From positions 1-64,000 of the forward strand of contig NZ_QZWH01000005.1 of the NCBI RefSeq assembly GCF_003601925.1: a stretch of 64,000 bases of DNA, written 5' to 3'. Source of the DNA: Buttiauxella izardii (GTDB lineage Bacteria > Pseudomonadota > Gammaproteobacteria > Enterobacterales > Enterobacteriaceae). The first letter of the stretch is position 1; every line of letters starts with the position of its first letter. Shown in pieces: positions 1 through 64,000 of the stretch. A model generated the notes under the pieces. That model did not search any database. It had not been told where the DNA came from and saw only the letters and a program-made list of their open reading frames with translations. Made by a program: the position numbers and the translations under genes.

Positions 1-40
1 CATAACAGTATCTACAAAACCAAAAATAATCGATTGTTTC

Positions 41-70
41 GTAGGTCGGAAAGCGCCAGCGTCATCCGAC
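41..70. repeat. REP-like palindrome, family 1
   Basis: Imperfect palindrome of about 30 bp that starts GTAGGTCGGA and ends GTCATCCGAC. Near-identical copies lie at 2947-2977, 42156-42185, 48383-48412 and 59406-59436. Single, extragenic and hairpin-forming, it has the form of an enterobacterial REP unit. Here it lies just downstream of the dacD stop codon. Confidence 0.75.
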
Positions 71-78
71 AAAACACC

Positions 79-1245
79 TTATAATTTGTGGCTTAGATAA
101 TCACTAAAGCGCGACCACGCGCTGCCCTTTTTAACATCGGCCAGCGTCACCAGCGGCCAGTGCGCAATGAGCTTGTCGCGGTCAAACAGTTCGATTTCAC
201 CCACATGCTGATTAGCCGCGATTGGCGCTTCCAGTTCAGGCTTATCGAGAACGTATTTCGCTTTAATGTTAGGCACTTCCGATTTTGGCAGCGCCAGATA
301 CACATCCTGATTGGTACCGACTTCTACGTTCTTTTGGTTGCCGTACCAGATGGTTTCAGTGCCAATTTTTTTGCCTTTATGCAGCACCTGGACGGTATCG
401 AAATTATCCTGGCCCCAGTGCAGCAGTTTACGCGCCTGATCTTCACGGCCTTTGGAGCTTTCAGCGCCCATCACCACCGCAATTAAGCGGCGCTCTCCCT
501 CAACACTCGAAGCGATAAGGTTGAAGCCAGCGCTGGCTGTGTGACCGGTTTTCAGGCCATCGACATTCAGCCCTTTGTCCCATAGCAGGCCGTTGCGGTT
601 CTGCTGGGTGATGCCATTCCAGGTCAGGCTGCGCTCGCTATACATATGATAAAAATCAGGCTCGCCATGAATGATGGCGCGAGAAAGTACGGCAAGATCA
701 TAGGCGGAGCTGTGTTGGCCCGGCGCATCAAGGCCATGCACCGTTTCAAAATGGGTATCGCGCAGGCGCAGCTGCTGCACATATTTGTTCATCAGCGCTA
801 CAAATTGTGGTTCCCCGCCAGCAACGTAATCAGCAAGGGCAACGCAGGCGTCGTTGCCGGAGTCGATAATCAGCCCGCGACTCAGGTCATGAACGGTGAG
901 TCTGTCGCCCGCTTTCAAAAACATCAGTGAAGAACCGTCAAACACCGGATTGCCTTTGGCCCAGGCATCTTTACCGACCATCACAATATCGTCTGGCTTG
1001 ATACGCCCGCTATCAATGGCGCGATCTACCACGTAACCGGTCATCAGTTTGGTCAGACTCGCCGGGTTGCGTCGCACATGTTCATTTTGCGCAGTCAGTA
1101 TTTGCCCGGTGGTGTAATCCATCAACACCCATGACCCCGCCTGGATTTGTGGCGGGGGTGGCGCGTTAACAAAGGTATCGTCGGCAAAAGCGGAGTGAGC
1201 AACAAAAGAAAGCAATGAACAAGCAGCAAACAGACGGATCTTCAA
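79..1245 (-). CDS. dacD: D-alanyl-D-alanine carboxypeptidase DacD (PBP6b)
   Basis: Periplasmic, membrane-anchored low-molecular-weight penicillin-binding protein that removes the terminal D-Ala from peptidoglycan pentapeptides. The serine-peptidase S11 motifs are all visible: SLTK at about residues 63-66, SGN in DSGNDAC, and KTG in DGLKTGHT. A signal peptide ending AFA at residue 21 precedes the mature protein, and a C-terminal PBP5/6-type domain follows. I chose the TTG at 1245. It has a GAGGG ribosome site 7 bases upstream, starts directly at the signal peptide and gives 388 residues, the length I recall for E. coli DacD. The upstream ATG at 1311 would add 22 hydrophilic residues before the signal peptide. 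It is transcribed away from sbcB. Confidence 0.93.
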   Translation of the reverse strand: MKIRLFAACSLLSFVAHSAFADDTFVNAPPPPQIQAGSWVLMDYTTGQILTAQNEHVRRNPASLTKLMTGYVVDRAIDSGRIKPDDIVMVGKDAWAKGNPVFDGSSLMFLKAGDRLTVHDLSRGLIIDSGNDACVALADYVAGGEPQFVALMNKYVQQLRLRDTHFETVHGLDAPGQHSSAYDLAVLSRAIIHGEPDFYHMYSERSLTWNGITQQNRNGLLWDKGLNVDGLKTGHTASAGFNLIASSVEGERRLIAVVMGAESSKGREDQARKLLHWGQDNFDTVQVLHKGKKIGTETIWYGNQKNVEVGTNQDVYLALPKSEVPNIKAKYVLDKPELEAPIAANQHVGEIELFDRDKLIAHWPLVTLADVKKGSAWSRFSDYLSHKL

Positions 1246-1510
1246 CGATATACCCTCAGTAACAATAAATTCAGCCGCCTCTTTTACTGGAGTTTGCGAG
1301 ATTTTTCGCAATTAAATTGCAAAAATATATGAATAGAGAGAATTGCATGCTCACCCTGTATGCTTCCCGCAGTGGTGCAGGCAGCGGCTTTATGGTTTAC
1401 CATGCACGATTGCAGTGACCGACAAACCAGCTTGCATCATGGAGAGAGTTTTAGTGGGATTTCAGTTTAATTACAGCATGTTAAACAACACTCAAGGGCG
1501 GGAGTAAACC

Positions 1511-2938
1511 GTGGAAAATTCAACGCAGCAACCGACCTTCCTCTTTCATGATTATGAAACTTTCGGCAAAAGCCCATCACTCGACCGCCCGGCGCAATTC
1601 GCAGCAATTCGGACAGATGACCAATTTAATGTGATTGGCGAGCCGGAAGTGTTTTATTGCAAACCGGCTGATGATTATTTGCCTCAGCCAGAAGCGGTGA
1701 TGATTACCGGCATTACCCCGCAGCACGCGCTGGCGAACGGCGTTAACGAAGCCGATTTTGCTAAACGTATTCATAGCATTTTTACGCAGCCGAAAACCTG
1801 CGTGGTGGGCTACAACAATGTGCGTTTCGATGACGAAGTGACGCGCAATATTTTCTACCGTAACTTTTATGATCCGTATGGCTGGAGCTGGCAGAACGAT
1901 AATTCGCGCTGGGATTTGCTCGACGTGATGCGCGCCTGTTATGCCCTGCGCCCGGAAGGGATTGTCTGGCCGGAGAACGACGACGGGCTGCCGAGTTTCC
2001 GCCTTGAGCATTTGACCAAAGCCAACGGTATTGAACATGCGAACGCCCATGATGCGATGTCGGATGTTTACGCCACCATTGCGATGGCGCAACTGGTCAA
2101 AAACCGCCAGCCACGCCTGTTCGAATATCTATACAGCCACCGCTCAAAACATAAACTCACCACGCTGATTGATATCCCACAGATGAAACCACTGGTGCAT
2201 GTTTCGGGGATGTTCGGCGCGGCTCGCGGAAATACCAGTTGGATTGCACCGCTGGCGTGGCATCCGGATAACCGTAATGCAGTGATTGTGGTGGATTTGG
2301 CGGGAGATATCTCCCCACTGCTGGAACTGGATGCCGATGCGCTGCGCGAGCGTTTGTATACGCCGAAGGCCGCGCTTGGCAATGTGGCTGCGGTGCCAAT
2401 TAAACTGGTGCATCTAAATAAATGCCCGGTGCTGGCGGTGGCGAATACCCTGCGCCCGGAAGATGCCGAACGTTTAGGCATCGACCGTAAGCGCTGTCTG
2501 GATAACCTGAAGCTGCTGCGCGAACACCCGGCGATACGGGAAAAAGCGGTGGCGATTTTTGCCGAAGCCGAGCCTTTTGTGCCATCTGATAACGTTGATG
2601 CGCAGCTCTATAATGGTTTCTTTAGCGATGCTGATCGCGCGGCAATGCGCATTGTGTTGCAAACCGAGCCGCAAAATTTACCGGCGTTGGATATTACTTT
2701 TGCCGATAAACGTATTGAGAAATTGCTGTTTAACTATCGCGCCCGCAACTTCCCCGGCACGCTGGATGAAACTGAGCAGCAGCGCTGGTTAGAGCATCGT
2801 CGTGAAGTGTTGTCGCAGGAAGCGTTGCAGGCTTACGCTCAAGAACTGGAAGCGCTGTATAACTTGCATGAAAGCGATAAAGAAAAGACGGCGTTGCTGA
2901 AAGCGTTGTTTGAGTATGCGCAGTTTTTGGTGGGATAA
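1511..2938 (+). CDS. sbcB: Exodeoxyribonuclease I
   Basis: Processive 3'-5' single-strand DNA exonuclease that acts in recombination and mismatch repair and interacts with SSB. The DEDDh nuclease domain starts at once with HDYETF (metal ligands D14 and E16). GYNNVRFDDE follows, then the NAHDAMSDV segment that carries the catalytic histidine and aspartate. The SH3-like and helical C-terminal regions follow, with YNGFFSDADR and RNFPGTLD well conserved. The product is 475 residues, the usual length. The start is GTG, behind GGGAG. It stands alone, divergent from dacD across 265 bp, and is followed by a REP unit and a hairpin terminator. Confidence 0.97.
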   Translation: MENSTQQPTFLFHDYETFGKSPSLDRPAQFAAIRTDDQFNVIGEPEVFYCKPADDYLPQPEAVMITGITPQHALANGVNEADFAKRIHSIFTQPKTCVVGYNNVRFDDEVTRNIFYRNFYDPYGWSWQNDNSRWDLLDVMRACYALRPEGIVWPENDDGLPSFRLEHLTKANGIEHANAHDAMSDVYATIAMAQLVKNRQPRLFEYLYSHRSKHKLTTLIDIPQMKPLVHVSGMFGAARGNTSWIAPLAWHPDNRNAVIVVDLAGDISPLLELDADALRERLYTPKAALGNVAAVPIKLVHLNKCPVLAVANTLRPEDAERLGIDRKRCLDNLKLLREHPAIREKAVAIFAEAEPFVPSDNVDAQLYNGFFSDADRAAMRIVLQTEPQNLPALDITFADKRIEKLLFNYRARNFPGTLDETEQQRWLEHRREVLSQEALQAYAQELEALYNLHESDKEKTALLKALFEYAQFLVG

Positions 2939-2946
2939 AAATCTTT

Positions 2947-2977
2947 GTCGGATGACGCTAACGCTTATCCGACCTAC
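2947..2977. repeat. REP-like palindrome, family 1
   Basis: Inverted copy of the unit at 41-70, here reading GTCGGATGACG to CCGACCTAC. It lies between the sbcB stop and the terminator, in the convergent sbcB/plaP gap. Confidence 0.75.
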
Positions 2978-2986
2978 AATTTATGC

Positions 2987-3016
2987 AAAAAAAACCCTCA
3001 AATGAGGGTTTTTTCA
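2987..3016. terminator. Bidirectional terminator between sbcB and plaP
   Basis: The stem AACCCTCA / TGAGGGTT is flanked by an A-run upstream and a T-run downstream on the plus strand. It can therefore act as an intrinsic terminator for both convergent genes. Confidence 0.85.
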
Positions 3017-3026
3017 TATTCAGCTT

Positions 3027-4391
3027 TTACGCTAAATCTTCGTTGAATTGCGGAACCGGGTTACGGAAGCGACGAGTCACGAAGGCCAGATAAGTGAGGC
3101 CAATCGCCGCCCAAATCAGACCCAGAATCATCGAGCTTTCTTCCAGGTTAATCCACAGTGCACCCACCGTCAGCGCGCCGCAGATTGGCAGCACCAGGTA
3201 GTTGAAATGATCTTTGATGGACTTGTTACGCCCTTCACGGATCCAGAACTGGGAAATCACGGACAGGTTGACGAAGGTAAACGCCACCAGCGCACCGAAG
3301 TTAATCAGCGCCGTTGCTGTCACCAGGTCAAATTTCACTGCGAACAGCGCGATGATACCGACCAGCACTACGTTCAGAGCCGGGGTGCGCCATTTCGGAT
3401 GAATGTAACCGAAGAAACGCTCCGGGAACACGCCGTCACGACCCATCACGTACATCAGACGAGAAACGCCTGCGTGTGCCGCCATACCTGATGCCAGAAC
3501 GGTAACACAGGAGAAAATCAGGATGCCGAACTGGAAGGCTTTGCCCGCCACGAAGAGCATGATTTCTGGCTGTGATGCGTCCGGATCGTGGAAGCGAGAG
3601 ATGTCCGGGAAGTACAGTTGCAGGAAGTAAGACACCACCACGAAGATCACGCCGCCAATCAGGGCAGTCAGGAAAATCGCTTTCGGGATGACGCGGCCTG
3701 CATCTTTGGTTTCTTCGGAGAGCGAGCTGATGCCGTCAAATCCGAGGAACGAGAAGCATAATATGGTTGCACCGGTGATCATCGGCACCACGTTGGCGTG
3801 TTCCGACCAGAACGGACGCGTGCTGGTTAAGGTGCCTGCACCTTCGCCGTTTGCCACGCCGTAAATCACCAGGCCGGTAATCACTACCATCACGATCATC
3901 TGCAGCACAACAATCAGACTATTGAAGTTGGCTACGGTTTTGATGCCGCGCAGGTTTGAGATGGTCATAAAGCCCACCAGCAGCACGACGAATATCCATG
4001 ACGGAATCGACGGCACCAGGGCTTCAAAATAGATTTTTGCCAGCAGGATATTGATCATCGGCATAAACAGATAATCAAGCAGCGCCGACCAACCCACCAT
4101 AAAGCCAACCACCGGGTGGATTGCTTTTTGAGCGTAGGTATAAGCGGAACCCGCTGATGGGAAGCGGCGTACTAGCTTTCCATAACTTAACGCGGTGAAC
4201 AAAATTGCCACAAGGGCAAACGCGTAAGCCGTAGCGACATGTCCGTCGGTAAGGCCAGATACAATCCCAAATGTATCGAACAAGGTCATAGGCTGCATAT
4301 AAGCAAGGCCCATCATAACAACCGGAATGAGCGTCAGGCTCTTACGGAGTTCAACACGAGATTTTGCACCTGCGGTGACGTTAAGCGACAT
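3027..4391 (-). CDS. plaP: Putrescine importer PlaP
   Basis: Inner-membrane amino acid-polyamine-organocation (APC) family permease. In E. coli, PlaP (YeeF) is a low-affinity, proton-motive-force-driven putrescine importer. About twelve hydrophobic segments are visible, with conserved stretches such as [11 protein letters not shown] and [15 protein letters not shown] that mark this subfamily. I chose the ATG at 4391, which gives 454 residues. It has GGGGG at 7-base spacing and matches the family N-terminus. Upstream starts at 4397 and 4463 lack a usable ribosome site. The neighbouring aminotransferase may process imported putrescine or its product GABA, but a terminator lies between the two genes. 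Confidence 0.93.
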
Positions 4392-4555
4392 GGTCATTCC
4401 CCCAAACGGCGAATACATGCGCAAAAGCAAAAAGCTGCCCCATCTAAATTTCCTCGGCGACACGACTGTCGTTTTTTAAAAGCTAGTATCTATCCGGTAC
4501 GAAGCCCGGCCTCTTGGTTTTTTTGGCGGATGCCTGTTTGACTGCTAGAACTTAA

Positions 4556-4593
4556 TGCAAAAAAATAACCGACGCGTTTAACGTCGGTTTTTT
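4556..4593 (-). terminator. Intrinsic terminator of the aminotransferase gene
   Basis: A perfect 8-bp stem, AACCGACG (4567-4574) with CGTCGGTT (4582-4589), has a 7-base loop. On the minus strand it is followed by a T-run just after the stop at 4598. A T-run on the other side would also allow plus-strand termination. Confidence 0.85.
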
Positions 4594-4597
4594 GTTC

Positions 4598-5896
4598 TCA
4601 TTTAGTGAGGCGCGTATTTTGCACCAATTCGAGGCAGGATGACAAGACGTTGAGACCTTCATTAACAATTTCTTTTTCAGCCGTTAACGGAACGAGAAAA
4701 CGAATCACATTTGCTCGTACTCCGCACGACAGCAATACCAGCCCTTTTTTACCGGCTTCTTGCACAAGTGCCTGTGTTAATTCTTTATTCGGCCGATGGC
4801 TGTCACGCTCCTCGACCAGCTCCATCGCAATCATTGCGCCGTAACCGCGCACATCGCCAATGCAGTCAAATTTCTCAGCCATCTCCTGTAAACGATGCGT
4901 GATTTGCTCACCAATTTCTTGAGCGCGCTGATTGAGATTTTCTTGCTCAATGATGTCGGTGACGGCAAGTGCTGCGGCAATCGCCACGGGTGAACCGGCA
5001 TAGGTGCCGCCAAGCCCGCCCGGCATTGCTTTATCAAACAGCGATTTCTTGCCAACCAATGCCGAAAGTGGGAATCCACCCGCGAGGCTTTTTGCCATGG
5101 TGACGAGATCGGGTTCGACTTCACTGTGTTCAATCGCAAAGGTTTTTCCGGTGCGGCAGAACCCACTCTGGATTTCATCGGCAATCAATACGATGCCGTG
5201 TTTATCGCACAGCGCACGCAGTTGCTTCATAAAGGAAGGCGATGCGGCGTAGAAGCCCCCTTCCCCCTGCACTGGCTCAATAATAATGGCGGCGACTTCC
5301 TCCGGTGAAACATCGGCGGCAAAAATTCCCGCCAACGAGGCCAGCGCCTGGGTGTCGCTGACACCGAGATACGCCGCCGGATATGGCGCATGATAGATAC
5401 CCGCCGGGAACGGACCGTAACCTTTTTTGTACGGCTGAACCTTACCGGTTAATGCCATGCCCAAGAGCGTTCGCCCGTGGAATGCACCACGAAATGCGAT
5501 AATCGCCGAGCGCCCGGTGGCAATACGCGCCACTTTAATTGCATTTTCAACCGCTTCCGCACCGGTAGTGAGGAACAGTGTCTGGCATGGCTCACTGATG
5601 GGCACCAGTTCATTCAAGCGTTCGGCAAGCTCGATATAGTTGCCGTAAGGCGTGACCTGGAAACAAGGATGGGTAAATTTTTCAAGCTGTTGCCGCACCG
5701 CGTCAATAACGGCCGGATGGTTATGCCCGGTATTGAGCACCGCAATACCCGAAGCAAAATCAATATAACGTTTGCCTTCAACATCCCAAATTTCGGCATT
5801 TCTCGCTTTTTCGATGTAGACCGGCAGCGCATTGCCAACGCCATGAGGAACCGCCTGCTCACGCCGGGACTGCCATTGCTGATTTGTTTGCTTCAT
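4598..5896 (-). CDS. gabT: 4-aminobutyrate aminotransferase family protein (GabT/PuuE type)
   Basis: Cytosolic class III PLP-dependent aminotransferase, 432 residues. It should transfer an amino group from GABA (or a related omega-amine) to 2-oxoglutarate, giving succinate semialdehyde. GIAVLNTGHNHP, TTGAEAVENAIK, FHGRT (substrate-carboxylate arginine), EPVQGEGGF (glutamate switch), ADEIQSG and the PLP-lysine segment MAKSLAGGFPLS are all present, so the residues that define GABA aminotransferases are intact. The ATG at 5896 has AAGGAG at ideal spacing; the longer frame upstream is not convincing. The gene separates plaP from yeeY, which are adjacent in E. coli K-12. GABA or putrescine-derived substrates fit both the sequence and the PlaP neighbour. 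Whether this is the sole GabT or a paralogue cannot be told from here. Confidence 0.78.
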   Translation of the reverse strand: MKQTNQQWQSRREQAVPHGVGNALPVYIEKARNAEIWDVEGKRYIDFASGIAVLNTGHNHPAVIDAVRQQLEKFTHPCFQVTPYGNYIELAERLNELVPISEPCQTLFLTTGAEAVENAIKVARIATGRSAIIAFRGAFHGRTLLGMALTGKVQPYKKGYGPFPAGIYHAPYPAAYLGVSDTQALASLAGIFAADVSPEEVAAIIIEPVQGEGGFYAASPSFMKQLRALCDKHGIVLIADEIQSGFCRTGKTFAIEHSEVEPDLVTMAKSLAGGFPLSALVGKKSLFDKAMPGGLGGTYAGSPVAIAAALAVTDIIEQENLNQRAQEIGEQITHRLQEMAEKFDCIGDVRGYGAMIAMELVEERDSHRPNKELTQALVQEAGKKGLVLLSCGVRANVIRFLVPLTAEKEIVNEGLNVLSSCLELVQNTRLTK

Positions 5897-6019
5897 ACAG
5901 ACTCCTTGCGCACAAAAAACTCCGCAAAATAAAGCAGAGGAGAAAAATAAACGCGAAGACACTTTCGAAGAAATAACGATCCACTTTAAACAATAGCTGC
6001 GGTGAATATGTCCTGCCAC

Positions 6020-6946
6020 TCACCCGTTTGTATTATTTTTCGTGATGCCATAGACCCCGGCAATTTCCGGGCTGTTGACGATCTGCTCACGCCACCATTC
6101 ACTGGCAAGTCCGGCAGTTTGCTCGTTCCAGCCAATCCACACCGGCACGAACGGCACATGGGAAACCACCTGTTTTTCCACCAATACGCCACTTTCGATA
6201 AAACGCTGCGCCATGTAACGCGGAACGTAACCGCAGCCGATGCCGCTGATTTGCAGCTCGAGTTTGGTTTTGAAATCAAAAACGGTGATGGCGTCCTGAT
6301 CTTCGAGCAAATGCATCGAACGTGAGGGTTCAAGGCGCGAAGTGTCGCCAACGATGACCGCGCGACTCCTTTTTACCAGGCGGCGCGTTAGGGGTTCTTC
6401 AACTTCGGCAAGTGGATGGTGAGGGGCGACAACAAACACAATTTCCAGTTGGCCTAGCAGCGTAAAACCAAAACCACTCAGCGATGGCGGGTCGCTCATC
6501 GCACCGACGATAATATCGGCTCGCCCCTCGGTGAGCGCTTCCCAGGAACCGCCCAATACGCCATTGATAAATTTCAGGCGCGTCACGCTGTAACTTTTGT
6601 AGAAAGCTTCAATCAGCGGCGTCAGCAGCGAAAACGGAAAGGAATCGTCGACGCCAATCACCAGTTCGTTTTCCCAGCCCTGATGCAACTTGATAGCCTG
6701 CTGTTCCAGTTCGCGCACGGTATGCAGCACTTCGCGGCCTTTTTCCAGCAGAAGCTGACCCGTTCGCGTAAAACGCGCGCGATGCCCGGAGCGGTCGAGA
6801 ATTTGAATATTGAGGTCGTTTTCGAGTTTTTGAACGGTGTAACTGAGCGCAGAGGGAGTTTTAAAGAGCTTTGTTGCTGCCGCAGCAAAGCTCCCTTCTT
6901 TATCGAGGGTATCGAGAATTATCAACACATCCAGCAGTGGTTTCAT
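6020..6946 (-). CDS. yeeY: LysR family transcriptional regulator YeeY
   Basis: LysR-type regulator of about 308 residues. The N-terminal winged helix-turn-helix lies at about residues 1-60 (GSFAAAATKLFKTPSALSYTVQKLE), then a linker helix, then a periplasmic-binding-protein-like effector domain (VIGVDDSFPFSLL and GRADIIVGA). It matches E. coli YeeY along its length. I prefer the ATG at 6946 by homology; an in-frame ATG at 6958 would add four residues. It starts 38 bases after the yeeZ stop, so the two may be co-transcribed. The aminotransferase starts 123 bases downstream, so it could be the regulatory target; that is inference. Effector unknown. Confidence 0.9.
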   Translation of the reverse strand: MKPLLDVLIILDTLDKEGSFAAAATKLFKTPSALSYTVQKLENDLNIQILDRSGHRARFTRTGQLLLEKGREVLHTVRELEQQAIKLHQGWENELVIGVDDSFPFSLLTPLIEAFYKSYSVTRLKFINGVLGGSWEALTEGRADIIVGAMSDPPSLSGFGFTLLGQLEIVFVVAPHHPLAEVEEPLTRRLVKRSRAVIVGDTSRLEPSRSMHLLEDQDAITVFDFKTKLELQISGIGCGYVPRYMAQRFIESGVLVEKQVVSHVPFVPVWIGWNEQTAGLASEWWREQIVNSPEIAGVYGITKNNTNG

Positions 6947-6984
6947 ACTCGTTCCCATCGGTCACGAGCAATGCCCCACAGCGG

Positions 6985-7812
6985 TTACTGCATGGGCATT
7001 ACCAGTGGGTTTGGATACTGATATTCAAACCCAAGTTCATTGCAAATACGGCTGCCATCCACCAGCTTACCGTGGCCATTTTGCCCTTCCGTTCTGAACA
7101 CTGGCGCATCAAGGTTCATCTGACGTGCCATTAGAGTGTAGAACTCAGCACGCGATGGGTGATCTGGCGCACATAAATTATAGATGTGTCCGCCCTTTGG
7201 AGCCTGTAACAACAGCGTAATTGCTGAAATAACATCTTCGAGATGCACCAGGTTGACGCCATGCATGCCGTTTTGCACATCCACTTTTCCCGCCAGGAAG
7301 CGCCCGGGATGGCGTTCCGGCCCGACTAAACCCGCCAGGCGTAAAATATCCACCGACGTTCCCGGTAAATCATGCAGCCAGGTTTCCAGTTCTTTGAGCA
7401 CGCGCCCGCTGGCGGTGACGGGTTCAAGCGGCGAGGTTTCTTTTACGGTGCTTTCCGTTTCACCATAAACCGACGTTGAACTGGTAAAAATGATGCGCGG
7501 GATATCATGCGCTAACGCGCTATCGACAATTTCCTGCACCGCTTGCAGATAAAAATCGTCGCCATCGCCAGTGCGGCGAGCAGGCAAGGTGATCACCAAC
7601 GCATCGGCATCCAGCAACGCATCGAGGTCGTCACTTTCACAAACCAGTTCGGGCGTGAGTTGCAGTTGATAACTGTCAATCCCACACATTCTTGCGGCTT
7701 CGACGCCATCAAGGGTGGTTTTACTTCCTGTCACTTGCCAACCACGCGCTGATAATGACAGCGCCAACGGCATTCCCAGCCAGCCTAACCCGACAATCGC
7801 AACCTTTTTCAT
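6985..7812 (-). CDS. yeeZ: NAD-dependent epimerase/dehydratase-like protein YeeZ
   Basis: 275-residue Rossmann-fold protein of the extended SDR superfamily. The nucleotide-binding loop GLGWLGMPLA starts at residue 8. ITLPARR, FTSSTSVYG and ILRLAGLVGPERHPG follow. The usual YxxxK catalytic pair of active epimerases is not obvious, so the reaction is uncertain. It matches E. coli YeeZ in length and sequence. It is divergent from the his operon and upstream of yeeY on the same strand. The substrate is not known to me. Confidence 0.9.
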   Translation of the reverse strand: MKKVAIVGLGWLGMPLALSLSARGWQVTGSKTTLDGVEAARMCGIDSYQLQLTPELVCESDDLDALLDADALVITLPARRTGDGDDFYLQAVQEIVDSALAHDIPRIIFTSSTSVYGETESTVKETSPLEPVTASGRVLKELETWLHDLPGTSVDILRLAGLVGPERHPGRFLAGKVDVQNGMHGVNLVHLEDVISAITLLLQAPKGGHIYNLCAPDHPSRAEFYTLMARQMNLDAPVFRTEGQNGHGKLVDGSRICNELGFEYQYPNPLVMPMQ

Positions 7813-7941
7813 GCCTTATCTCCTGGAATGCAGCATATTTCTCTGCGGTACTTTTTGACCCTGCTTTAAGGCTACGCCACGTTAGCGGAACTGACAATTA
7901 CTGCGGCTAAACAGAATATTAATCTCTGGTGAAAAAAGCCC

Positions 7942-7971
7942 TTGCGCTCAACGGCGAATCTGGTTTACGTT
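7942..7971 (+). promoter_or_regulatory. his operon promoter
   Basis: A -35 TTGCGC (7942-7947) and a -10 TACGTT (7966-7971) are separated by 18 bases, 38 bases upstream of hisL. Position and spacing parallel my recollection of the E. coli hisP1 region (TTGCTT - 18 - TAGGTT). Confidence 0.6.
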
Positions 7972-8009
7972 ATTTGCACATCATGAATAAACATTCATAC
8001 GAGAATTTT

Positions 8010-8060
8010 ATGACACGCGTTCAAAATACTAACCACCATCATCACCATCATCCTGACTAG
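8010..8060 (+). CDS. hisL: his operon leader peptide
   Basis: A 16-residue peptide, [16 protein letters not shown], too short for routine gene finders. Translation through the run of His codons senses charged tRNA-His. Stalling there favours the antiterminator and allows transcription into hisG. It carries six consecutive His codons, with AAC (Asn) at the position before them. E. coli has seven His codons as I recall it. Strong downstream conservation (TCTTTCAGGCGATGTGTGCTGG region) supports the full attenuator. Confidence 0.95.
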
Positions 8061-8123
8061 TCTTTCAGGCGATGTGTGCTGGGAGACGAAAAGATCTTCC
8101 AGTGGTGCATGAACGAGTCAATA

Positions 8124-8158
8124 AGCCCCCGGAAGATTTCTTCCGGGGGCTTTTTTTT
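8124..8158 (+). terminator. his attenuator terminator
   Basis: An 11-bp GC-rich perfect stem, GCCCCCGGAAG (8125-8135) with CTTCCGGGGGC (8140-8150), has a 4-base loop and then eight T. It lies between hisL and hisG. Upstream segments at about 8070-8117 (GATCTTCCAGTGGTGCATGAA) can form the alternative pairings. Confidence 0.95.
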
Positions 8159-8194
8159 GGACGTCAGACAAGAATTTATCAGGAGAGATTGCAC

Positions 8195-9094
8195 ATGTTA
8201 GACAACAACCGTTTACGCATAGCTATTCAGAAATCAGGCCGTTTAAGCGATGATTCACGCGAATTGCTCGCGCGCTGTGGCATAAAAATCAACCTGCACA
8301 CCCAGCGCCTGATCGCGTTAGCGGAAAACATGCCAATCGATATTCTGCGTGTGCGTGATGACGATATCCCAGGCCTGGTGATGGACGGTGTTGTCGACCT
8401 CGGCATTATTGGCGAAAACGTGCTGGAAGAAGAGTTGCTGACCCGCCGCGCTCAGGGCGAAGACCCGCGTTATTACACGCTGCGTCGTTTAGATTTCGGC
8501 GGTTGCCGTTTCTCGCTGGCGATTTCCGTTGATGAACCGTGGGACGGCCCGGCAAGCCTGAATAACAAGCGTATCGCTACCTCTTATCCGCACCTGTTAA
8601 AGCGCTACCTTGATGGCAAAGGCGTGCAGTTCAAATCCTGTTTGCTGAACGGTTCTGTAGAAGTGGCACCACGCGCAGGCCTGGCAGATGCGATTTGTGA
8701 CCTCGTTTCCACTGGCGCAACCCTTGAAGCCAACGGCTTGCGTGAAGTGGAAGTGATTTACCGCTCCAAAGCGTGCCTGATTCAGCGCGACGGCGAAATG
8801 CCAGAAGCCAAACAGCAACTGATCGACAAACTGATGACCCGTATTCAGGGCGTGATTCAGGCGCGTGAGTCGAAATACATCATGTTGCATGCACCAAGCG
8901 AGCGTCTGGATGAAATTGTTGCCCTGCTGCCAGGTGCTGAACGCCCAACCATTCTGCCGCTGGCAGGCGACCAGCAGCGCGTTGCAATGCATATGGTGAG
9001 CAGCGAAACGCTGTTCTGGGAAACCATGGAAAAACTGAAAGCGCTGGGTGCCAGTTCGATTCTGGTGTTACCAATTGAGAAGATGATGGAGTAA
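8195..9094 (+). CDS. hisG: ATP phosphoribosyltransferase
   Basis: First committed step of histidine synthesis: ATP plus PRPP gives N1-(5-phosphoribosyl)-ATP; feedback-inhibited by histidine. At 299 residues it is the long, self-sufficient form with the C-terminal ACT-like regulatory domain ([16 protein letters not shown] region). The PRPP-binding segment [14 protein letters not shown] is present. The ATG at 8195 has AGGAGAG upstream. A longer reading frame open from 8072 runs across the attenuator and is not coding there. hisD follows after 4 bases. Confidence 0.98.
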
Positions 9095-9098
9095 CACC

Positions 9099-14633
<5,535 letters not shown>

Positions 14634-14640
<7 letters not shown>

Positions 14641-15245
14641 CACAAGAACAGCAAGACCAACTGGACTGGGCAAAAACCGACGGACTGATGCCGGTAATTG
14701 TTCAACACGCGAAATCTGGCGAAGTGCTGATGCTGGGATACATGAACCCGCAGGCGCTGGCGCAGACGATTGAAAGCGGCAAGGTCACGTTCTTCTCACG
14801 CACCAAACAGCGTTTGTGGACCAAAGGCGAAACCTCGGGCAACTTCCTTAACGTGGTGAACATTGCTTCCGATTGCGACAACGACACGCTGCTGATTCTG
14901 GCAAATCCCATCGGCCCAACCTGCCACCTCGGCACTTCAAGCTGCTTTGGCGAAACGAATCACGACTGGCATTTCTTGTATCAGCTGGAAGAGTTGCTGG
15001 CATCGCGTAAGAGTGCCGACCCGGAGAGTTCTTACACTGCGAAGTTGTATGCCAGTGGCACTAAACGTATTGCTCAGAAAGTCGGTGAAGAAGGCGTTGA
15101 GACTGCGCTGGCTGCGACCGTGAATGACCGCTTTGAGCTGAAGAATGAAGCATCGGATTTGGTTTATCACTTGCTGGTGCTATTGCAGGATCAGGAGCTG
15201 GATTTGAGCGCGGTGATTGAGAATTTGCGGGAAAGGCATAAGTAG
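14634..15245 (+). CDS. hisI: Bifunctional phosphoribosyl-AMP cyclohydrolase / phosphoribosyl-ATP pyrophosphatase
   Basis: 203-residue fusion (HisIE). The N-terminal cyclohydrolase (about 1-110) shows [23 protein letters not shown] and the metal-binding SDCDNDTLL. The C-terminal pyrophosphatase (about 115-203) shows [13 protein letters not shown] and [14 protein letters not shown]. The start is GTG, overlapping hisF. It is the last gene of the operon, 13 bases from the terminator. Confidence 0.97.
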
Positions 15246-15258
15246 GTTTTTTAGATAT

Positions 15259-15286
15259 AAAAAAGGCCGCGATTGCGGCCTTTTTC
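15259..15286. terminator. Terminator shared by hisI and wzzB
   Basis: AAAAAGGCCGC with GCGGCCTTTTT around a 4-base loop. A and T runs on both sides make it usable in both directions, between convergent hisI and wzzB. Confidence 0.92.
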
Positions 15287-15299
15287 ATTACTACAGGAC

Positions 15300-16286
15300 T
15301 TAGACTACAGGTTTATAGTTACGCAGTGCGTTACGACCAAGTACCACACCAGAGCCGATGATCAATCCAATCAGCGCGCCCAGAACCAAAGTTAGACCCT
15401 TTTTAGGGCTATCACGACGGATAGGTAAAGAAGGTTTCATAACATAGCGGAATGCGTAAGTGGTATCAGGCTTAGATTTCAACGCACTAATCGCTAACAA
15501 TGATTGACGTGCATCAAAATAGCTATCATCCAACGGCAGAGGACGAGTCGCTTCATTCTTAATGGTAGCTGAAAGCGCATCGCTACCCAGAACGAACAAC
15601 GTATCTTCAGACAACGTTTCTGCCTGCTGAACCAGGGTATTTTTGATGTTGGATTGCTCCGCAACGATCAATGCCTGATTTAGAATTTCCAGACGCTTGT
15701 CTTTCTTCTCTTGAGCAATTTTTTCTTTAGTCGCCAAATCTACATTCAGATCCTCAACTTTAGAATTGATGCTTGTTTTCAAATCATCGTCCAGTTCATT
15801 GACAACTCGTTTGTTGATTTGCTGGATGTAAGTTGTGAGCGTTTTTTGCGCTTCTGCCGGGCTCGTAGAGACATAGCTCACTTTCAAAGGAACAGGCTGA
15901 CCTTTAACTGACTCTTCGATTGTCAGTTTTTCGGGTTTGTCCTGGTTATCTAATAGTTCCGATAAGGCTGAAATGGCAGAGTTGAAACGCCCGAAAAAGC
16001 GTTCCTGTACTTCGACGTTCGATGGTGCACTACCACCATATAGGACACCCATCGCATTATTGTAATTCGCTACCTGCCCAGAATCAGGCAAGGTGATGAT
16101 CGCTTCAGAGGTCCATTTCTCTTTGGCAACGAACAGATAGATAACTGCAAGAATGATAGTTAGAACAGCAAAAGCTATGATGGTGACTTTGCCTTTCCAC
16201 AATTGAATAATTAAATCAATTAAATCAATAGATTCCTGATTGCTATCCGTGTGGTAATTCGCCATGTTATTGTTATCTGGATTCAT
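15300..16286 (-). CDS. wzzB: O-antigen chain length determinant WzzB
   Basis: Polysaccharide co-polymerase class 1 protein of the inner membrane that sets the modal length of Wzy-polymerised O antigen. It has 328 residues with two membrane helices, at about 33-54 and 297-318. They flank a long periplasmic, helix-rich region (coiled-coil tendency around 170-230, rich in K, E and Q). The family signature PIRRDSPKKGLTLVLGALIG precedes the second helix. The ATG at 16286 follows AGGG. An in-frame ATG at 16265 is possible. It has its own 292-bp AT-rich upstream gap after the rmlA stop, so it probably has its own promoter. Confidence 0.95.
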   Translation of the reverse strand: MNPDNNNMANYHTDSNQESIDLIDLIIQLWKGKVTIIAFAVLTIILAVIYLFVAKEKWTSEAIITLPDSGQVANYNNAMGVLYGGSAPSNVEVQERFFGRFNSAISALSELLDNQDKPEKLTIEESVKGQPVPLKVSYVSTSPAEAQKTLTTYIQQINKRVVNELDDDLKTSINSKVEDLNVDLATKEKIAQEKKDKRLEILNQALIVAEQSNIKNTLVQQAETLSEDTLFVLGSDALSATIKNEATRPLPLDDSYFDARQSLLAISALKSKPDTTYAFRYVMKPSLPIRRDSPKKGLTLVLGALIGLIIGSGVVLGRNALRNYKPVV

Positions 16287-16480
16287 GTTTACCCTAAGAG
16301 AATTTGTTCACTAAATGCGAGATGCTACAGTCGATTAGTATAATCGGATCAACGAAAAAATACGTAATAGCAAATGAAAAATTTTTGTCAGATTGAGCTG
16401 AAAATAGCGTCTAAAATTAAAGTTATATGATCTATTAAATTTATGAAAGTGGATAATAAACGAACAAATTTCATGCAACC

Positions 16481-16492
16481 CCTAAATTTAGG
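16481..16492. other. 12-bp perfect palindrome in the wzzB upstream region
   Basis: CCTAAATTTAGG lies in the 292-bp gap 16287-16578 between the rmlA stop and wzzB. It is about 195 bases upstream of the wzzB start and could be an operator or chance. No other motif was recognised in this AT-rich gap, and no clear terminator was seen after rmlA. Confidence 0.25.
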
Positions 16493-16578
16493 ACCTGCAT
16501 GAGGCTACGCTCTTTATCGCTAATCTCTTAATTGAATTAATCTGGCGAAGACAAATTAATCTACTGGAAGGCCCTCAA

Positions 16579-17451
16579 TTAAATGTCAGCGCCAACCAAT
16601 TGGATCAAATATTGACCATATAAGGTTTTATCCATGGATTTTGCATTATCAAGAACCTGCTCCGGAGTTAGCCACCCTTTACGATAAGCAATTTCTTCAA
16701 GACATGCAACTTTAAAACCCTGCCTTTTTTCTATGGTATGGACGAACTGCGATGCTTCAATCAGGCTATCGTGCGTACCCGTATCAAGCCAGGCAAACCC
16801 ACGCCCCAGCAACTCAACAGTTAATGCCCCCATCTCCAGATACATCTGGTTAATGCTGGTGATTTCCAGCTCATTTCTTTCAGACGGCTTAACTTGCTTC
16901 GCCAGATCGACAACTTTGTTATCGTAAAAATAGAGTCCAGTTACTGCCCAATTGGATTTAGGGTGTTGAGGTTTTTCTTCAATGGACAATGCACGATACT
17001 GCTCGTCAAACTCGACAACACCGAAGCGATTGGGAGACATAACCTGATAACCAAAAACTGTCGCTCCGCTCTCCCGTTGAGCAACCATTTCCAGTTTGCT
17101 GCCAAAACCCTGGCCAAAGAAAATGTTATCACCGAGCACTAGCGAACAACTTTCTCCATTAATGAATTCCTCCCCGATGATGAAAGCTTGCGCAAGACCA
17201 TCCGGCCGAGCCTGGATTTCATAGCTCAGATTAATACCTAAATGAGAGCCATCGCCCAGTAAACGCTGGAATGAGGGAAGATCCTCAAGCGTTGTGATCA
17301 GTAAAATATCCCGAATCCCAGCCAACATAAGTACCGAGAGCGGATAGTAAATCATGGGCTTATCATAAATAGGCAACAGTTGTTTCGAGACACCACGGGT
17401 GATTGGATACAACCTAGTACCCGAACCACCTGCCAGAACAATCCCCTTCAT
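16579..17451 (-). CDS. rmlA: Glucose-1-phosphate thymidylyltransferase (RmlA/RffH type)
   Basis: Makes dTDP-glucose from dTTP and glucose 1-phosphate. 290 residues with the nucleotidyltransferase signature [13 protein letters not shown], then [48 protein letters not shown] and [14 protein letters not shown]. Several stretches ([31 protein letters not shown]) resemble my recollection of the common-antigen enzyme RffH more than O-antigen RfbA. It lies 21 bases after rmlB, so the two form an operon. No rmlC or rmlD is in the window. Confidence 0.92.
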
Positions 17452-17472
17452 ATTAAATCCTTATATTCTTGA

Positions 17473-18537
17473 TTAGCTGTTAAGGCCCAAACGTTCTCTT
17501 GAATACGAACCATCTTTAACACGTTGCCACCACGATTCATTAGCCAGATACCATTCAACCGTTTTCCTGATACCACTCTCAAAGGTTTCAGCCGGTGTCC
17601 AGCCAAGTTCCCGTTCGATTTTAGAAGCGTCGATAGCATAGCGCAAATCATGGCCAGGACGATCTGTTACATAGGTAATGAGCTCTTCAAATCGATCTAT
17701 TTGCATTGGTTTATCGGAAATTATCTCATCAAGCAAACGGCAGATAGTTTTAACGACATCAATATTTTTACGCTCGTTATGCCCGCCAATGTTGTAGGTT
17801 TCACCCGGTTCACCTTCGGTAACAACGGTATAAAGTGCTCTGGCATGATCTTCAACATATAACCAATCTCGAATTTGGCACCCATTTCCATACACTGGCA
17901 GAGGCTTGCCCTCAAGTGCATTGAGAATAACCAATGGGATTAGTTTTTCCGGAAAATGGTAAGGGCCATAATTATTAGAGCAATTGGTCACGATCGTGGG
18001 CAGCCCAAAGGTTCGCATCCAGGCACGCACAAGATGGTCGCTTGATGCTTTTGATGCGGAATAAGGACTGCTCGGCGCATATGGAGTTGTTTCAGTAAAT
18101 AACGATTCAGTGCCATGCAAATCACCAAATACTTCATCGGTTGATATGTGGTGGAAACGGAAGCTCTCTTTTGCCGATGATGTTAGCTGGCTCCAGTAGT
18201 CTCGCGTAGCTTCTAACAATACATAAGTTCCGACTATATTCGTTTCAATAAAGGCAGCGGGTCCGACGATGGAACGGTCAACATGGCTCTCGGCGGCCAA
18301 ATGCATCACTGCATCCGGTTGGAAGTCTTGAAAAACAGTCGCTAAGGCGGTGGGGGCACAAATATCAATCTGGCGAAATGAGTAACGCTCATTGCTTGAG
18401 ACTGAGGCAAGAGACTCAAGATTCCCTGCGTAAGTCAACTTGTCGATGACCAAAACCTCATCATGAGTGGCTTCGATAATGTGGCGAACAACCGCAGAAC
18501 CAATAAACCCTGCACCGCCTGTGACTATAATTTTCAT
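17473..18537 (-). CDS. rmlB: dTDP-glucose 4,6-dehydratase (RmlB/RffG type)
   Basis: Extended SDR that converts dTDP-glucose to dTDP-4-keto-6-deoxyglucose. 354 residues. NAD loop [13 protein letters not shown] at residue 7; [11 protein letters not shown]; catalytic Asp-Glu in STDEVFGDL; catalytic Tyr-Lys in [11 protein letters not shown]; substrate loop [14 protein letters not shown]. The C-terminus ([15 protein letters not shown]) and the lack of an insertion after GDL look RffG-like. The gene lies downstream of gnd, where ugd or rml genes are found in other enterics. Product use is open: common-antigen Fuc4NAc, or a 4-amino sugar for O antigen. Confidence 0.93.
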
Positions 18538-18628
18538 AAGGCCTCAAATAATCTGATTTCAGTTAAGCCTGCCTTTAAAAACATCGGCAGCAATAACCCA
18601 AAAGCAAATTTTACACACTTCTAAAAAA

Positions 18629-18666
18629 GAAAAAACCAATGGAGAGCATTCTCCACTGGTTTTAAA
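18629..18666 (-). terminator. gnd terminator
   Basis: The stem AAAACCAATGGAGA with TCTCCACTGGTTTT (one mismatch) lies 27 bases past the gnd stop and is followed by a T-run on the minus strand. It separates gnd from rmlBA. Confidence 0.8.
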
Positions 18667-18692
18667 TTAAAGCATAACTTACTGACAGTTAA

Positions 18693-20105
18693 TTACTTTT
18701 CCATCCACTCGGTGTGGAACACACCTTCTTTATCGGTACGCTTGTAGGTATGCGCACCAAAGTAGTCGCGCTGCGCCTGAATCAGGTTGGCAGGCAGAAC
18801 CGCTGAGCGATAGCTATCGTAGTAAGAGATGGCGGCCGAGAAGGTAGGTGTTGGAATACCATTCTGTACTGCGTAAGAAACAACGTCACGCAGTGCCTGT
18901 TGATATTCGTCAGCAATTTGCTTGAAGTAAGGAGCTAACAGCAGATTTGCAATCGCTGGGTTCTCTGCATACGCATCGGTGATTTTCTGAAGGAACTGAG
19001 CACGGATAATGCAACCTGCGCGGAAAATCTTAGCAATCTCACCGTAGTTGAGATCCCAGTTATTCTCTTCAGAAGCGGCACGCAGTTGTGAGAAGCCCTG
19101 TGCATAAGAGACAATTTTACCCAAATACAATGCACGACGTACTTTCTCAGAGAACTCTGCTTTATCACCAGCAAACGGTTTAGCCTGCGGGCCACTCAGC
19201 ACTTTAGAAGCCTCGACACGTTGCTCTTTGAGCGAGGAGATGTAACGCGCGAACACAGATTCAGTGATAAGCGACAATGGTTCACCGAGATCCAGCGAAC
19301 TTTGGCTAGTCCATTTTCCAGTACCTTTGTTCGCGGCTTCATCAAGAATCACATCAACCAGATAGTTACCTTCTTCATCTTTTTTAGTGAAGATGTCTTT
19401 GGTGATGTCAATCAGGTAGCTGCTTAGTTCGCCTTTGTTCCAGTCAGTAAAGGTTGTTGCCAACTCTTCATTAGACAGATTCAGACCATTTTTAAGCAGT
19501 GAATAGGCTTCGGCGATAAGCTGCATGTCGCCGTATTCAATGCCGTTATGAACCATTTTCACATAGTGACCAGCACCATCAGCACCGATATAAGCAACAC
19601 ATGGTTCGCCATCCTCTGCCACAGCAGCAATTTGCTTAAGAATTGGTGCAACCAGTTCGTAAGCTTCTTTTTGACCTCCAGGCATGATAGATGGGCCTTT
19701 CAGGGCGCCTTCTTCACCACCAGAAACACCGGTACCAATGAAGTTAAAACCTTCAGCAGACAGTTCACGGTTACGGCGGATAGTGTCGTGATAGAAGGTA
19801 TTGCCACCATCGATAAGAATGTCACCCTTATCAAGATAAGGCTTCAAAGAATCAATGGTTTTGTCCGTGGCTTCGCCTGCCTTAACCATTAATAAAATAC
19901 GACGAGGAGTTTCCAGAGATTCAACAAACTCTTTCACTGTGTAATAAGGAACCAGCTTCTTGCCCGGGTTCTCGGCGATCACTTCTTCCGTTTTGTCACC
20001 GGAACGGTTGAACACGGAAACAGTATAGCCACGGCTTTCAATGTTCAGCGCAAGGTTGCGCCCCATTACTGCCATACCTACGACGCCGATCTGTTGTTTG
20101 GACAT
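18693..20105 (-). CDS. gnd: 6-phosphogluconate dehydrogenase, decarboxylating
   Basis: Pentose-phosphate pathway enzyme: 6-phosphogluconate plus NADP gives ribulose 5-phosphate, CO2 and NADPH. 470 residues. Visible are the NADP loop [24 protein letters not shown], catalytic lysine and substrate ligands in [17 protein letters not shown], and the C-terminal RDYFGAHTY. The start has CAGGAG upstream. gnd is the usual 3' border of enteric O-antigen clusters and recombines with them; its presence just downstream of the WbpM-like gene fits that. It has its own terminator. Confidence 0.98.
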
Positions 20106-20280
20106 TACATACTCCTGTCAGGGTTGGTCACCACGGCAAACGCGCGGCTTGAAATGTAGCTTGGATGTTAACCCAATTTATCCTTCTGGGGAAAGATTCG
20201 TAGGAGGCAACAACAAGTCTCAGCAAGACCGAAGCACCTACGATGAAACAAGATAAATTGATGTAAAAATCCACTGTCTG

Positions 20281-22197
20281 TTAGCATTTAATTTTGAGCG
20301 CGTTTGAGTCTGTAGAATGTCGGGCCTGCCAAACTAAGTCGCAAATTCCATCTGTTGGCTGGAAACCAGTAGGAACTTTTAATAAGATCGCACGTATCTC
20401 GTCGTGCTCAAATTTATTACAAGCATCATCAAGCTGGTCAATATACTCACTCAAAACCTCCCAACTAAGCATTTCTTCATGCGCAGTCATAATTCGTGGA
20501 TGAGTTGTGCCATGTACTTGCTCACCGATTAAAAGCTCTTCGTATAGTTTCTCTCCAGGCCTTAATCCCGTAATTTTAATTTCAATATCACCATCAGGGT
20601 GAGTTTCATTTTTTATGGTTAACCCACTTAATTTAATCATTCTTGTAGCAAGATCATAAATTTTTACAGGGTCCCCCATATCAAGAACAAAAACATCACC
20701 ACCTTTAGCCATTGCACCTGCCTGAATGACTAACTGAGAGGCTTCTGGAATGGTCATAAAATAACGAATAATATCTTTATGTGTAAGTGTAATTGGCCCT
20801 CCATGTTCAATCTGTTTCTCAAATAAAGGAACTACAGAGCCAGATGAACCCAACACATTACCAAAGCGAACCATACTGAAACAAGTTTGGCCACTTTCTT
20901 GAGACAAAGCCTGAAGAACTAATTCTGACATGCGCTTTGTCGCCCCCATGGTATTAGTAGGACGAACAGCTTTATCCGTGGACACAAGGATGAAAGTATC
21001 AACCCCGGTAGCTATAGCGGCTTGTGCACAATAAAGAGTTCCAAATATATTATTTCTGACACCTTCAACGACGTTATACTCTACTAAAGGAACATGTTTA
21101 TATGCTGCAGCATGATAAACAGTTTCAACACCAAAAGTGCGCATTATTGTTTCTAGCCGGTTTATTTTTTGCACTGTCCCTAATAATGGAATTATTCTTA
21201 CACCATAATTTTCATTTCTTGCAATACCAGAAAGCTCTTTCTCAATTGAATATAACCCGAACTCAGAAACTTCAAATAGAATCAATACTGTTGGTGATTG
21301 CTTTAGTATTTGCCGACATAATTCGGAACCGATTGAACCACCGGCACCAGTCACCATAACAACTTTTTTATGAATATTTTTCGCCAATAATACAGAATCA
21401 GGTTTTACTGACTCTCGCCCTAATAAATCATCAATAGAAACTTTTTTCAAAGAAATGATTTGCGCATTCCCCTCAACCAAATCGACCATGCCGGGTATAG
21501 ATAGCACCTCACATGGCAAGTTTTCCAGCGATGAAATAACCTCTTTGCGCTTATCCATTGTGATGCTTGGCATAGCTAATAATATTTTATTAATATCATA
21601 ACGTTGAACCAATAAAGGTAAACTTGCTCGGTTATATACTGCAACACCATGTATGACTACTTTGTGCAAGGCTGAATTATCATCAACAAAAGCCACTGGG
21701 AAATATTTATCACCTTGTATGAGGGCTGTTAATAACTGACGGCCGGATGCTCCTGCACCATATATTATAACCGACTCCCTGTCACCCACTGCAGAACTCA
21801 ACAGTCTGCGTATAAATAAACGGAAGCCACAAACAAACAACATCAAAAATGAAAAGTAAATAACGGGCACAGTTCGAGGTAAAAATACATTAAAAAAGTA
21901 AGATAGTGATATTAATAATATTGTTGACCCAACGACACCGAAGAAGGCCACGCCAAATATCTTCGCTGTCACATATCGCAATACCGTACGATACAGTCCG
22001 ACATATAGAAATAATAGAATCGTAGATACTGCAATGACTAAAAAAAGTTGCCAGTGGGCAGAACTTGTATAAGGAGCCGTACTATCCATACGAACCCAAA
22101 ATGCTCCCCAAAATGCTAATAGTATTAAAGTCGAATCTATCGCCAGCATAATAATGCGTTTGGCACTACGAGGCAAACTCAATAATTGCGTTAACAT
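20281..22197 (-). CDS. WbpM/PglF-type nucleotide-sugar 4,6-dehydratase
   Basis: Two-part protein of about 638 residues. Four membrane helices in the first ~130 residues are followed by a Rossmann CoA-binding-like domain (IIYGAGASGRQL) and a C-terminal SDR domain (VMVTGAGGSIGSELCRQI, HAAAYKHVP, STDKAVRPTNTMGATKRMSE). A Met replaces the usual catalytic Tyr, as expected in long WbpM/PglF enzymes. Expected reaction: UDP-GlcNAc to UDP-2-acetamido-2,6-dideoxy-xylo-hexos-4-ulose, at the inner membrane. I chose the ATG at 22197 because homology starts there (MLTQLLSLPRSAKR). A GTG at 22248 behind GGGG would add 17 residues. It is the last gene of the O-antigen cluster; the likely partner is the aminotransferase upstream. 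Confidence 0.88.
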   Translation of the reverse strand: MLTQLLSLPRSAKRIIMLAIDSTLILLAFWGAFWVRMDSTAPYTSSAHWQLFLVIAVSTILLFLYVGLYRTVLRYVTAKIFGVAFFGVVGSTILLISLSYFFNVFLPRTVPVIYFSFLMLFVCGFRLFIRRLLSSAVGDRESVIIYGAGASGRQLLTALIQGDKYFPVAFVDDNSALHKVVIHGVAVYNRASLPLLVQRYDINKILLAMPSITMDKRKEVISSLENLPCEVLSIPGMVDLVEGNAQIISLKKVSIDDLLGRESVKPDSVLLAKNIHKKVVMVTGAGGSIGSELCRQILKQSPTVLILFEVSEFGLYSIEKELSGIARNENYGVRIIPLLGTVQKINRLETIMRTFGVETVYHAAAYKHVPLVEYNVVEGVRNNIFGTLYCAQAAIATGVDTFILVSTDKAVRPTNTMGATKRMSELVLQALSQESGQTCFSMVRFGNVLGSSGSVVPLFEKQIEHGGPITLTHKDIIRYFMTIPEASQLVIQAGAMAKGGDVFVLDMGDPVKIYDLATRMIKLSGLTIKNETHPDGDIEIKITGLRPGEKLYEELLIGEQVHGTTHPRIMTAHEEMLSWEVLSEYIDQLDDACNKFEHDEIRAILLKVPTGFQPTDGICDLVWQARHSTDSNALKIKC

Positions 22198-22294
22198 TTT
22201 GCACCAATTTGCACCAATTATTTCAAGATGAAGGGGTAAGTAATCCACTCACCCCAGAAGACTATTTTTTAAATACTATAATGATTCAGCATTA

Positions 22295-23473
22295 TTATAT
22301 ATTAGATGCTGAAATCAAAATCTCTCTTGCCACTGAACAAGTCTCAACAATTTCAGAATTTGTCAGAGTAGGATGAACCAGGAACATTATACTTGTATCC
22401 CCAAGTTCTACAGCGTTTAAAAGTGGTTTAGCAGGACGCCACGATGTATTGTCAAAGGCTTTCTCAAGATAAACTTCAGAACAACTACCTTGATAACAAG
22501 GTACCCCCCTGGCACTTATTTCATTAATAATACGTTCGCGGCTCCATCCTTCCTTAAGGAACTCAGCATTAATAAAAATATAGTGCTTATAAGCTGCATG
22601 TTCAATATAACTTGGGACCTTTACGGTTCTAACTATTTTTAGGTCACCAACAGCCTCATCAATGGCTTTTGCATTTCTCTGACGTAAAAGTGTCCATTCA
22701 GGCATTTTTTTAAGTTGAATCCGGCCTATAACAGCTTGCATCTCAAGCATTCGCCAGTTGGTACCAAATGTCTCATGCAACCATCTAAAACCTGGTTGAT
22801 GCTCTTGGTTGTATACTGCATCATAGCTTTTACCGTGATCTTTATAGCTCCACATCCGAGACCATAATGCTTCGTCATTAGTAGTGACCATCCCCCCTTC
22901 ACCACCAGTGGTCATAATTTTGTCCTGGCAAAATGACCATGCACCAATATGACCAATACTACCGACACTTTTACCTTTATATTTTGCACCATGTGCTTGG
23001 GCGCAATCTTCAATAACATAGAGATTATGCTGCGTTGCTAAATTCATTAATTCATCCATCTCTGCTGGCATACCAGCGAGATGTACAACGATTATTGCCT
23101 TTGTTTTAGGGCTCAATACTCTTTTTACAGAATCCGCTGTAATACATTGGCTATTTAAATCAACATCAGCAAAAACTGGACTACCACCAGCAGTAACAAC
23201 ACACGATACTGATGCTAAAAAAGTACGTGAAGTAACAATAACCTCATCACCAACACCAATATCTAATGCTTTTAAGGCCACATCTAATGCAAGAGTACCA
23301 TTGCTTACCGCAACAGCATATTTAGTGCCAACCCAATCAGCAAATTCTGCTTCAAACTTACGACATTCATCGCCAGTCCAGTAATTAACTTTATTTGAGA
23401 GCAGAACTTTCGAAACCGCATCAACTTCTTCTTGAGTAAAGGATGGCCACGGAGAAAACTTTGTATTTAACAT
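22295..23473 (-). CDS. DegT/DnrJ/EryC1/StrS family sugar aminotransferase
   Basis: PLP-dependent nucleotide-sugar aminotransferase, 392 residues. The PLP-lysine segment is SFCQDKIMTTGGEGG; other family landmarks are AVSNGTLALDVAL, EVIVTSRTFLASV, VVHLAGMPAEMDEL and IEDCAQAHGAKYKGK. It should aminate the C4 keto group of a 6-deoxy-4-ketosugar nucleotide. With the WbpM-like enzyme next door the product would be UDP-4-amino-4,6-dideoxy-HexNAc (QuiNAc4N or FucNAc4N type). The alternative substrate is dTDP-4-keto-6-deoxyglucose from rmlB. No acetyltransferase or formyltransferase gene that would finish such a sugar is present in the cluster. Confidence 0.87.
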   Translation of the reverse strand: MLNTKFSPWPSFTQEEVDAVSKVLLSNKVNYWTGDECRKFEAEFADWVGTKYAVAVSNGTLALDVALKALDIGVGDEVIVTSRTFLASVSCVVTAGGSPVFADVDLNSQCITADSVKRVLSPKTKAIIVVHLAGMPAEMDELMNLATQHNLYVIEDCAQAHGAKYKGKSVGSIGHIGAWSFCQDKIMTTGGEGGMVTTNDEALWSRMWSYKDHGKSYDAVYNQEHQPGFRWLHETFGTNWRMLEMQAVIGRIQLKKMPEWTLLRQRNAKAIDEAVGDLKIVRTVKVPSYIEHAAYKHYIFINAEFLKEGWSRERIINEISARGVPCYQGSCSEVYLEKAFDNTSWRPAKPLLNAVELGDTSIMFLVHPTLTNSEIVETCSVAREILISASNI

Positions 23474-23650
23474 AAAATAAACCCTTAAAATTATTTTTAA
23501 CTAAAGTCACTCGATGTTACGAAGAGGATATCCTACTAAAATCAAACACCATCGGATATTTTCATATTATATAAGGAGAGTACGGCAATTTTAATTTGCC
23601 CAGGCATACATACATTCATCGTCGAATATCACCCCAAAGTTAAATAAGTA

Positions 23651-24250
23651 TTAATCGGTGTTTTTATTGGAGTTACCTTTGAATATAGGCATTGTCGCTT
23701 CACCAGTGGAAGATATACCTTCTTTAATCATCACTTTTTTAACCGTGAGGAACAATATTTTCAAATCCAGCCAGAAATTATGATTATCAACATACCATAT
23801 ATCGTATATAAATTTTTCTTCCCAGCTTATTGCATTCCGCCCATTTATTTGTGCCCAACCCGTAATACCTGGTTTGACTTCATGGCGACGCATTTGCTCA
23901 TCATCATATAATTCGAGATAGCTCATCAACAAAGGTCGGGGGCCCACTAGACTCATGTCACCTTTTAATACATTCCAAAGTTCCGGCAGCTCGTCTATGC
24001 TCAACGCGCGCAGTTTCTTACCAAAAGGTGTGAGTCTTTCTTCATCAGTAGTAGAAATACTATCGGCATCTTTCATACTTCTGAATTTTATCATCATAAA
24101 AGGCTTCCCTGACTTTCCAGGTCGTTGCTGCTTAAAAAGAACTGGGGAACCCAGTTTTGTATGAACTAAAACTGCAACAATGGCCATTGGCAGTGCCAGA
24201 ATTAATAGCATAACTGCTGAAACGATTATATCGAACAAACGCTTTATCAT
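23651..24250 (-). CDS. PglC-like phosphoglycosyltransferase (initiating sugar-1-phosphate transferase)
   Basis: Small monotopic bacterial sugar transferase, 199 residues. One N-terminal re-entrant hydrophobic segment (about 10-30) is followed by QQRPGKSGKPF, IKFRSM, the catalytic Asp-Glu in SIDELPEL, SLVGPRPLL and KPGITGWAQING. It transfers a sugar phosphate from UDP-sugar to undecaprenyl phosphate and so starts the repeat unit. Size and sequence resemble PglC, which uses UDP-diacetyl-bacillosamine; that fits the adjacent dehydratase and aminotransferase. It overlaps the upstream glycosyltransferase by 4 bases. Confidence 0.88.
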   Translation of the reverse strand: MIKRLFDIIVSAVMLLILALPMAIVAVLVHTKLGSPVLFKQQRPGKSGKPFMMIKFRSMKDADSISTTDEERLTPFGKKLRALSIDELPELWNVLKGDMSLVGPRPLLMSYLELYDDEQMRRHEVKPGITGWAQINGRNAISWEEKFIYDIWYVDNHNFWLDLKILFLTVKKVMIKEGISSTGEATMPIFKGNSNKNTD

Positions 24251-25467
24251 TTTGAACCTGTGACCTCATTAAAAATTGTGATGAACCGTCTTACACCTTC
24301 ATTCAGGCTGAGCTTCGATTCATAAAAATTTTTACCATTGTTTCCTAGTCTTTCCAGCTCAATGCTTGTTAATTGGCATAAGTGCTCAATACCGTCAGCC
24401 ATTGAGACGGGATCATTAGAAAAACAAATGATGCCTGCTTCTGCTTGTTTAATAAGGTCAGTAGCATCTCCACCTACGGCCATAACAATCGGCTTCCCAC
24501 AGGCCATATATGCTTGAGTTCTAGAAGGTATAGTGATCTTAAATAATTCATCGTCGATTAAATGAACAAGTAATGCATCGGCTTGATTCAGTAAATCACC
24601 TACCTGGCTTACCGGTACTCGTGGGATAAAATAAATATTATCAAGTTCAAGATCTTCCGCTTTTTGTTCTGCTTCTATTTTAGCAATACCAGAACCAATA
24701 ATGACAATATTTGCTTTTATCTTTCGTTCAATCAGCAGTTTTGCTGTATCAACTATAGCAGGCAACCCCTGAGCCAGCCCCAGATTACCTGCAAAAACCA
24801 CATTGAACCCATTATTAGGCAATAAATGTTCACTTTTTTCAAAGTTACGAATTTTTTCTTCATCACACCAGTTATAAATAATCTCAATTTTGTCGTCAGG
24901 CACACCGCGCTCTATTAAAGTTTTCTTAAACCCCGGAGAGAGTACGATAATTTTAGAAGCCCTTTTATAGATAAAATGACATACAATATCTACAACTTTT
25001 AGTATTTTAGTATTATTCAGCATACCGGTAGCCGCTAAGGTATCGGGCCAAAGATCCTGAACATCAATAACAAAAGGAGTTCTTCTGATAAGTGAAATTA
25101 ATGATGCAGATAAAGCTGTTGTCAGCGGAGGGTGGTAAGCATAAATAACATCGACTTTTTTCCTACGAAAAATACCGTATAGTGAACTACTAAAGAAAAA
25201 TGAAAGGTAGTTAAATATTCTTTTTATCGCTGATTTCCCATGGTCCGGATAAATTGGCACGCGATTAATATCTACATTATCTATTATTTCTTTTTGGTAT
25301 GCTTTAATAGCATATCCATCATAAACCTTTCCTCCGGGATAGTTCGGAAATCCAGTAATGACGTCAACATCAATGCCTTGTCTTTTTAATTCTTTAGCAA
25401 AGGCAAGCCCTTTAAACGTAGGTTCAGGATCGAACCACTGTGTCAATAATAAAACCTTCAACGTCAT
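24247..25467 (-). CDS. GT4 family glycosyltransferase, WbuB-like (probable L-FucNAc transferase)
   Basis: GT-B fold transferase, 406 residues. It opens LLLTQWFDPEPTFKGLAFAKEL, then VITGFPNYPGGKVYDGY, VIDVQDLWPDTLAATGML, GNLGLAQGLPAIV and the C-terminal nucleotide-binding stretch IPSRTQAYMACGKPIV. This pattern is that of WbuB/WbjE proteins, which are encoded next to fnlABC in clusters that add L-FucNAc. By position it is the best candidate for FucNAc transfer. It acts at the cytoplasmic face of the inner membrane and is coupled to the PglC-like gene by an ATGA overlap. Confidence 0.85.
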   Translation of the reverse strand: MTLKVLLLTQWFDPEPTFKGLAFAKELKRQGIDVDVITGFPNYPGGKVYDGYAIKAYQKEIIDNVDINRVPIYPDHGKSAIKRIFNYLSFFFSSSLYGIFRRKKVDVIYAYHPPLTTALSASLISLIRRTPFVIDVQDLWPDTLAATGMLNNTKILKVVDIVCHFIYKRASKIIVLSPGFKKTLIERGVPDDKIEIIYNWCDEEKIRNFEKSEHLLPNNGFNVVFAGNLGLAQGLPAIVDTAKLLIERKIKANIVIIGSGIAKIEAEQKAEDLELDNIYFIPRVPVSQVGDLLNQADALLVHLIDDELFKITIPSRTQAYMACGKPIVMAVGGDATDLIKQAEAGIICFSNDPVSMADGIEHLCQLTSIELERLGNNGKNFYESKLSLNEGVRRFITIFNEVTGSK

Positions 25468-25514
25468 TCCACCTGATCGTCAAAATAGCCCTAAATAATT
25501 TAGGGCATGAATGC

Positions 25515-26645
25515 TTAATAATTACGCCACACGACTCTTTTAACATAGTCAGTGTATGAAAGAATAATTCGGATAACTTTATCAGAAACATTCGGCATTG
25601 AATAATCGTTTACCTGAAGGAGCAGTCGTTCATCGTTACGTGGTTGATGTTCTAATATTGCAAGTGCCTGCAAAATTCTCTCGGGCTCAACCCCTGTCAT
25701 CATTACGGCCGCCTCTTCCATACCTTCCGGACGCTCGTGAGCCTCACGAATATTTACAGCAGGAAAGTTTAGAATAGACGACTCTTCATTAATTGTGCCA
25801 CTATCAGAGAGTACGGCATGTGCGTCTTTCTGCAATTTTACGTAGTCTTTGAAACCCAATGGCTTGAGAAGCTGAATTAAAGGATGGAAAACGATACCTT
25901 TAGCATCAATGCGTTTTTGCGTACGCGGGTGCGTAGAAATAATAACCGGCTGTTGGTATGTTTCCGCAACCAGGTTTAATGCATCCACTAATTTGAGCAA
26001 GTTTTTATCAGAGTCGATATTTTCTTCACGGTGAGCACTGACAACAAAATATTTTCCTTTTTCAAGGTTCAATCTAGTTATCACATCCGACCCTTCAATT
26101 CCTGCTGCATAGTGATTTAAAACCTCAAACATCGGGCTACCGGTTTTGATAATTCGGTCAGCCGGGAGTCCTTCTGCTAGAAGGTATTCACGTGCAATAT
26201 CACTGTAAGTTAAATTGATATCAGCAGTGTGATCCACTATGCGGCGATTGGTTTCTTCCGGAACCCGCATATCAAAGCAACGATTACCGGCTTCCATATG
26301 AAAAATGGGGATTTTACGACGTTTAGCAGGGATTGCAGACAGGCAACTGTTGGTATCACCTAACACCAGAATAGCATCAGGTTTAACTGTTTCTAAAACT
26401 TCATCTACTTTAATAATGATCTGACCAATTGTCTCGGCGGCATTTTTACCGGCAGCATTCAGAAAATAATCAGGTTTGCGTACAGATAAATCATCAAAGA
26501 AAATCTGATTCAGTTCGTAGTCATAATTCTGACCAGTATGAACAAGAGTGTGTTCACAGTATTCGTCTAATTTTGCAAGTACTCGTGATAAACGGATAAT
26601 TTCCGGTCGAGTACCGACAATACTCATAACATGTAATTTTTTCAT
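25515..26645 (-). CDS. fnlC: UDP-N-acetyl sugar 2-epimerase FnlC
   Basis: WecB-family C2 epimerase, 376 residues. IVGTRPEIIRLSRVL at the N-terminus, HTGQNYD, VLGDTNSCLSAIPAKRRKIPIFHMEAGNRCFD, SAHREENID and DSGTINEES are visible. The HMEAGNR variant marks the FnlC/WbjD/CapG group, which makes the last step to UDP-L-FucNAc, rather than WecB itself. It follows fnlB after 9 bases, in the canonical fnlABC order. Confidence 0.92.
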   Translation of the reverse strand: MKKLHVMSIVGTRPEIIRLSRVLAKLDEYCEHTLVHTGQNYDYELNQIFFDDLSVRKPDYFLNAAGKNAAETIGQIIIKVDEVLETVKPDAILVLGDTNSCLSAIPAKRRKIPIFHMEAGNRCFDMRVPEETNRRIVDHTADINLTYSDIAREYLLAEGLPADRIIKTGSPMFEVLNHYAAGIEGSDVITRLNLEKGKYFVVSAHREENIDSDKNLLKLVDALNLVAETYQQPVIISTHPRTQKRIDAKGIVFHPLIQLLKPLGFKDYVKLQKDAHAVLSDSGTINEESSILNFPAVNIREAHERPEGMEEAAVMMTGVEPERILQALAILEHQPRNDERLLLQVNDYSMPNVSDKVIRIILSYTDYVKRVVWRNY

Positions 26646-26654
26646 TTTTAACTC

Positions 26655-27770
26655 TTAAGAAATTTTATATGTCACGGTATCGGGCTGTGATGGGTCGAAT
26701 ATTTCGTTCGCCCACAACATTACAATCATTTCATCATTCCCGATGTTTGTAATGTCATGAGACCAGCCAGGAACAGTTTCAACAACTTTAGATTCTTCTG
26801 CATCCACAAAAAGCTCATAATACTCATTGGTAACAATATGGCGGAAGCAGAATTTTGCTTTTCCTTTAATAACAAGGAATTTCTCATTTTTTGTATGATG
26901 ATAGTGGCCACCTCGAGTTATCCCAGGATGTGCCGTGAAGAATGAGAATTGGCCGGAATCTTGCGTTTTCAGCATCTCAACGAAACTGCCACGCGGATCA
27001 CTGTGGCGTTTAACCGAGTAAGAGAACTGAGCCGGTTCATAGTAGCTAATAAACGTTGAATATAAAGCACGCGTTAGCCCTACACCAACCTTATCAATGA
27101 GTAATTGATTCTGATTTGCCTTGAAAGATTGAATAATTGAAACAACTTCACCCACAGTAGTCTTGTAAATAGGTTCAACAACAGCATTCTCAGGTTGTAT
27201 TTCGCCAACTAAGCTTTTCAAAAAATATTTACAGACGTCATCAATATAGACAAGATTTAAAGCTGCTTGCGGATCGTTAACTTTGACCTCAAGGCCATTT
27301 AAGATGTTAAAGCAAAAGGTTGCGACTGCAGAATTATAGTTAGGACGGCACCATTTTCCGAATACATTTGGTAGTCGGTAAATATAAACTTTTGCCCCCG
27401 TCAACGTAGCATAATCTCTAACTGCTTTTTCGGCAGCAGCTTTGCTTTTCCCATAATGGTTATCAGTTGCAGCCTGAATTGACGAAGTAATCAACAGCGG
27501 AGTCTTACTACCTTTCTCGGTGAGTTTTGCAACAATATATTCTGTAAGATTTGTATTTCCCTCATAGAATTCAACATCATTTTGCGGACGGTTCACTCCA
27601 GCTAAATGATAAACAAAGTCAGCTTCGAAGAGAGCATTATCTAAATCATCTTGTGAATTTTCACGGTCTAAACAAATGACACTTGCATGGCCATTTTCTC
27701 GCAAATGAATTTGTAAATTTTTCCCAATGAAGCCATTTGCGCCAGTGACAACAATCTTCATATTACTCAT
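26655..27770 (-). CDS. fnlB: UDP-2-acetamido-2,6-dideoxy-hexulose reductase FnlB
   Basis: 371-residue CapF/WbjC-type two-domain protein. An N-terminal SDR reductase (GANGFIGKNLQIHL, HLAGVNRP, GKSKAAAEKAV) is followed by a C-terminal cupin (RGGHYHHTKNEKFLVIKGKAKF). It performs the epimerase/reductase step between FnlA and FnlC in UDP-L-FucNAc synthesis. Its ATG overlaps the fnlA stop by 8 bases (ATGAGTAA), which implies translational coupling. Confidence 0.92.
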   Translation of the reverse strand: MSNMKIVVTGANGFIGKNLQIHLRENGHASVICLDRENSQDDLDNALFEADFVYHLAGVNRPQNDVEFYEGNTNLTEYIVAKLTEKGSKTPLLITSSIQAATDNHYGKSKAAAEKAVRDYATLTGAKVYIYRLPNVFGKWCRPNYNSAVATFCFNILNGLEVKVNDPQAALNLVYIDDVCKYFLKSLVGEIQPENAVVEPIYKTTVGEVVSIIQSFKANQNQLLIDKVGVGLTRALYSTFISYYEPAQFSYSVKRHSDPRGSFVEMLKTQDSGQFSFFTAHPGITRGGHYHHTKNEKFLVIKGKAKFCFRHIVTNEYYELFVDAEESKVVETVPGWSHDITNIGNDEMIVMLWANEIFDPSQPDTVTYKIS

Positions 27771-28797
27771 CCAGTTGATAGTTTTTATTCTCGCGAATAA
27801 AACGAATGAACGTAAGCTTTAATAAAAGTTTTTTCATACCTTCTACATCTAATCGTTCTGTATTATGAGAGTTATAATCAACAACCTCAGCAATACGTTG
27901 ATCACCCTCTTCTACATATTTTCCGTAGTTCAGATCACGTAAGTCTGGTGGTATACGGAAGTAGTCACCCATATCTTCAGCAGCAATCATTTCTTCACGG
28001 CTCAAAAGTGCTTCGTACAACTTTTCACCATGACGTGTACCGATAATATTGATTGGATGTTCTGGTACTTCAAGCAATTCTCTAAGCGCAATAGCTAAGG
28101 CTTCAATCGTTGCTGCAGGGGCTTTTTGAACAAAGATATCCCCATTATTGCCATGTTCGAAGGCATATAATACTAAATCAACAGCATCTTCGAGCGTCAT
28201 CATAAAGCGTGTCATGTTCGGATCGGTGATGGTTAGTGCTTTATCTTCTTTAATCAGGTCCACAAACAGTGGTATAACAGAACCACGGGAAGCCATCACA
28301 TTACCATAACGGGTGCCGCAAATTACCGTTTTGTTTTTATCAACATTACGGGACTTGGCCACCAGGACTTTTTCCATCATTGCTTTCGAAATACCCATCG
28401 CGTTGATTGGGTATACAGCTTTGTCGGTACTCAAGCAGACTACGCGTTTTACTTCATTAGTAATAGCTGCTTCCAGAACATTTTCCGTACCCAGAACGTT
28501 AGTTTTTACTGCTTCCATCGGGTGGAATTCACAAGAAGGAACCTGTTTCAGTGCTGCTGCATGGTAAATATAATCAACACCCCGAGATGCATTTAGAATA
28601 GCTTGATAATCTCTCACATCTCCAATATAAAATTTTAGCTTAGAGTTATTATAGCGCTTGCGCATATCATCTTGTTTTTTCTCATCTCGACTAAAAATTC
28701 TAATTTCAGTAATATCAGTATCAAGGAAACGCTTCAAAACTGCATTACCAAAAGAACCGGTACCACCGGTGATAAGTAACGTTTTATCTTTAAACAT
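27763..28797 (-). CDS. fnlA: UDP-GlcNAc 4,6-dehydratase/5-epimerase FnlA
   Basis: CapE/WbjB-type SDR, 344 residues; first step from UDP-GlcNAc towards UDP-L-FucNAc. TGGTGSFGNAVLKRFL (NAD loop), RDEKKQDDMR, YHAAALKQVPSCEFHPMEA, STDKAVYPINAMGISKAMMEK and RYGNVMASRGSVIPLF are visible. Met occupies the usual Tyr position, as in CapE, so this is not a defect. First gene of the fnlABC set; wzy lies 29 bases upstream. Confidence 0.94.
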   Translation of the reverse strand: MFKDKTLLITGGTGSFGNAVLKRFLDTDITEIRIFSRDEKKQDDMRKRYNNSKLKFYIGDVRDYQAILNASRGVDYIYHAAALKQVPSCEFHPMEAVKTNVLGTENVLEAAITNEVKRVVCLSTDKAVYPINAMGISKAMMEKVLVAKSRNVDKNKTVICGTRYGNVMASRGSVIPLFVDLIKEDKALTITDPNMTRFMMTLEDAVDLVLYAFEHGNNGDIFVQKAPAATIEALAIALRELLEVPEHPINIIGTRHGEKLYEALLSREEMIAAEDMGDYFRIPPDLRDLNYGKYVEEGDQRIAEVVDYNSHNTERLDVEGMKKLLLKLTFIRFIRENKNYQLDE

Positions 28798-28826
28798 AAT
28801 TGTCTCACCAAAAAATTATTTATTAA

Positions 28827-30005
28827 CTATAATACAACGCATGTAGCACTCTGATTCAGTTTGCCATCTGAGCGTAAATTTTTATTGAGCATCATAAATA
28901 GATATGAAGTAAACATGTATCCATTTGGACCAAAGGCAAGGCCTTTAATATTAAATAGCACTCCAACCAAAAACCATACTAATGCTAATTTACTTTTTCC
29001 AAATGCAGCTAGTGATAGAAATGCCAGAAATAACATAAATAGTATAATATATACCACGCCGCCATAATTGAATAATATCACCCACCCCATATCTGAGAAC
29101 ACAGCTAAATTTGGAATTGCTGAAGATATATTTTGCTGGAAACCAAAAAGTATTGAATATACATCCAGAGAATGTAAACTAATCACATGCTGTGCTATAA
29201 GTCCACTAATTGTTCGCATACCGCCGCTATTAACGAACTCAGCATAGAACCTTGGGAAAAGTACCGCTCCTAAGGCATAGATTACAGTTCCTGTAATCAA
29301 AACTGCAAAAATCTTGAACGTCAACTTAATATTTGAAAACGTTAGCGCAAATAATATTGCCACAACAGCCATATTAGAATTAATTATTTGTGTTAAACAT
29401 ACTAAGATCAGCAATAAATATTTTTTTTGTATAACAAAAAACGACATAAAAACCATAAGAAAAGGTGTCATGAAATTAATTTCACCTGATAACCCAAAGC
29501 CTCTTACTGATTCATTCTGTGCCCACAGATTTACTGAGTCCCCCATGCCAAATATATTATACAAAAATATTTTTGCATTAATATTAAAATACATAATAAA
29601 AAATATTAATATCTGCAGCCAAAATGATAATATCATTATACTTTCTAACTTTGATTTTTCTTTATTTAGTAATTTGGATAGCGCTAGAGCTGGCAAAAAC
29701 GACAGAACGAAGATCATAATAATTCTAAATGAAAATGAACTTTGCACTGATAGATTATCTTGGTAGCAATCAAATAGAATACTAACTATTAGAATAACAG
29801 CCAGTACTCCCCATGACATTGTACTTGCATCTAATTTAATCTTAAATTGTTTGAGATTAACTAAACTACTTAGCAAAATATAAAAACCATATAATGCTGG
29901 AATCAATGCTAAGTATACATATGGACTGAGTAATGACAGTCTAAAAAAAACCACAAAGAAAATTAAAAAACTTACTACTTTGTTTATAAGGGTTAGTTTA
30001 ATCAT
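28827..30005 (-). CDS. wzy: Putative O-antigen polymerase Wzy
   Basis: 392-residue integral membrane protein with about ten to eleven hydrophobic segments and one larger hydrophilic loop in the second half (around residues 230-300, with NSGGMRTISG and QQNISSAIPNLA). Wzy proteins share topology rather than sequence, and I see no diagnostic motif. The call rests on topology, on being the only such protein in the cluster besides Wzx, and on position. It would join repeat units on the periplasmic side. Very AT-rich. Confidence 0.78.
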   Translation of the reverse strand: MIKLTLINKVVSFLIFFVVFFRLSLLSPYVYLALIPALYGFYILLSSLVNLKQFKIKLDASTMSWGVLAVILIVSILFDCYQDNLSVQSSFSFRIIMIFVLSFLPALALSKLLNKEKSKLESIMILSFWLQILIFFIMYFNINAKIFLYNIFGMGDSVNLWAQNESVRGFGLSGEINFMTPFLMVFMSFFVIQKKYLLLILVCLTQIINSNMAVVAILFALTFSNIKLTFKIFAVLITGTVIYALGAVLFPRFYAEFVNSGGMRTISGLIAQHVISLHSLDVYSILFGFQQNISSAIPNLAVFSDMGWVILFNYGGVVYIILFMLFLAFLSLAAFGKSKLALVWFLVGVLFNIKGLAFGPNGYMFTSYLFMMLNKNLRSDGKLNQSATCVVL

Positions 30006-30037
30006 ATTATTACTTAAATGTAGATTGCGTTAAATAT

Positions 30038-31024
30038 CTATAAATACCAATTCTTTAACAATTGTTTTCTATCAATAGTTTCACGTTCCTGACATCCTTT
30101 CAAATATGAGCATAATAATATATATCGATAAAGAAGAGGTATGTAGAATATTTTATTCCTGTCATTTTTTATAAGAAGCTTAGCAATCCTAAGAGCAAGA
30201 TATTCAGATAATACCTTCTTTATGATTTTACTAAAAATGGATTTGCTCTTAATAAAAATATTTTCAATGGCATTTATTTTTTTATTACTGGCAAACAGTT
30301 CTGGGCATTCTATCGATAAAGCTAACATACCATCACGAGCCGTAGATCTAATTTTATTGGAGTACTTTATAATATCACCACCATGTTCGTGATGAAGTAT
30401 CATTTGTTTTGACATTATAATATTGACACCACTATTCATCAACTGCCATGGAAACTCATGGTCTTCACAGCCATATCCGAGGAAATTTTCGTTATATAAA
30501 ATTTGTGTCCGTTCTAAAATGTCTCTTGAGATCAAGCAATTCATCGATACAAAAGTCCATTCATTTAAGATAAGCATTTCATCATCTGAATATTTTGGAT
30601 GCCTAGAATCTCTGTACCTGTAGTAATTACTATTATTAACTAACTCTTTTACAAATCTAACTTCACCACAATATACAGTATTTTCTTTGTAATTATTAAC
30701 TATGTGCACAACATCATTTAAAAAGTCCTCTCCAGGGATACAATCATCATCAAGAAATATAAGATATTGCCCTGATGATTTTTTTATCCCTAGATTTCTT
30801 TTTGCAGCAACAATATTTTCGGTGTGTAAATGCCTAATAGTTAATGAATTCAATTCATTAATTGCATCATCAATAATTTTTTCTATTTCAATACCACTAT
30901 GGCTATCACACAATATTACTTCTAATTTAATATCATTAAGTGCTGCCTGTTTATTTAACTCGTTTAATATAAGTGACAATTCTATCACTCTTTTCCATAC
31001 TGGTATGACAACTGACAGTAACAT
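30038..31024 (-). CDS. GT2 family glycosyltransferase
   Basis: Inverting GT-A transferase of about 328 residues. It opens SVVIPVWKR; LHTENIVAAKRNLGI and the metal-binding LDDDCIPGEDF lie at about 80-110, and GCEDHEFPWQLM further on. The C-terminal third is basic and lacks family landmarks. Donor and acceptor are unknown; it should add one sugar of the O-unit. I chose the ATG at 31024, two bases past the wzx stop. A GTG at 31039 overlapping wzx is the alternative. Confidence 0.85.
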   Translation of the reverse strand: MLLSVVIPVWKRVIELSLILNELNKQAALNDIKLEVILCDSHSGIEIEKIIDDAINELNSLTIRHLHTENIVAAKRNLGIKKSSGQYLIFLDDDCIPGEDFLNDVVHIVNNYKENTVYCGEVRFVKELVNNSNYYRYRDSRHPKYSDDEMLILNEWTFVSMNCLISRDILERTQILYNENFLGYGCEDHEFPWQLMNSGVNIIMSKQMILHHEHGGDIIKYSNKIRSTARDGMLALSIECPELFASNKKINAIENIFIKSKSIFSKIIKKVLSEYLALRIAKLLIKNDRNKIFYIPLLYRYILLCSYLKGCQERETIDRKQLLKNWYL

Positions 31025-31025
31025 G

Positions 31026-32273
31026 TTATTTTTTCTCACTTCGTGTATTTCTTAAAGATATAAGATATAAAGACATTCCAAGTGCCACTATAATTTCCGC
31101 GGCAAAAAGACTCCATATTGCGCCAATTACGTCAAAATACTTACTTAAGGGATAGATTAGTAAGAGGCATCCAATCCCACCAGAACAAATAATTCTGAAA
31201 TAAATATTATTTTTCCCTTGAGGGACAAGTATCAATAACCCTACAATAGAATTAAATACGATTAACACAGGCAATAATGTCATTAATCTTAAAGCATCTT
31301 TAATCTCAGCACCTTTATTACCAAAAATTATTTCTGCAAATACATCTGGATATAACACAATTGGAATTGATATTACTACAAAAAAAGACACCAGCCATTT
31401 TAACAGACTAATTGATTGTTGCCTTGCTCTTCTAGGATCGCTCTGATTAAGAATGTTAATCTTTGGATAAAACGCCTGTATAATCGGCGCTATCAGCCCT
31501 GCCAAAGCCTGCTTTACCATATTAGCTGAGTTGAATATTCCAACAGCAGTATTACCGGCAACAATACCTAGAATAATTGGGGTCAGCATTGTATATGTAC
31601 TTGTAGCCAGAGTTGAAAAAAAGAAATACGCCCCATCTTTTAAAACCCCAATGACATCTTTTCTAGTTGGTATATAGACACATACTAATTTATCGGCGAC
31701 TAACCACCCCATAGCAGATATAGAATATATCACATATGGTAAAATAAGAATAAACGCAATCTCAATAATATCATTTCTATTTAAAATAAAAACATAACCA
31801 TATATAAATGAAATGGCTATTCCGCGAGATACTAAAGAATTAATTGCCATTAACTTCATCATTTCTAATCCCTGGAGTAACCAGTTAGGATTGAATATGT
31901 TAAAAAAGACAGCAATTAATGATATATATAATAAATTTCTAATATCATATAATGACGGTATTAACAGAAAACACATTACTATCAACATAACTGGAATAAA
32001 TAGCCATAATCTTGCAACGATTATTTTAGCCAAACTTTTAGAAATGTATTCTTTGTCACCCCGATTAATCGCGACTAACCTTGTAGCACTATACCCAAAA
32101 CCATATTCCACAATCAGGAATAGCATCTGCATGATAACAATCGATAAACTTACCTTCCCAAATGACTCAACACCTAAAATGCGAATTAATAATGGATAAA
32201 TCATTAAAGGAAGCAAATAATTTACACCTTGGCTTATTGCAAGGTAAATAATGTTTTTTTTCGTACTATTCAA
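31026..32273 (-). CDS. wzx: O-antigen flippase Wzx
   Basis: 415-residue polysaccharide transporter of the MATE-like/MOP superfamily with about twelve membrane helices. The N-terminus NIIYLAISQGVNYLLPLMIYPLLIRILGVESFG is typical of Wzx. It moves undecaprenyl-diphosphate-linked O-units to the periplasmic face. First gene of the cluster, starting about 100 bases after the JUMPstart element on the same strand. AT-rich. Confidence 0.88.
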   Translation of the reverse strand: MNSTKKNIIYLAISQGVNYLLPLMIYPLLIRILGVESFGKVSLSIVIMQMLFLIVEYGFGYSATRLVAINRGDKEYISKSLAKIIVARLWLFIPVMLIVMCFLLIPSLYDIRNLLYISLIAVFFNIFNPNWLLQGLEMMKLMAINSLVSRGIAISFIYGYVFILNRNDIIEIAFILILPYVIYSISAMGWLVADKLVCVYIPTRKDVIGVLKDGAYFFFSTLATSTYTMLTPIILGIVAGNTAVGIFNSANMVKQALAGLIAPIIQAFYPKINILNQSDPRRARQQSISLLKWLVSFFVVISIPIVLYPDVFAEIIFGNKGAEIKDALRLMTLLPVLIVFNSIVGLLILVPQGKNNIYFRIICSGGIGCLLLIYPLSKYFDVIGAIWSLFAAEIIVALGMSLYLISLRNTRSEKK

Positions 32274-32371
32274 AGATCATCACCATAAGAAAATAAATAG
32301 TTTGCTTTTTTGTTTACTTTATATTGCTTTGCCTAAAAATTTTGCTTTTTTAATTTGTTACTTACTTCGAG

Positions 32372-32410
32372 CACGCTACCGCCCCTGGCTCAACAGCTAC
32401 CAGTCTACTG
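32372..32410 (-). promoter_or_regulatory. JUMPstart element with ops site, O-antigen cluster
   Basis: On the minus strand a 39-bp JUMPstart starts with CAGTAGACTGGTAGC and ends GGGGCGGTAGCGTG. The ops core GGCGGTAGCGTG is at 32372-32383. ops pauses RNA polymerase and recruits RfaH, an antiterminator needed for long surface-polysaccharide operons. It lies about 100 bases upstream of wzx. The promoter should lie on the galF side, but I cannot fix its boxes confidently. Confidence 0.93.
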
Positions 32411-32659
32411 TATATTTATCCCTCTCGGCATTTACCGTACTAGGGCACCAAAAATTTCATCCTGAGTAAGACAATTCAGCAGTATGATTTTTGTATTCAA
32501 GTATCAAAAAAACACTATCACACTGAATTTTATACACTATATTTCTAATATATAAAGCAAGACGGTGGCCCGCGACTCAGAATCAAGAACCATTCAGAGC
32601 ACTACGCCACCGTTTGACCCTTCACCATACTTAGGGCATAACAGCTCATATTCTACAAG
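32411..32659. other. galF-JUMPstart spacer with long-range inverted repeat
   Basis: AT-rich non-coding stretch expected to hold the O-antigen promoter. An 8-bp inverted repeat, ACGGTGGC (32562-32569) and GCCACCGT (32606-32613), encloses 36 bases with partial inner complementarity (CTCAGAAT / ATTCAGAG). It lies in the galF 3' region and could end or stabilise that transcript; there is no strong T-run. Confidence 0.35.
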
Positions 32660-33553
32660 TTAGCCCAGCAACTTCTGAATACTATCCCTGAACTTCTGCC
32701 CTTCTTTATGGTTACGCAGCCCATACTGCACAAATGCCTGCATGTAACCCATTTTCTTGCCGCAGTCGTAACTTTCACCTGTCATCAATGCCGCTTCAAC
32801 TGCCTGCTTTTTGTTTAGCGCAGCAATAGCATCAGTCAACTGAATACGGCCCCAGGCACCCGGCTCGGTTTTTTCTAATTCAGGCCAGATATCAGCAGAC
32901 AACACATAACGCCCCACCGCAGCTACGTCAGAATCCAGTATCTGTGGTTGATCTGGTTTTTCCACGAAATCAACAATGCGACCAATCTGTCCATCGTTTT
33001 GCAATGGTTCTTCCGTGGTGATAACCGAATAGTCAGAAAGGTCTTCGTTTGGCATGCGTTTAGCCAAAACCTGGCTGCGCCCGGTCTCTCTGAAACGCTC
33101 AACAATGGCGGCTAAATTATAGCGCAATGGGTCGGCGCTGGCGCCATCAAGGATAACGTCAGGTAATACCACCACAAACGGATTATCGCCAACAACTGGA
33201 CGAGCGCACAAAATGGAGTGACCCAAGCCTAACGGCTGAGCCTGACGCACGTTCATAATCGTCACGCCTGGAGGGCAGATAGACTGGACTTCAGCAAGCA
33301 ACTGGCGCTTTACGCGCTGCTCAAGAAGAGCTTCCAGCTCATAAGATGTGTCGAAGTGGTTCTCTACCGCATTCTTCGATGAATGCGTCACCAGCACGAT
33401 TTCTTTGATACCCGCTGCAACAATTTCGTCAACGATGTATTGGATCATCGGCTTATCGACGATGGGCAGCATCTCTTTAGGGATAGCTTTCGTTGCTGGC
33501 AACATGTGCATACCCAAACCGGCAACCGGGATCACTGCTTTCAAATTAATCAT
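32660..33553 (-). CDS. galF: GalF, UTP-glucose-1-phosphate uridylyltransferase-like protein
   Basis: 297-residue GalU paralogue that marks the 5' border of enteric O-antigen clusters; it has weak or modulatory activity in UDP-glucose synthesis. [21 protein letters not shown] shows the GalF-specific M-H in place of the T-R of Gal[15 protein letters not shown] and [12 protein letters not shown] follow. The ATG at 33553 has GAGGTGGG at good spacing; a GTG at 33565 lies within that ribosome site. It lies between the colanic acid operon (wcaM) and the O-antigen promoter. Confidence 0.95.
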
Positions 33554-33732
33554 ATTTAGACCCACCTCGAAATGGTTGGAGGATTATAAACTTTTCGTGC
33601 TGTGATGCCAGCATGAATTGATCCCCTGAATTAGTACTGCATCTTAACGTTCTTAACAAATCACGCAAATCCAACTCTTTGTATTACTCCATTATAAAGG
33701 TCGGAAAATTCGCAAAGTGATTTGACAAACTA

Positions 33733-35157
33733 TTACTTCGCGACTGGCAACGTGAAATTCAACCTCTCACTATTCACATACCGCTGGTCAACGCGGTCGA
33801 TGTCCACCGAACTGTGTCCTTTCTCGTTCACCGCCCGCACATTGGCGAGCGACAGCAACGTCTCATCTTTGGCCATAAAGCGGCCGCGCACGTCTTTGCG
33901 CAGGTCAAAATTAAGCTTCAATGCAGGTCCGGCGTCAGCGTACTGCATCACATCGATGTTTCTCAGAAACAAGTGTTGCGGTTTGTTATGCAGCTCAAGG
34001 GTTGCGCGCTTCATCACAACATTAGTGATAGCCACAAACGAGGTCGCATTGCCCGACGATATCTGTATTCCGCGGCTTTTGAACTGCATATTCGTATTAT
34101 CAAGCACGATGTTATTTAGTTTAAAATTTTGTGGAATAGATAAATATTTACCTTTGATCACACCATAACCAATTAAAAATCCGGCACTCTCTTTCATCTC
34201 GATATTATCAAGTACGAAATTATCACAGCCATAAATAGCTACGGTGGCGTTATCAATTCCCGCCTTCTTACTGAAGGTATGGTTTATATTGCGGGCCTTT
34301 ATATTACGAATAATGAAGTGTTTTCCGTTTTCAACGTGCACCAACTGGCGGCAGTTGCTGCCGGTGATATTCGCCACCACGAAGTTTTTTACCGCCTGGT
34401 CTTCCGGGTAGTCGTTGTCGTAGGTACTGCCCGCCAGGCCAATCCCGATGCCCCAGTTTATCTTGCCGTTGGTGCAATCAATGTTTTCAATGACGTGGTC
34501 GGAGATAAGCAGGTTGTGGTCGTTTATCGCCACATTCCACTCGATAGCATCGCCCTGCAAATGGCTAAAGTGCCCGTTAGTGATCTTCACGTTTTCCATG
34601 CGGTTATGGAACCCTTGCCGCAAAATGGCGTAGTTCGCATCGTGCACCGTGATGTGGTCTATCACCAGGTTGCGCATGGTGCGCTTCTCTTTACCACCAA
34701 TATAAATCTGCGTGACCGGCACAAAGCCGCTCATATCAATCCCTTTAATAGTGCAGTCCGACCCCCGCACATCAAGGGTGATATTGTTAAATCGTCCGCC
34801 CTTCTCGCCTAAAATCTGGCAGCCGTCCTGCATCACAAAGCGCCCTTTGCCGTTGCCTTTTAAGCCACCCGCAACGTGCAGAATTTTACCTTCGGGCATA
34901 AAGATGGCGGTGTTGATGTTGTCGCAAACTAAATCGGCGGGAACGGTCACGGTATCAGCGGCGGCGAAAGCCTGTTTGAAAGCGGCAATCCAGTCACCGC
35001 GATAGAATTTTTGAACGCTGGCCTCGCTTTTGCCAGCAGCGGCAAATACACCGCGAGGAGAAATGAATGGCACCGCAGCCAGCACAGAGCTGGCTTTTAA
35101 CAGTTTGCGGCGGGAGGAAGAAAAAGTGGCGGGAGTTGATTGAAATTTATTCGGCAT
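33733..35157 (-). CDS. wcaM: Colanic acid biosynthesis protein WcaM
   Basis: Last gene of the colanic acid operon; 474 residues. A twin-arginine-type signal ([18 protein letters not shown], ending near FAAA) is followed by repeated beta-strand rungs ([47 protein letters not shown]) that suggest a right-handed beta-helix. The molecular role is not established. It matches E. coli WcaM closely in the central part ([21 protein letters not shown]). The ATG has GAGGA upstream; wcaL ends 29 bases before it. Confidence 0.93.
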
Positions 35158-35186
35158 ACGTCCTCGTGATAGTTCACTCGGTGGGT

Positions 35187-36407
35187 TTACAGCGTATGTA
35201 GCTGACGAGCTAATTCTTGGTAGATAATTTTCTGGTTGAACTCCGTCTCAATTTTTTCGCGCGCCAAGTTCAGCATTGGCTTCAATTCACTGGCGTCGAT
35301 GTTGCCGAACGCCTGTAAGCAATCTGCGAGGGCTGCCGCATCTTTCTCCGGCACCAGCCAGCCTGAACGCCCGGCATCAATCAGTTCAGGAATACCGCTA
35401 TGAACGGTAGAAATCACCGGAATGCCGACCGCCATCGCTTCCATCAACGCCACAGGAATCCCTTCCATATCGCCATCTTCGCCGGTAATAGAAGGCAGCA
35501 GGAACACATCGGCGTCATCCAGCATCGCTTTCACTTCGTGGTTGGGTTTAAAGCCCGGCATAAACACCACATCGTCGAGCTGATTTTGTTCGATAAGCGT
35601 GCGCAGGCGCGTTTCCCATGGGCCGATACCAAGAATGTTGTAGCGGAACTTCACGCCGCGCTCTTTAAGCAACAGGCAGGCGTCGATAGCAACGTGCAGC
35701 CCTTTTTTCTCGGTTAACCGCGCCACTGAAATAATCTCCAGCGTTTTGGCGGGAGCCTTTACCGCGCGTTGCGAGAAGCGCTCCATGTCAACGCCCATGC
35801 GAGACACGTTGATTTTCGCCGCCGGGCAGCCCATTTTCTGCAAGCGCCCCGCCCATAACTTGCTTATGGGCAGCATTAAATCGCCGCGAGTAAAGAGCTT
35901 TTGGTATTCCGGCGTGTAGTGATTCAGAGCTTCACGGCCTGAAATATCAATGCCGTGGAACACCGTCGCAATTTTGCCCTTCAGCAAGCCAAGCTCACGC
36001 AGTTTTGCCGCTGTCACACCCGCCGGGCCGAAGTGCGCAATAAAGACATCGGCGTGCAACGTTTGCGAGTGACGCCCACAAATTGACGACAAAATCAGAT
36101 TGCGCGCTTCCTCGCCGTAGCGTTTGGCATTCAACGCCCGCCAGGTGCGTGGACGCAGGGAACCCCGCAGCGTATTCAACGCGCGCGATTGCAGTTTTGC
36201 GACCTTTCCCGCAGGTTCATCCATCAGCCAGGTGGTTTTCTGCGCCAGCCCGTACTCTTTGAACGCGGAATGCGTGTTGGTCAAATCGCCTTTCTGGATG
36301 GCAACAATCTCCACCTCGTATCCCATATCGATAAACGCGGTTATCTGATTAAGCACGAAGGTTTCGGACGCCACCGGGAATTTAAGCAGAAAGAAACCGA
36401 CTTTCAT
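35187..36407 (-). CDS. wcaL: Colanic acid glycosyltransferase WcaL
   Basis: GT4 family GT-B transferase, 406 residues. N-terminal [14 protein letters not shown], then [32 protein letters not shown] and the nucleotide-sugar region [39 protein letters not shown]. It adds a sugar of the colanic acid side branch on the cytoplasmic face. It overlaps the wcaK stop by 4 bases. Confidence 0.94.
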
Positions 36408-37684
36408 TTTTTCCCCTTAATACGCGTTAATACCGATTCCACCATGCGCAGGCCATCTTCTCGTTCGGCGCGCACCGCATGCCCCAGGCGTTCGTTAATC
36501 GCAGGTAATTGCCCTAACACATCCGCCACCACGCTCAGGAGCGAACCATCGAGCAACTGGCGGATTTCAATTGCCATTTCCGGCAAGCCAAGCTGCTGCA
36601 TGATGCCCGCAGATTTGTGTTCGTAATTTATAGCAATCGCAGGCGTGCCGAAGTTCATGGAGATAATCGCAGAATGCAGACGCGTGCCGACGGTCAGCTC
36701 GCACTCGCCCAGAATCTTGCCCATTTCCAGGTCGTTCAGCTCGTCCATGACGACATGATATTGCTCAGGGTCATTGATGTACTGGCGCAAATTGAGCGCC
36801 ACCATGCGGTCGTCCTTGTTGTAACTGTCGATGCCGGTACAGGTCGACAGCGCCAGCACCTGGTAACCGTCTTCAATCACGCGATTGACCACTGCGGCAA
36901 ATGCCTGCTCGTACGCTTTTTGCGTGGTGCCGAGGCGTTTATCGAACGGGGCAAGTTCACGCAGCGTAATCGCCACGGTCTTCTTGCGCTTGATGGTGTT
37001 GAGCCAGTGCTGCACCGCATAGCTCGGGGCAAAATTGTCGTTGTGATGATCCACAAGCCAGGCGGTATCCACGCCCTGCTCGACTTTGCTGCTGTCGATA
37101 TTGCTTTGGTGCATCAATTTCAGGCTGACGGATTCACGCAAAATCAGCGATTCCGCATTGCCGAACACATAGCTCGCCAGATGGTTAAATTGCGGGTCCT
37201 GGAACGGCCCCACGCTGTGGCCAATCATGTAAACCGGCTTTTTCGCCATAAAGCTGCACAGCGCGTGTTCAAACTGCGAAACACCGTATAAATCGACAAA
37301 GAACGAGCCGCCGACCTGAATAATCGCGTCGTATTTTTGCAGCGATTTCACGAAATCAATAAAGCCCTGCGGAATGGAAATATTGCGCAAACGCCCGTTA
37401 TCCGTAGCCTTTGCCAATAAAACCTGGTGTTGATATTTACGGCGCAGCACTTTCTTCACGCGCCCCATCAGCCCCACCGCATTGTTGTGCTGTTTCATCT
37501 GCTTATACAGGCCATCGCCCATCACCGGGCGGCCCAGCAGCCAGGCGGAACTCACCGGATAACGGCTCATCACGTCAACTTCCACCGATTGATCAATCGT
37601 GGTGATGGCATCAATCAGCCCGCGCAAAATGGCGCTGTCACCACGGTTGCCGCAAGTGTGGTTGCCAAGAATTAATAATTTCAT
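36404..37684 (-). CDS. wcaK: Colanic acid pyruvyl transferase WcaK
   Basis: Polysaccharide pyruvyl transferase family, 426 residues, which should add the pyruvate ketal to the terminal galactose of the repeat unit from phosphoenolpyruvate. GNHTCGNRGDSAILRGL starts at residue 7; IIQVGGSFFVDLYG, GHSVGPF and GTRLHSAIISMNFGTPAIAINYEHK follow. It is separated from wzxC by a palindromic repeat and overlaps wcaL. Confidence 0.93.
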   Translation of the reverse strand: MKLLILGNHTCGNRGDSAILRGLIDAITTIDQSVEVDVMSRYPVSSAWLLGRPVMGDGLYKQMKQHNNAVGLMGRVKKVLRRKYQHQVLLAKATDNGRLRNISIPQGFIDFVKSLQKYDAIIQVGGSFFVDLYGVSQFEHALCSFMAKKPVYMIGHSVGPFQDPQFNHLASYVFGNAESLILRESVSLKLMHQSNIDSSKVEQGVDTAWLVDHHNDNFAPSYAVQHWLNTIKRKKTVAITLRELAPFDKRLGTTQKAYEQAFAAVVNRVIEDGYQVLALSTCTGIDSYNKDDRMVALNLRQYINDPEQYHVVMDELNDLEMGKILGECELTVGTRLHSAIISMNFGTPAIAINYEHKSAGIMQQLGLPEMAIEIRQLLDGSLLSVVADVLGQLPAINERLGHAVRAEREDGLRMVESVLTRIKGKK

Positions 37685-37708
37685 ACAGACCTCTTTTTCT
37701 AATAGGCG

Positions 37709-37789
37709 CCCTCACCCCAGCCCTCTCCCCCAGGATAGGGAGAATACGGCTAATTCCCTCTCCCTAACGGAGAGGGTTAGGGTGAGGGT
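37709..37789. repeat. Paired palindromic repeat, family 2 (wzxC/wcaK)
   Basis: About 81 bp with complementary outer ends (CCCTCACCCC and GGGTGAGGG) and two inner CCCTCTCC...GGAGAGGG-type hairpins, the layout of a REP doublet. The wzxC stop (37764-37766) lies inside it. Relatives lie at 40666-40747, 47470-47822 and 52945-53020. Confidence 0.85.
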
Positions 37790-39236
37790 GAATACGAATG
37801 AACTGGCGCTTCATCTCCACTACCAGCGCGTTACGCGAAATCAAAAGCATGACGATAAAGGCCAGCGCGCCCGCCGCGATTTGTGCCGCGAGTAACAGGC
37901 CGAGCGACAGATGCCCTTTCAGAGCAACGCCCAGCAAATAGCTGACCACAATGGTTGGCAGGGAAAGGTAAAACGGCAGCCAGATGCTCTGGATGTACTG
38001 GCGATAGCTGGAACCGAGCACCGGTTTAATCATCACGAAATAGCTCAGAACCGTGTTCACCACCTGCACAAACAGGAAGCCGAGCGTCACGCCGAGCGCG
38101 CCCGCCAGATGCCCGCCGACGATAATCGCCGGGATAAATAAGCAGGTTTTGAAGACGTTGAATTTAAAGCTGATATCAACGCGCGCTTTCGCCATCAGCA
38201 GCGATCCAATCGGGTTGCCGATGGAACGCAGCAGGCCGACCACGCACAGCAGTTGCAGAATCGGGGTAATAAACTGCCATTTTTCACCAAACACCAACGG
38301 CACGAAATTATTCGACACCACCAGCAGGCCGAGCAGCGCCGGGAAGTTGATGATCCCCACAATCGACAGCAGTTTGTAGAAGTTAATGCGCAGCTTTTCG
38401 GTGTCGTCCTGAATCTTGGCAAATGCCGGGAACAGCACGCGGGTGATAATCGGGTTCAGCTTCATCGGCGGCACAACGGCCACGTTATATGCGAGGTTAT
38501 AACCCCCAGCGATGCTGGCCCCGAGAATACGCGCCAGCACTAACGTGGAAAGGTTGGTATTGACGTAATTGATAATGCTGTCAGCCGTCAGCCACGCGCC
38601 AAACTTCAAATTTGAACCGACGGATTTCAGGGAGAAATGCAGGCCAGGTCGGTAAATCTTGCGTCCGAAAAAGCCGAACAACGAGGTGCGAACCACGGTA
38701 TTGACCAGATAACCGATAATCGCGGTCATGGCGAACGGGTAAAACATCGCCGCCCCCACCGTCACGCTAAATCCGGCTAAAACCGATACCGTTTCAATTG
38801 AGCCAATCTTTGAAAACTCCAGTTCCTTTTGCATTAATGCGCGGAACTGTTGCCCGTGGGGAATGACGATAAAAGCAAACGACAGCGTTTTAATCAGCGG
38901 GGAAAGCTTCGGCGCATGCAGCACCGAGGCAATTACGTCGCTAAGTAAAAACACGGCGGCAAACACCACCAAACCGAGGCCGACATTCAGCCAGTACAGC
39001 GTCGTCAATTCAAGGTGGCTGATTTCTTTACGCTGAATAATCGAGTTGGCAATGCCAAAATCCGACAGCGTATCGGCCAGCGCGATAATCACCAGCGAGA
39101 TGGTCAGCAGGCCAAACTCGTGATTGTCGACAATCCGCGCCAGCACGGTCATCTGCACCAGGCCAAGGCTGATAATAATCACCGTGGCGATAGCCGACCA
39201 TTTCGCGCCGCTGATGGTTTTTTCTCTCAGGCTCAT
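37764..39236 (-). CDS. wzxC: Colanic acid flippase WzxC
   Basis: 490-residue MOP-superfamily flippase with about twelve to fourteen membrane helices, for the lipid-linked colanic acid unit. Close to E. coli WzxC (MSLREKTISGAKWSAIATV; GFGIANSIIQRKEISHLELTTLYW-like region). The normal sequence ends around KRQFIR; the remaining residues (HPHPNPLR) are encoded by the family 2 palindromic repeat, which also supplies the TAG stop. The tail change should be tolerated, since it is cytoplasmic and terminal. Confidence 0.94.
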   Translation of the reverse strand: MSLREKTISGAKWSAIATVIIISLGLVQMTVLARIVDNHEFGLLTISLVIIALADTLSDFGIANSIIQRKEISHLELTTLYWLNVGLGLVVFAAVFLLSDVIASVLHAPKLSPLIKTLSFAFIVIPHGQQFRALMQKELEFSKIGSIETVSVLAGFSVTVGAAMFYPFAMTAIIGYLVNTVVRTSLFGFFGRKIYRPGLHFSLKSVGSNLKFGAWLTADSIINYVNTNLSTLVLARILGASIAGGYNLAYNVAVVPPMKLNPIITRVLFPAFAKIQDDTEKLRINFYKLLSIVGIINFPALLGLLVVSNNFVPLVFGEKWQFITPILQLLCVVGLLRSIGNPIGSLLMAKARVDISFKFNVFKTCLFIPAIIVGGHLAGALGVTLGFLFVQVVNTVLSYFVMIKPVLGSSYRQYIQSIWLPFYLSLPTIVVSYLLGVALKGHLSLGLLLAAQIAAGALAFIVMLLISRNALVVEMKRQFIRIHPHPNPLR

Positions 39237-39247
39237 TGAAGACTCAC

Positions 39248-40642
39248 TTAATACGCAGCTTTATTCACAAAGCCTTTGAAAATGGTGAGGAAGACAATTT
39301 TGATGTCGAACCACAGGCTCCATTCGCGGATATATTCCAGGTCAAACTCAACGCGTTTTTCCATTTTCTCCAGCGTGTCGGTTTCACCGCGCCAGCCGTT
39401 GATTTGCGCCCAACCGGTGATCCCCGGCTTCACTTTATGACGCAACATGTAGCCTTCAATCAGCGAGCGATATTGTTCGTTATGCGCCACCGCATGCGGG
39501 CGCGGGCCAACAATCGACATCTCGCCCATCAGCACATTGATAAACTGCGGCAGTTCATCAAGCGAAGTACGGCGCAGGAAGTTGCCCACTGGCGTCACGC
39601 GCTTATCGCCTTTGGTGGCTTGCGTCACAACCGCATCGTTTTCCATCACCTTCATGGAGCGGAATTTCCACACTTTGATCGGCTTGCCGTCCATGCCGTA
39701 GCGCGTCTGGCGGAAGATCACCGGGCCTGGAGAAGTCAATTTCACCGCCGCACTGATACACAGCAACACCGGGGAAATAAACAGCAGGATCATCGCGGAA
39801 AGCACGATGTCTTCGAGGCGTTTCAGGATGCGGTTGATACCGTTGAGCGGCGTGTCAAACAGCGGCACCACCGGCACACCGTTCACTTCTTCGGTGCGGG
39901 AATTCAAAATATTGAAGGTGAAAACATCCGGAATCAGCATCACCGAACAGGTGGTGTCCGTCAGTTCACGCACCAGACTTTTAATGCGAATTTCTTCGCT
40001 CATCGCCATCGCGATATAAACGTTGTCGATGCGCCCTGCCCGCGCTTGCTCGACTAAATCTGCGAAACATCCCGCATAATCGCCATGTTTTGTTTCTGGC
40101 TGTTCGTCGTCGTAAACGCCCATCACATCGAAACCCAACCACGGCTCGTTGCGGAAGCTTTCAGCTAACGTGTAACCGACGGGCATAGAACCTGCGATCG
40201 CGATGCGGCGCGTGTTGTAGCCCATATTGCGCAGCCAACCGGCACCGAAACGGATGAACGAGCGGCACATCACCATGCCGAAGCTGGTTAACACATACCA
40301 GGCCAGATACACCCAGAATGAGCCGTCGAAGTCCGGGTTAAACGCCAGCAGTCCGGCGCTGAAAATCAGGCTCAGCGTCCAGTTTTGCAGCAGCAACATC
40401 AGCTCGCTGGAAATTCTCACGCCGCGCCAGGAGCGATAAAAATCGGTAATTCCACCAATCATTTGAAAGACGACGAGGGCCAGCAACGCCATCAGTAAAT
40501 GCATATACAAAAACGGTAACGCGTTGACCTGACACACTACCCATAAGCCAACAAACATAATGGTTATGTCGGAAAAACGTTGCACCATAGAGATTAACGA
40601 TGCGTTCGTTTTTGGCAGCTCGCGCTTTTTTAGGTTTGTCAT
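39248..40642 (-). CDS. wcaJ: Undecaprenyl-phosphate glucose phosphotransferase WcaJ
   Basis: Starts colanic acid by transferring glucose 1-phosphate to undecaprenyl phosphate. 464 residues. Four N-terminal membrane helices, a central Rossmann-like domain, a fifth hydrophobic segment (about 275-300) and the catalytic PGT domain: FRQTRYGMDGKP, KFRSMKVMEND, SLDELPQF, SIVGPRPHAV, KPGITGWAQINGWRGET. The ATG at 40642 (AAAGG upstream) matches E. coli; an upstream in-frame start at 40672 lies in the repeat and is unlikely. wzxC starts 11 bases past its stop. Confidence 0.95.
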   Translation of the reverse strand: MTNLKKRELPKTNASLISMVQRFSDITIMFVGLWVVCQVNALPFLYMHLLMALLALVVFQMIGGITDFYRSWRGVRISSELMLLLQNWTLSLIFSAGLLAFNPDFDGSFWVYLAWYVLTSFGMVMCRSFIRFGAGWLRNMGYNTRRIAIAGSMPVGYTLAESFRNEPWLGFDVMGVYDDEQPETKHGDYAGCFADLVEQARAGRIDNVYIAMAMSEEIRIKSLVRELTDTTCSVMLIPDVFTFNILNSRTEEVNGVPVVPLFDTPLNGINRILKRLEDIVLSAMILLFISPVLLCISAAVKLTSPGPVIFRQTRYGMDGKPIKVWKFRSMKVMENDAVVTQATKGDKRVTPVGNFLRRTSLDELPQFINVLMGEMSIVGPRPHAVAHNEQYRSLIEGYMLRHKVKPGITGWAQINGWRGETDTLEKMEKRVEFDLEYIREWSLWFDIKIVFLTIFKGFVNKAAY

Positions 40643-40665
40643 CGTTTTACCTTTATTAAGATTAC

Positions 40666-40747
40666 CCCTCACCCCGCCCCTCTCCCGCAGGGAGAGGGAG
40701 AAAACCTTTCAGTTCCCTCTCCTGGGGGAGAGGGTTAGGGTGAGGGC
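40666..40747. repeat. Paired palindromic repeat, family 2 (cpsG/wcaJ)
   Basis: Outer CCCTCACCCC and GGGTGAGGG with two inner CCTCTCC/GGAGAGG hairpins, about 82 bp, in the 123-base cpsG-wcaJ gap. Same layout as 37709-37789. Confidence 0.85.
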
Positions 40748-40765
40748 GACCTATGCCTGGTCAAA

Positions 40766-42136
40766 TCACTGATTCAACAGTTCCATAATTTCCTGCGTTC
40801 GCGCCTGCATCAGCTTTTCATTGCTACGCGATTCCACATTCAGGCGCACCACCGGCTCGGTGTTCGAGCTGCGCAAATTAAAGCGCCAGTCGACAAACGC
40901 CATGCTGATGCCGTCGGTGTTATCGACTTCCTCTGCGTGCGGCGCAAAATGCTGCTCAACACGGGCAATCGCCACTTTCGGGTCTGCCAGCTTGCTGTTA
41001 ATTTCCCCGCTTGCTGGCCACGCCGCCATGCGGTCACACACCAGCTCGCCGAGGGTTTTGCCTTTCAGACACAACAGCTCGGTCACCAGCAGCCACGGGA
41101 TCATCCCGCTGTCGCAGTAAGCAAAGTCACGGAAATAGTGATGAGCGCTCATCTCGCCGCCGTAAATCGCATCTTCCTGGCGCATACGCTCTTTGATAAA
41201 CGCGTGTCCGGTTTTCGACATCACCGGCGTGCCGCCTGCGCGTTCGACGATATCCACCGTGTTCCATGACAGGCGCGGGTCGTGAATAATTTTCGCGCCC
41301 GGCTGTTTTTCGAGGAATGCCGCCGCCAGCAGGCCGACGATGTAATAGCCTTCGATAAACTGCCCTTTCTCGTCGAACAGGAAGCAGCGGTCGAAATCGC
41401 CGTCAAAGGCGATGCCCATATCCGCGCCGTGTTCAATCACCGCATTGCGCGTGTCGTCACGGCACTCCGGCAGCAGCGGGTTCGGGATACCGTTCGGGAA
41501 GTTGCCGTCCGGTGTGTTGTGGACTTTGATAAACGTCAGCGGCACGTTCAGGGATTTAAAACGCGCTTCGATAGCATCAACAATCGGGCCTGCCGCGCCG
41601 TTACCGGAGTTAATCACCAGTTTCAGCGGCTTGATGTTTGCCACGTTGATGTACGAGAACAGGTGATCGATATATGCCTCAACCACCGACACTTTCTGGT
41701 AGCTGCCGCGTTTTGCCGCATCCACCGGCGGGAAGTCGTTCGCTTCTGCCAGACGCTGCACGTCGCGCAGGCCGGTGTCGCCGCTGATTGGGCGGGCACC
41801 TTCACGCACCAGTTTCATGCCGTTGTAGTCCATCGGATTGTGGCTGGCGGTTACTTCAATGCCGCCGTCCACGTTCAGATGCCAGGTGGCAAAATAGATT
41901 TCTTCGGTGCCGGACAGGCCAATATCCAGCACGTCCACGCCCGCATCCTGCAACCCTTTTGCCAGCGCCAGTTTCAGTGATTCGCTGGTCAGGCGCACGT
42001 CGCCGCCCAGCACGATGGTTTTCGGTTTCAGGTATTCGCCATAGGCGCGGCCAATGCGTTCCGCGATGTCTTCGTTCAGCTCTTCACCGAGCTTTCCACG
42101 GATGTCGTAGGCTTTAAAGCAGGTCAGTTTGTTCAT
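40766..42136 (-). CDS. cpsG: Phosphomannomutase CpsG (ManB)
   Basis: Interconverts mannose 6-phosphate and mannose 1-phosphate for GDP-mannose and GDP-fucose. Alpha-phosphohexomutase of 456 residues with the four domain signatures: active-site phosphoserine in [11 protein letters not shown], metal loop DGDFDRC, sugar loop GGEMSAHH and phosphate loop RSSNTEP. The ATG at 42136 has AGGAT at 7-base spacing. It works with CpsB upstream. Confidence 0.96.
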
Positions 42137-42155
42137 AATCATCATCCTGAATTTC

Positions 42156-42185
42156 GTAGGTCGGATAAGCGCAGCGTCATCCGAC
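42156..42185. repeat. REP-like palindrome, family 1 (cpsB/cpsG)
   Basis: GTAGGTCGGATAAGC to GTCATCCGAC, in the 54-base gap between cpsB and cpsG. Same unit as 41-70. Confidence 0.8.
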
Positions 42186-42190
42186 AGAAG

Positions 42191-43630
42191 TTAAATGCGC
42201 CCGTAACGGTCTTCGAAACGGACGATGTCGTCTTCTTCGAGGTAAGTGCCGGAACGCACTTCAATCAGGTCGAGCGGGATTTTTCCGGGGTTTTCCAGGC
42301 AGTGCGTCACGCCCAGCGGAATGTAGATGGACTCGTTTTCACCGAGCAGTTTTGTCTCTTCACCCAGCGTCACTTTTGCGGTGCCCGCCACGATGATCCA
42401 GTGTTCGGCGCGGTGATGGTGCATTTGCAGAGACAAGCCTTCGCCCGGTTTCACGGTGATGCGTTTCACCTGGTAGCGGTCGCCTTCGTCGATGGAGTCA
42501 TATTTGCCCCACGGGCGATACACTTCGCGGTGGTTGTGGTGTTCGTGGCGGCCATCAAATTTGATTTGCTCAACCACTTTTTTCACGCTCTGGACGTGGT
42601 CACGGTCGGCGATCAGCACCGCATCTTTGGTTTGCACCACGATCAAATCTTTCACACCAACGGTGGTTACCAGGCCTGATTCCGCATAGATGTAGCTGTT
42701 TTCGGTGTCGTGGCTGATCACATCGCCGTGGTGCACATTACCCTGCTGATTCTTGGCACTGATATCCCACAGCGACGACCAAGAGCCCACGTCGCTCCAG
42801 CCCGCATCCATCGGCACCACCACCGCATCGGCAGTTTTTTCCATCACCGCGTAGTCGATAGATTCGTCCGGGCAGGCCAAAAATGCCGCTTCGTCAACGC
42901 GTACAAAATCGAGATCCGGGTCGATGTTCGCCATCGCTTTTTCGCAGGCATCGAGAATATCCGGGCGGAATTTTTTCAGTTCTTCGAGATAGCGTCCGGC
43001 GCGGAACAGGAACATGCCGCTGTTCCAGTAATATTCGCCGCTGGCAACGTAAGCCTGCGCGGTGTCGATATCCGGTTTTTCCACAAACTGCGCCACGCCA
43101 AAGGCGACGGCGTCAACGTCTGAGCTGTTCGCCAGTTCGCCACGGCGAATATAGCCATAACCGGTTTCTGGCAGGTCGGGCACGATACCGAACGTGACTA
43201 ATTTTCCGGCTTCAGCAAACGGCAGCGCGTTGCGCACCGCGTCGCGGAAAGCGTCTTCGTTTTGAATCACATGATCGGCTGCAAGAATCAGCATCAGTGG
43301 GTCGTTTTGCGGCTGGTTACGCACCGCCGCCAGAGCCGCCAGCGCAATGGCTGGAGCGGTATTACGCCCGGCTGGCTCCAGCACGATGTTTTCCGTCAGC
43401 TTGTTCAGCTCACGCAGTTGTTCGGCAACAATAAAGCGGTGTTCTTCGTTGCAAATCACCACCGGGCTTTCGCACTCCACGCCGTTCAGGCGGCTGATGG
43501 TGGTTTGCAGCATCGTCAGTTCGCCTTTCAGGCACAGGAACTGTTTCGGGTAAAGTACGCGGGACAACGGCCACAACCGGCTACCGTTTCCGCCAGCCAT
43601 AATGACTGGGTAGAGTTGACTGTGACTCAT
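42191..43630 (-). CDS. cpsB: Mannose-1-phosphate guanylyltransferase CpsB (ManC)
   Basis: Makes GDP-mannose from GTP and mannose 1-phosphate. 479 residues: N-terminal nucleotidyltransferase ([28 protein letters not shown]) and C-terminal cupin of the type II bifunctional PMI/GMP family ([48 protein letters not shown]). ATG behind GGGGTT. Product feeds gmd-fcl for GDP-fucose. Confidence 0.96.
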
Positions 43631-43647
43631 GATTTAACCCCGATTTC

Positions 43648-44868
43648 TTATGCAGTAATGTCTGCGATAAATTGGTTCAGCACGCTGTCTTTCTCGAGCG
43701 TGCGCTCGGCATATTCACATGCCACCGTGTTGTGTACCGGCAATTGCAGGCAGCGCTCGATGCCGTCGGCTAACGCGTCAACCGACTCAGGCTCTACACA
43801 CACGGCAATACCGGAATACGCGTCGCAAAGTTGGCCGAGTTCGGTATCCGGTTCTGCGGTAATCACCGCATTTCCGCCCACGGCAAGAATATTGGTTAGC
43901 TTCGATGGCAACACGGCATCCGCCGCGCCACGGCGTTGAATCACCAGGTGGCAATCCGCCAGGCGCAACAAGGCAGGCAGCGCGTTGTAAGGTTGAAGCG
44001 GATGGAAAACGACGTTTTTCAGCCCTTTTTCCTGCGCCAGTTTTTCAAGGCGAGCTTTGCCGCCGCCCTGCCCGACAATCACAAACAGATATGGCTGATG
44101 AGCAAAACGCTCCGCCACTTCAATGACGGTTTCCAGCCCCTGCTTTTCCCCGATGTTGCCGGAATAAAGAATGATTTTTTTATCCGCAGGCAGTTGCAGG
44201 TCGTTGCGTACCGCCAGAACGTCTTCCGGCGAAATGCCGCGAAAACGCTCTACTTCCGACCAGTTCGGGAAGAAGATCACTTTGCCCGGCTCCACGCCCT
44301 TCTCTGCCGCTTTGTTCATCATCGAGCGCGAAATAGTCGAAACGTTATCAACGTTATGCAGCCCGCTTTGTTCAAAGCGCTGTGCCAGTCTGGCGACTTT
44401 GCCCTGTTTTTTGCCCGCCATTCCCAGGCCGAGCATGGCGTCAACTTCGTAATCCTGAATGTGCAGCAGCGTGCGTGCGCCGCTCAATTTTGCGAGCAGG
44501 CGCATACCCGGCACGCAAAAGAGCGTCGGCACCACACCAATGATGCGATCCGCTTTCCAGCGACGTTGCGCGATCAGCGGGAAGAACGAGCTCAGCGCAA
44601 AGCTGCCCAAATGAATCAGGCGCTTTAAGGTTGAGGGTTGTTTTGGTACGTAAAGCGGGCAACGCCAGACGGTGGCGGCACCGATTTCTTTTTTGTATTT
44701 CCACGCCGAATAATCGGGATGCACTTCCCAGACCGGGTAATAAGGTGGTGCGGTAATCACCCGCACCTCATGGCCCTGGCTCGTCATCCATTCCACCATC
44801 TCGCCGGTGTATTTGCCGATGCCGGTCAGTTCTGGGGAATAGTTAATTCCGTACACCAGAATTTTCAT
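43648..44868 (-). CDS. wcaI: Colanic acid glycosyltransferase WcaI
   Basis: GT4 family transferase, 406 residues; proposed to add a fucose of the repeat unit. N-terminal [20 protein letters not shown], then [48 protein letters not shown] and [20 protein letters not shown]. Overlaps gmm by 4 bases (ATGA) and ends 17 bases before cpsB. Confidence 0.94.
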
Positions 44869-45344
44869 AATCCGATGACCTTATCTGCCTTGTCGGCGAG
44901 AAAATAGGCACGGCTGTTGTCATGCACATCGTCGCGAGCCAGCAATTGCTCCGGCGTTAACCAGCGATAATCGCTGTGCTGTGCGTCGGGCAGTTGCAGT
45001 TTTTCGGCATCAACTCGCAGGCGGAACCCCAACACCACATAGTGGGTTGAGAATTCCGGGCCGGAGAAATTGTCGTCGTAAAAATGCTGCCACACGCCGT
45101 AAAACTCACCGTCGGAAAGGGTAAAACGCTGGCCTAATTCGGCTTCGGTTAAGCGAGCAAAAGCCCGCTCCAGCGTTTCATCTTTCTGTACCCGGCCACC
45201 CGGCACGAACCAAAAGTTCTGTGCCGGACGTTGAGTGCGTAAGCCCAGCAGGAATTCTCCCGCCTGATTTTCCACAATTAAATCAATGGAAATCAGCGGC
45301 GTGGAGCGGACAACGGTTGAGAAGTCTTCAGCACTCAGAAACAT
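44865..45344 (-). CDS. gmm: GDP-mannose mannosyl hydrolase
   Basis: Also called wcaH or nudD. Nudix-fold enzyme that hydrolyses GDP-mannose (and GDP-glucose) to sugar and GDP and may tune GDP-sugar supply. 159 residues with a variant Nudix box, [23 protein letters not shown], in which the canonical REUXEE part is altered, as is normal for Gmm; [21 protein letters not shown] follows. The ATG at 45344 has GGGGG upstream, 2 bases past the fcl stop. Confidence 0.94.
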
Positions 45345-45346
45345 AT

Positions 45347-46312
45347 TTACCCCCGGAACCGCTGTTGGTTTTCGAGGAACCACTGGTAAGTGCTGGCAAG
45401 GCCAGGTTCCAGCGTGACTTCCGGATACCAGCCCAGGCGGCGCAGGCGCGTCACATCCAGCAGTTTGCGCGGCGTACCGTCAGGTTTAGTGGCGTCAAAC
45501 ACCACGCGCCCACGGTAGCCGGTCACTTTCGCGATGGTCTGCGCCAGCTCGCGGATGGTGCAGTCCACACCGGTGCCGACGTTGATATGCGAAAGCATCG
45601 GCTCGGTGTTTTCCTGCCACACTTCGCTGGCGAGTTCCATAATGTGAATGCTGGCGGCGGCCATATCGTCGACGTGCAGGAATTCACGCATTGGCGTACC
45701 GCTGCCCCACACCACCACATCCGGCGAATTTTGCGCCGTCGCTTCGTGGAAACGGCGCAACAACGCCGGGATCACATGCGAATTGCTCGGGTGGAAGTTA
45801 TCGTTCGGGCCATACAAATTGGTTGGCATGACCGAGCGATAATCGCGACCGAACTGGCGATTGTAGGACTCGCACAGTTTGATACCGGCGATTTTGGCAA
45901 TCGCATACGGCTCGTTGGTCGCTTCAAGCGTGCCTTGCAGCAGCTCGGTTTCCGCCATTGGCTGGTTCGCCATTTTTGGATAGATGCACGAGGAGCCGAG
46001 GAACAACAGCTTATTCACGTTGTGCGTGTGCGCGCTGTGAATAATGTTGGCTTCGATCATCATATTTTCGTAGATGAAGTCAGCCGGGTAGGTGTTGTTC
46101 GCAACAATTCCGCCCACTTTCGCCGCCGCCAGATAAACCTGGTCGATACGCTGCTCGGCAAAAAATGCATTAACCGCCGTGCCGTCCAGCAGGTTCAGCT
46201 CGTCGCGGTTACGCAGCACCAGTTCAACGTCTGCACGTTGCTCAAGCTGACGCACGATGGCGGAACCGACCATCCCGCGATGGCCAGCAACAAAGATACG
46301 TTGTTTATTCAT
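45347..46312 (-). CDS. fcl: GDP-L-fucose synthase
   Basis: Also wcaG. NADPH-dependent 3,5-epimerase/4-reductase that turns GDP-4-keto-6-deoxymannose into GDP-L-fucose. 321-residue [53 protein letters not shown] and catalytic [11 protein letters not shown]. Two bases from gmd and from gmm, so tightly coupled. Confidence 0.97.
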
Positions 46313-46314
46313 AC

Positions 46315-47436
46315 TCAGGACTCCAGCGCGATGGCAACCTCGTAGCCGTGTGACTTCAGCAACGAGTGCTTTTTCGCCGCTTCGAGATCTTTGGCTACCA
46401 TTTCGCCGACCATTTCACGCAGTGTGATTTCTGGCTTCCAGCCCAGTTTTTCGTGTGCTTTGGTTGGGTCGCCGAGCAGGGTTTCCACTTCAGCAGGACG
46501 GAAGTAGCGCGGGTCAACGGAGATAATCACATCGCCTGGTTTCACGCCTGGCGCGTCATGGCCGGTGACGGAAACAACAATGCCTTTTTCGTCAACGCCG
46601 GTGCCTTCAAAGCGCAGTTTGATGCCCAGTTGTGCCGCTGCCATTTCGACAAATTCACGTACGGAATACTGAACGCCGGTCGCAATGACGAAGTCTTCCG
46701 GGTTGTCTTGTTGCAGCATCATCCACTGCATTTTCACGTAGTCTTTGGCATGGCCCCAGTCTCGCAGGGAATCCATGTTGCCCAGATACAGGCATTTTTC
46801 CAGGCCCTGTGCGATGTTGGCGATAGCGCGGGTGATTTTACGGGTGACGAAGGTTTCGCCACGGCGTGGGGATTCGTGGTTAAACAGAATGCCGTTACAG
46901 GCAAACATGCCGTACGATTCGCGGTAGTTTACGGTGATCCAGTAGGCGTAAAGTTTGGCAACTGCATACGGGGAGCGCGGGTAGAAAGGAGTGGTTTCTT
47001 TCTGCGGCGTTTCCTGCACCAGGCCGTACAGCTCAGAAGTCGACGCCTGGTAGAAACGGGTTTTCTTCTCAAGGCCTAAGAAGCGAATCGCTTCCAGCAG
47101 GCGCAGAGTACCCATTGCATCAACGTCAGCGGTGTATTCCGGGGATTCAAAAGAAACCGCAACGTGGCTCATGGCACCCAGGTTATACACTTCATCCGGC
47201 TGCACTTCGGAAAGAATACGGGTCAGGTTTGAGCTGTCCGTCAGATCACCGTAGTGCAGATGGAATTTTGGATTGCCTGAATGAGGATCCTGGTAAATGT
47301 GATCAACACGTTCAGTGTTGAAAGAAGAAGCGCGACGTTTAATACCGTGAACTTCATAACCTTTTTCCAGCAGCAGTTCCGCCAGATAAGAGCCGTCTTG
47401 TCCGGTAACACCCGTGATGAGAGCTACTTTAGTCAT
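46315..47436 (-). CDS. gmd: GDP-mannose 4,6-dehydratase
   Basis: First step of GDP-fucose synthesis. 373-residue [59 protein letters not shown], catalytic Thr/Glu in ASTSELYG and [21 protein letters not shown] upstream of the ATG. It is separated from wcaF by 374 bases that are almost wholly palindromic repeat. Confidence 0.97.
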
Positions 47437-47469
47437 AATAGATTTTCCTCTTTTAACATTTGTGTATCA

Positions 47470-47822
47470 CCCTCACCCCAGCCCTCTCCCTAAGGGAGAG
47501 GGGGAATAACGGGACTCAATCCAATTCCCTCTCCTGAGGGAGAGGGGGAATAACGGGACTCAATCCAATTCCCTCTCCTGGGGGAGAGGGGGAATAACGG
47601 GACTCGTTCCAATTCCCTCTCCTGGGGGAGAGGGGGAATAACGGGACTCGATCCATTTCCCTTTCCTGATGGAGAGGGGGAATAGCGGGACTCGATCCAA
47701 TTCCCTTTCCTGAGGGAGAGGGGGAATAGCGGGACTCGATCCAATTCCCTTTCCTGAGGGAGAGGGGGAATAACGGGACTCGATCCAATTCCCTCTCCTG
47801 GGGGAGAGGGTTAGGGTGAGGG
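47470..47822. repeat. Tandem palindromic array with exact 44-bp period (wcaF/gmd)
   Basis: The outer ends are those of family 2 (CCCTCACCCC at 47470, GGGTGAGGGC at 47822). Between them the marker GGGACTC recurs at 47511, 47555, 47599, 47643, 47687, 47731 and 47775, exactly 44 bases apart. Each unit holds a TTCCCTYTCC...GGGAGAGGGGGAATA hairpin followed by the marker spacer. Units differ at a few positions (CTCTCC/CTTTCC, AATAACGG/AATAGCGG). It lies inside the colanic acid transcription unit; the wcaF stop is within its right end. Confidence 0.95.
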
Positions 47823-48362
47823 CGTAATGCGTTGCCGAATAACGACTGCCGGATTACCCCGGCAAACGGCATTTGCCGGTAATGATTTATAAATACTGCT
47901 GCGAGCACCGACGACGGTGCCATTGCCAATAGTGACGCCAGGTGAAACAAAGACATCCGTGGCAAGCCAACATTTCTCACCAATAACAATTGGTGTGGCA
48001 GTAATATCGAAATACTTGCTCATATAATCGTGGCTGCCAGTACATAAATAACACTTTTGTGACACCACAGAATTGGCACCAATGGTGATATCGCCTAGTG
48101 TATATAACACCGCGTCATCACCGACCCAGGCATAATCGCCGAGCGTTAATTTCCATGGATAAGTAATTTTTACTGACGGGCGAATCACCACGCCTTTACC
48201 GATTCGTGCGCCAAACAAGCGTAATAAAAAGGCGCGCCAGCGATATAATACTTGTGGTGACCAGGCAAATAATGTTGCCTGAACCGCCCACCACAATTGC
48301 ACTTTAATCGCGTTGCCACCCCGGAAACCTTTCGGCACCGAGAAGCCATTTAATTCCTGCAT
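47811..48362 (-). CDS. wcaF: Colanic acid acetyltransferase WcaF
   Basis: 183-residue left-handed beta-helix (hexapeptide) O-acetyltransferase that should acetylate a residue of the repeat unit. Visible are FSVPKGFRGGNAIKVQLWW, IRPSVKITYPWKLTLGDYAWVGDDAVLYT and the hexapeptide run ITIGANSVVS...VFVSPGVTIGNGTVVGARS. The last residues (TPSP) and the TAA stop come from the edge of the palindromic array; E. coli WcaF ends differently at that point. Function otherwise intact. Confidence 0.93.
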   Translation of the reverse strand: MQELNGFSVPKGFRGGNAIKVQLWWAVQATLFAWSPQVLYRWRAFLLRLFGARIGKGVVIRPSVKITYPWKLTLGDYAWVGDDAVLYTLGDITIGANSVVSQKCYLCTGSHDYMSKYFDITATPIVIGEKCWLATDVFVSPGVTIGNGTVVGARSSIYKSLPANAVCRGNPAVVIRQRITPSP

Positions 48363-48382
48363 AATGTACCCTTCGTTTTATT

Positions 48383-48412
48383 GCCGGATGACGCTGCGCT
48401 TATCCGACCTAC
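48383..48412. repeat. REP-like palindrome, family 1 (wcaE/wcaF)
   Basis: GCCGGATGACGCTGCGC to TATCCGACCTAC, in the 54-base wcaE-wcaF gap, inverted relative to 42156-42185. Confidence 0.8.
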
Positions 48413-48416
48413 AAAA

Positions 48417-49169
48417 TCAGGCTTTGTTATAAAGTGCTTTTGATTTTCCGGTGGTACGCAAACGTAATTTATAAGATAACTCTGCAATAAAACCGGGAAC
48501 GCGTAATATTCTGCGCTGTACGCTTCTTGCATCACGGCATAATTCAACATTGTTGGTTGTCGAAACGCCGCCCATGGAAAATTCGGAGACTATTCCATTG
48601 ACGCGCTTAAATTCATAACCGCTCTTATACATTTTGGCGGCCAGCGCGTAATCTGAAGACACTTTATATTGCAGGTCATAAGGGTATTTCAGCAGACCAT
48701 CCATCGGGAAAAATATCGCCTGATGGCTGGCAGGCAAACTGTGGTAAATATACCACCCCTGTTTTGCACGACGCTCTATTTTCGTACCATCACCAAAGTC
48801 TAATAATGCATCGCCAATAATCATGGCGTTTTCGGTTAACGGCCTTGCAGCAAGTTGGCTGACGACATTGACGATATCCGGATGGAAAATATCACCGGAG
48901 TTGAGGAACAAAGCATAACGGCCCTGAGCCAGTTCAATGCCTTTATTCATCGCATCGTAAATACCGTTATCTTTCTCACTGACGTAACGTAAGTTGTACT
49001 GCCCGCTCAGGTTTTTCAGAAATTCTGCCGTACCATCTTGCGAGCCACCATCAACCACAATCCACTCAAATGCGATGCCCGGTGCCTTCGCCAGGTGAGC
49101 CAGCGACTGCCAGGTTTTTTCTATCCCGGCGAGGTTTTTATAGGCAACAGTGATGACACTTAATAGCAT
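48417..49169 (-). CDS. wcaE: Colanic acid glycosyltransferase WcaE
   Basis: GT2 family, 250 residues: [62 protein letters not shown] (DxD-like site) and [10 protein letters not shown]. Acts on the cytoplasmic face. The ATG at 49169 has GAGG at 9-base spacing; an in-frame TTG at 49184 lies in that site. wcaD ends 11 bases before it. Confidence 0.94.
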
Positions 49170-49180
49170 TATTATTGACC

Positions 49181-50401
49181 TCAACTGTTCGTAATATTGA
49201 GTGCCTTACGCAAAATAAACGGGCAAACAATTAAGAAAGCATATTCAGGGCTAAAAATTGAACCGGTAAAAAACAGTGATACAGGAGTAAACAGCCATAA
49301 TTGCACACGGTAATTTTCATTATTACCAAATGCCGTGCGCATCATTTTAATGACTTTCCACATATACCAAACTGTCAGTAATACCGCGAACCATGAAAAA
49401 TAGATAATTAGCAGATACAAACCATTGTCTACTGTTTTACCGACATCCGCACCGTTAAAGATTCCGAATGATGCGACATATTCATATAAAGATCCGAATC
49501 GTACTACGCCATCAATATTGGTTAAGGAATGCCCGACCATCGCCAGGGGGCCAATAATACGGTAATACGATGATGAACCTTCCGTTCCCAAATCCCCCAG
49601 ACGCGTGGCGATATAAGGAAACGCGAATATTAACCCTACTAAAAACACGGAAAGAGAAATTATCGCCAGCGGCAACTTCTTCTTTATGGCACTTTTATTA
49701 AGGTATTGAAATGCCCATTCCAGCAGATAAAACAGGATAAAAGTCATTACCCCTGAAAACGATCCGGAAAGCACTATCCCGAGAAGAATCATACCATCAG
49801 TTTTGGGGGTTTTGATACCGAACTGTTTGATGCTGAGCCAAATTGAGATTAACGCCAGAGCGAAGAACGCCGGTTCAAAATATAACGCGGTAGTACGTTT
49901 ACCGCCAAAGCTAATAAAGTTCAGAACATAGCTATTACTGTATATAAGAAACTTCGAAATTTTCTCAATTAAACTACTGCCGCCGGTAAGGATAATCTGA
50001 GCCATTTCTGCCGCCGCCAGCGTCACAATAATGCCGACGACACCGTAAAATAACCTTAATAACATACGGTGATTACGTTGTGAAATAGTTTCGAAGCGGC
50101 AGCTCCAGGTCATTGCCATTATCAGCACGATATAAACGAACAATAATGTCGAGGTGACATATTTGCTGGCATCCAGCGACTGACCAAAGATGTAGTTAAA
50201 TGCGGTGAGTCCCGCACCAATGCCCAAAGCAATCATCAATTTTTTGACGCTGATGCGTTCAATGTACAAAAAGAGGATAGCGGGCAAGAAGGTGACTATC
50301 GTTATCGGGAAGCTTTCTCCGAGTGAGGCCAACTTGACGTTGACCACCAGATAGATAAACGGCAGCAGCAGATAACTACAGATTCTGATAGAACGAGACA
50401 T
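49181..50401 (-). CDS. wcaD: Colanic acid polymerase WcaD (Wzy-type)
   Basis: 406-residue inner-membrane protein with about ten hydrophobic segments, the presumed polymerase of colanic acid units. Near-identical stretches to E. coli Wca[54 protein letters not shown] and [21 protein letters not shown]. The ATG at 50401 has TGGAGGA in ideal position, overlapping the wcaC end by 26 bases; the longer frame upstream is the wcaC shadow. Confidence 0.93.
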
Positions 50402-51593
50402 ATTCCTCCAGCATCTGTTGCCCACTGAACGCCTGGCGACTTGCAGTTTTGAAGCTGTGCAAATCTTTGCCAAACACCTGCTGCGCGAGTTGCTCTTTTG
50501 GCATTTTCACCAGTTCGAGCACGCGCGCGTCATTGAAGGTTTTACCGCCGACTTTGCGCAGCACTTCATCTGCGGCGTCACTTTGCGTGGCGATCACCGG
50601 CACGCCAATCGACAGCGCTTCACACAAAATCAGCGGGTAGTTGTCCACCTGCGAACTAAATACCAGCGAGTCCATTTTATTGAGCTCGCTCATCAGCGCT
50701 TTTTTGTCGGTCATGTAACCGTGATTCACCACGTTCGGGCCGTTGAACGGCGAGAATTTACCGAAGGTATGCAGCTCGATTTCATCGCCCAGCGCCATAA
50801 TGGCCTGCACCAGTTGCTGATTGGTTTTGCCGTCATAACGTAAATCGTGCGCCACCACCGCGACTTTCGGTTTGTCACTCGCCGTACTTGTCAGTGGCAG
50901 TTCAGCCAGAATCGCTTCGGTTGCGACGTCGATTCCGTTATTGATAATTTTGCAGCGCCCTGCCCCGTAAATGCGATTGAAAGCATCAGCCACATGCTGG
51001 CTTGGGGAAATAAACTGGCAGCCGAGGGCTAACATTTCGCGGAATAACTGGCGCTTGGTATCCACCAATAAATGAGCGCGGTCGGTTTTTACCGGAGGAT
51101 AGTTATTTAACGTCGGGCATTTCTGGCAGCCGGTTTTCCAGACGTCGCAGCCATCGAGAAACGCGCAACGCCCGGTAATGCTCCAGTGGTCATGCAGCGT
51201 CCAGACGAAAGTGACATCCGCTTTATGGGCTTTCACGCGCTGGCAAAACGTCACCATTTCTTCCAGATTCAGCCAGTAACTGTGAACCACGTGGAAATGC
51301 AGAACCACCGGGCCGCTGGCGCGAGTGACTTTGCGATACAGATTATTGAGATTGCCAAATGGGTCGCGGTTGAAGAAGCGAAACAGAATGATGTTGGCAA
51401 TCGAGGTCAGGCGCGGCGTGTGTTTTTCAACGCCAGCGAATTTATCGTGGCTGGCGCTTTTCTTGCCGCCTTTGCCGTAACCATAAATGAAACGTGAGCT
51501 AAAACCGGCGGCGTTAGCGCGCTGATGCAGATCCAGCGCCACGCCCGCCGCACCGCCTTCCGCCAGGCGCACGTTGAATTGTAAGATATTCAT
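50376..51593 (-). CDS. wcaC: Colanic acid glycosyltransferase WcaC
   Basis: GT4 family, 405 residues: QFNVRLAEGGAAGVALDLHQRA, HFHVVHSYWLNLEEMV, WTLHDHWSITGRCAFLDGCDVWKTGCQKCPTL, VAHDLRYDGKTNQQLVQA and DNYPLILCEALSIGVPVIATQSDAADEVL. Overlaps wcaB by 4 bases and wcaD by 26. Confidence 0.94.
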   Translation of the reverse strand: MNILQFNVRLAEGGAAGVALDLHQRANAAGFSSRFIYGYGKGGKKSASHDKFAGVEKHTPRLTSIANIILFRFFNRDPFGNLNNLYRKVTRASGPVVLHFHVVHSYWLNLEEMVTFCQRVKAHKADVTFVWTLHDHWSITGRCAFLDGCDVWKTGCQKCPTLNNYPPVKTDRAHLLVDTKRQLFREMLALGCQFISPSQHVADAFNRIYGAGRCKIINNGIDVATEAILAELPLTSTASDKPKVAVVAHDLRYDGKTNQQLVQAIMALGDEIELHTFGKFSPFNGPNVVNHGYMTDKKALMSELNKMDSLVFSSQVDNYPLILCEALSIGVPVIATQSDAADEVLRKVGGKTFNDARVLELVKMPKEQLAQQVFGKDLHSFKTASRQAFSGQQMLEEYVSFYQNL

Positions 51594-52075
51594 TTTATAA
51601 CCTTTACTTGCGCTTTCTGGCCGACGACCAGCGCATTGTCCGGCACGTTGTCCAGCACCACACTTCCCGCACCGACCACCACGTTATTTCCCACGGTGAT
51701 GTCACCAATAATCACCACATTCGCGCCTAGCTCGACACCGTTGCCAATCACCGGGCAATCATCGTTTTTGCTGCGATTGCCAATGGTGACGCCGTGGCGA
51801 ATGGTGAAGTCGTCTCCGGCCACCACGAATTTATTGATAACGACGGCATAACCGTGGTGAATGGTAAAACGCCGCCCAATGGTGGCCGCCGCCTGAATTT
51901 CATAGCCAAACAGGCATTCGGTAACGAAGCGATAAAGCAGAATGACCGGGGCCGCCCACAGGTTGTTGATGACGCTTTTTTTGCGCCACACCGAGCAGAA
52001 ATGGGCGATGCGATAAGCCAGCACCATGCAGCACGGGCGCAGGCTCCAGGAATTGGCGCGCAGATCTTCAAGCAC
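51590..52075 (-). CDS. wcaB: Colanic acid acetyltransferase WcaB
   Basis: 161-residue serine-acetyltransferase-like beta-helix protein: MLEDLRANSWSLRPCCMVLAYRIAHF, GYEIQAAATIGRRFTIHHGYAVVINK, then hexapeptides (VELGANVVIIGDITVGNNVVVGAGSVVLD). Acetylates a colanic acid residue. GTG start, 2 bases past the wcaA stop; ATGA overlap with wcaC. Confidence 0.94.
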   Translation of the reverse strand: MLEDLRANSWSLRPCCMVLAYRIAHFCSVWRKKSVINNLWAAPVILLYRFVTECLFGYEIQAAATIGRRFTIHHGYAVVINKFVVAGDDFTIRHGVTIGNRSKNDDCPVIGNGVELGANVVIIGDITVGNNVVVGAGSVVLDNVPDNALVVGQKAQVKVIK

Positions 52076-52077
52076 GG

Positions 52078-52914
52078 TTATTTCCCCCGTAGTCCGTCGG
52101 CAAGACGTTTGGTGTTTCGCACACTCAGCAAGGCTAATAAGGTGCGCATCGACATGCGTTTATTGCGGATTTGGTACAGGGTAAACAGCTGATATTTCTT
52201 GCTGGCGCGGTCGAATTTGTCTTTGTGCTTTTGGTAGAAGTGGAAGTATCCGGCGAACTTTTTTGGCGATTTGGTGATCTGCATTTCACCGTGGTTGATA
52301 TGCAGAATTTGCGTGGCTTCTTCCACTTTCCACGGTTGACCGTATTCCACCACCATGCGCAGGAAGATGTCGTAGTCCTGAGCCGCAGCCAATGTGGTAT
52401 CAAACAGGCAAGCCTTGAAGCGGCTGGCGTAGGTAAATACCTGATTGCCGATAATGTTGCGCTTATAGAACAGCTTTAATGAAAACGGTGATTTCGGGTA
52501 CAACGGCAAACTCGCTGGCTGCGAATAAACCTGCCCTTCACAAACATAATCATTGGCATACAAGAAAGCGTGCGTCACCAGTTGATGCTTGTGCTCGAGA
52601 AACACCGACAGGCGGTTAGGCGTCCATTCATCATCGTCATCAATACCGGTAATCAATTCGCCCGTTGCCTGGCTGATGGCCTGGTTGCGCACCGAGCACG
52701 CGCCGGAGTTGAAATCATTGCGGGTATAGCGCACGCGCGGGTCGCCGAGTTCTTCAACAAATCGCTGGAGCTGCTCAAAAGAAGAGGAACAGTCGTCGAC
52801 GATTAACATTTCCCAGTGCTCATAATCCTGGCGCAACACCGATTTTATGGCGCGGATTGCCAGCTGTTGACGGTTCCATGTCGGCATATAAATAGAGATA
52901 AGTGGGTTATTCAT
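52078..52914 (-). CDS. wcaA: Colanic acid glycosyltransferase WcaA
   Basis: GT2 family, 278 residues: ISIYMPTWNRQQLAIRAIKSVLRQDYEHWEMLIVDDCS, RNDFNSGACSVRNQAI, metal-binding GIDDDDEWTPNRL and AAQDYDIFLRMV. The ATG at 52914 has GGGGAG upstream; an in-frame TTG four codons earlier is inside that site. It is separated from wzc by a family 2 repeat. Confidence 0.94.
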   Translation of the reverse strand: MNNPLISIYMPTWNRQQLAIRAIKSVLRQDYEHWEMLIVDDCSSSFEQLQRFVEELGDPRVRYTRNDFNSGACSVRNQAISQATGELITGIDDDDEWTPNRLSVFLEHKHQLVTHAFLYANDYVCEGQVYSQPASLPLYPKSPFSLKLFYKRNIIGNQVFTYASRFKACLFDTTLAAAQDYDIFLRMVVEYGQPWKVEEATQILHINHGEMQITKSPKKFAGYFHFYQKHKDKFDRASKKYQLFTLYQIRNKRMSMRTLLALLSVRNTKRLADGLRGK

Positions 52915-52944
52915 GGCGCTCCCCAAAGTCTTGTTATGTAACCC

Positions 52945-53020
52945 CCCTCATCCCGGCCTTCTCCCAGAGGGAGAAGGAGCAAAAGATCCCCTCTCCAGGG
53001 GGAGAGGCTTAGGGTGAGGG
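52945..53020. repeat. Paired palindromic repeat, family 2 (wzc/wcaA)
   Basis: CCCTCATCCC at one end, GGGTGAGGG at the other, with hairpins CTTCTCCC..GGGAGAAG and CCTCTCC..GGAGAGG. It lies between the export genes wza-wzb-wzc and the first glycosyltransferase. Confidence 0.85.
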
Positions 53021-53032
53021 CGACAAACTCAA

Positions 53033-55201
53033 TTATTTCGCATCAGATTTATATTCGTACTCGTAGTAGCCGTAATCCTCGTACCCTGCCGCACGGCGGA
53101 AGATAGAGTTGAGGATCACGCCGCGCACGTTGATGCCGTTTTGTTCAAAGCGGCTGAGGCTGGTTTCGACTTCTTTGAGCGTGTTCACCGCGTAACGCGC
53201 CACCATCAGTGTGGTGCCAGCATGGCGACCGACAATGGCGGCGTCGGTAACAGCAAGAATTGGCGGGGTATCAATCAGCACCAGGTCATAGTTCTGGCTG
53301 GCCCATTTCACCAACTCACCAAAACGCTCGCTCATCAGCAGTTCAGAAGGGTTGGAAGGCACCACGCCACGCGGCACGAGGTCAAAATTAGGCACTGAGG
53401 TTTTTTGCGCGCAGCGCGAAATTTCCGCCTGCCCGGTCAGCACTTCCGCAAGGCCATTGGTGTTGGTAGTGCCCAGCAGTTCGTGGGTATAGCCTTTGCG
53501 CATATCGCAGTCGATCAGCAGCACACGTTTATTGGTCTGGCTGATGACTGCGGCGAGGTTGGCGCAGACAAACGTTTTACCAATCGACGGGCTAACCCCG
53601 GTCAGCATCAGGACATTGTTTGACGCCTGCATCATGGCGAAGTGCAAGCTGGTGCGCAGGCTGCGAATCGCTTCGATGGCCAGATCCGTTGGATTGCCCA
53701 CCGCCAGCAACTGGCTTTGTTTATTACGTTTGGTGGCCTTCACACCGCGCACCGTGGCGTTATCGCGAGATTTCTGCCATTCAGAAAGTGGGATGCTGGC
53801 GTAAACACCAATCCCCGCTTCTTCCAGCGCCGCCGGGCTTTCGATGCCACGATTGAACAGTGAACGCAGCAGCACGCCCATCACGGAAAGCATCAGGCCA
53901 AGAATGATGCTGCCGAGAATAATCAGCGCGCGTTGCGGTTTGACCATGCCCGGCTGGGCAATCGCCGCATCAACGATACGCACATCGCCCACGGTGCTGG
54001 CCTCGGTGATTTTCAGCTCTTGCTGTTTGTTCAGCAATTGCATGTAAACCTGCTGGCCGGATTCCACATCACGCGTTAAACGCACAATTTCTTGCTGCGT
54101 TTTTGGCATTGCCGTCACGCGGCCTTCCAGGCGTTCTTTCTCTTGTTCCAGCGTTTTACGTTTTTCCAGCAGCGTACGATACGCCGGGTGAACTTTGGTG
54201 TAGAGCTTGGAAATCTCGGCTTCTTTGAAGGTCAACTCGTTGAGCTGCGCATCAATGTTCACCATAGTGTCGAGAACAGATTTCGCTTCCAGCGGCAAAT
54301 CCACAGAGTCTTGCTGTTGGCGATAAGCGTTTAACTTGTTTTCAGCCGCATCAAGACGGGTGCGGACTTCCGGCAATTGTTGCGCGAGGAATTTGAGGCT
54401 TTTCGCCGCTTCTTCCGATTTGCGCTGCACGTTTTGCTCAAGGTAGTTACGGGTGATGCTGTCGAGGATGTCGCGGATCTTGTCGCGATCTTCGCCGGTA
54501 TAAGACAGGCTCAGTACGCCGGTATCTTTACCGTTTTCAGCCACCACCAGGTTGCCCTGAATCTGGTTAATCATGCCCAGCGTGGAGTATTTGGTGACGG
54601 TGAATGTGTCGCCCACTTGCGCTTTAATCGCACTCACGCTCAGGGTGACGCCGTCTTTACTCAGCGTTTGGCCGACTTGCCCTTTGGCGCTAAAGCCGTT
54701 GTCGCTGGTGAGCAGATATTGCGTTGGACTCAGCACTTCGACGGTGAAGATATTTTTACCCTGCCCTGCCGGGAGGTTAAAAGTATCGACAACGACGGTG
54801 TCATTTTGGCGGCCCTGCAACCGATCCCAACCCGCGCCTAACAGCCAGAAGCTGTTTTTCTCAACCGCGATATCAAGGTTAAGATCGTCAACGGTTTTCC
54901 CTAAAACCAGGCGCGATTGAATCAGCTGCATTTCCGCAGCGGACGCTGGCGGCTTGTTAGAAAGCGCAGAACTGATGTCGTTAACCAGCGAGTTACCGGC
55001 ATTTTGTTCAATTTGCACCAGCGCATCGGCTTTATAGATGGGCGTGGCAAACATCGCATAAATAGCGGCGAGAATGGCGAAGACGGCGGTGATCCCCAAA
55101 ACCCACCAGCGGGCTTCGAGAACCGTGCCAAACAATCGGCCAATATCAATTTCGTCATTGCCCTCAGTCGGGGCGCTCGAACGGCGTGATTTTTCTGTCA
55201 T
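53033..55201 (-). CDS. wzc: Tyrosine-protein kinase Wzc
   Basis: 722-residue PCP-2a co-polymerase with BY-kinase. Membrane helices at about 30-52 and 425-447 flank a periplasmic domain with coiled coil (LEKRKTLEQEKERLEGRV region). The cytoplasmic kinase has Walker A GVSPSIGKTFV, A' LLIDCDMRKGY and B VLIDTPPIL. A tail with six tyrosines (YEDYGYYEYEY) is the autophosphorylation cluster. It couples with Wza for export and is dephosphorylated by Wzb. AGGG upstream of the ATG. Confidence 0.97.
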   Translation of the reverse strand: MTEKSRRSSAPTEGNDEIDIGRLFGTVLEARWWVLGITAVFAILAAIYAMFATPIYKADALVQIEQNAGNSLVNDISSALSNKPPASAAEMQLIQSRLVLGKTVDDLNLDIAVEKNSFWLLGAGWDRLQGRQNDTVVVDTFNLPAGQGKNIFTVEVLSPTQYLLTSDNGFSAKGQVGQTLSKDGVTLSVSAIKAQVGDTFTVTKYSTLGMINQIQGNLVVAENGKDTGVLSLSYTGEDRDKIRDILDSITRNYLEQNVQRKSEEAAKSLKFLAQQLPEVRTRLDAAENKLNAYRQQQDSVDLPLEAKSVLDTMVNIDAQLNELTFKEAEISKLYTKVHPAYRTLLEKRKTLEQEKERLEGRVTAMPKTQQEIVRLTRDVESGQQVYMQLLNKQQELKITEASTVGDVRIVDAAIAQPGMVKPQRALIILGSIILGLMLSVMGVLLRSLFNRGIESPAALEEAGIGVYASIPLSEWQKSRDNATVRGVKATKRNKQSQLLAVGNPTDLAIEAIRSLRTSLHFAMMQASNNVLMLTGVSPSIGKTFVCANLAAVISQTNKRVLLIDCDMRKGYTHELLGTTNTNGLAEVLTGQAEISRCAQKTSVPNFDLVPRGVVPSNPSELLMSERFGELVKWASQNYDLVLIDTPPILAVTDAAIVGRHAGTTLMVARYAVNTLKEVETSLSRFEQNGINVRGVILNSIFRRAAGYEDYGYYEYEYKSDAK

Positions 55202-55203
55202 TG

Positions 55204-55647
55204 TTATCCCTGATGAGCGTTGAGTGCGTTAGCCCATTTCTGGGCGCTCTGGTCCAGAAGACCGTAAACCGCTTCAAAAGCGTCGTGGCTTTTGCGATAC
55301 GGATCGGGGATTTCCCGTTCCGCATCCCAGTGACCAAACAGCATCACTTTGCCGCGCATCTCTGGAGCCATTTCGCAAATTGCGGAGATATGGCGTTTTT
55401 CCATGGCGAGGATCAGGTCATATTCGCGGCACATTTTGCCGGAAACCTGCTTCGCGCAATGGCCGTCAAGCGAGAGGTTATGCTGTTGCGCCACACGAAT
55501 CGCGCCATCATCAGCCCCCTTCCCCACCAGCGCCCCGAGCCCTGCCGAAGTGACAGTCAGCTGCGGTTGATAGCTTTTTAGTAACCGCTCAGCGGTTGGG
55601 GAACGACAAATGTTCCCGACACAGACAACCAAGATTTTGTTGAACAT
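55204..55647 (-). CDS. wzb: Low-molecular-weight protein-tyrosine phosphatase Wzb
   Basis: 147 residues. The P-loop CVGNICRSPTAER starts at C9 and the general acid lies in DPYRKSHDAF. It dephosphorylates the Wzc tyrosine tail, and cycling is needed for colanic acid assembly. Six bases after wza, 2 bases before wzc. Confidence 0.97.
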   Translation of the reverse strand: MFNKILVVCVGNICRSPTAERLLKSYQPQLTVTSAGLGALVGKGADDGAIRVAQQHNLSLDGHCAKQVSGKMCREYDLILAMEKRHISAICEMAPEMRGKVMLFGHWDAEREIPDPYRKSHDAFEAVYGLLDQSAQKWANALNAHQG

Positions 55648-55653
55648 AGCGCG

Positions 55654-56787
55654 TTACCAGGTGTGGATATCTTTGGCGGTATCCGTCATATAACGAACGC
55701 CACTGATGGTTGGCAGCAGTTGGTTGATCAGGCGATTCCAACGCGTCACTGGTGCGGTGGTCACATACACCACGTCGTACGGTTGCAGCTGGAATTCGGT
55801 GCCCATCACCAGAGATGTCGCATCGGACATATCAAGCTGATAAATGTTGGCGATTTTGCCGCCCTGCTTCTCTTTGATTGGACGAATGACAAAGATGCCG
55901 CTGGCGTTGGAGGCGGTCATATCCAGACCTTCGGCCTGGCCGAGCGCTTCGGTCAGCGTCATGCCGCTGAAGTCCATTTTCAGGGTGGTCTGTTTCTTCA
56001 CTTCGCCCATCACGAACACTTTCAGGTCGTCGTTACGTGGCACGAATAGAATGTCGCCAGGGTAAAGCAGATGGTTTTGGCTCAGGTCGCCGTTTTGCAT
56101 CAGCGCTTGCAGGGAAATACGTTTTTCCTTGCCGTTGTGCGTGAGCACCACGTTGCGCCAGTCAGCAGCATCGGTCAGGCCGCCTGCGGCGTTGATCGCA
56201 TCAAGAACAGTGAGCGGCACGTTGGTGATCGCCTGCTGGCCTGATTTATTGACCTGGCCTGAAACGTAGGCTTTTTGAGATCTGAACCCAGCGATATTAA
56301 CGTCCACCTGCGGGTCTGCGATGTACGTCGCAAGGCGGCTGGTAATATCACTACGAATTTCAGAGAGGGTTTTACCGGTGACTTTGACTTTGCCGACATA
56401 CGGATAGAACATCGTGCCATCAGACTGTACCCAGTTACCGGCATCGCTTGAGCTACGGTATTGGCCGGCTGGTGTGGTGAGTTCCGGGTGATCCCAGACG
56501 GTGACGTTCAGCACGTCGCCTGGCCCCACGCGATATTGGTACGCCGCGATTTCCTGGTCGAGAGACATATTTGGCTGAGCGACCGCCGGGCGTACACGTA
56601 ATTGTTCAACCAGGCGCGGCGTTAGCGGATAAACGTTAACCATCCTGTCCAGATTGAAGTCTGAATCCTGCTGCTTGATAACATCTTTCCCCATGGTAGA
56701 CATATTGCTACCGGACAGGACTGTGCAACCGCTCATAAGGGTCACCGACACCAATAAAGGCATCAATTTAAGTTTGTATTTTATCAT
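55654..56787 (-). CDS. wza: Outer-membrane polysaccharide export lipoprotein Wza
   Basis: 377-residue octameric export channel. Lipoprotein signal with lipobox LMSGC (C21), then the polysaccharide-export domain ([29 protein letters not shown]) and two SLBB domains ([25 protein letters not shown] and [16 protein letters not shown]), and a C-terminal amphipathic helix ([19 protein letters not shown]) that spans the outer membrane. First gene of the colanic acid operon; the ATG has no strong ribosome site. Confidence 0.97.
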
Positions 56788-56830
56788 TGAGTATTTATCA
56801 CTATGGCAGAGTAATTATCCTGAACGAATA

Positions 56831-56953
56831 TATCCGTCATACTTCAAGTTGCAGGGGTGTTGGCTGCACTCACTTACCCCAGTCACTTACTTAAGTAAGC
56901 TCCTGGGGATAAGCTCCCTTGCCGCCTACCTGCAACTTGAATTATTTAGGCTA
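56831..56953. repeat. ERIC element, copy 1
   Basis: About 123 bp, with the ERIC core ACCCCAGTCACTTACTTAAG followed by TAAGCTCCTGGGGAT, and complementary ends (CTTCAAGTTGCAGG / CCTGCAACTTGAAT). It lies between the ops site and the wza start and so should be in the wza leader RNA. Confidence 0.92.
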
Positions 56954-57100
56954 TAAAATAAGTGACTCGTTAGGTTTTTGAATGAGGCTTGAATTTAAAC
57001 CTGATTTCCGCAGAAAATATCTGGCATCAATCCTAAAAAAACTCTTATTTCCGGACATCCTATTGACAGAATAATTAAGGCTTATTCTCTGGCCTTCTGG

Positions 57101-57138
57101 CATGCTACCGCCCCTGGCTTACAGTCACCAACCTACTG
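57101..57138 (-). promoter_or_regulatory. JUMPstart element with ops site, colanic acid operon
   Basis: On the minus strand it reads CAGTAGGTTGGTGACTG to GGGGCGGTAGCATG, with the ops core GGCGGTAGCATG at 57101-57112. It lies about 315 bases upstream of wza. RfaH recruited here should let RNA polymerase read the 23-kb operon. Confidence 0.92.
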
Positions 57139-57635
57139 AAAAAAGACAAGTTATAAGGGTTAATGGTTGCAGGGATTAAATTCAAAGAATTATCTGAGAA
57201 AATAAAACCCGTGGTACCAGGTTAAATACTAAGGCTTCAGAAAATATAAAAAATACATCTAATGTCAGACACCGATATCGATTGTTACAGCTAACCCTAT
57301 ATCAGGCAAGGCGGCATATAACGATACTCTGTCTTTTAAGAATAGTATTAACAGCACATTTACATGCGTTTAGGATTTTCTTTATATTGACAGAAAATTA
57401 ATAACTGATAAATCGAGTGAGCATATACAGAACTATCTCATGTGATTTCTAATATAAGAAAAAGCGATAGTTGCTTATTACGCAAAATAATTAATTATTT
57501 ACCCTGGTTATTAAAGGGAATTAATCGTGAAAATGACTTAAATTTGGTCTGGATGGATTTATCCCGCGTCTGACATTGCAATTTCCCCGTCGAGTATCCA
57601 TTATTTCATTGTGACATTTGTCATCTTATAAGAGG
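57139..57635. other. AT-rich colanic acid control region
   Basis: Non-coding stretch between the JUMPstart and the second ERIC. It should hold the wza promoter (minus strand) and perhaps a yegH promoter. I see no open frame and cannot assign -35/-10 boxes with confidence. A possible RcsAB box is listed separately. Confidence 0.5.
57337..57350 (+). promoter_or_regulatory. Candidate RcsAB box
   Basis: TAAGAATAGTATTA matches 11 of 14 positions of the RcsAB consensus as I recall it (TAAGAATATTCCTA). It lies about 200 bases upstream of the JUMPstart, in a region where RcsAB control of colanic acid is expected. A weaker 10/14 inverted match is at 57371. Confidence 0.35.
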
Positions 57636-57764
57636 TGTATACCGATTAGCATTCGAGCTGTAGGTAGGCGGCCAGGACGAGAATCCCCAGGAGCTTACTT
57701 GAGTAAGTGACTGGGGTGAGCGTCTGCAGCCAACACCCCTACAGCTTGAAGGATGATGGGTATA
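57636..57764. repeat. ERIC element, copy 2 (inverted relative to copy 1)
   Basis: About 129 bp with the core AATCCCCAGGAGCTTACTTG followed by AGTAAGTGACTGGGGTGAGC and complementary ends (GAGCTGTAGGTAGG / CCCCTACAGCTTG). It ends about ten bases upstream of the yegH start. Confidence 0.95.
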
Positions 57765-57773
57765 GAAAGACTA

Positions 57774-59354
57774 ATGGAGTGGATTGCTGACCCTTCAATC
57801 TGGGCCGGATTGATAACGCTGGTGGTTATCGAACTGGTTCTGGGCATCGATAACCTGGTGTTTATCGCCATACTTGCCGAAAAACTTCCTCCCGCTCAGC
57901 GTGACCGGGCTCGCGTCACGGGATTAATTCTCGCCATGGTGATGCGCCTGTTGCTGCTGGCGTCTATCTCCTGGCTGGTTACGCTAACGCGCCCGCTGTT
58001 TCATCTCGGTGACCTCGCGTTTAGCGCCCGGGATTTAATCATGCTGTTTGGCGGGCTGTTCCTGTTATTCAAGGCCACCGTTGAGCTAAATGAACGCCTG
58101 GAAGGCAAAGACAGCGAATCTCAGACGCAGCGCCGAGGCGCTAAATTCTGGCCGGTGGTGGCGCAAATCGTCATTCTCGATGCGGTGTTTTCACTCGATT
58201 CAGTGATTACCGCCGTAGGAATGGTCGATCATTTGCCAGTAATGATGGCCGCGGTGATTATCGCTATTTGCCTGATGTTGCTCGCCAGCAAAGCCCTGAC
58301 GCGCTTTGTGAACAATCACCCGACCATCGTGATTTTGTGTCTCAGCTTCCTGTTGATGATCGGCTTTAGCCTGGTGGCAGACGGCTTTGGCTACCATATT
58401 CCGAAAGGCTATTTGTACGCCGCCATTGGCTTCTCAGTAATGATTGAGAGCCTGAACCAGCTGGCGATTTTCAACCGCCGCCGCTTCTTATCAGCCGATC
58501 AGTCGTTGCGCCAGCGCACCGCCGAAGCCGTATTACGCTTGCTGAACGGCAAAAAAGAAGAAGCAGAACTGGATGCGCAAACCGCCTCATTGATTGCCGA
58601 CCACTCGCGACAAGATGAAATTTTTGAGCCGCAAGAGCGCCTGATGATTGAACGCGTGCTCAATCTCAACCGGCGCACCGTCAGCAGCATCATGACCTCG
58701 CGCCATGACGTTGAACACGTCAGACTCAGCGATCCCGAGGAGCAAATCCGCGCCTTACTGGATAAAAACCAGCACACGCGTGTGGTCATTACCGGCGAAG
58801 GCGATGAAATTTTAGGGGTGGTGCACATCATTGATTTGCTCCAGCAATCGCTTAAAGGCGAGCCGCTTAATCTTGAGGCGTTGATTCGCCAGCCCTTGAT
58901 ATTCCCGGAAACGCTGCCTTTGTTGGCGGCACTGGAGCAGTTCCGTAACGGGCGCACGCACTTTGCTTTTGTTGTAGATGAATTTGGTTCGGTGGAAGGT
59001 GTGGTGACGTTAAGTGACGTGATGGAAACCATCGCCGGGAACTTGCCGAATGAAGTCGAAGAGATTGACGCGCGCCATGACATCCAGAAAAACCCGGACG
59101 GCACCTGGACTGCCAACGGGCATATGCCGCTTGAGGATTTAATCCAGTACGTGCCGCTACCGCTTGATGACAAACGTAACTACCACACGATTGCGGGGTT
59201 ATTGATGGAGTTGTTGCAGCATATTCCCGTCAACGGCGAAGCCGTTCAGGTGGGGGATTTTCTGTTGCGTACGTTGCAAGTGGAAAGCCATCGCGTACAG
59301 AAGGTGCAAATTGTGCCGCTGGAAGACGACGAAGATATGGATTTTGAGGTGTAA
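57774..59354 (+). CDS. yegH: TerC/CBS/CorC domain membrane protein YegH
   Basis: 526 residues. The N-terminal TerC-like domain has about seven membrane helices ([49 protein letters not shown]), with acidic residues within helices. Two cytoplasmic CBS repeats follow ([25 protein letters not shown]), then the CorC/HlyC domain ([33 protein letters not shown]). Metal-ion transport or sensing is suggested by family; substrate unknown. I chose the ATG at 57774, where homology with E. coli YegH starts ([12 protein letters not shown]). ATGs at 57753 and 57756 lie within the ERIC. Confidence 0.92.
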
Positions 59355-59356
59355 AA

Positions 59357-59387
59357 CAAAAGAGAGAACCTTTCGGTTCTCTCTTAG
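59357..59387 (+). terminator. yegH terminator
   Basis: The stem AGAGAGAACC / GGTTCTCTCT with a 4-base loop lies a few bases past the yegH stop; the T-run is weak. A REP unit follows. Confidence 0.7.
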
Positions 59388-59405
59388 AGTGATGACAAAC
59401 CCGTC

Positions 59406-59436
59406 GTAGGTCGGATAAGCGCTAGCGTCATCCGAC
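59406..59436. repeat. REP-like palindrome, family 1
   Basis: GTAGGTCGGATAAGC to GTCATCCGAC, in the convergent yegH/asmA gap. Confidence 0.8.
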
Positions 59437-59462
59437 AAAACAGCAAACAAATTTATCAGCAG

Positions 59463-61307
59463 TTAAAGGTTGTTGAGCAAATCCTTCACGTCTTTCGCTT
59501 TACTGCTGTCTTTATGTTTTTCCAGCCAGTCATTCAGGCGGCGTTTCGCCTCACCTTGTAACTGTTTGCGCAGCACCTGATCAACCTGCAAAGAGTAATT
59601 CAGCTTTTGCCACGGGCCGTAAACTCGCAGCGGAATTGGCGTGGTTTTCAGCACCTCAATCAGCTTGCTTTCGCCTTCCCAACCGCCCAACACAGTGACG
59701 TTAAATCGCGTATCACACTGCTGCTTAACTAAATCCAGTGTTCCTTTGCCTGTAAGCTCGAGGACCGAGGATTTACCCGACATGTTGTCGAGCGTCAGTT
59801 GACCGTTATCGAGACTCGCTTGTGCGGCAAAACTTTCAAGTTTGGTGACATTGTCATAGTTTTGCTGAGCCTGCACATCGCCATTGCTGCGAGCGACCGC
59901 CTGCTGAATCATCTGCTGGAAGTTCATGCCCTGCATGGTGGTGTTCAACATCGTGATGCTCGCATCGCCCTGCCAGGTGCGGCGGAATGCTTCAGCATTG
60001 AGTCTGTCACCGCTAAATTCACCGTCCATCGACAGCAAACCCGACAACGCAATCGGATAATCGAAGGCGGTAAGTATTGGCCCAATTTCGATGTCAGTAA
60101 TTTTCGGATTGAAGTTTAAGCTCGGCTCGCTTTTACGCGCATCCAGAGAACCCGGGAATGACATACTGCCTTTGCCAAATTTCCCCAACAGCTCAGAAAC
60201 CGTAAACAAGCCGTATTGGTTCGTCATCGCCGACTGAACATCGGTGAAGTCCAGGCCACGCCAACGCACATTTCCAGCGGCAATTTTAACCTGGGCGCTG
60301 AAACCACGCAGGCTCTGGTACGTGGTGTCTTCGACGCCGGAGGCAATCACTGGGCGCGGTAACGTGCTTTGCTGTTGCGCCTGCTGCACGACTTTGGTGG
60401 TGGTCACTGCATTTGCCGCCACCAGCCCATCAAGATTCAGTTTGCTGGAGCGCAGGTCAAGATTCCATTGCGGCTTTTCAGCCAGTACAACTCCCCCGCT
60501 ACCTTGCAGGTCGCTATCGTTAGCCGTCAGTTGCAGTTGGCTAAATTGAAGTGTGTGCAGGGGGTCAGCCCAACTGGCAGTGAATGTCGCACTACCCGCA
60601 ATGCCATTGACCGGCAGGTCAGCACCGCGTAGCTGGTAATCAAGTTTGGAGATATTCGCCGTCAATTGCTGCGGATAATTACTGGCGTCGAGGTCGGCCA
60701 CCAGAGACAAATTCAGGTCGCGCTGGTCACGATTGATGCGACTGCTCAGCTCAATGTGCGCCTGCTTTCTGTCATTTTGTTCCATTTGCAGATTGATATT
60801 GCGCACGGTGATTTGTTCATCGCCATCATGCTGGAACACCAGCACGCTATCGGCCACTTTTAACTTCGCAATATCAAACGACCAACCACGGTCTTCGCCA
60901 GACGGCACACTTCCGGACGACGGCCCGACCGGCGCATCTTTCGGGCGGCGCTCTTCAGTTTGCGGCGTGAGTTGAATCACGGCCCCTTTGAGCATCACCT
61001 GCTGGACTTTTAACTGGTGGGATAACAACGGCATTAAAGCAACATCAAGACGCATATTGTCGGCACTCACCAGCGGCTGGCTGGCCCCTGGTGCGGTTAA
61101 CGACATGCGCCCGGATAAAATACTGAGCTGTGGCCAGACATGCCAACGCAGTGGCCCATCTAGCTTAAGCTGATAGCCACTGCGGTTTTCAACCTGGCTC
61201 ACCATATATGCACGAAAATCATTGGGGTTAACCAATAATACCAACGCAGAAAGGCCGGCCACCAGAACGACCAGCAATATCATCAGCGTGGTTATAAATC
61301 GTCTCAT
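59463..61307 (-). CDS. asmA: AsmA family protein
   Basis: 614-residue inner-membrane-anchored periplasmic protein: one N-terminal helix (about 5-27), an AsmA domain starting at NPNDFRAYMV, a low-complexity QQAQQQ linker, and a C-terminal AsmA_2 region (TLQFSQLQL; GTLDLVKQQCDTRFNVTVLGGW). The family is related to bridge-like lipid transporters, and AsmA affects outer-membrane protein and LPS assembly. Last gene of udk-dcd-asmA, 23 bases after dcd. GAGGG upstream of the ATG. Confidence 0.95.
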   Translation of the reverse strand: MRRFITTLMILLVVLVAGLSALVLLVNPNDFRAYMVSQVENRSGYQLKLDGPLRWHVWPQLSILSGRMSLTAPGASQPLVSADNMRLDVALMPLLSHQLKVQQVMLKGAVIQLTPQTEERRPKDAPVGPSSGSVPSGEDRGWSFDIAKLKVADSVLVFQHDGDEQITVRNINLQMEQNDRKQAHIELSSRINRDQRDLNLSLVADLDASNYPQQLTANISKLDYQLRGADLPVNGIAGSATFTASWADPLHTLQFSQLQLTANDSDLQGSGGVVLAEKPQWNLDLRSSKLNLDGLVAANAVTTTKVVQQAQQQSTLPRPVIASGVEDTTYQSLRGFSAQVKIAAGNVRWRGLDFTDVQSAMTNQYGLFTVSELLGKFGKGSMSFPGSLDARKSEPSLNFNPKITDIEIGPILTAFDYPIALSGLLSMDGEFSGDRLNAEAFRRTWQGDASITMLNTTMQGMNFQQMIQQAVARSNGDVQAQQNYDNVTKLESFAAQASLDNGQLTLDNMSGKSSVLELTGKGTLDLVKQQCDTRFNVTVLGGWEGESKLIEVLKTTPIPLRVYGPWQKLNYSLQVDQVLRKQLQGEAKRRLNDWLEKHKDSSKAKDVKDLLNNL

Positions 61308-61330
61308 ACAGCCCTCATACGAATGGGAAC

Positions 61331-61912
61331 TCAGTCCTTATCGATACGGCTTGCAACCGCACCTTGCTGATCGCGATACTTCGCATCCTGGCGGCTATTA
61401 TAAGGACGTGCAGCCGGGCCAGAAAGAGGTTCAAAACTTAGCGCGCCAATCATCATGCCTGGGCGTAAAGCCAAAGGCAGTTTACCGGAATTATAGAACT
61501 CCAGCACGATGCAGCCATGCCAACCTGGGTCGATACGGTGCGCGGTGACGTGAACCATCAAACCTAAACGCGCTAAAGATGAACGGCCATCTAACCAACC
61601 GACTAGATCAGCGGGAATAGTGACGGACTCAAGCGTAACCGCTAAAGCCAGTTCGCCAGGGTGCAAATAAAATGCTTCGCCTTCGTTGAGGACGATTTCG
61701 TCGCTCATGACGCGTTCCAGCGCTTCGGTCACTTCATCTTTCGGGCCGCTTAAATCGATAAACGGTGCCGTATGGCCGCTGAAAGTACGGAATTTGTTCC
61801 CCAGGCGCACATCAACGGTCGCGCCGCTAATGCGCTCAACTGGCGGACGAGGGGTAATCGTTAAGCGCCCGTCATCAAGCCAGGCTTCTATATCGCGGTC
61901 ACACAAACGCAT
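61331..61912 (-). CDS. dcd: dCTP deaminase
   Basis: Trimeric dUTPase-fold enzyme that deaminates dCTP to dUTP, the main source of dUMP for dTMP. 193 residues. [54 protein letters not shown], the catalytic segment [14 protein letters not shown] and RPGMMIGAL are visible. Between udk and asmA on the same strand. Confidence 0.97.
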
Positions 61913-62063
61913 CGCAGATGCTCCTTATCTCAAGCTCAGTTTTGTTTACCCTGCCACAGCGGGGCTGAGATAGCCACGCAATGGAGAGTAATTACCGGGA
62001 TTACATTACTTTTTGCGAGCGGCGCAGAAGAACTCACTCGCGTAAGGCCGTTACGCCTGGAGA

Positions 62064-62705
62064 TTATTCAAAGAACTGACTGATTTTCGCCTTAAGAATA
62101 TCAATGGCGATGCGGTTTTTACCCCCGCGCGGCACGATGATATCGGCATATTGTTTAGAAGGTTCAATGAATTGCAAGAACATCGGGCGAACGGTTTTCT
62201 GATACTGTGCCATGACGGAATCCATGGAACGACCACGTTCGTTAACGTCACGTTTCATGCGGCGCATCAGGCAAATATCGAGCGGGGTATCCACAAAAAT
62301 GGAGAAATTCATCTCTTCGCGCAGACGGGCATCCGTCAGCAACAAAATCCCTTCCAGAATGATGACTTTCTTCGGCATTAAGTGAACGGTGTTGCCAGTA
62401 CGAGTGTGTTCGACATAGCTATAAACCGGCAGTTCGATGGGGTTACCCGATTTAAGCATCTGTAAATGCTGGAACAACAGATTGTGATCCATCGCGTTTG
62501 GATGGTCATAGTTGGTCTTAACTCGTTCTTCCATCGAAAGATGGCTTTGGTCTTTGTAGTAACTGTCTTCTGGAATGACACCAATGTGTTCATCACCAAC
62601 CTGGTCGCGCAATTCGCGGTACAGTGTGCTGGCAATAAGACTTTTTCCTGAAGCCGACGCACCGGCTATCCCGATGATGACGCATTGATGGGACTTGTCA
62701 GTCAT
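62064..62705 (-). CDS. udk: Uridine/cytidine kinase
   Basis: Pyrimidine salvage: phosphorylates uridine or cytidine with GTP or ATP. 213 residues. P-loop [11 protein letters not shown] at residue 13; [35 protein letters not shown] and [12 protein letters not shown] (lid) follow. First gene of the udk-dcd-asmA set; 151 bases separate it from dcd. Weak ribosome site. Confidence 0.97.
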
Positions 62706-63048
62706 GTTGTAACGAGCCTTGTTGACTTAAATGTTGAGGAAGGGCGACGCGAAAGACGTCAAACGCGGCAATTATAGGGAGATCCGCCCGCTGATACCAG
62801 AGTAATGCGCGTCAGGGGTGATTTTAGCTGGCTCGATTAAATGCAAGGATAGCCTTTTTATATACAGGGCTTTTATGAATCGAAGGAAATAAGTCTGTCA
62901 AATATCACTTTTTATGAGTTCTTGATGTTAAATTATGACTGGACGACATAGGAATTGTAAATTGTTTGTACTAGCATAAACCGAAACTTATCTTTTTATT
63001 TGCATCCGGGCATGGCACCTGGCGGCACGCCTTAACGGATTTGCGGTA
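62706..63048. other. Divergent udk/dgcE intergenic region
   Basis: 343 bases without a gene. It should hold the udk and dgcE promoters. The half next to dgcE is AT-rich. I see no hairpin terminator, repeat or convincing -35/-10 pair. Confidence 0.4.
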
Positions 63049-64000
63049 ATGATCAAACAAAGCACAAAAGAGTTAATCGCAATGCCTTCCTTCGTACTGC
63101 CCGTGGGATTAGGGTTTCTAAGCTTTATATTCACCTTGTATTCTTTGGAATTGTCTCTGGTCGGAACTGTTTTAGCGCCGCTTTGGTTCCCGACGGCCCT
63201 CATGATGGTGGCATTATTCCGCAACTCTTTCCGCCAATGGCCCATGGTTATCGTAATGTGTGCCCTGGGGAGCTTGTGCGCCTCTGCGTTATTATTGCCT
63301 GTAAGTGAAATTAATCTCGGCTACACCGCTATCAATATTATTGAAGCGTTGGTGGGTGCGTCATTAATGCGCCGCATGTTGCCGCAGGATAATCCGCTAC
63401 AAAATCTCAATAATTGGGTGCGTCTGGTGATTTGCAGCGCCGTCATTCCGCCTGTCATTGGTGGCGTGCTGGCGGTCTGGCTGGCAGGCCCGGCGGGTGG
63501 CCCCGTCGCGAAAACATTTTTCGTCTGGATGCTCTCCGAAACCATCGGCACGTTGGCACTGGTGCCCACAGCATTATTGTTTAAGCCGCACTATTTATTG
63601 CGGCATAAAAACCCGAAACTATTAATAGAAACAGTATTCACTTTTGTTATTACCCTGGCACTAAGCTACCTCGCGCTACGTTATATGCCGTGGCCATTTA
63701 CTTTTATTATTGTTTTTCTGATGTGGAGCGCGATTCGCCTGCCCCGCCTGGAAGCGTTCATTATTTTCCTTGGCACCCTGATGGTGGTTTCCTTAATGAT
63801 GGCGACGCACAACACCGTCAATATGGATCCCCATACGGCGGTGATGAACAATGCGCCGTGGCTGCCGTTCCTGATGATTTTATTGCCCGCCAACGTCATG
63901 ACCATGGTGATGTATTCGTTTCGGGAAGAGCGCAAACACATCACGGAAAGCGAAGCGCGTTTCCGTAACGCGATGGAATATTCCGCCATCGGGATGGCCC
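63049..64000 (+). CDS. dgcE: Diguanylate cyclase DgcE (YegE), N-terminal part
   Basis: 5' portion, cut by the window end (317 codons visible). It encodes a MASE1 sensor domain of about 300 residues with eight to ten membrane helices (VGLGFLSFIFTLYSLELSLVGTVLAPLWFPTALMM; FTFIIVFLMWSAIRLPRLEAFIIFLGTLM; MILLPANVMTMVMY). The start of the first PAS domain follows (SEARFRNAMEYSAIGMA). PAS, GGDEF and EAL-like parts would follow. In E. coli it makes c-di-GMP for the curli decision. ATG at 63049; weak ribosome site; matches E. coli YegE from the first residues. Confidence 0.92.
   Translation, partial: MIKQSTKELIAMPSFVLPVGLGFLSFIFTLYSLELSLVGTVLAPLWFPTALMMVALFRNSFRQWPMVIVMCALGSLCASALLLPVSEINLGYTAINIIEALVGASLMRRMLPQDNPLQNLNNWVRLVICSAVIPPVIGGVLAVWLAGPAGGPVAKTFFVWMLSETIGTLALVPTALLFKPHYLLRHKNPKLLIETVFTFVITLALSYLALRYMPWPFTFIIVFLMWSAIRLPRLEAFIIFLGTLMVVSLMMATHNTVNMDPHTAVMNNAPWLPFLMILLPANVMTMVMYSFREERKHITESEARFRNAMEYSAIGMA

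What the first reader, a model, noticed from the sequence alone, without database searches (positions are those of the whole stretch)
20281..32410. O-antigen cluster predicted to build a unit with L-FucNAc and a 4-amino-4,6-dideoxy-HexNAc
The cluster has JUMPstart, wzx, GT2, wzy, fnlABC, WbuB-like GT4, PglC-like PGT, DegT aminotransferase and WbpM-like dehydratase. fnlABC gives UDP-L-FucNAc. Dehydratase plus aminotransferase gives a UDP-QuiNAc4N/FucNAc4N-type sugar that the PglC-like enzyme would load first. Two glycosyltransferases then predict a short repeat unit of about three sugars. It merges the E. coli O26-like fnl-wbuB module with a Pgl-like initiation module, and I do not recognise the combination as a described enteric serotype.
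Basis: partly seen in the sequence, partly recalled or inferred. Interest (0 to 1): 0.7.

Follow-up and report, generated by a model that had tools for sequence, protein, structure and literature searches.

The report
O15-like O-antigen with bacillosamine-type start
This is a complete set of genes for building the sugar coat of a gut-type bacterium: one end resembles Escherichia coli serotype O15 and the other end starts each sugar unit with a rare amino-sugar, but the gene that normally caps that amino-sugar is missing from the cluster.

Summary
In detail: an intact ten-gene Wzx/Wzy O-antigen cluster lies between galF and gnd behind a full JUMPstart/ops element. The GT4 is not E. coli WbuB. 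It belongs to a known proteobacterial module, fnlABC-GT4-PGT-[N-acyltransferase]-aminotransferase-dehydratase. The aminotransferase matches a solved UDP-QuiNAc4N-forming enzyme, so the first sugar is most likely QuiNAc4N-type (bacillosamine series) rather than FucNAc4N, though FucNAc4N references were not tested. New here: of 70 loci with a similar PGT, 61 carry an acetyltransferase with it and 8 carry other ORFs there. The window has only a 177-bp gap. The same genome holds one unlinked WeeI-type acetyltransferase (sbmC-yeeA, absent from 11 congeners) that could supply the step. Its UDP-binding Asp-Asp is Leu-Glu, and close orphan relatives, including E. coli prophage copies, occur without this aminotransferase. 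Whether the 4-amino group is acetylated in trans or stays free is open. L-FucNAc with QuiN4N-type sugars is already in print: a new variant, not a new kind.

The parts
32372..32410 (-). JUMPstart with ops element (CAGTAGACTGGTAGCTGTTGAGCCAGGGGCGGTAGCGTG)
   Evidence: core found; full stretch read; consensus recalled
31026..32273 (-). wzx, O-unit flippase
   Evidence: PF01943 E 1e-37; 46% identical to E. coli O15 Wzx
30038..31039 (-). GT2 glycosyltransferase, predicted to add the third sugar
   Evidence: PF00535; 49% identical to the GT2 of E. coli O15
28827..30005 (-). wzy, O-antigen polymerase
   Evidence: no Pfam or NCBIfam hit; 48% identical to E. coli O15 Wzy; the wzy-GT2 stretch has a DNA match in 97 of 5426 E. 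coli genomes, all 20 rows shown being O15
27763..28797 (-). fnlA, UDP-GlcNAc 4,6-dehydratase/5-epimerase
   Evidence: TIGR04130 727.2 bits, cut-off 730; 88% to O15 FnlA
26655..27770 (-). fnlB, reductase
   Evidence: NF047837 557 bits, cut-off 500
25515..26645 (-). fnlC, UDP-sugar 2-epimerase
   Evidence: TIGR00236 238.6 bits, cut-off 210; 79% to O15 FnlC
24247..25467 (-). GT4 glycosyltransferase, predicted L-FucNAc transferase acting on the QuiNAc4N-type first sugar; not E. coli WbuB
   Evidence: PF00534/PF13579; at least 45% identical to GT4s in 11 of 85 loci, 9 of which carry fnlA; no E. coli DNA match
23651..24250 (-). PglC-type small monotopic phosphoglycosyl transferase, initiates the O-unit
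   Evidence: PF02397; best solved relative 8g1n, an N,N'-diacetylbacillosaminyl-1-phosphate transferase, E 1e-60, with the DE dyad and NGRNAISWE stretch kept (role of the dyad recalled)
23474..23650 (-). 177-bp non-coding gap at the place where relatives carry an N-acyltransferase gene
   Evidence: (no remnant found)
22295..23473 (-). DegT aminotransferase, predicted UDP-QuiNAc4N synthase
   Evidence: 7L7X (Pcryo_0638) E 5e-173; D156, Q159, Q183, K185, K215 conserved
20281..22248 (-). WbpM/PglF-like UDP-GlcNAc 4,6-dehydratase
   Evidence: PF02719; WlaL 5bju (C. jejuni PglF, name recalled) E 1e-86 with STDKAVRPTN.MG.TKR kept

Best explanation
A working Wzx/Wzy O-antigen cluster in which an E. 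coli O15-type distal half (wzx, GT2, wzy) is combined with a widespread reducing-end module. The dehydratase and aminotransferase make UDP-QuiNAc4N. The PglC-type PGT puts the QuiNAc4N-type sugar on undecaprenyl phosphate in place of WecA's GlcNAc. The non-WbuB GT4 adds L-FucNAc made by FnlABC. GT2 adds the third sugar, most likely galactose as in O15 (recalled), and Wzx and Wzy flip and polymerise the unit. Predicted unit: Gal?-L-FucNAc-QuiNAc4N(R). The N-acyltransferase that normally sits between PGT and aminotransferase is not there. The likeliest single route for this step is acetylation in trans by the genome's unlinked WeeI-type acetyltransferase (C32:1172-1831); a free 4-amine is the main alternative. 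Shown by comparison: gene content, family identity, module order, the missing gene, and the orphan gene's uniqueness in the genus sample. Inferred: all enzyme activities, sugar identities and linkages, and the trans step.
For: O15 collinearity and identities. The AT is closest to the characterised UDP-QuiNAc4N-forming Pcryo_0638 and the PGT to a diNAcBac PglC. The GT4 class goes with fnlA (9 of 11 against 8 of 74 other loci, Fisher P 3e-6). Of 70 loci with a PGT at least 50% identical, 59 have a NeuD/WeeI-type acetyltransferase between PGT and AT, 2 have it fused to the PGT, 8 have a 1.2-2.8 kb gap with other ORFs, and 1 (L082) has neither. WeeI-type enzymes go with fnlA-bearing loci (9 of 14 against 5 of 52 among loci with an acetyltransferase, P 7e-5). 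The orphan WeeI-type gene is in 1 of 12 genus genomes, the one that has the AT. The 11 others have sbmC and yeeA matches only 34-187 bp apart. In 392 family genomes the AT (6) and this enzyme (3) co-occur in 2, one of them linked (hypergeometric P 6e-4). The three other order-level WeeI-type hits all lie in PGT/AT loci.
Against: The orphan enzyme has Leu-Glu where both solved relatives and all 17 comparison sequences from loci with this AT have Asp-Asp, residues that hold uracil and ribose in Pcryo_0637. Ser11 is Gly, but so it is in 2 of those 17. It groups (98/93) with orphan copies in G236 and in E. coli prophages that have Val-Glu; G236 has no close AT (best E 3e-35) and the AT-PGT stretch has no DNA match in the E. 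coli collection. So the orphan clade may act on something else. O15 is only 46-49% identical in Wzx, GT2 and Wzy, so third sugar and linkages could differ. The tests are post hoc and treat related loci as independent. The O15 repeat structure was not found in the library and is recalled.
Confidence: 0.5

Rival explanations
1. Same cluster, but the first sugar keeps a free 4-amino group: PGT, GT4, Wzx and Wzy accept QuiNAc4N itself. With neutral Gal and FucNAc the polymer would be cationic.
For: No N-acyltransferase or remnant between PGT and AT; the only strong NeuD/WeeI-type gene found elsewhere in the genome has an altered UDP site. L082 is a second locus with a PGT of this class (63%) and no acylation gene beside it. 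FucNAc4N without a 4-N-acyl group is known in P. shigelloides O17/S. sonnei (PMC3640391 passages).
Against: The PGT is 53-70% identical to PGTs of 70 loci, 61 with an acetyltransferase and 8 with other ORFs in its place. Five other gapless modules (L011, L013, L024, L041, L055) use divergent PGTs, 30-41%.
Confidence: 0.25
2. First sugar is FucNAc4N (D-galacto), as in S. sonnei/P. shigelloides O17.
For: The proposed pathway there is also three enzymes, dehydratase, aminotransferase and PGT (PMC3989065 passages; PMC6467956 passages).
Against: The AT matches a D-gluco-forming enzyme over 381 residues at E 5e-173 and Neisseria loci at 71-76%; the PGT matches PglC. WbgX/WbgY themselves were not compared.
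Confidence: 0.12
3. The cluster is decaying: loss of the N-acyltransferase blocks the pathway and the strain is rough or shows only another polysaccharide.
For: Missing step; the genome holds a second polysaccharide locus (L125).
Against: All ten reading frames are intact and the JUMPstart is in place.
Confidence: 0.1

Closest known systems
E. coli O15 O-antigen cluster (L002, NZ_CP134389.1)
   Same: Gene order wzx-GT2-wzy-fnlA-fnlB-fnlC-GT4 between galF and gnd; Wzx 46%, GT2 49%, Wzy 48%, FnlA 88%, FnlB 58%, FnlC 79% identical
   Different: O15 has an unrelated GT4 and wbuC, then gnd; no PGT, aminotransferase or dehydratase; a transposase gene lies between galF and wzx in L002. ugd follows gnd there, rmlBA here
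fnlABC-GT4-PGT-Ac-AT-DH clusters (L012 in the same family; L040 Colwellia, L087 Ralstonia, L092 Moraxellaceae)
   Same: Same gene order apart from an extra ORF in L040 and L092; GT4 48-62%, PGT 61-64%, AT 67-71% identical
   Different: Each carries an acetyltransferase between PGT and AT; the ORFs upstream of fnlA do not match the window's wzx, GT2 or wzy
Bacillosamine (Pgl) pathway: Pcryo_0638/0637; C. jejuni PglF-PglE-PglD-PglC
   Same: Dehydratase, aminotransferase and PGT classes
   Different: No PglD in the cluster; serves an O-antigen
Plesiomonas shigelloides O1 and Acinetobacter lwoffii F78 polysaccharides
   Same: L-FucNAc together with an N-acylated QuiN4N sugar (for O1 the passage writes QuiNAcHb)
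   Different: Other sugars and acyl groups; genes not compared by sequence
WeeI/Pcryo_0637-type N-acetyltransferases
   Same: Orphan gene is nearest 4m9c (E 5e-74; named WeeI from recall) and 7l7y (E 4e-66); catalytic His, Gln178 and its loop kept
   Different: Asp40-Asp41 is Leu-Glu and the gene is unlinked

Membership tests
Wzx/Wzy O-antigen cluster of Enterobacteriaceae | wzx, wzy, glycosyltransferases, JUMPstart, between galF and gnd | tested here: met
UDP-L-FucNAc pathway (FnlABC) | FnlA, FnlB, FnlC present | tested here: met
   FnlB and FnlC pass cut-offs (FnlC on the general WecB model); FnlA 727.2 against 730; 88% to annotated O15 fnlA
E. coli serogroup O15 | near-identical wzx/wzy and same gene set | tested here: not met
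   46-48% protein identity; 3' half different
E. coli WbuB | sequence relation to the GT4 before wbuC | tested here: not met
   no blastp hit at 1e-5 to the O15 GT4; no DNA match in 5426 E. coli genomes; O26 WbuB protein itself not compared
QuiNAc4N/bacillosamine pathway | UDP-GlcNAc 4,6-dehydratase of PglF/WbpM type | tested here: met
QuiNAc4N/bacillosamine pathway | C4 aminotransferase giving the D-gluco product | tested here: inconclusive
   closest solved enzyme makes it; product not assayed
QuiNAc4N/bacillosamine pathway | 4-N-acetyltransferase in the cluster | tested here: not met
QuiNAc4N/bacillosamine pathway | PglC-type PGT | tested here: met
S. sonnei/P. shigelloides O17 FucNAc4N module | WbgX/WbgY/WbgZ orthology | not tested
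   the S. sonnei genes lie on its virulence plasmid, which was not fetched; the P. shigelloides O17 genes were not looked for
WeeI/Pcryo_0637 acetyltransferase (orphan gene) | catalytic His142, Gln178, Pro213 | tested here: met
WeeI/Pcryo_0637 acetyltransferase (orphan gene) | UDP-binding Asp40-Asp41 and Ser11 | tested here: not met
   Leu-Glu and Gly; Gly11 also occurs in 2 of 17 comparison enzymes (L014, L079)

The most novel reading that the evidence does not exclude
The state of the 4-amino group on the first O-antigen sugar is uncoupled from the cluster: without help the strain makes a free-amine, positively charged O-antigen, and a mobile orphan acyltransferase clade (here at sbmC-yeeA; in E. 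coli inside a prophage next to a MaoC-type hydratase) acylates amino-sugar precursors in trans, a precursor-level form of lysogenic conversion.
Probability: 0.25. Interest if true: 0.6.

Novelty: new variant of a known kind. Interest (0 to 1): 0.38.

Why it matters
It suggests how a serotype can change its first sugar by swapping the initiation genes and the second glycosyltransferase together, and it gives a precise predicted O-unit. It also points to an N-acyltransferase step that has left the cluster, and to a phage-borne relative in E. coli, which makes a testable case for precursor acylation from outside an O-antigen locus.

Tried and rejected
Identical known serotype:'s 408 E. coli records the 30 listed are all O15; 301 of the 408 match at 95-99% and were not looked at (probably short matches near JUMPstart, since without that stretch finds 97, all 60-80%). 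A megablast of 18000-36000 put O181, O182, O185 and O103 first, but covers at most 15% of the query, mostly gnd and fnl genes. Acetyltransferase remnant in the gap: tblastn gave only hits that I read as chance (best E 0.06 over 6 residues in the 281-bp stretch). S. sonnei-type FucNAc4N: disfavoured, not excluded. rmlBA next to gnd as part of the O-antigen: set aside, because the genome's ECA cluster has no room for rffG/rffH between wecC and wecD (L126; gene names by recalled E. coli order), so rmlBA probably serves ECA. The orphan acetyltransferase as certain partner: weakened by its Leu-Glu change and its prophage relatives. Other searches with it: 9 of 72,556 plasmid records at 43-52% identity, one partial viral contig match at 47% over 81 residues (not followed). 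O15 repeat structure ([2)bGal(1-3)aL-FucNAc(1-3)bGlcNAc(1-]): recalled; searches and the papers opened did not give it.

7 have no PGT within 6 kb (some at contig ends) and 8 have PGTs under 50%; both groups are left out of the count of 70.
Full report
Observation. The window is G000:C5:1-64000 of a 4.77-Mb, 91-contig genome; 12 species genomes of its genus were searched. It is not named. JUMPstart with ops precedes wzx.

The distal half is O15-like. In E. coli, the wzy-GT2 stretch matches 97 of 5,426 genomes at about 67% DNA identity, and all 20 rows shown, taken evenly down the ranking, are annotated O15. The O15 locus L002 has the same order wzx-GT2-wzy-fnlA-fnlB-fnlC-GT4, with Wzx 46%, GT2 49%, Wzy 48%, FnlA 88%, FnlB 58% and FnlC 79% identical. 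O15 continues with wbuC and gnd and has no PGT, aminotransferase or dehydratase, so its unit presumably starts by WecA (inference). The window's wzy was found in 1 of 392 family genomes, its own (E up to 1e-10), and the wzx-wzy stretch in 1 of 12 of the genus.

The reducing-end half is a separate, known module. The window's GT4 has no blastp relation to the O15 GT4, and neither its gene nor the PGT-AT stretch has a DNA match in E. coli. A scan of named genomes with an aminotransferase alignment gave 80 loci at 64-76% identity, from Vibrio, Shewanella, Neisseria, Ralstonia, Pseudomonas and others. In 17 of 85, fnlA lies in the fetched locus, 15 of them with fnlB and fnlC. A GT4 at least 45% identical to the window's occurs in 11 of 85, of which 9 have fnlA, against 8 of the other 74 (Fisher P 3e-6). 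The GT4 therefore goes with fnlABC and the PglC-type PGT, as expected for a transferase that puts L-FucNAc on a QuiNAc4N-type first sugar (inference). On this reading the swap of first sugar came with a swap of the second transferase.

Which sugar. The aminotransferase's closest solved relative is 7L7X, Psychrobacter Pcryo_0638, over residues 1-381. By kinetics and crystal structure that enzyme makes UDP-2-acetamido-4-amino-2,4,6-trideoxy-D-glucose (PMC8040287: abstract, Results part 1, and the two sections on the acetyltransferase read). Its active-site Asp156, Gln159, Gln183, Lys185 and Lys215 are conserved in the window; Tyr229 is Phe. The PGT is closest to 8g1n, an N,N'-diacetylbacillosaminyl-1-phosphate transferase, and the dehydratase to WlaL 5bju, which I recall as C. 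jejuni PglF. FucNAc4N is less likely, but its reference enzymes were not compared.

The missing gene. In L012, from the same family, the order is fnlABC-GT4-PGT-acetyltransferase-AT-DH. Of the 85 loci, 70 have a PGT at least 50% identical within 6 kb upstream of the AT. Of these 70, 59 have a NeuD/WeeI-type acetyltransferase between PGT and AT, and 2 (Neisseria) have it fused to the PGT. 8 have a gap of 1.2-2.8 kb with other ORFs (in L031 only a 100-aa one; in L045 an ATP-grasp and a HAD-family protein). 1, L082 (a metagenome bin), has neither. The window has 177 bp without a recognisable remnant. Five further modules with no gap (L011, L013, L024, L041, L055) use divergent PGTs of 30-41% identity. 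So the window has the PGT type that normally goes with acylation but no acylation gene.

A candidate elsewhere. The genome has one strong match to the missing enzyme (E 2e-15; the next is 3e-5): a 219-aa gene at C32:1172-1831 between sbmC and yeeA, with PglD_N and Hexapep domains. By recalled E. coli gene order, and by eye in G236 (L128), C32 and C5 abut at their first bases. This puts the gene about 21 kb or more from the dehydratase, across the his operon (inference, contig break). Its nearest solved relatives are 4m9c and Pcryo_0637, and WeeI-type enzymes prefer fnlA-bearing loci (9 of 14 against 5 of 52). In 394 genomes of the order, 4 had it at E up to 1e-60: this one and three where it stands between PGT and AT. 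It is in 1 of 12 genus genomes, the only one with the aminotransferase, and in the other 11 the sbmC and yeeA matches are only 34-187 bp apart.

Against the candidate. Pcryo_0637 holds uracil and ribose with Asp40-Asp41 and Ser11. All 14 sequences from AT loci and the three more keep Asp-Asp, as do both solved enzymes; the orphan has Leu-Glu. Its Gly11 is shared with 2 of the 17. The catalytic His142 and Gln178 are kept. It forms a supported clade (98/93) with an orphan in G236 and one in E. coli prophages, which have Val-Glu; the sister (100/100) is L014, which keeps Asp-Asp and lies beside an AT. G236 has no close aminotransferase. The E. coli copies, in 6 of 5,426 genomes, lie just after the tail-fibre assembly gene and before a MaoC-type gene in the four read. 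That MaoC protein is 66-71% identical to ones in AT loci L132, L133 and L040, so the prophage pair probably came from such a cluster. The clade can thus exist without this pathway and may use another substrate. I rate acetylation in trans as the likeliest single route, with a free 4-amine next.

Known context. L-FucNAc with an acylated QuiN4N is in print for A. lwoffii F78 (PMC3726653, passages). fnlABC with pglB/pglD is in print for P. shigelloides O1 (PMC6467956, passages). QuiNAc4NAc is the first sugar of 16% of A. baumannii K types (PMC10320297, abstract and passages), and E. cloacae O9-O12, O16 and O27 are thought to start with D-FucNAc (PMC7198725, passages). Searches (13 papers listed; 2; 15 of 39 listed) showed no title or abstract start that I recognised as this gene combination in an enteric species; most structural papers are not in the library. 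Verdict: a real O-antigen cluster, a new variant of a known kind, of moderate interest mainly for the displaced acylation step.

Noticed in passing
L134:11814-12909, L135:7814-8909, L136:3814-4909, L137:3814-4909 (E. coli): A NeuD/PglB/VioB-family acetyltransferase plus MaoC-type dehydratase sits after the tail-fibre assembly gene of prophages in the four read of 6 E. coli genomes with a match (of 5426). The MaoC protein is 66-71% identical to ones in aminotransferase loci L132, L133 and L040. Looks like a lysogenic-conversion cassette derived from a QuiNAc4N-type cluster.
   Followed up: partly
window 16579-18537 and L126 (G000:C47): rmlBA lie between gnd and wzz where E. coli O15 has ugd, while the ECA cluster has no room for rffG/rffH between wecC and wecD (names by recalled order); rmlBA probably supply dTDP-glucose for ECA. 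ugd is elsewhere (C11:19990-21156).
   Followed up: partly
L125 (G000:C11:12000-28000): A second polysaccharide locus, by eye with flippase-like, polymerase-like and glycosyltransferase ORFs, ugd and wza-wzb-like genes, separate from colanic acid and the O-antigen.
   Followed up: no
L016, L026, L045, L047, L053, L063: In place of the acetyltransferase these clusters carry two ORFs of about 320-350 and 220-230 aa; in L045 they are an ATP-grasp and a HAD-family protein. Probably a different N-acyl group on the same sugar.
   Followed up: partly
L119:9160-9852 (G236): Orphan WeeI-type acetyltransferase beside a fliE-like gene (by eye) in a genome whose O-antigen cluster has a VioA-like aminotransferase with an acyltransferase next to it (L127:9513-11196).
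   Followed up: partly
L103:1-450: The C32 contig end next to sbmC looks by eye like an insertion-sequence end, which would explain the assembly break there.
   Followed up: no
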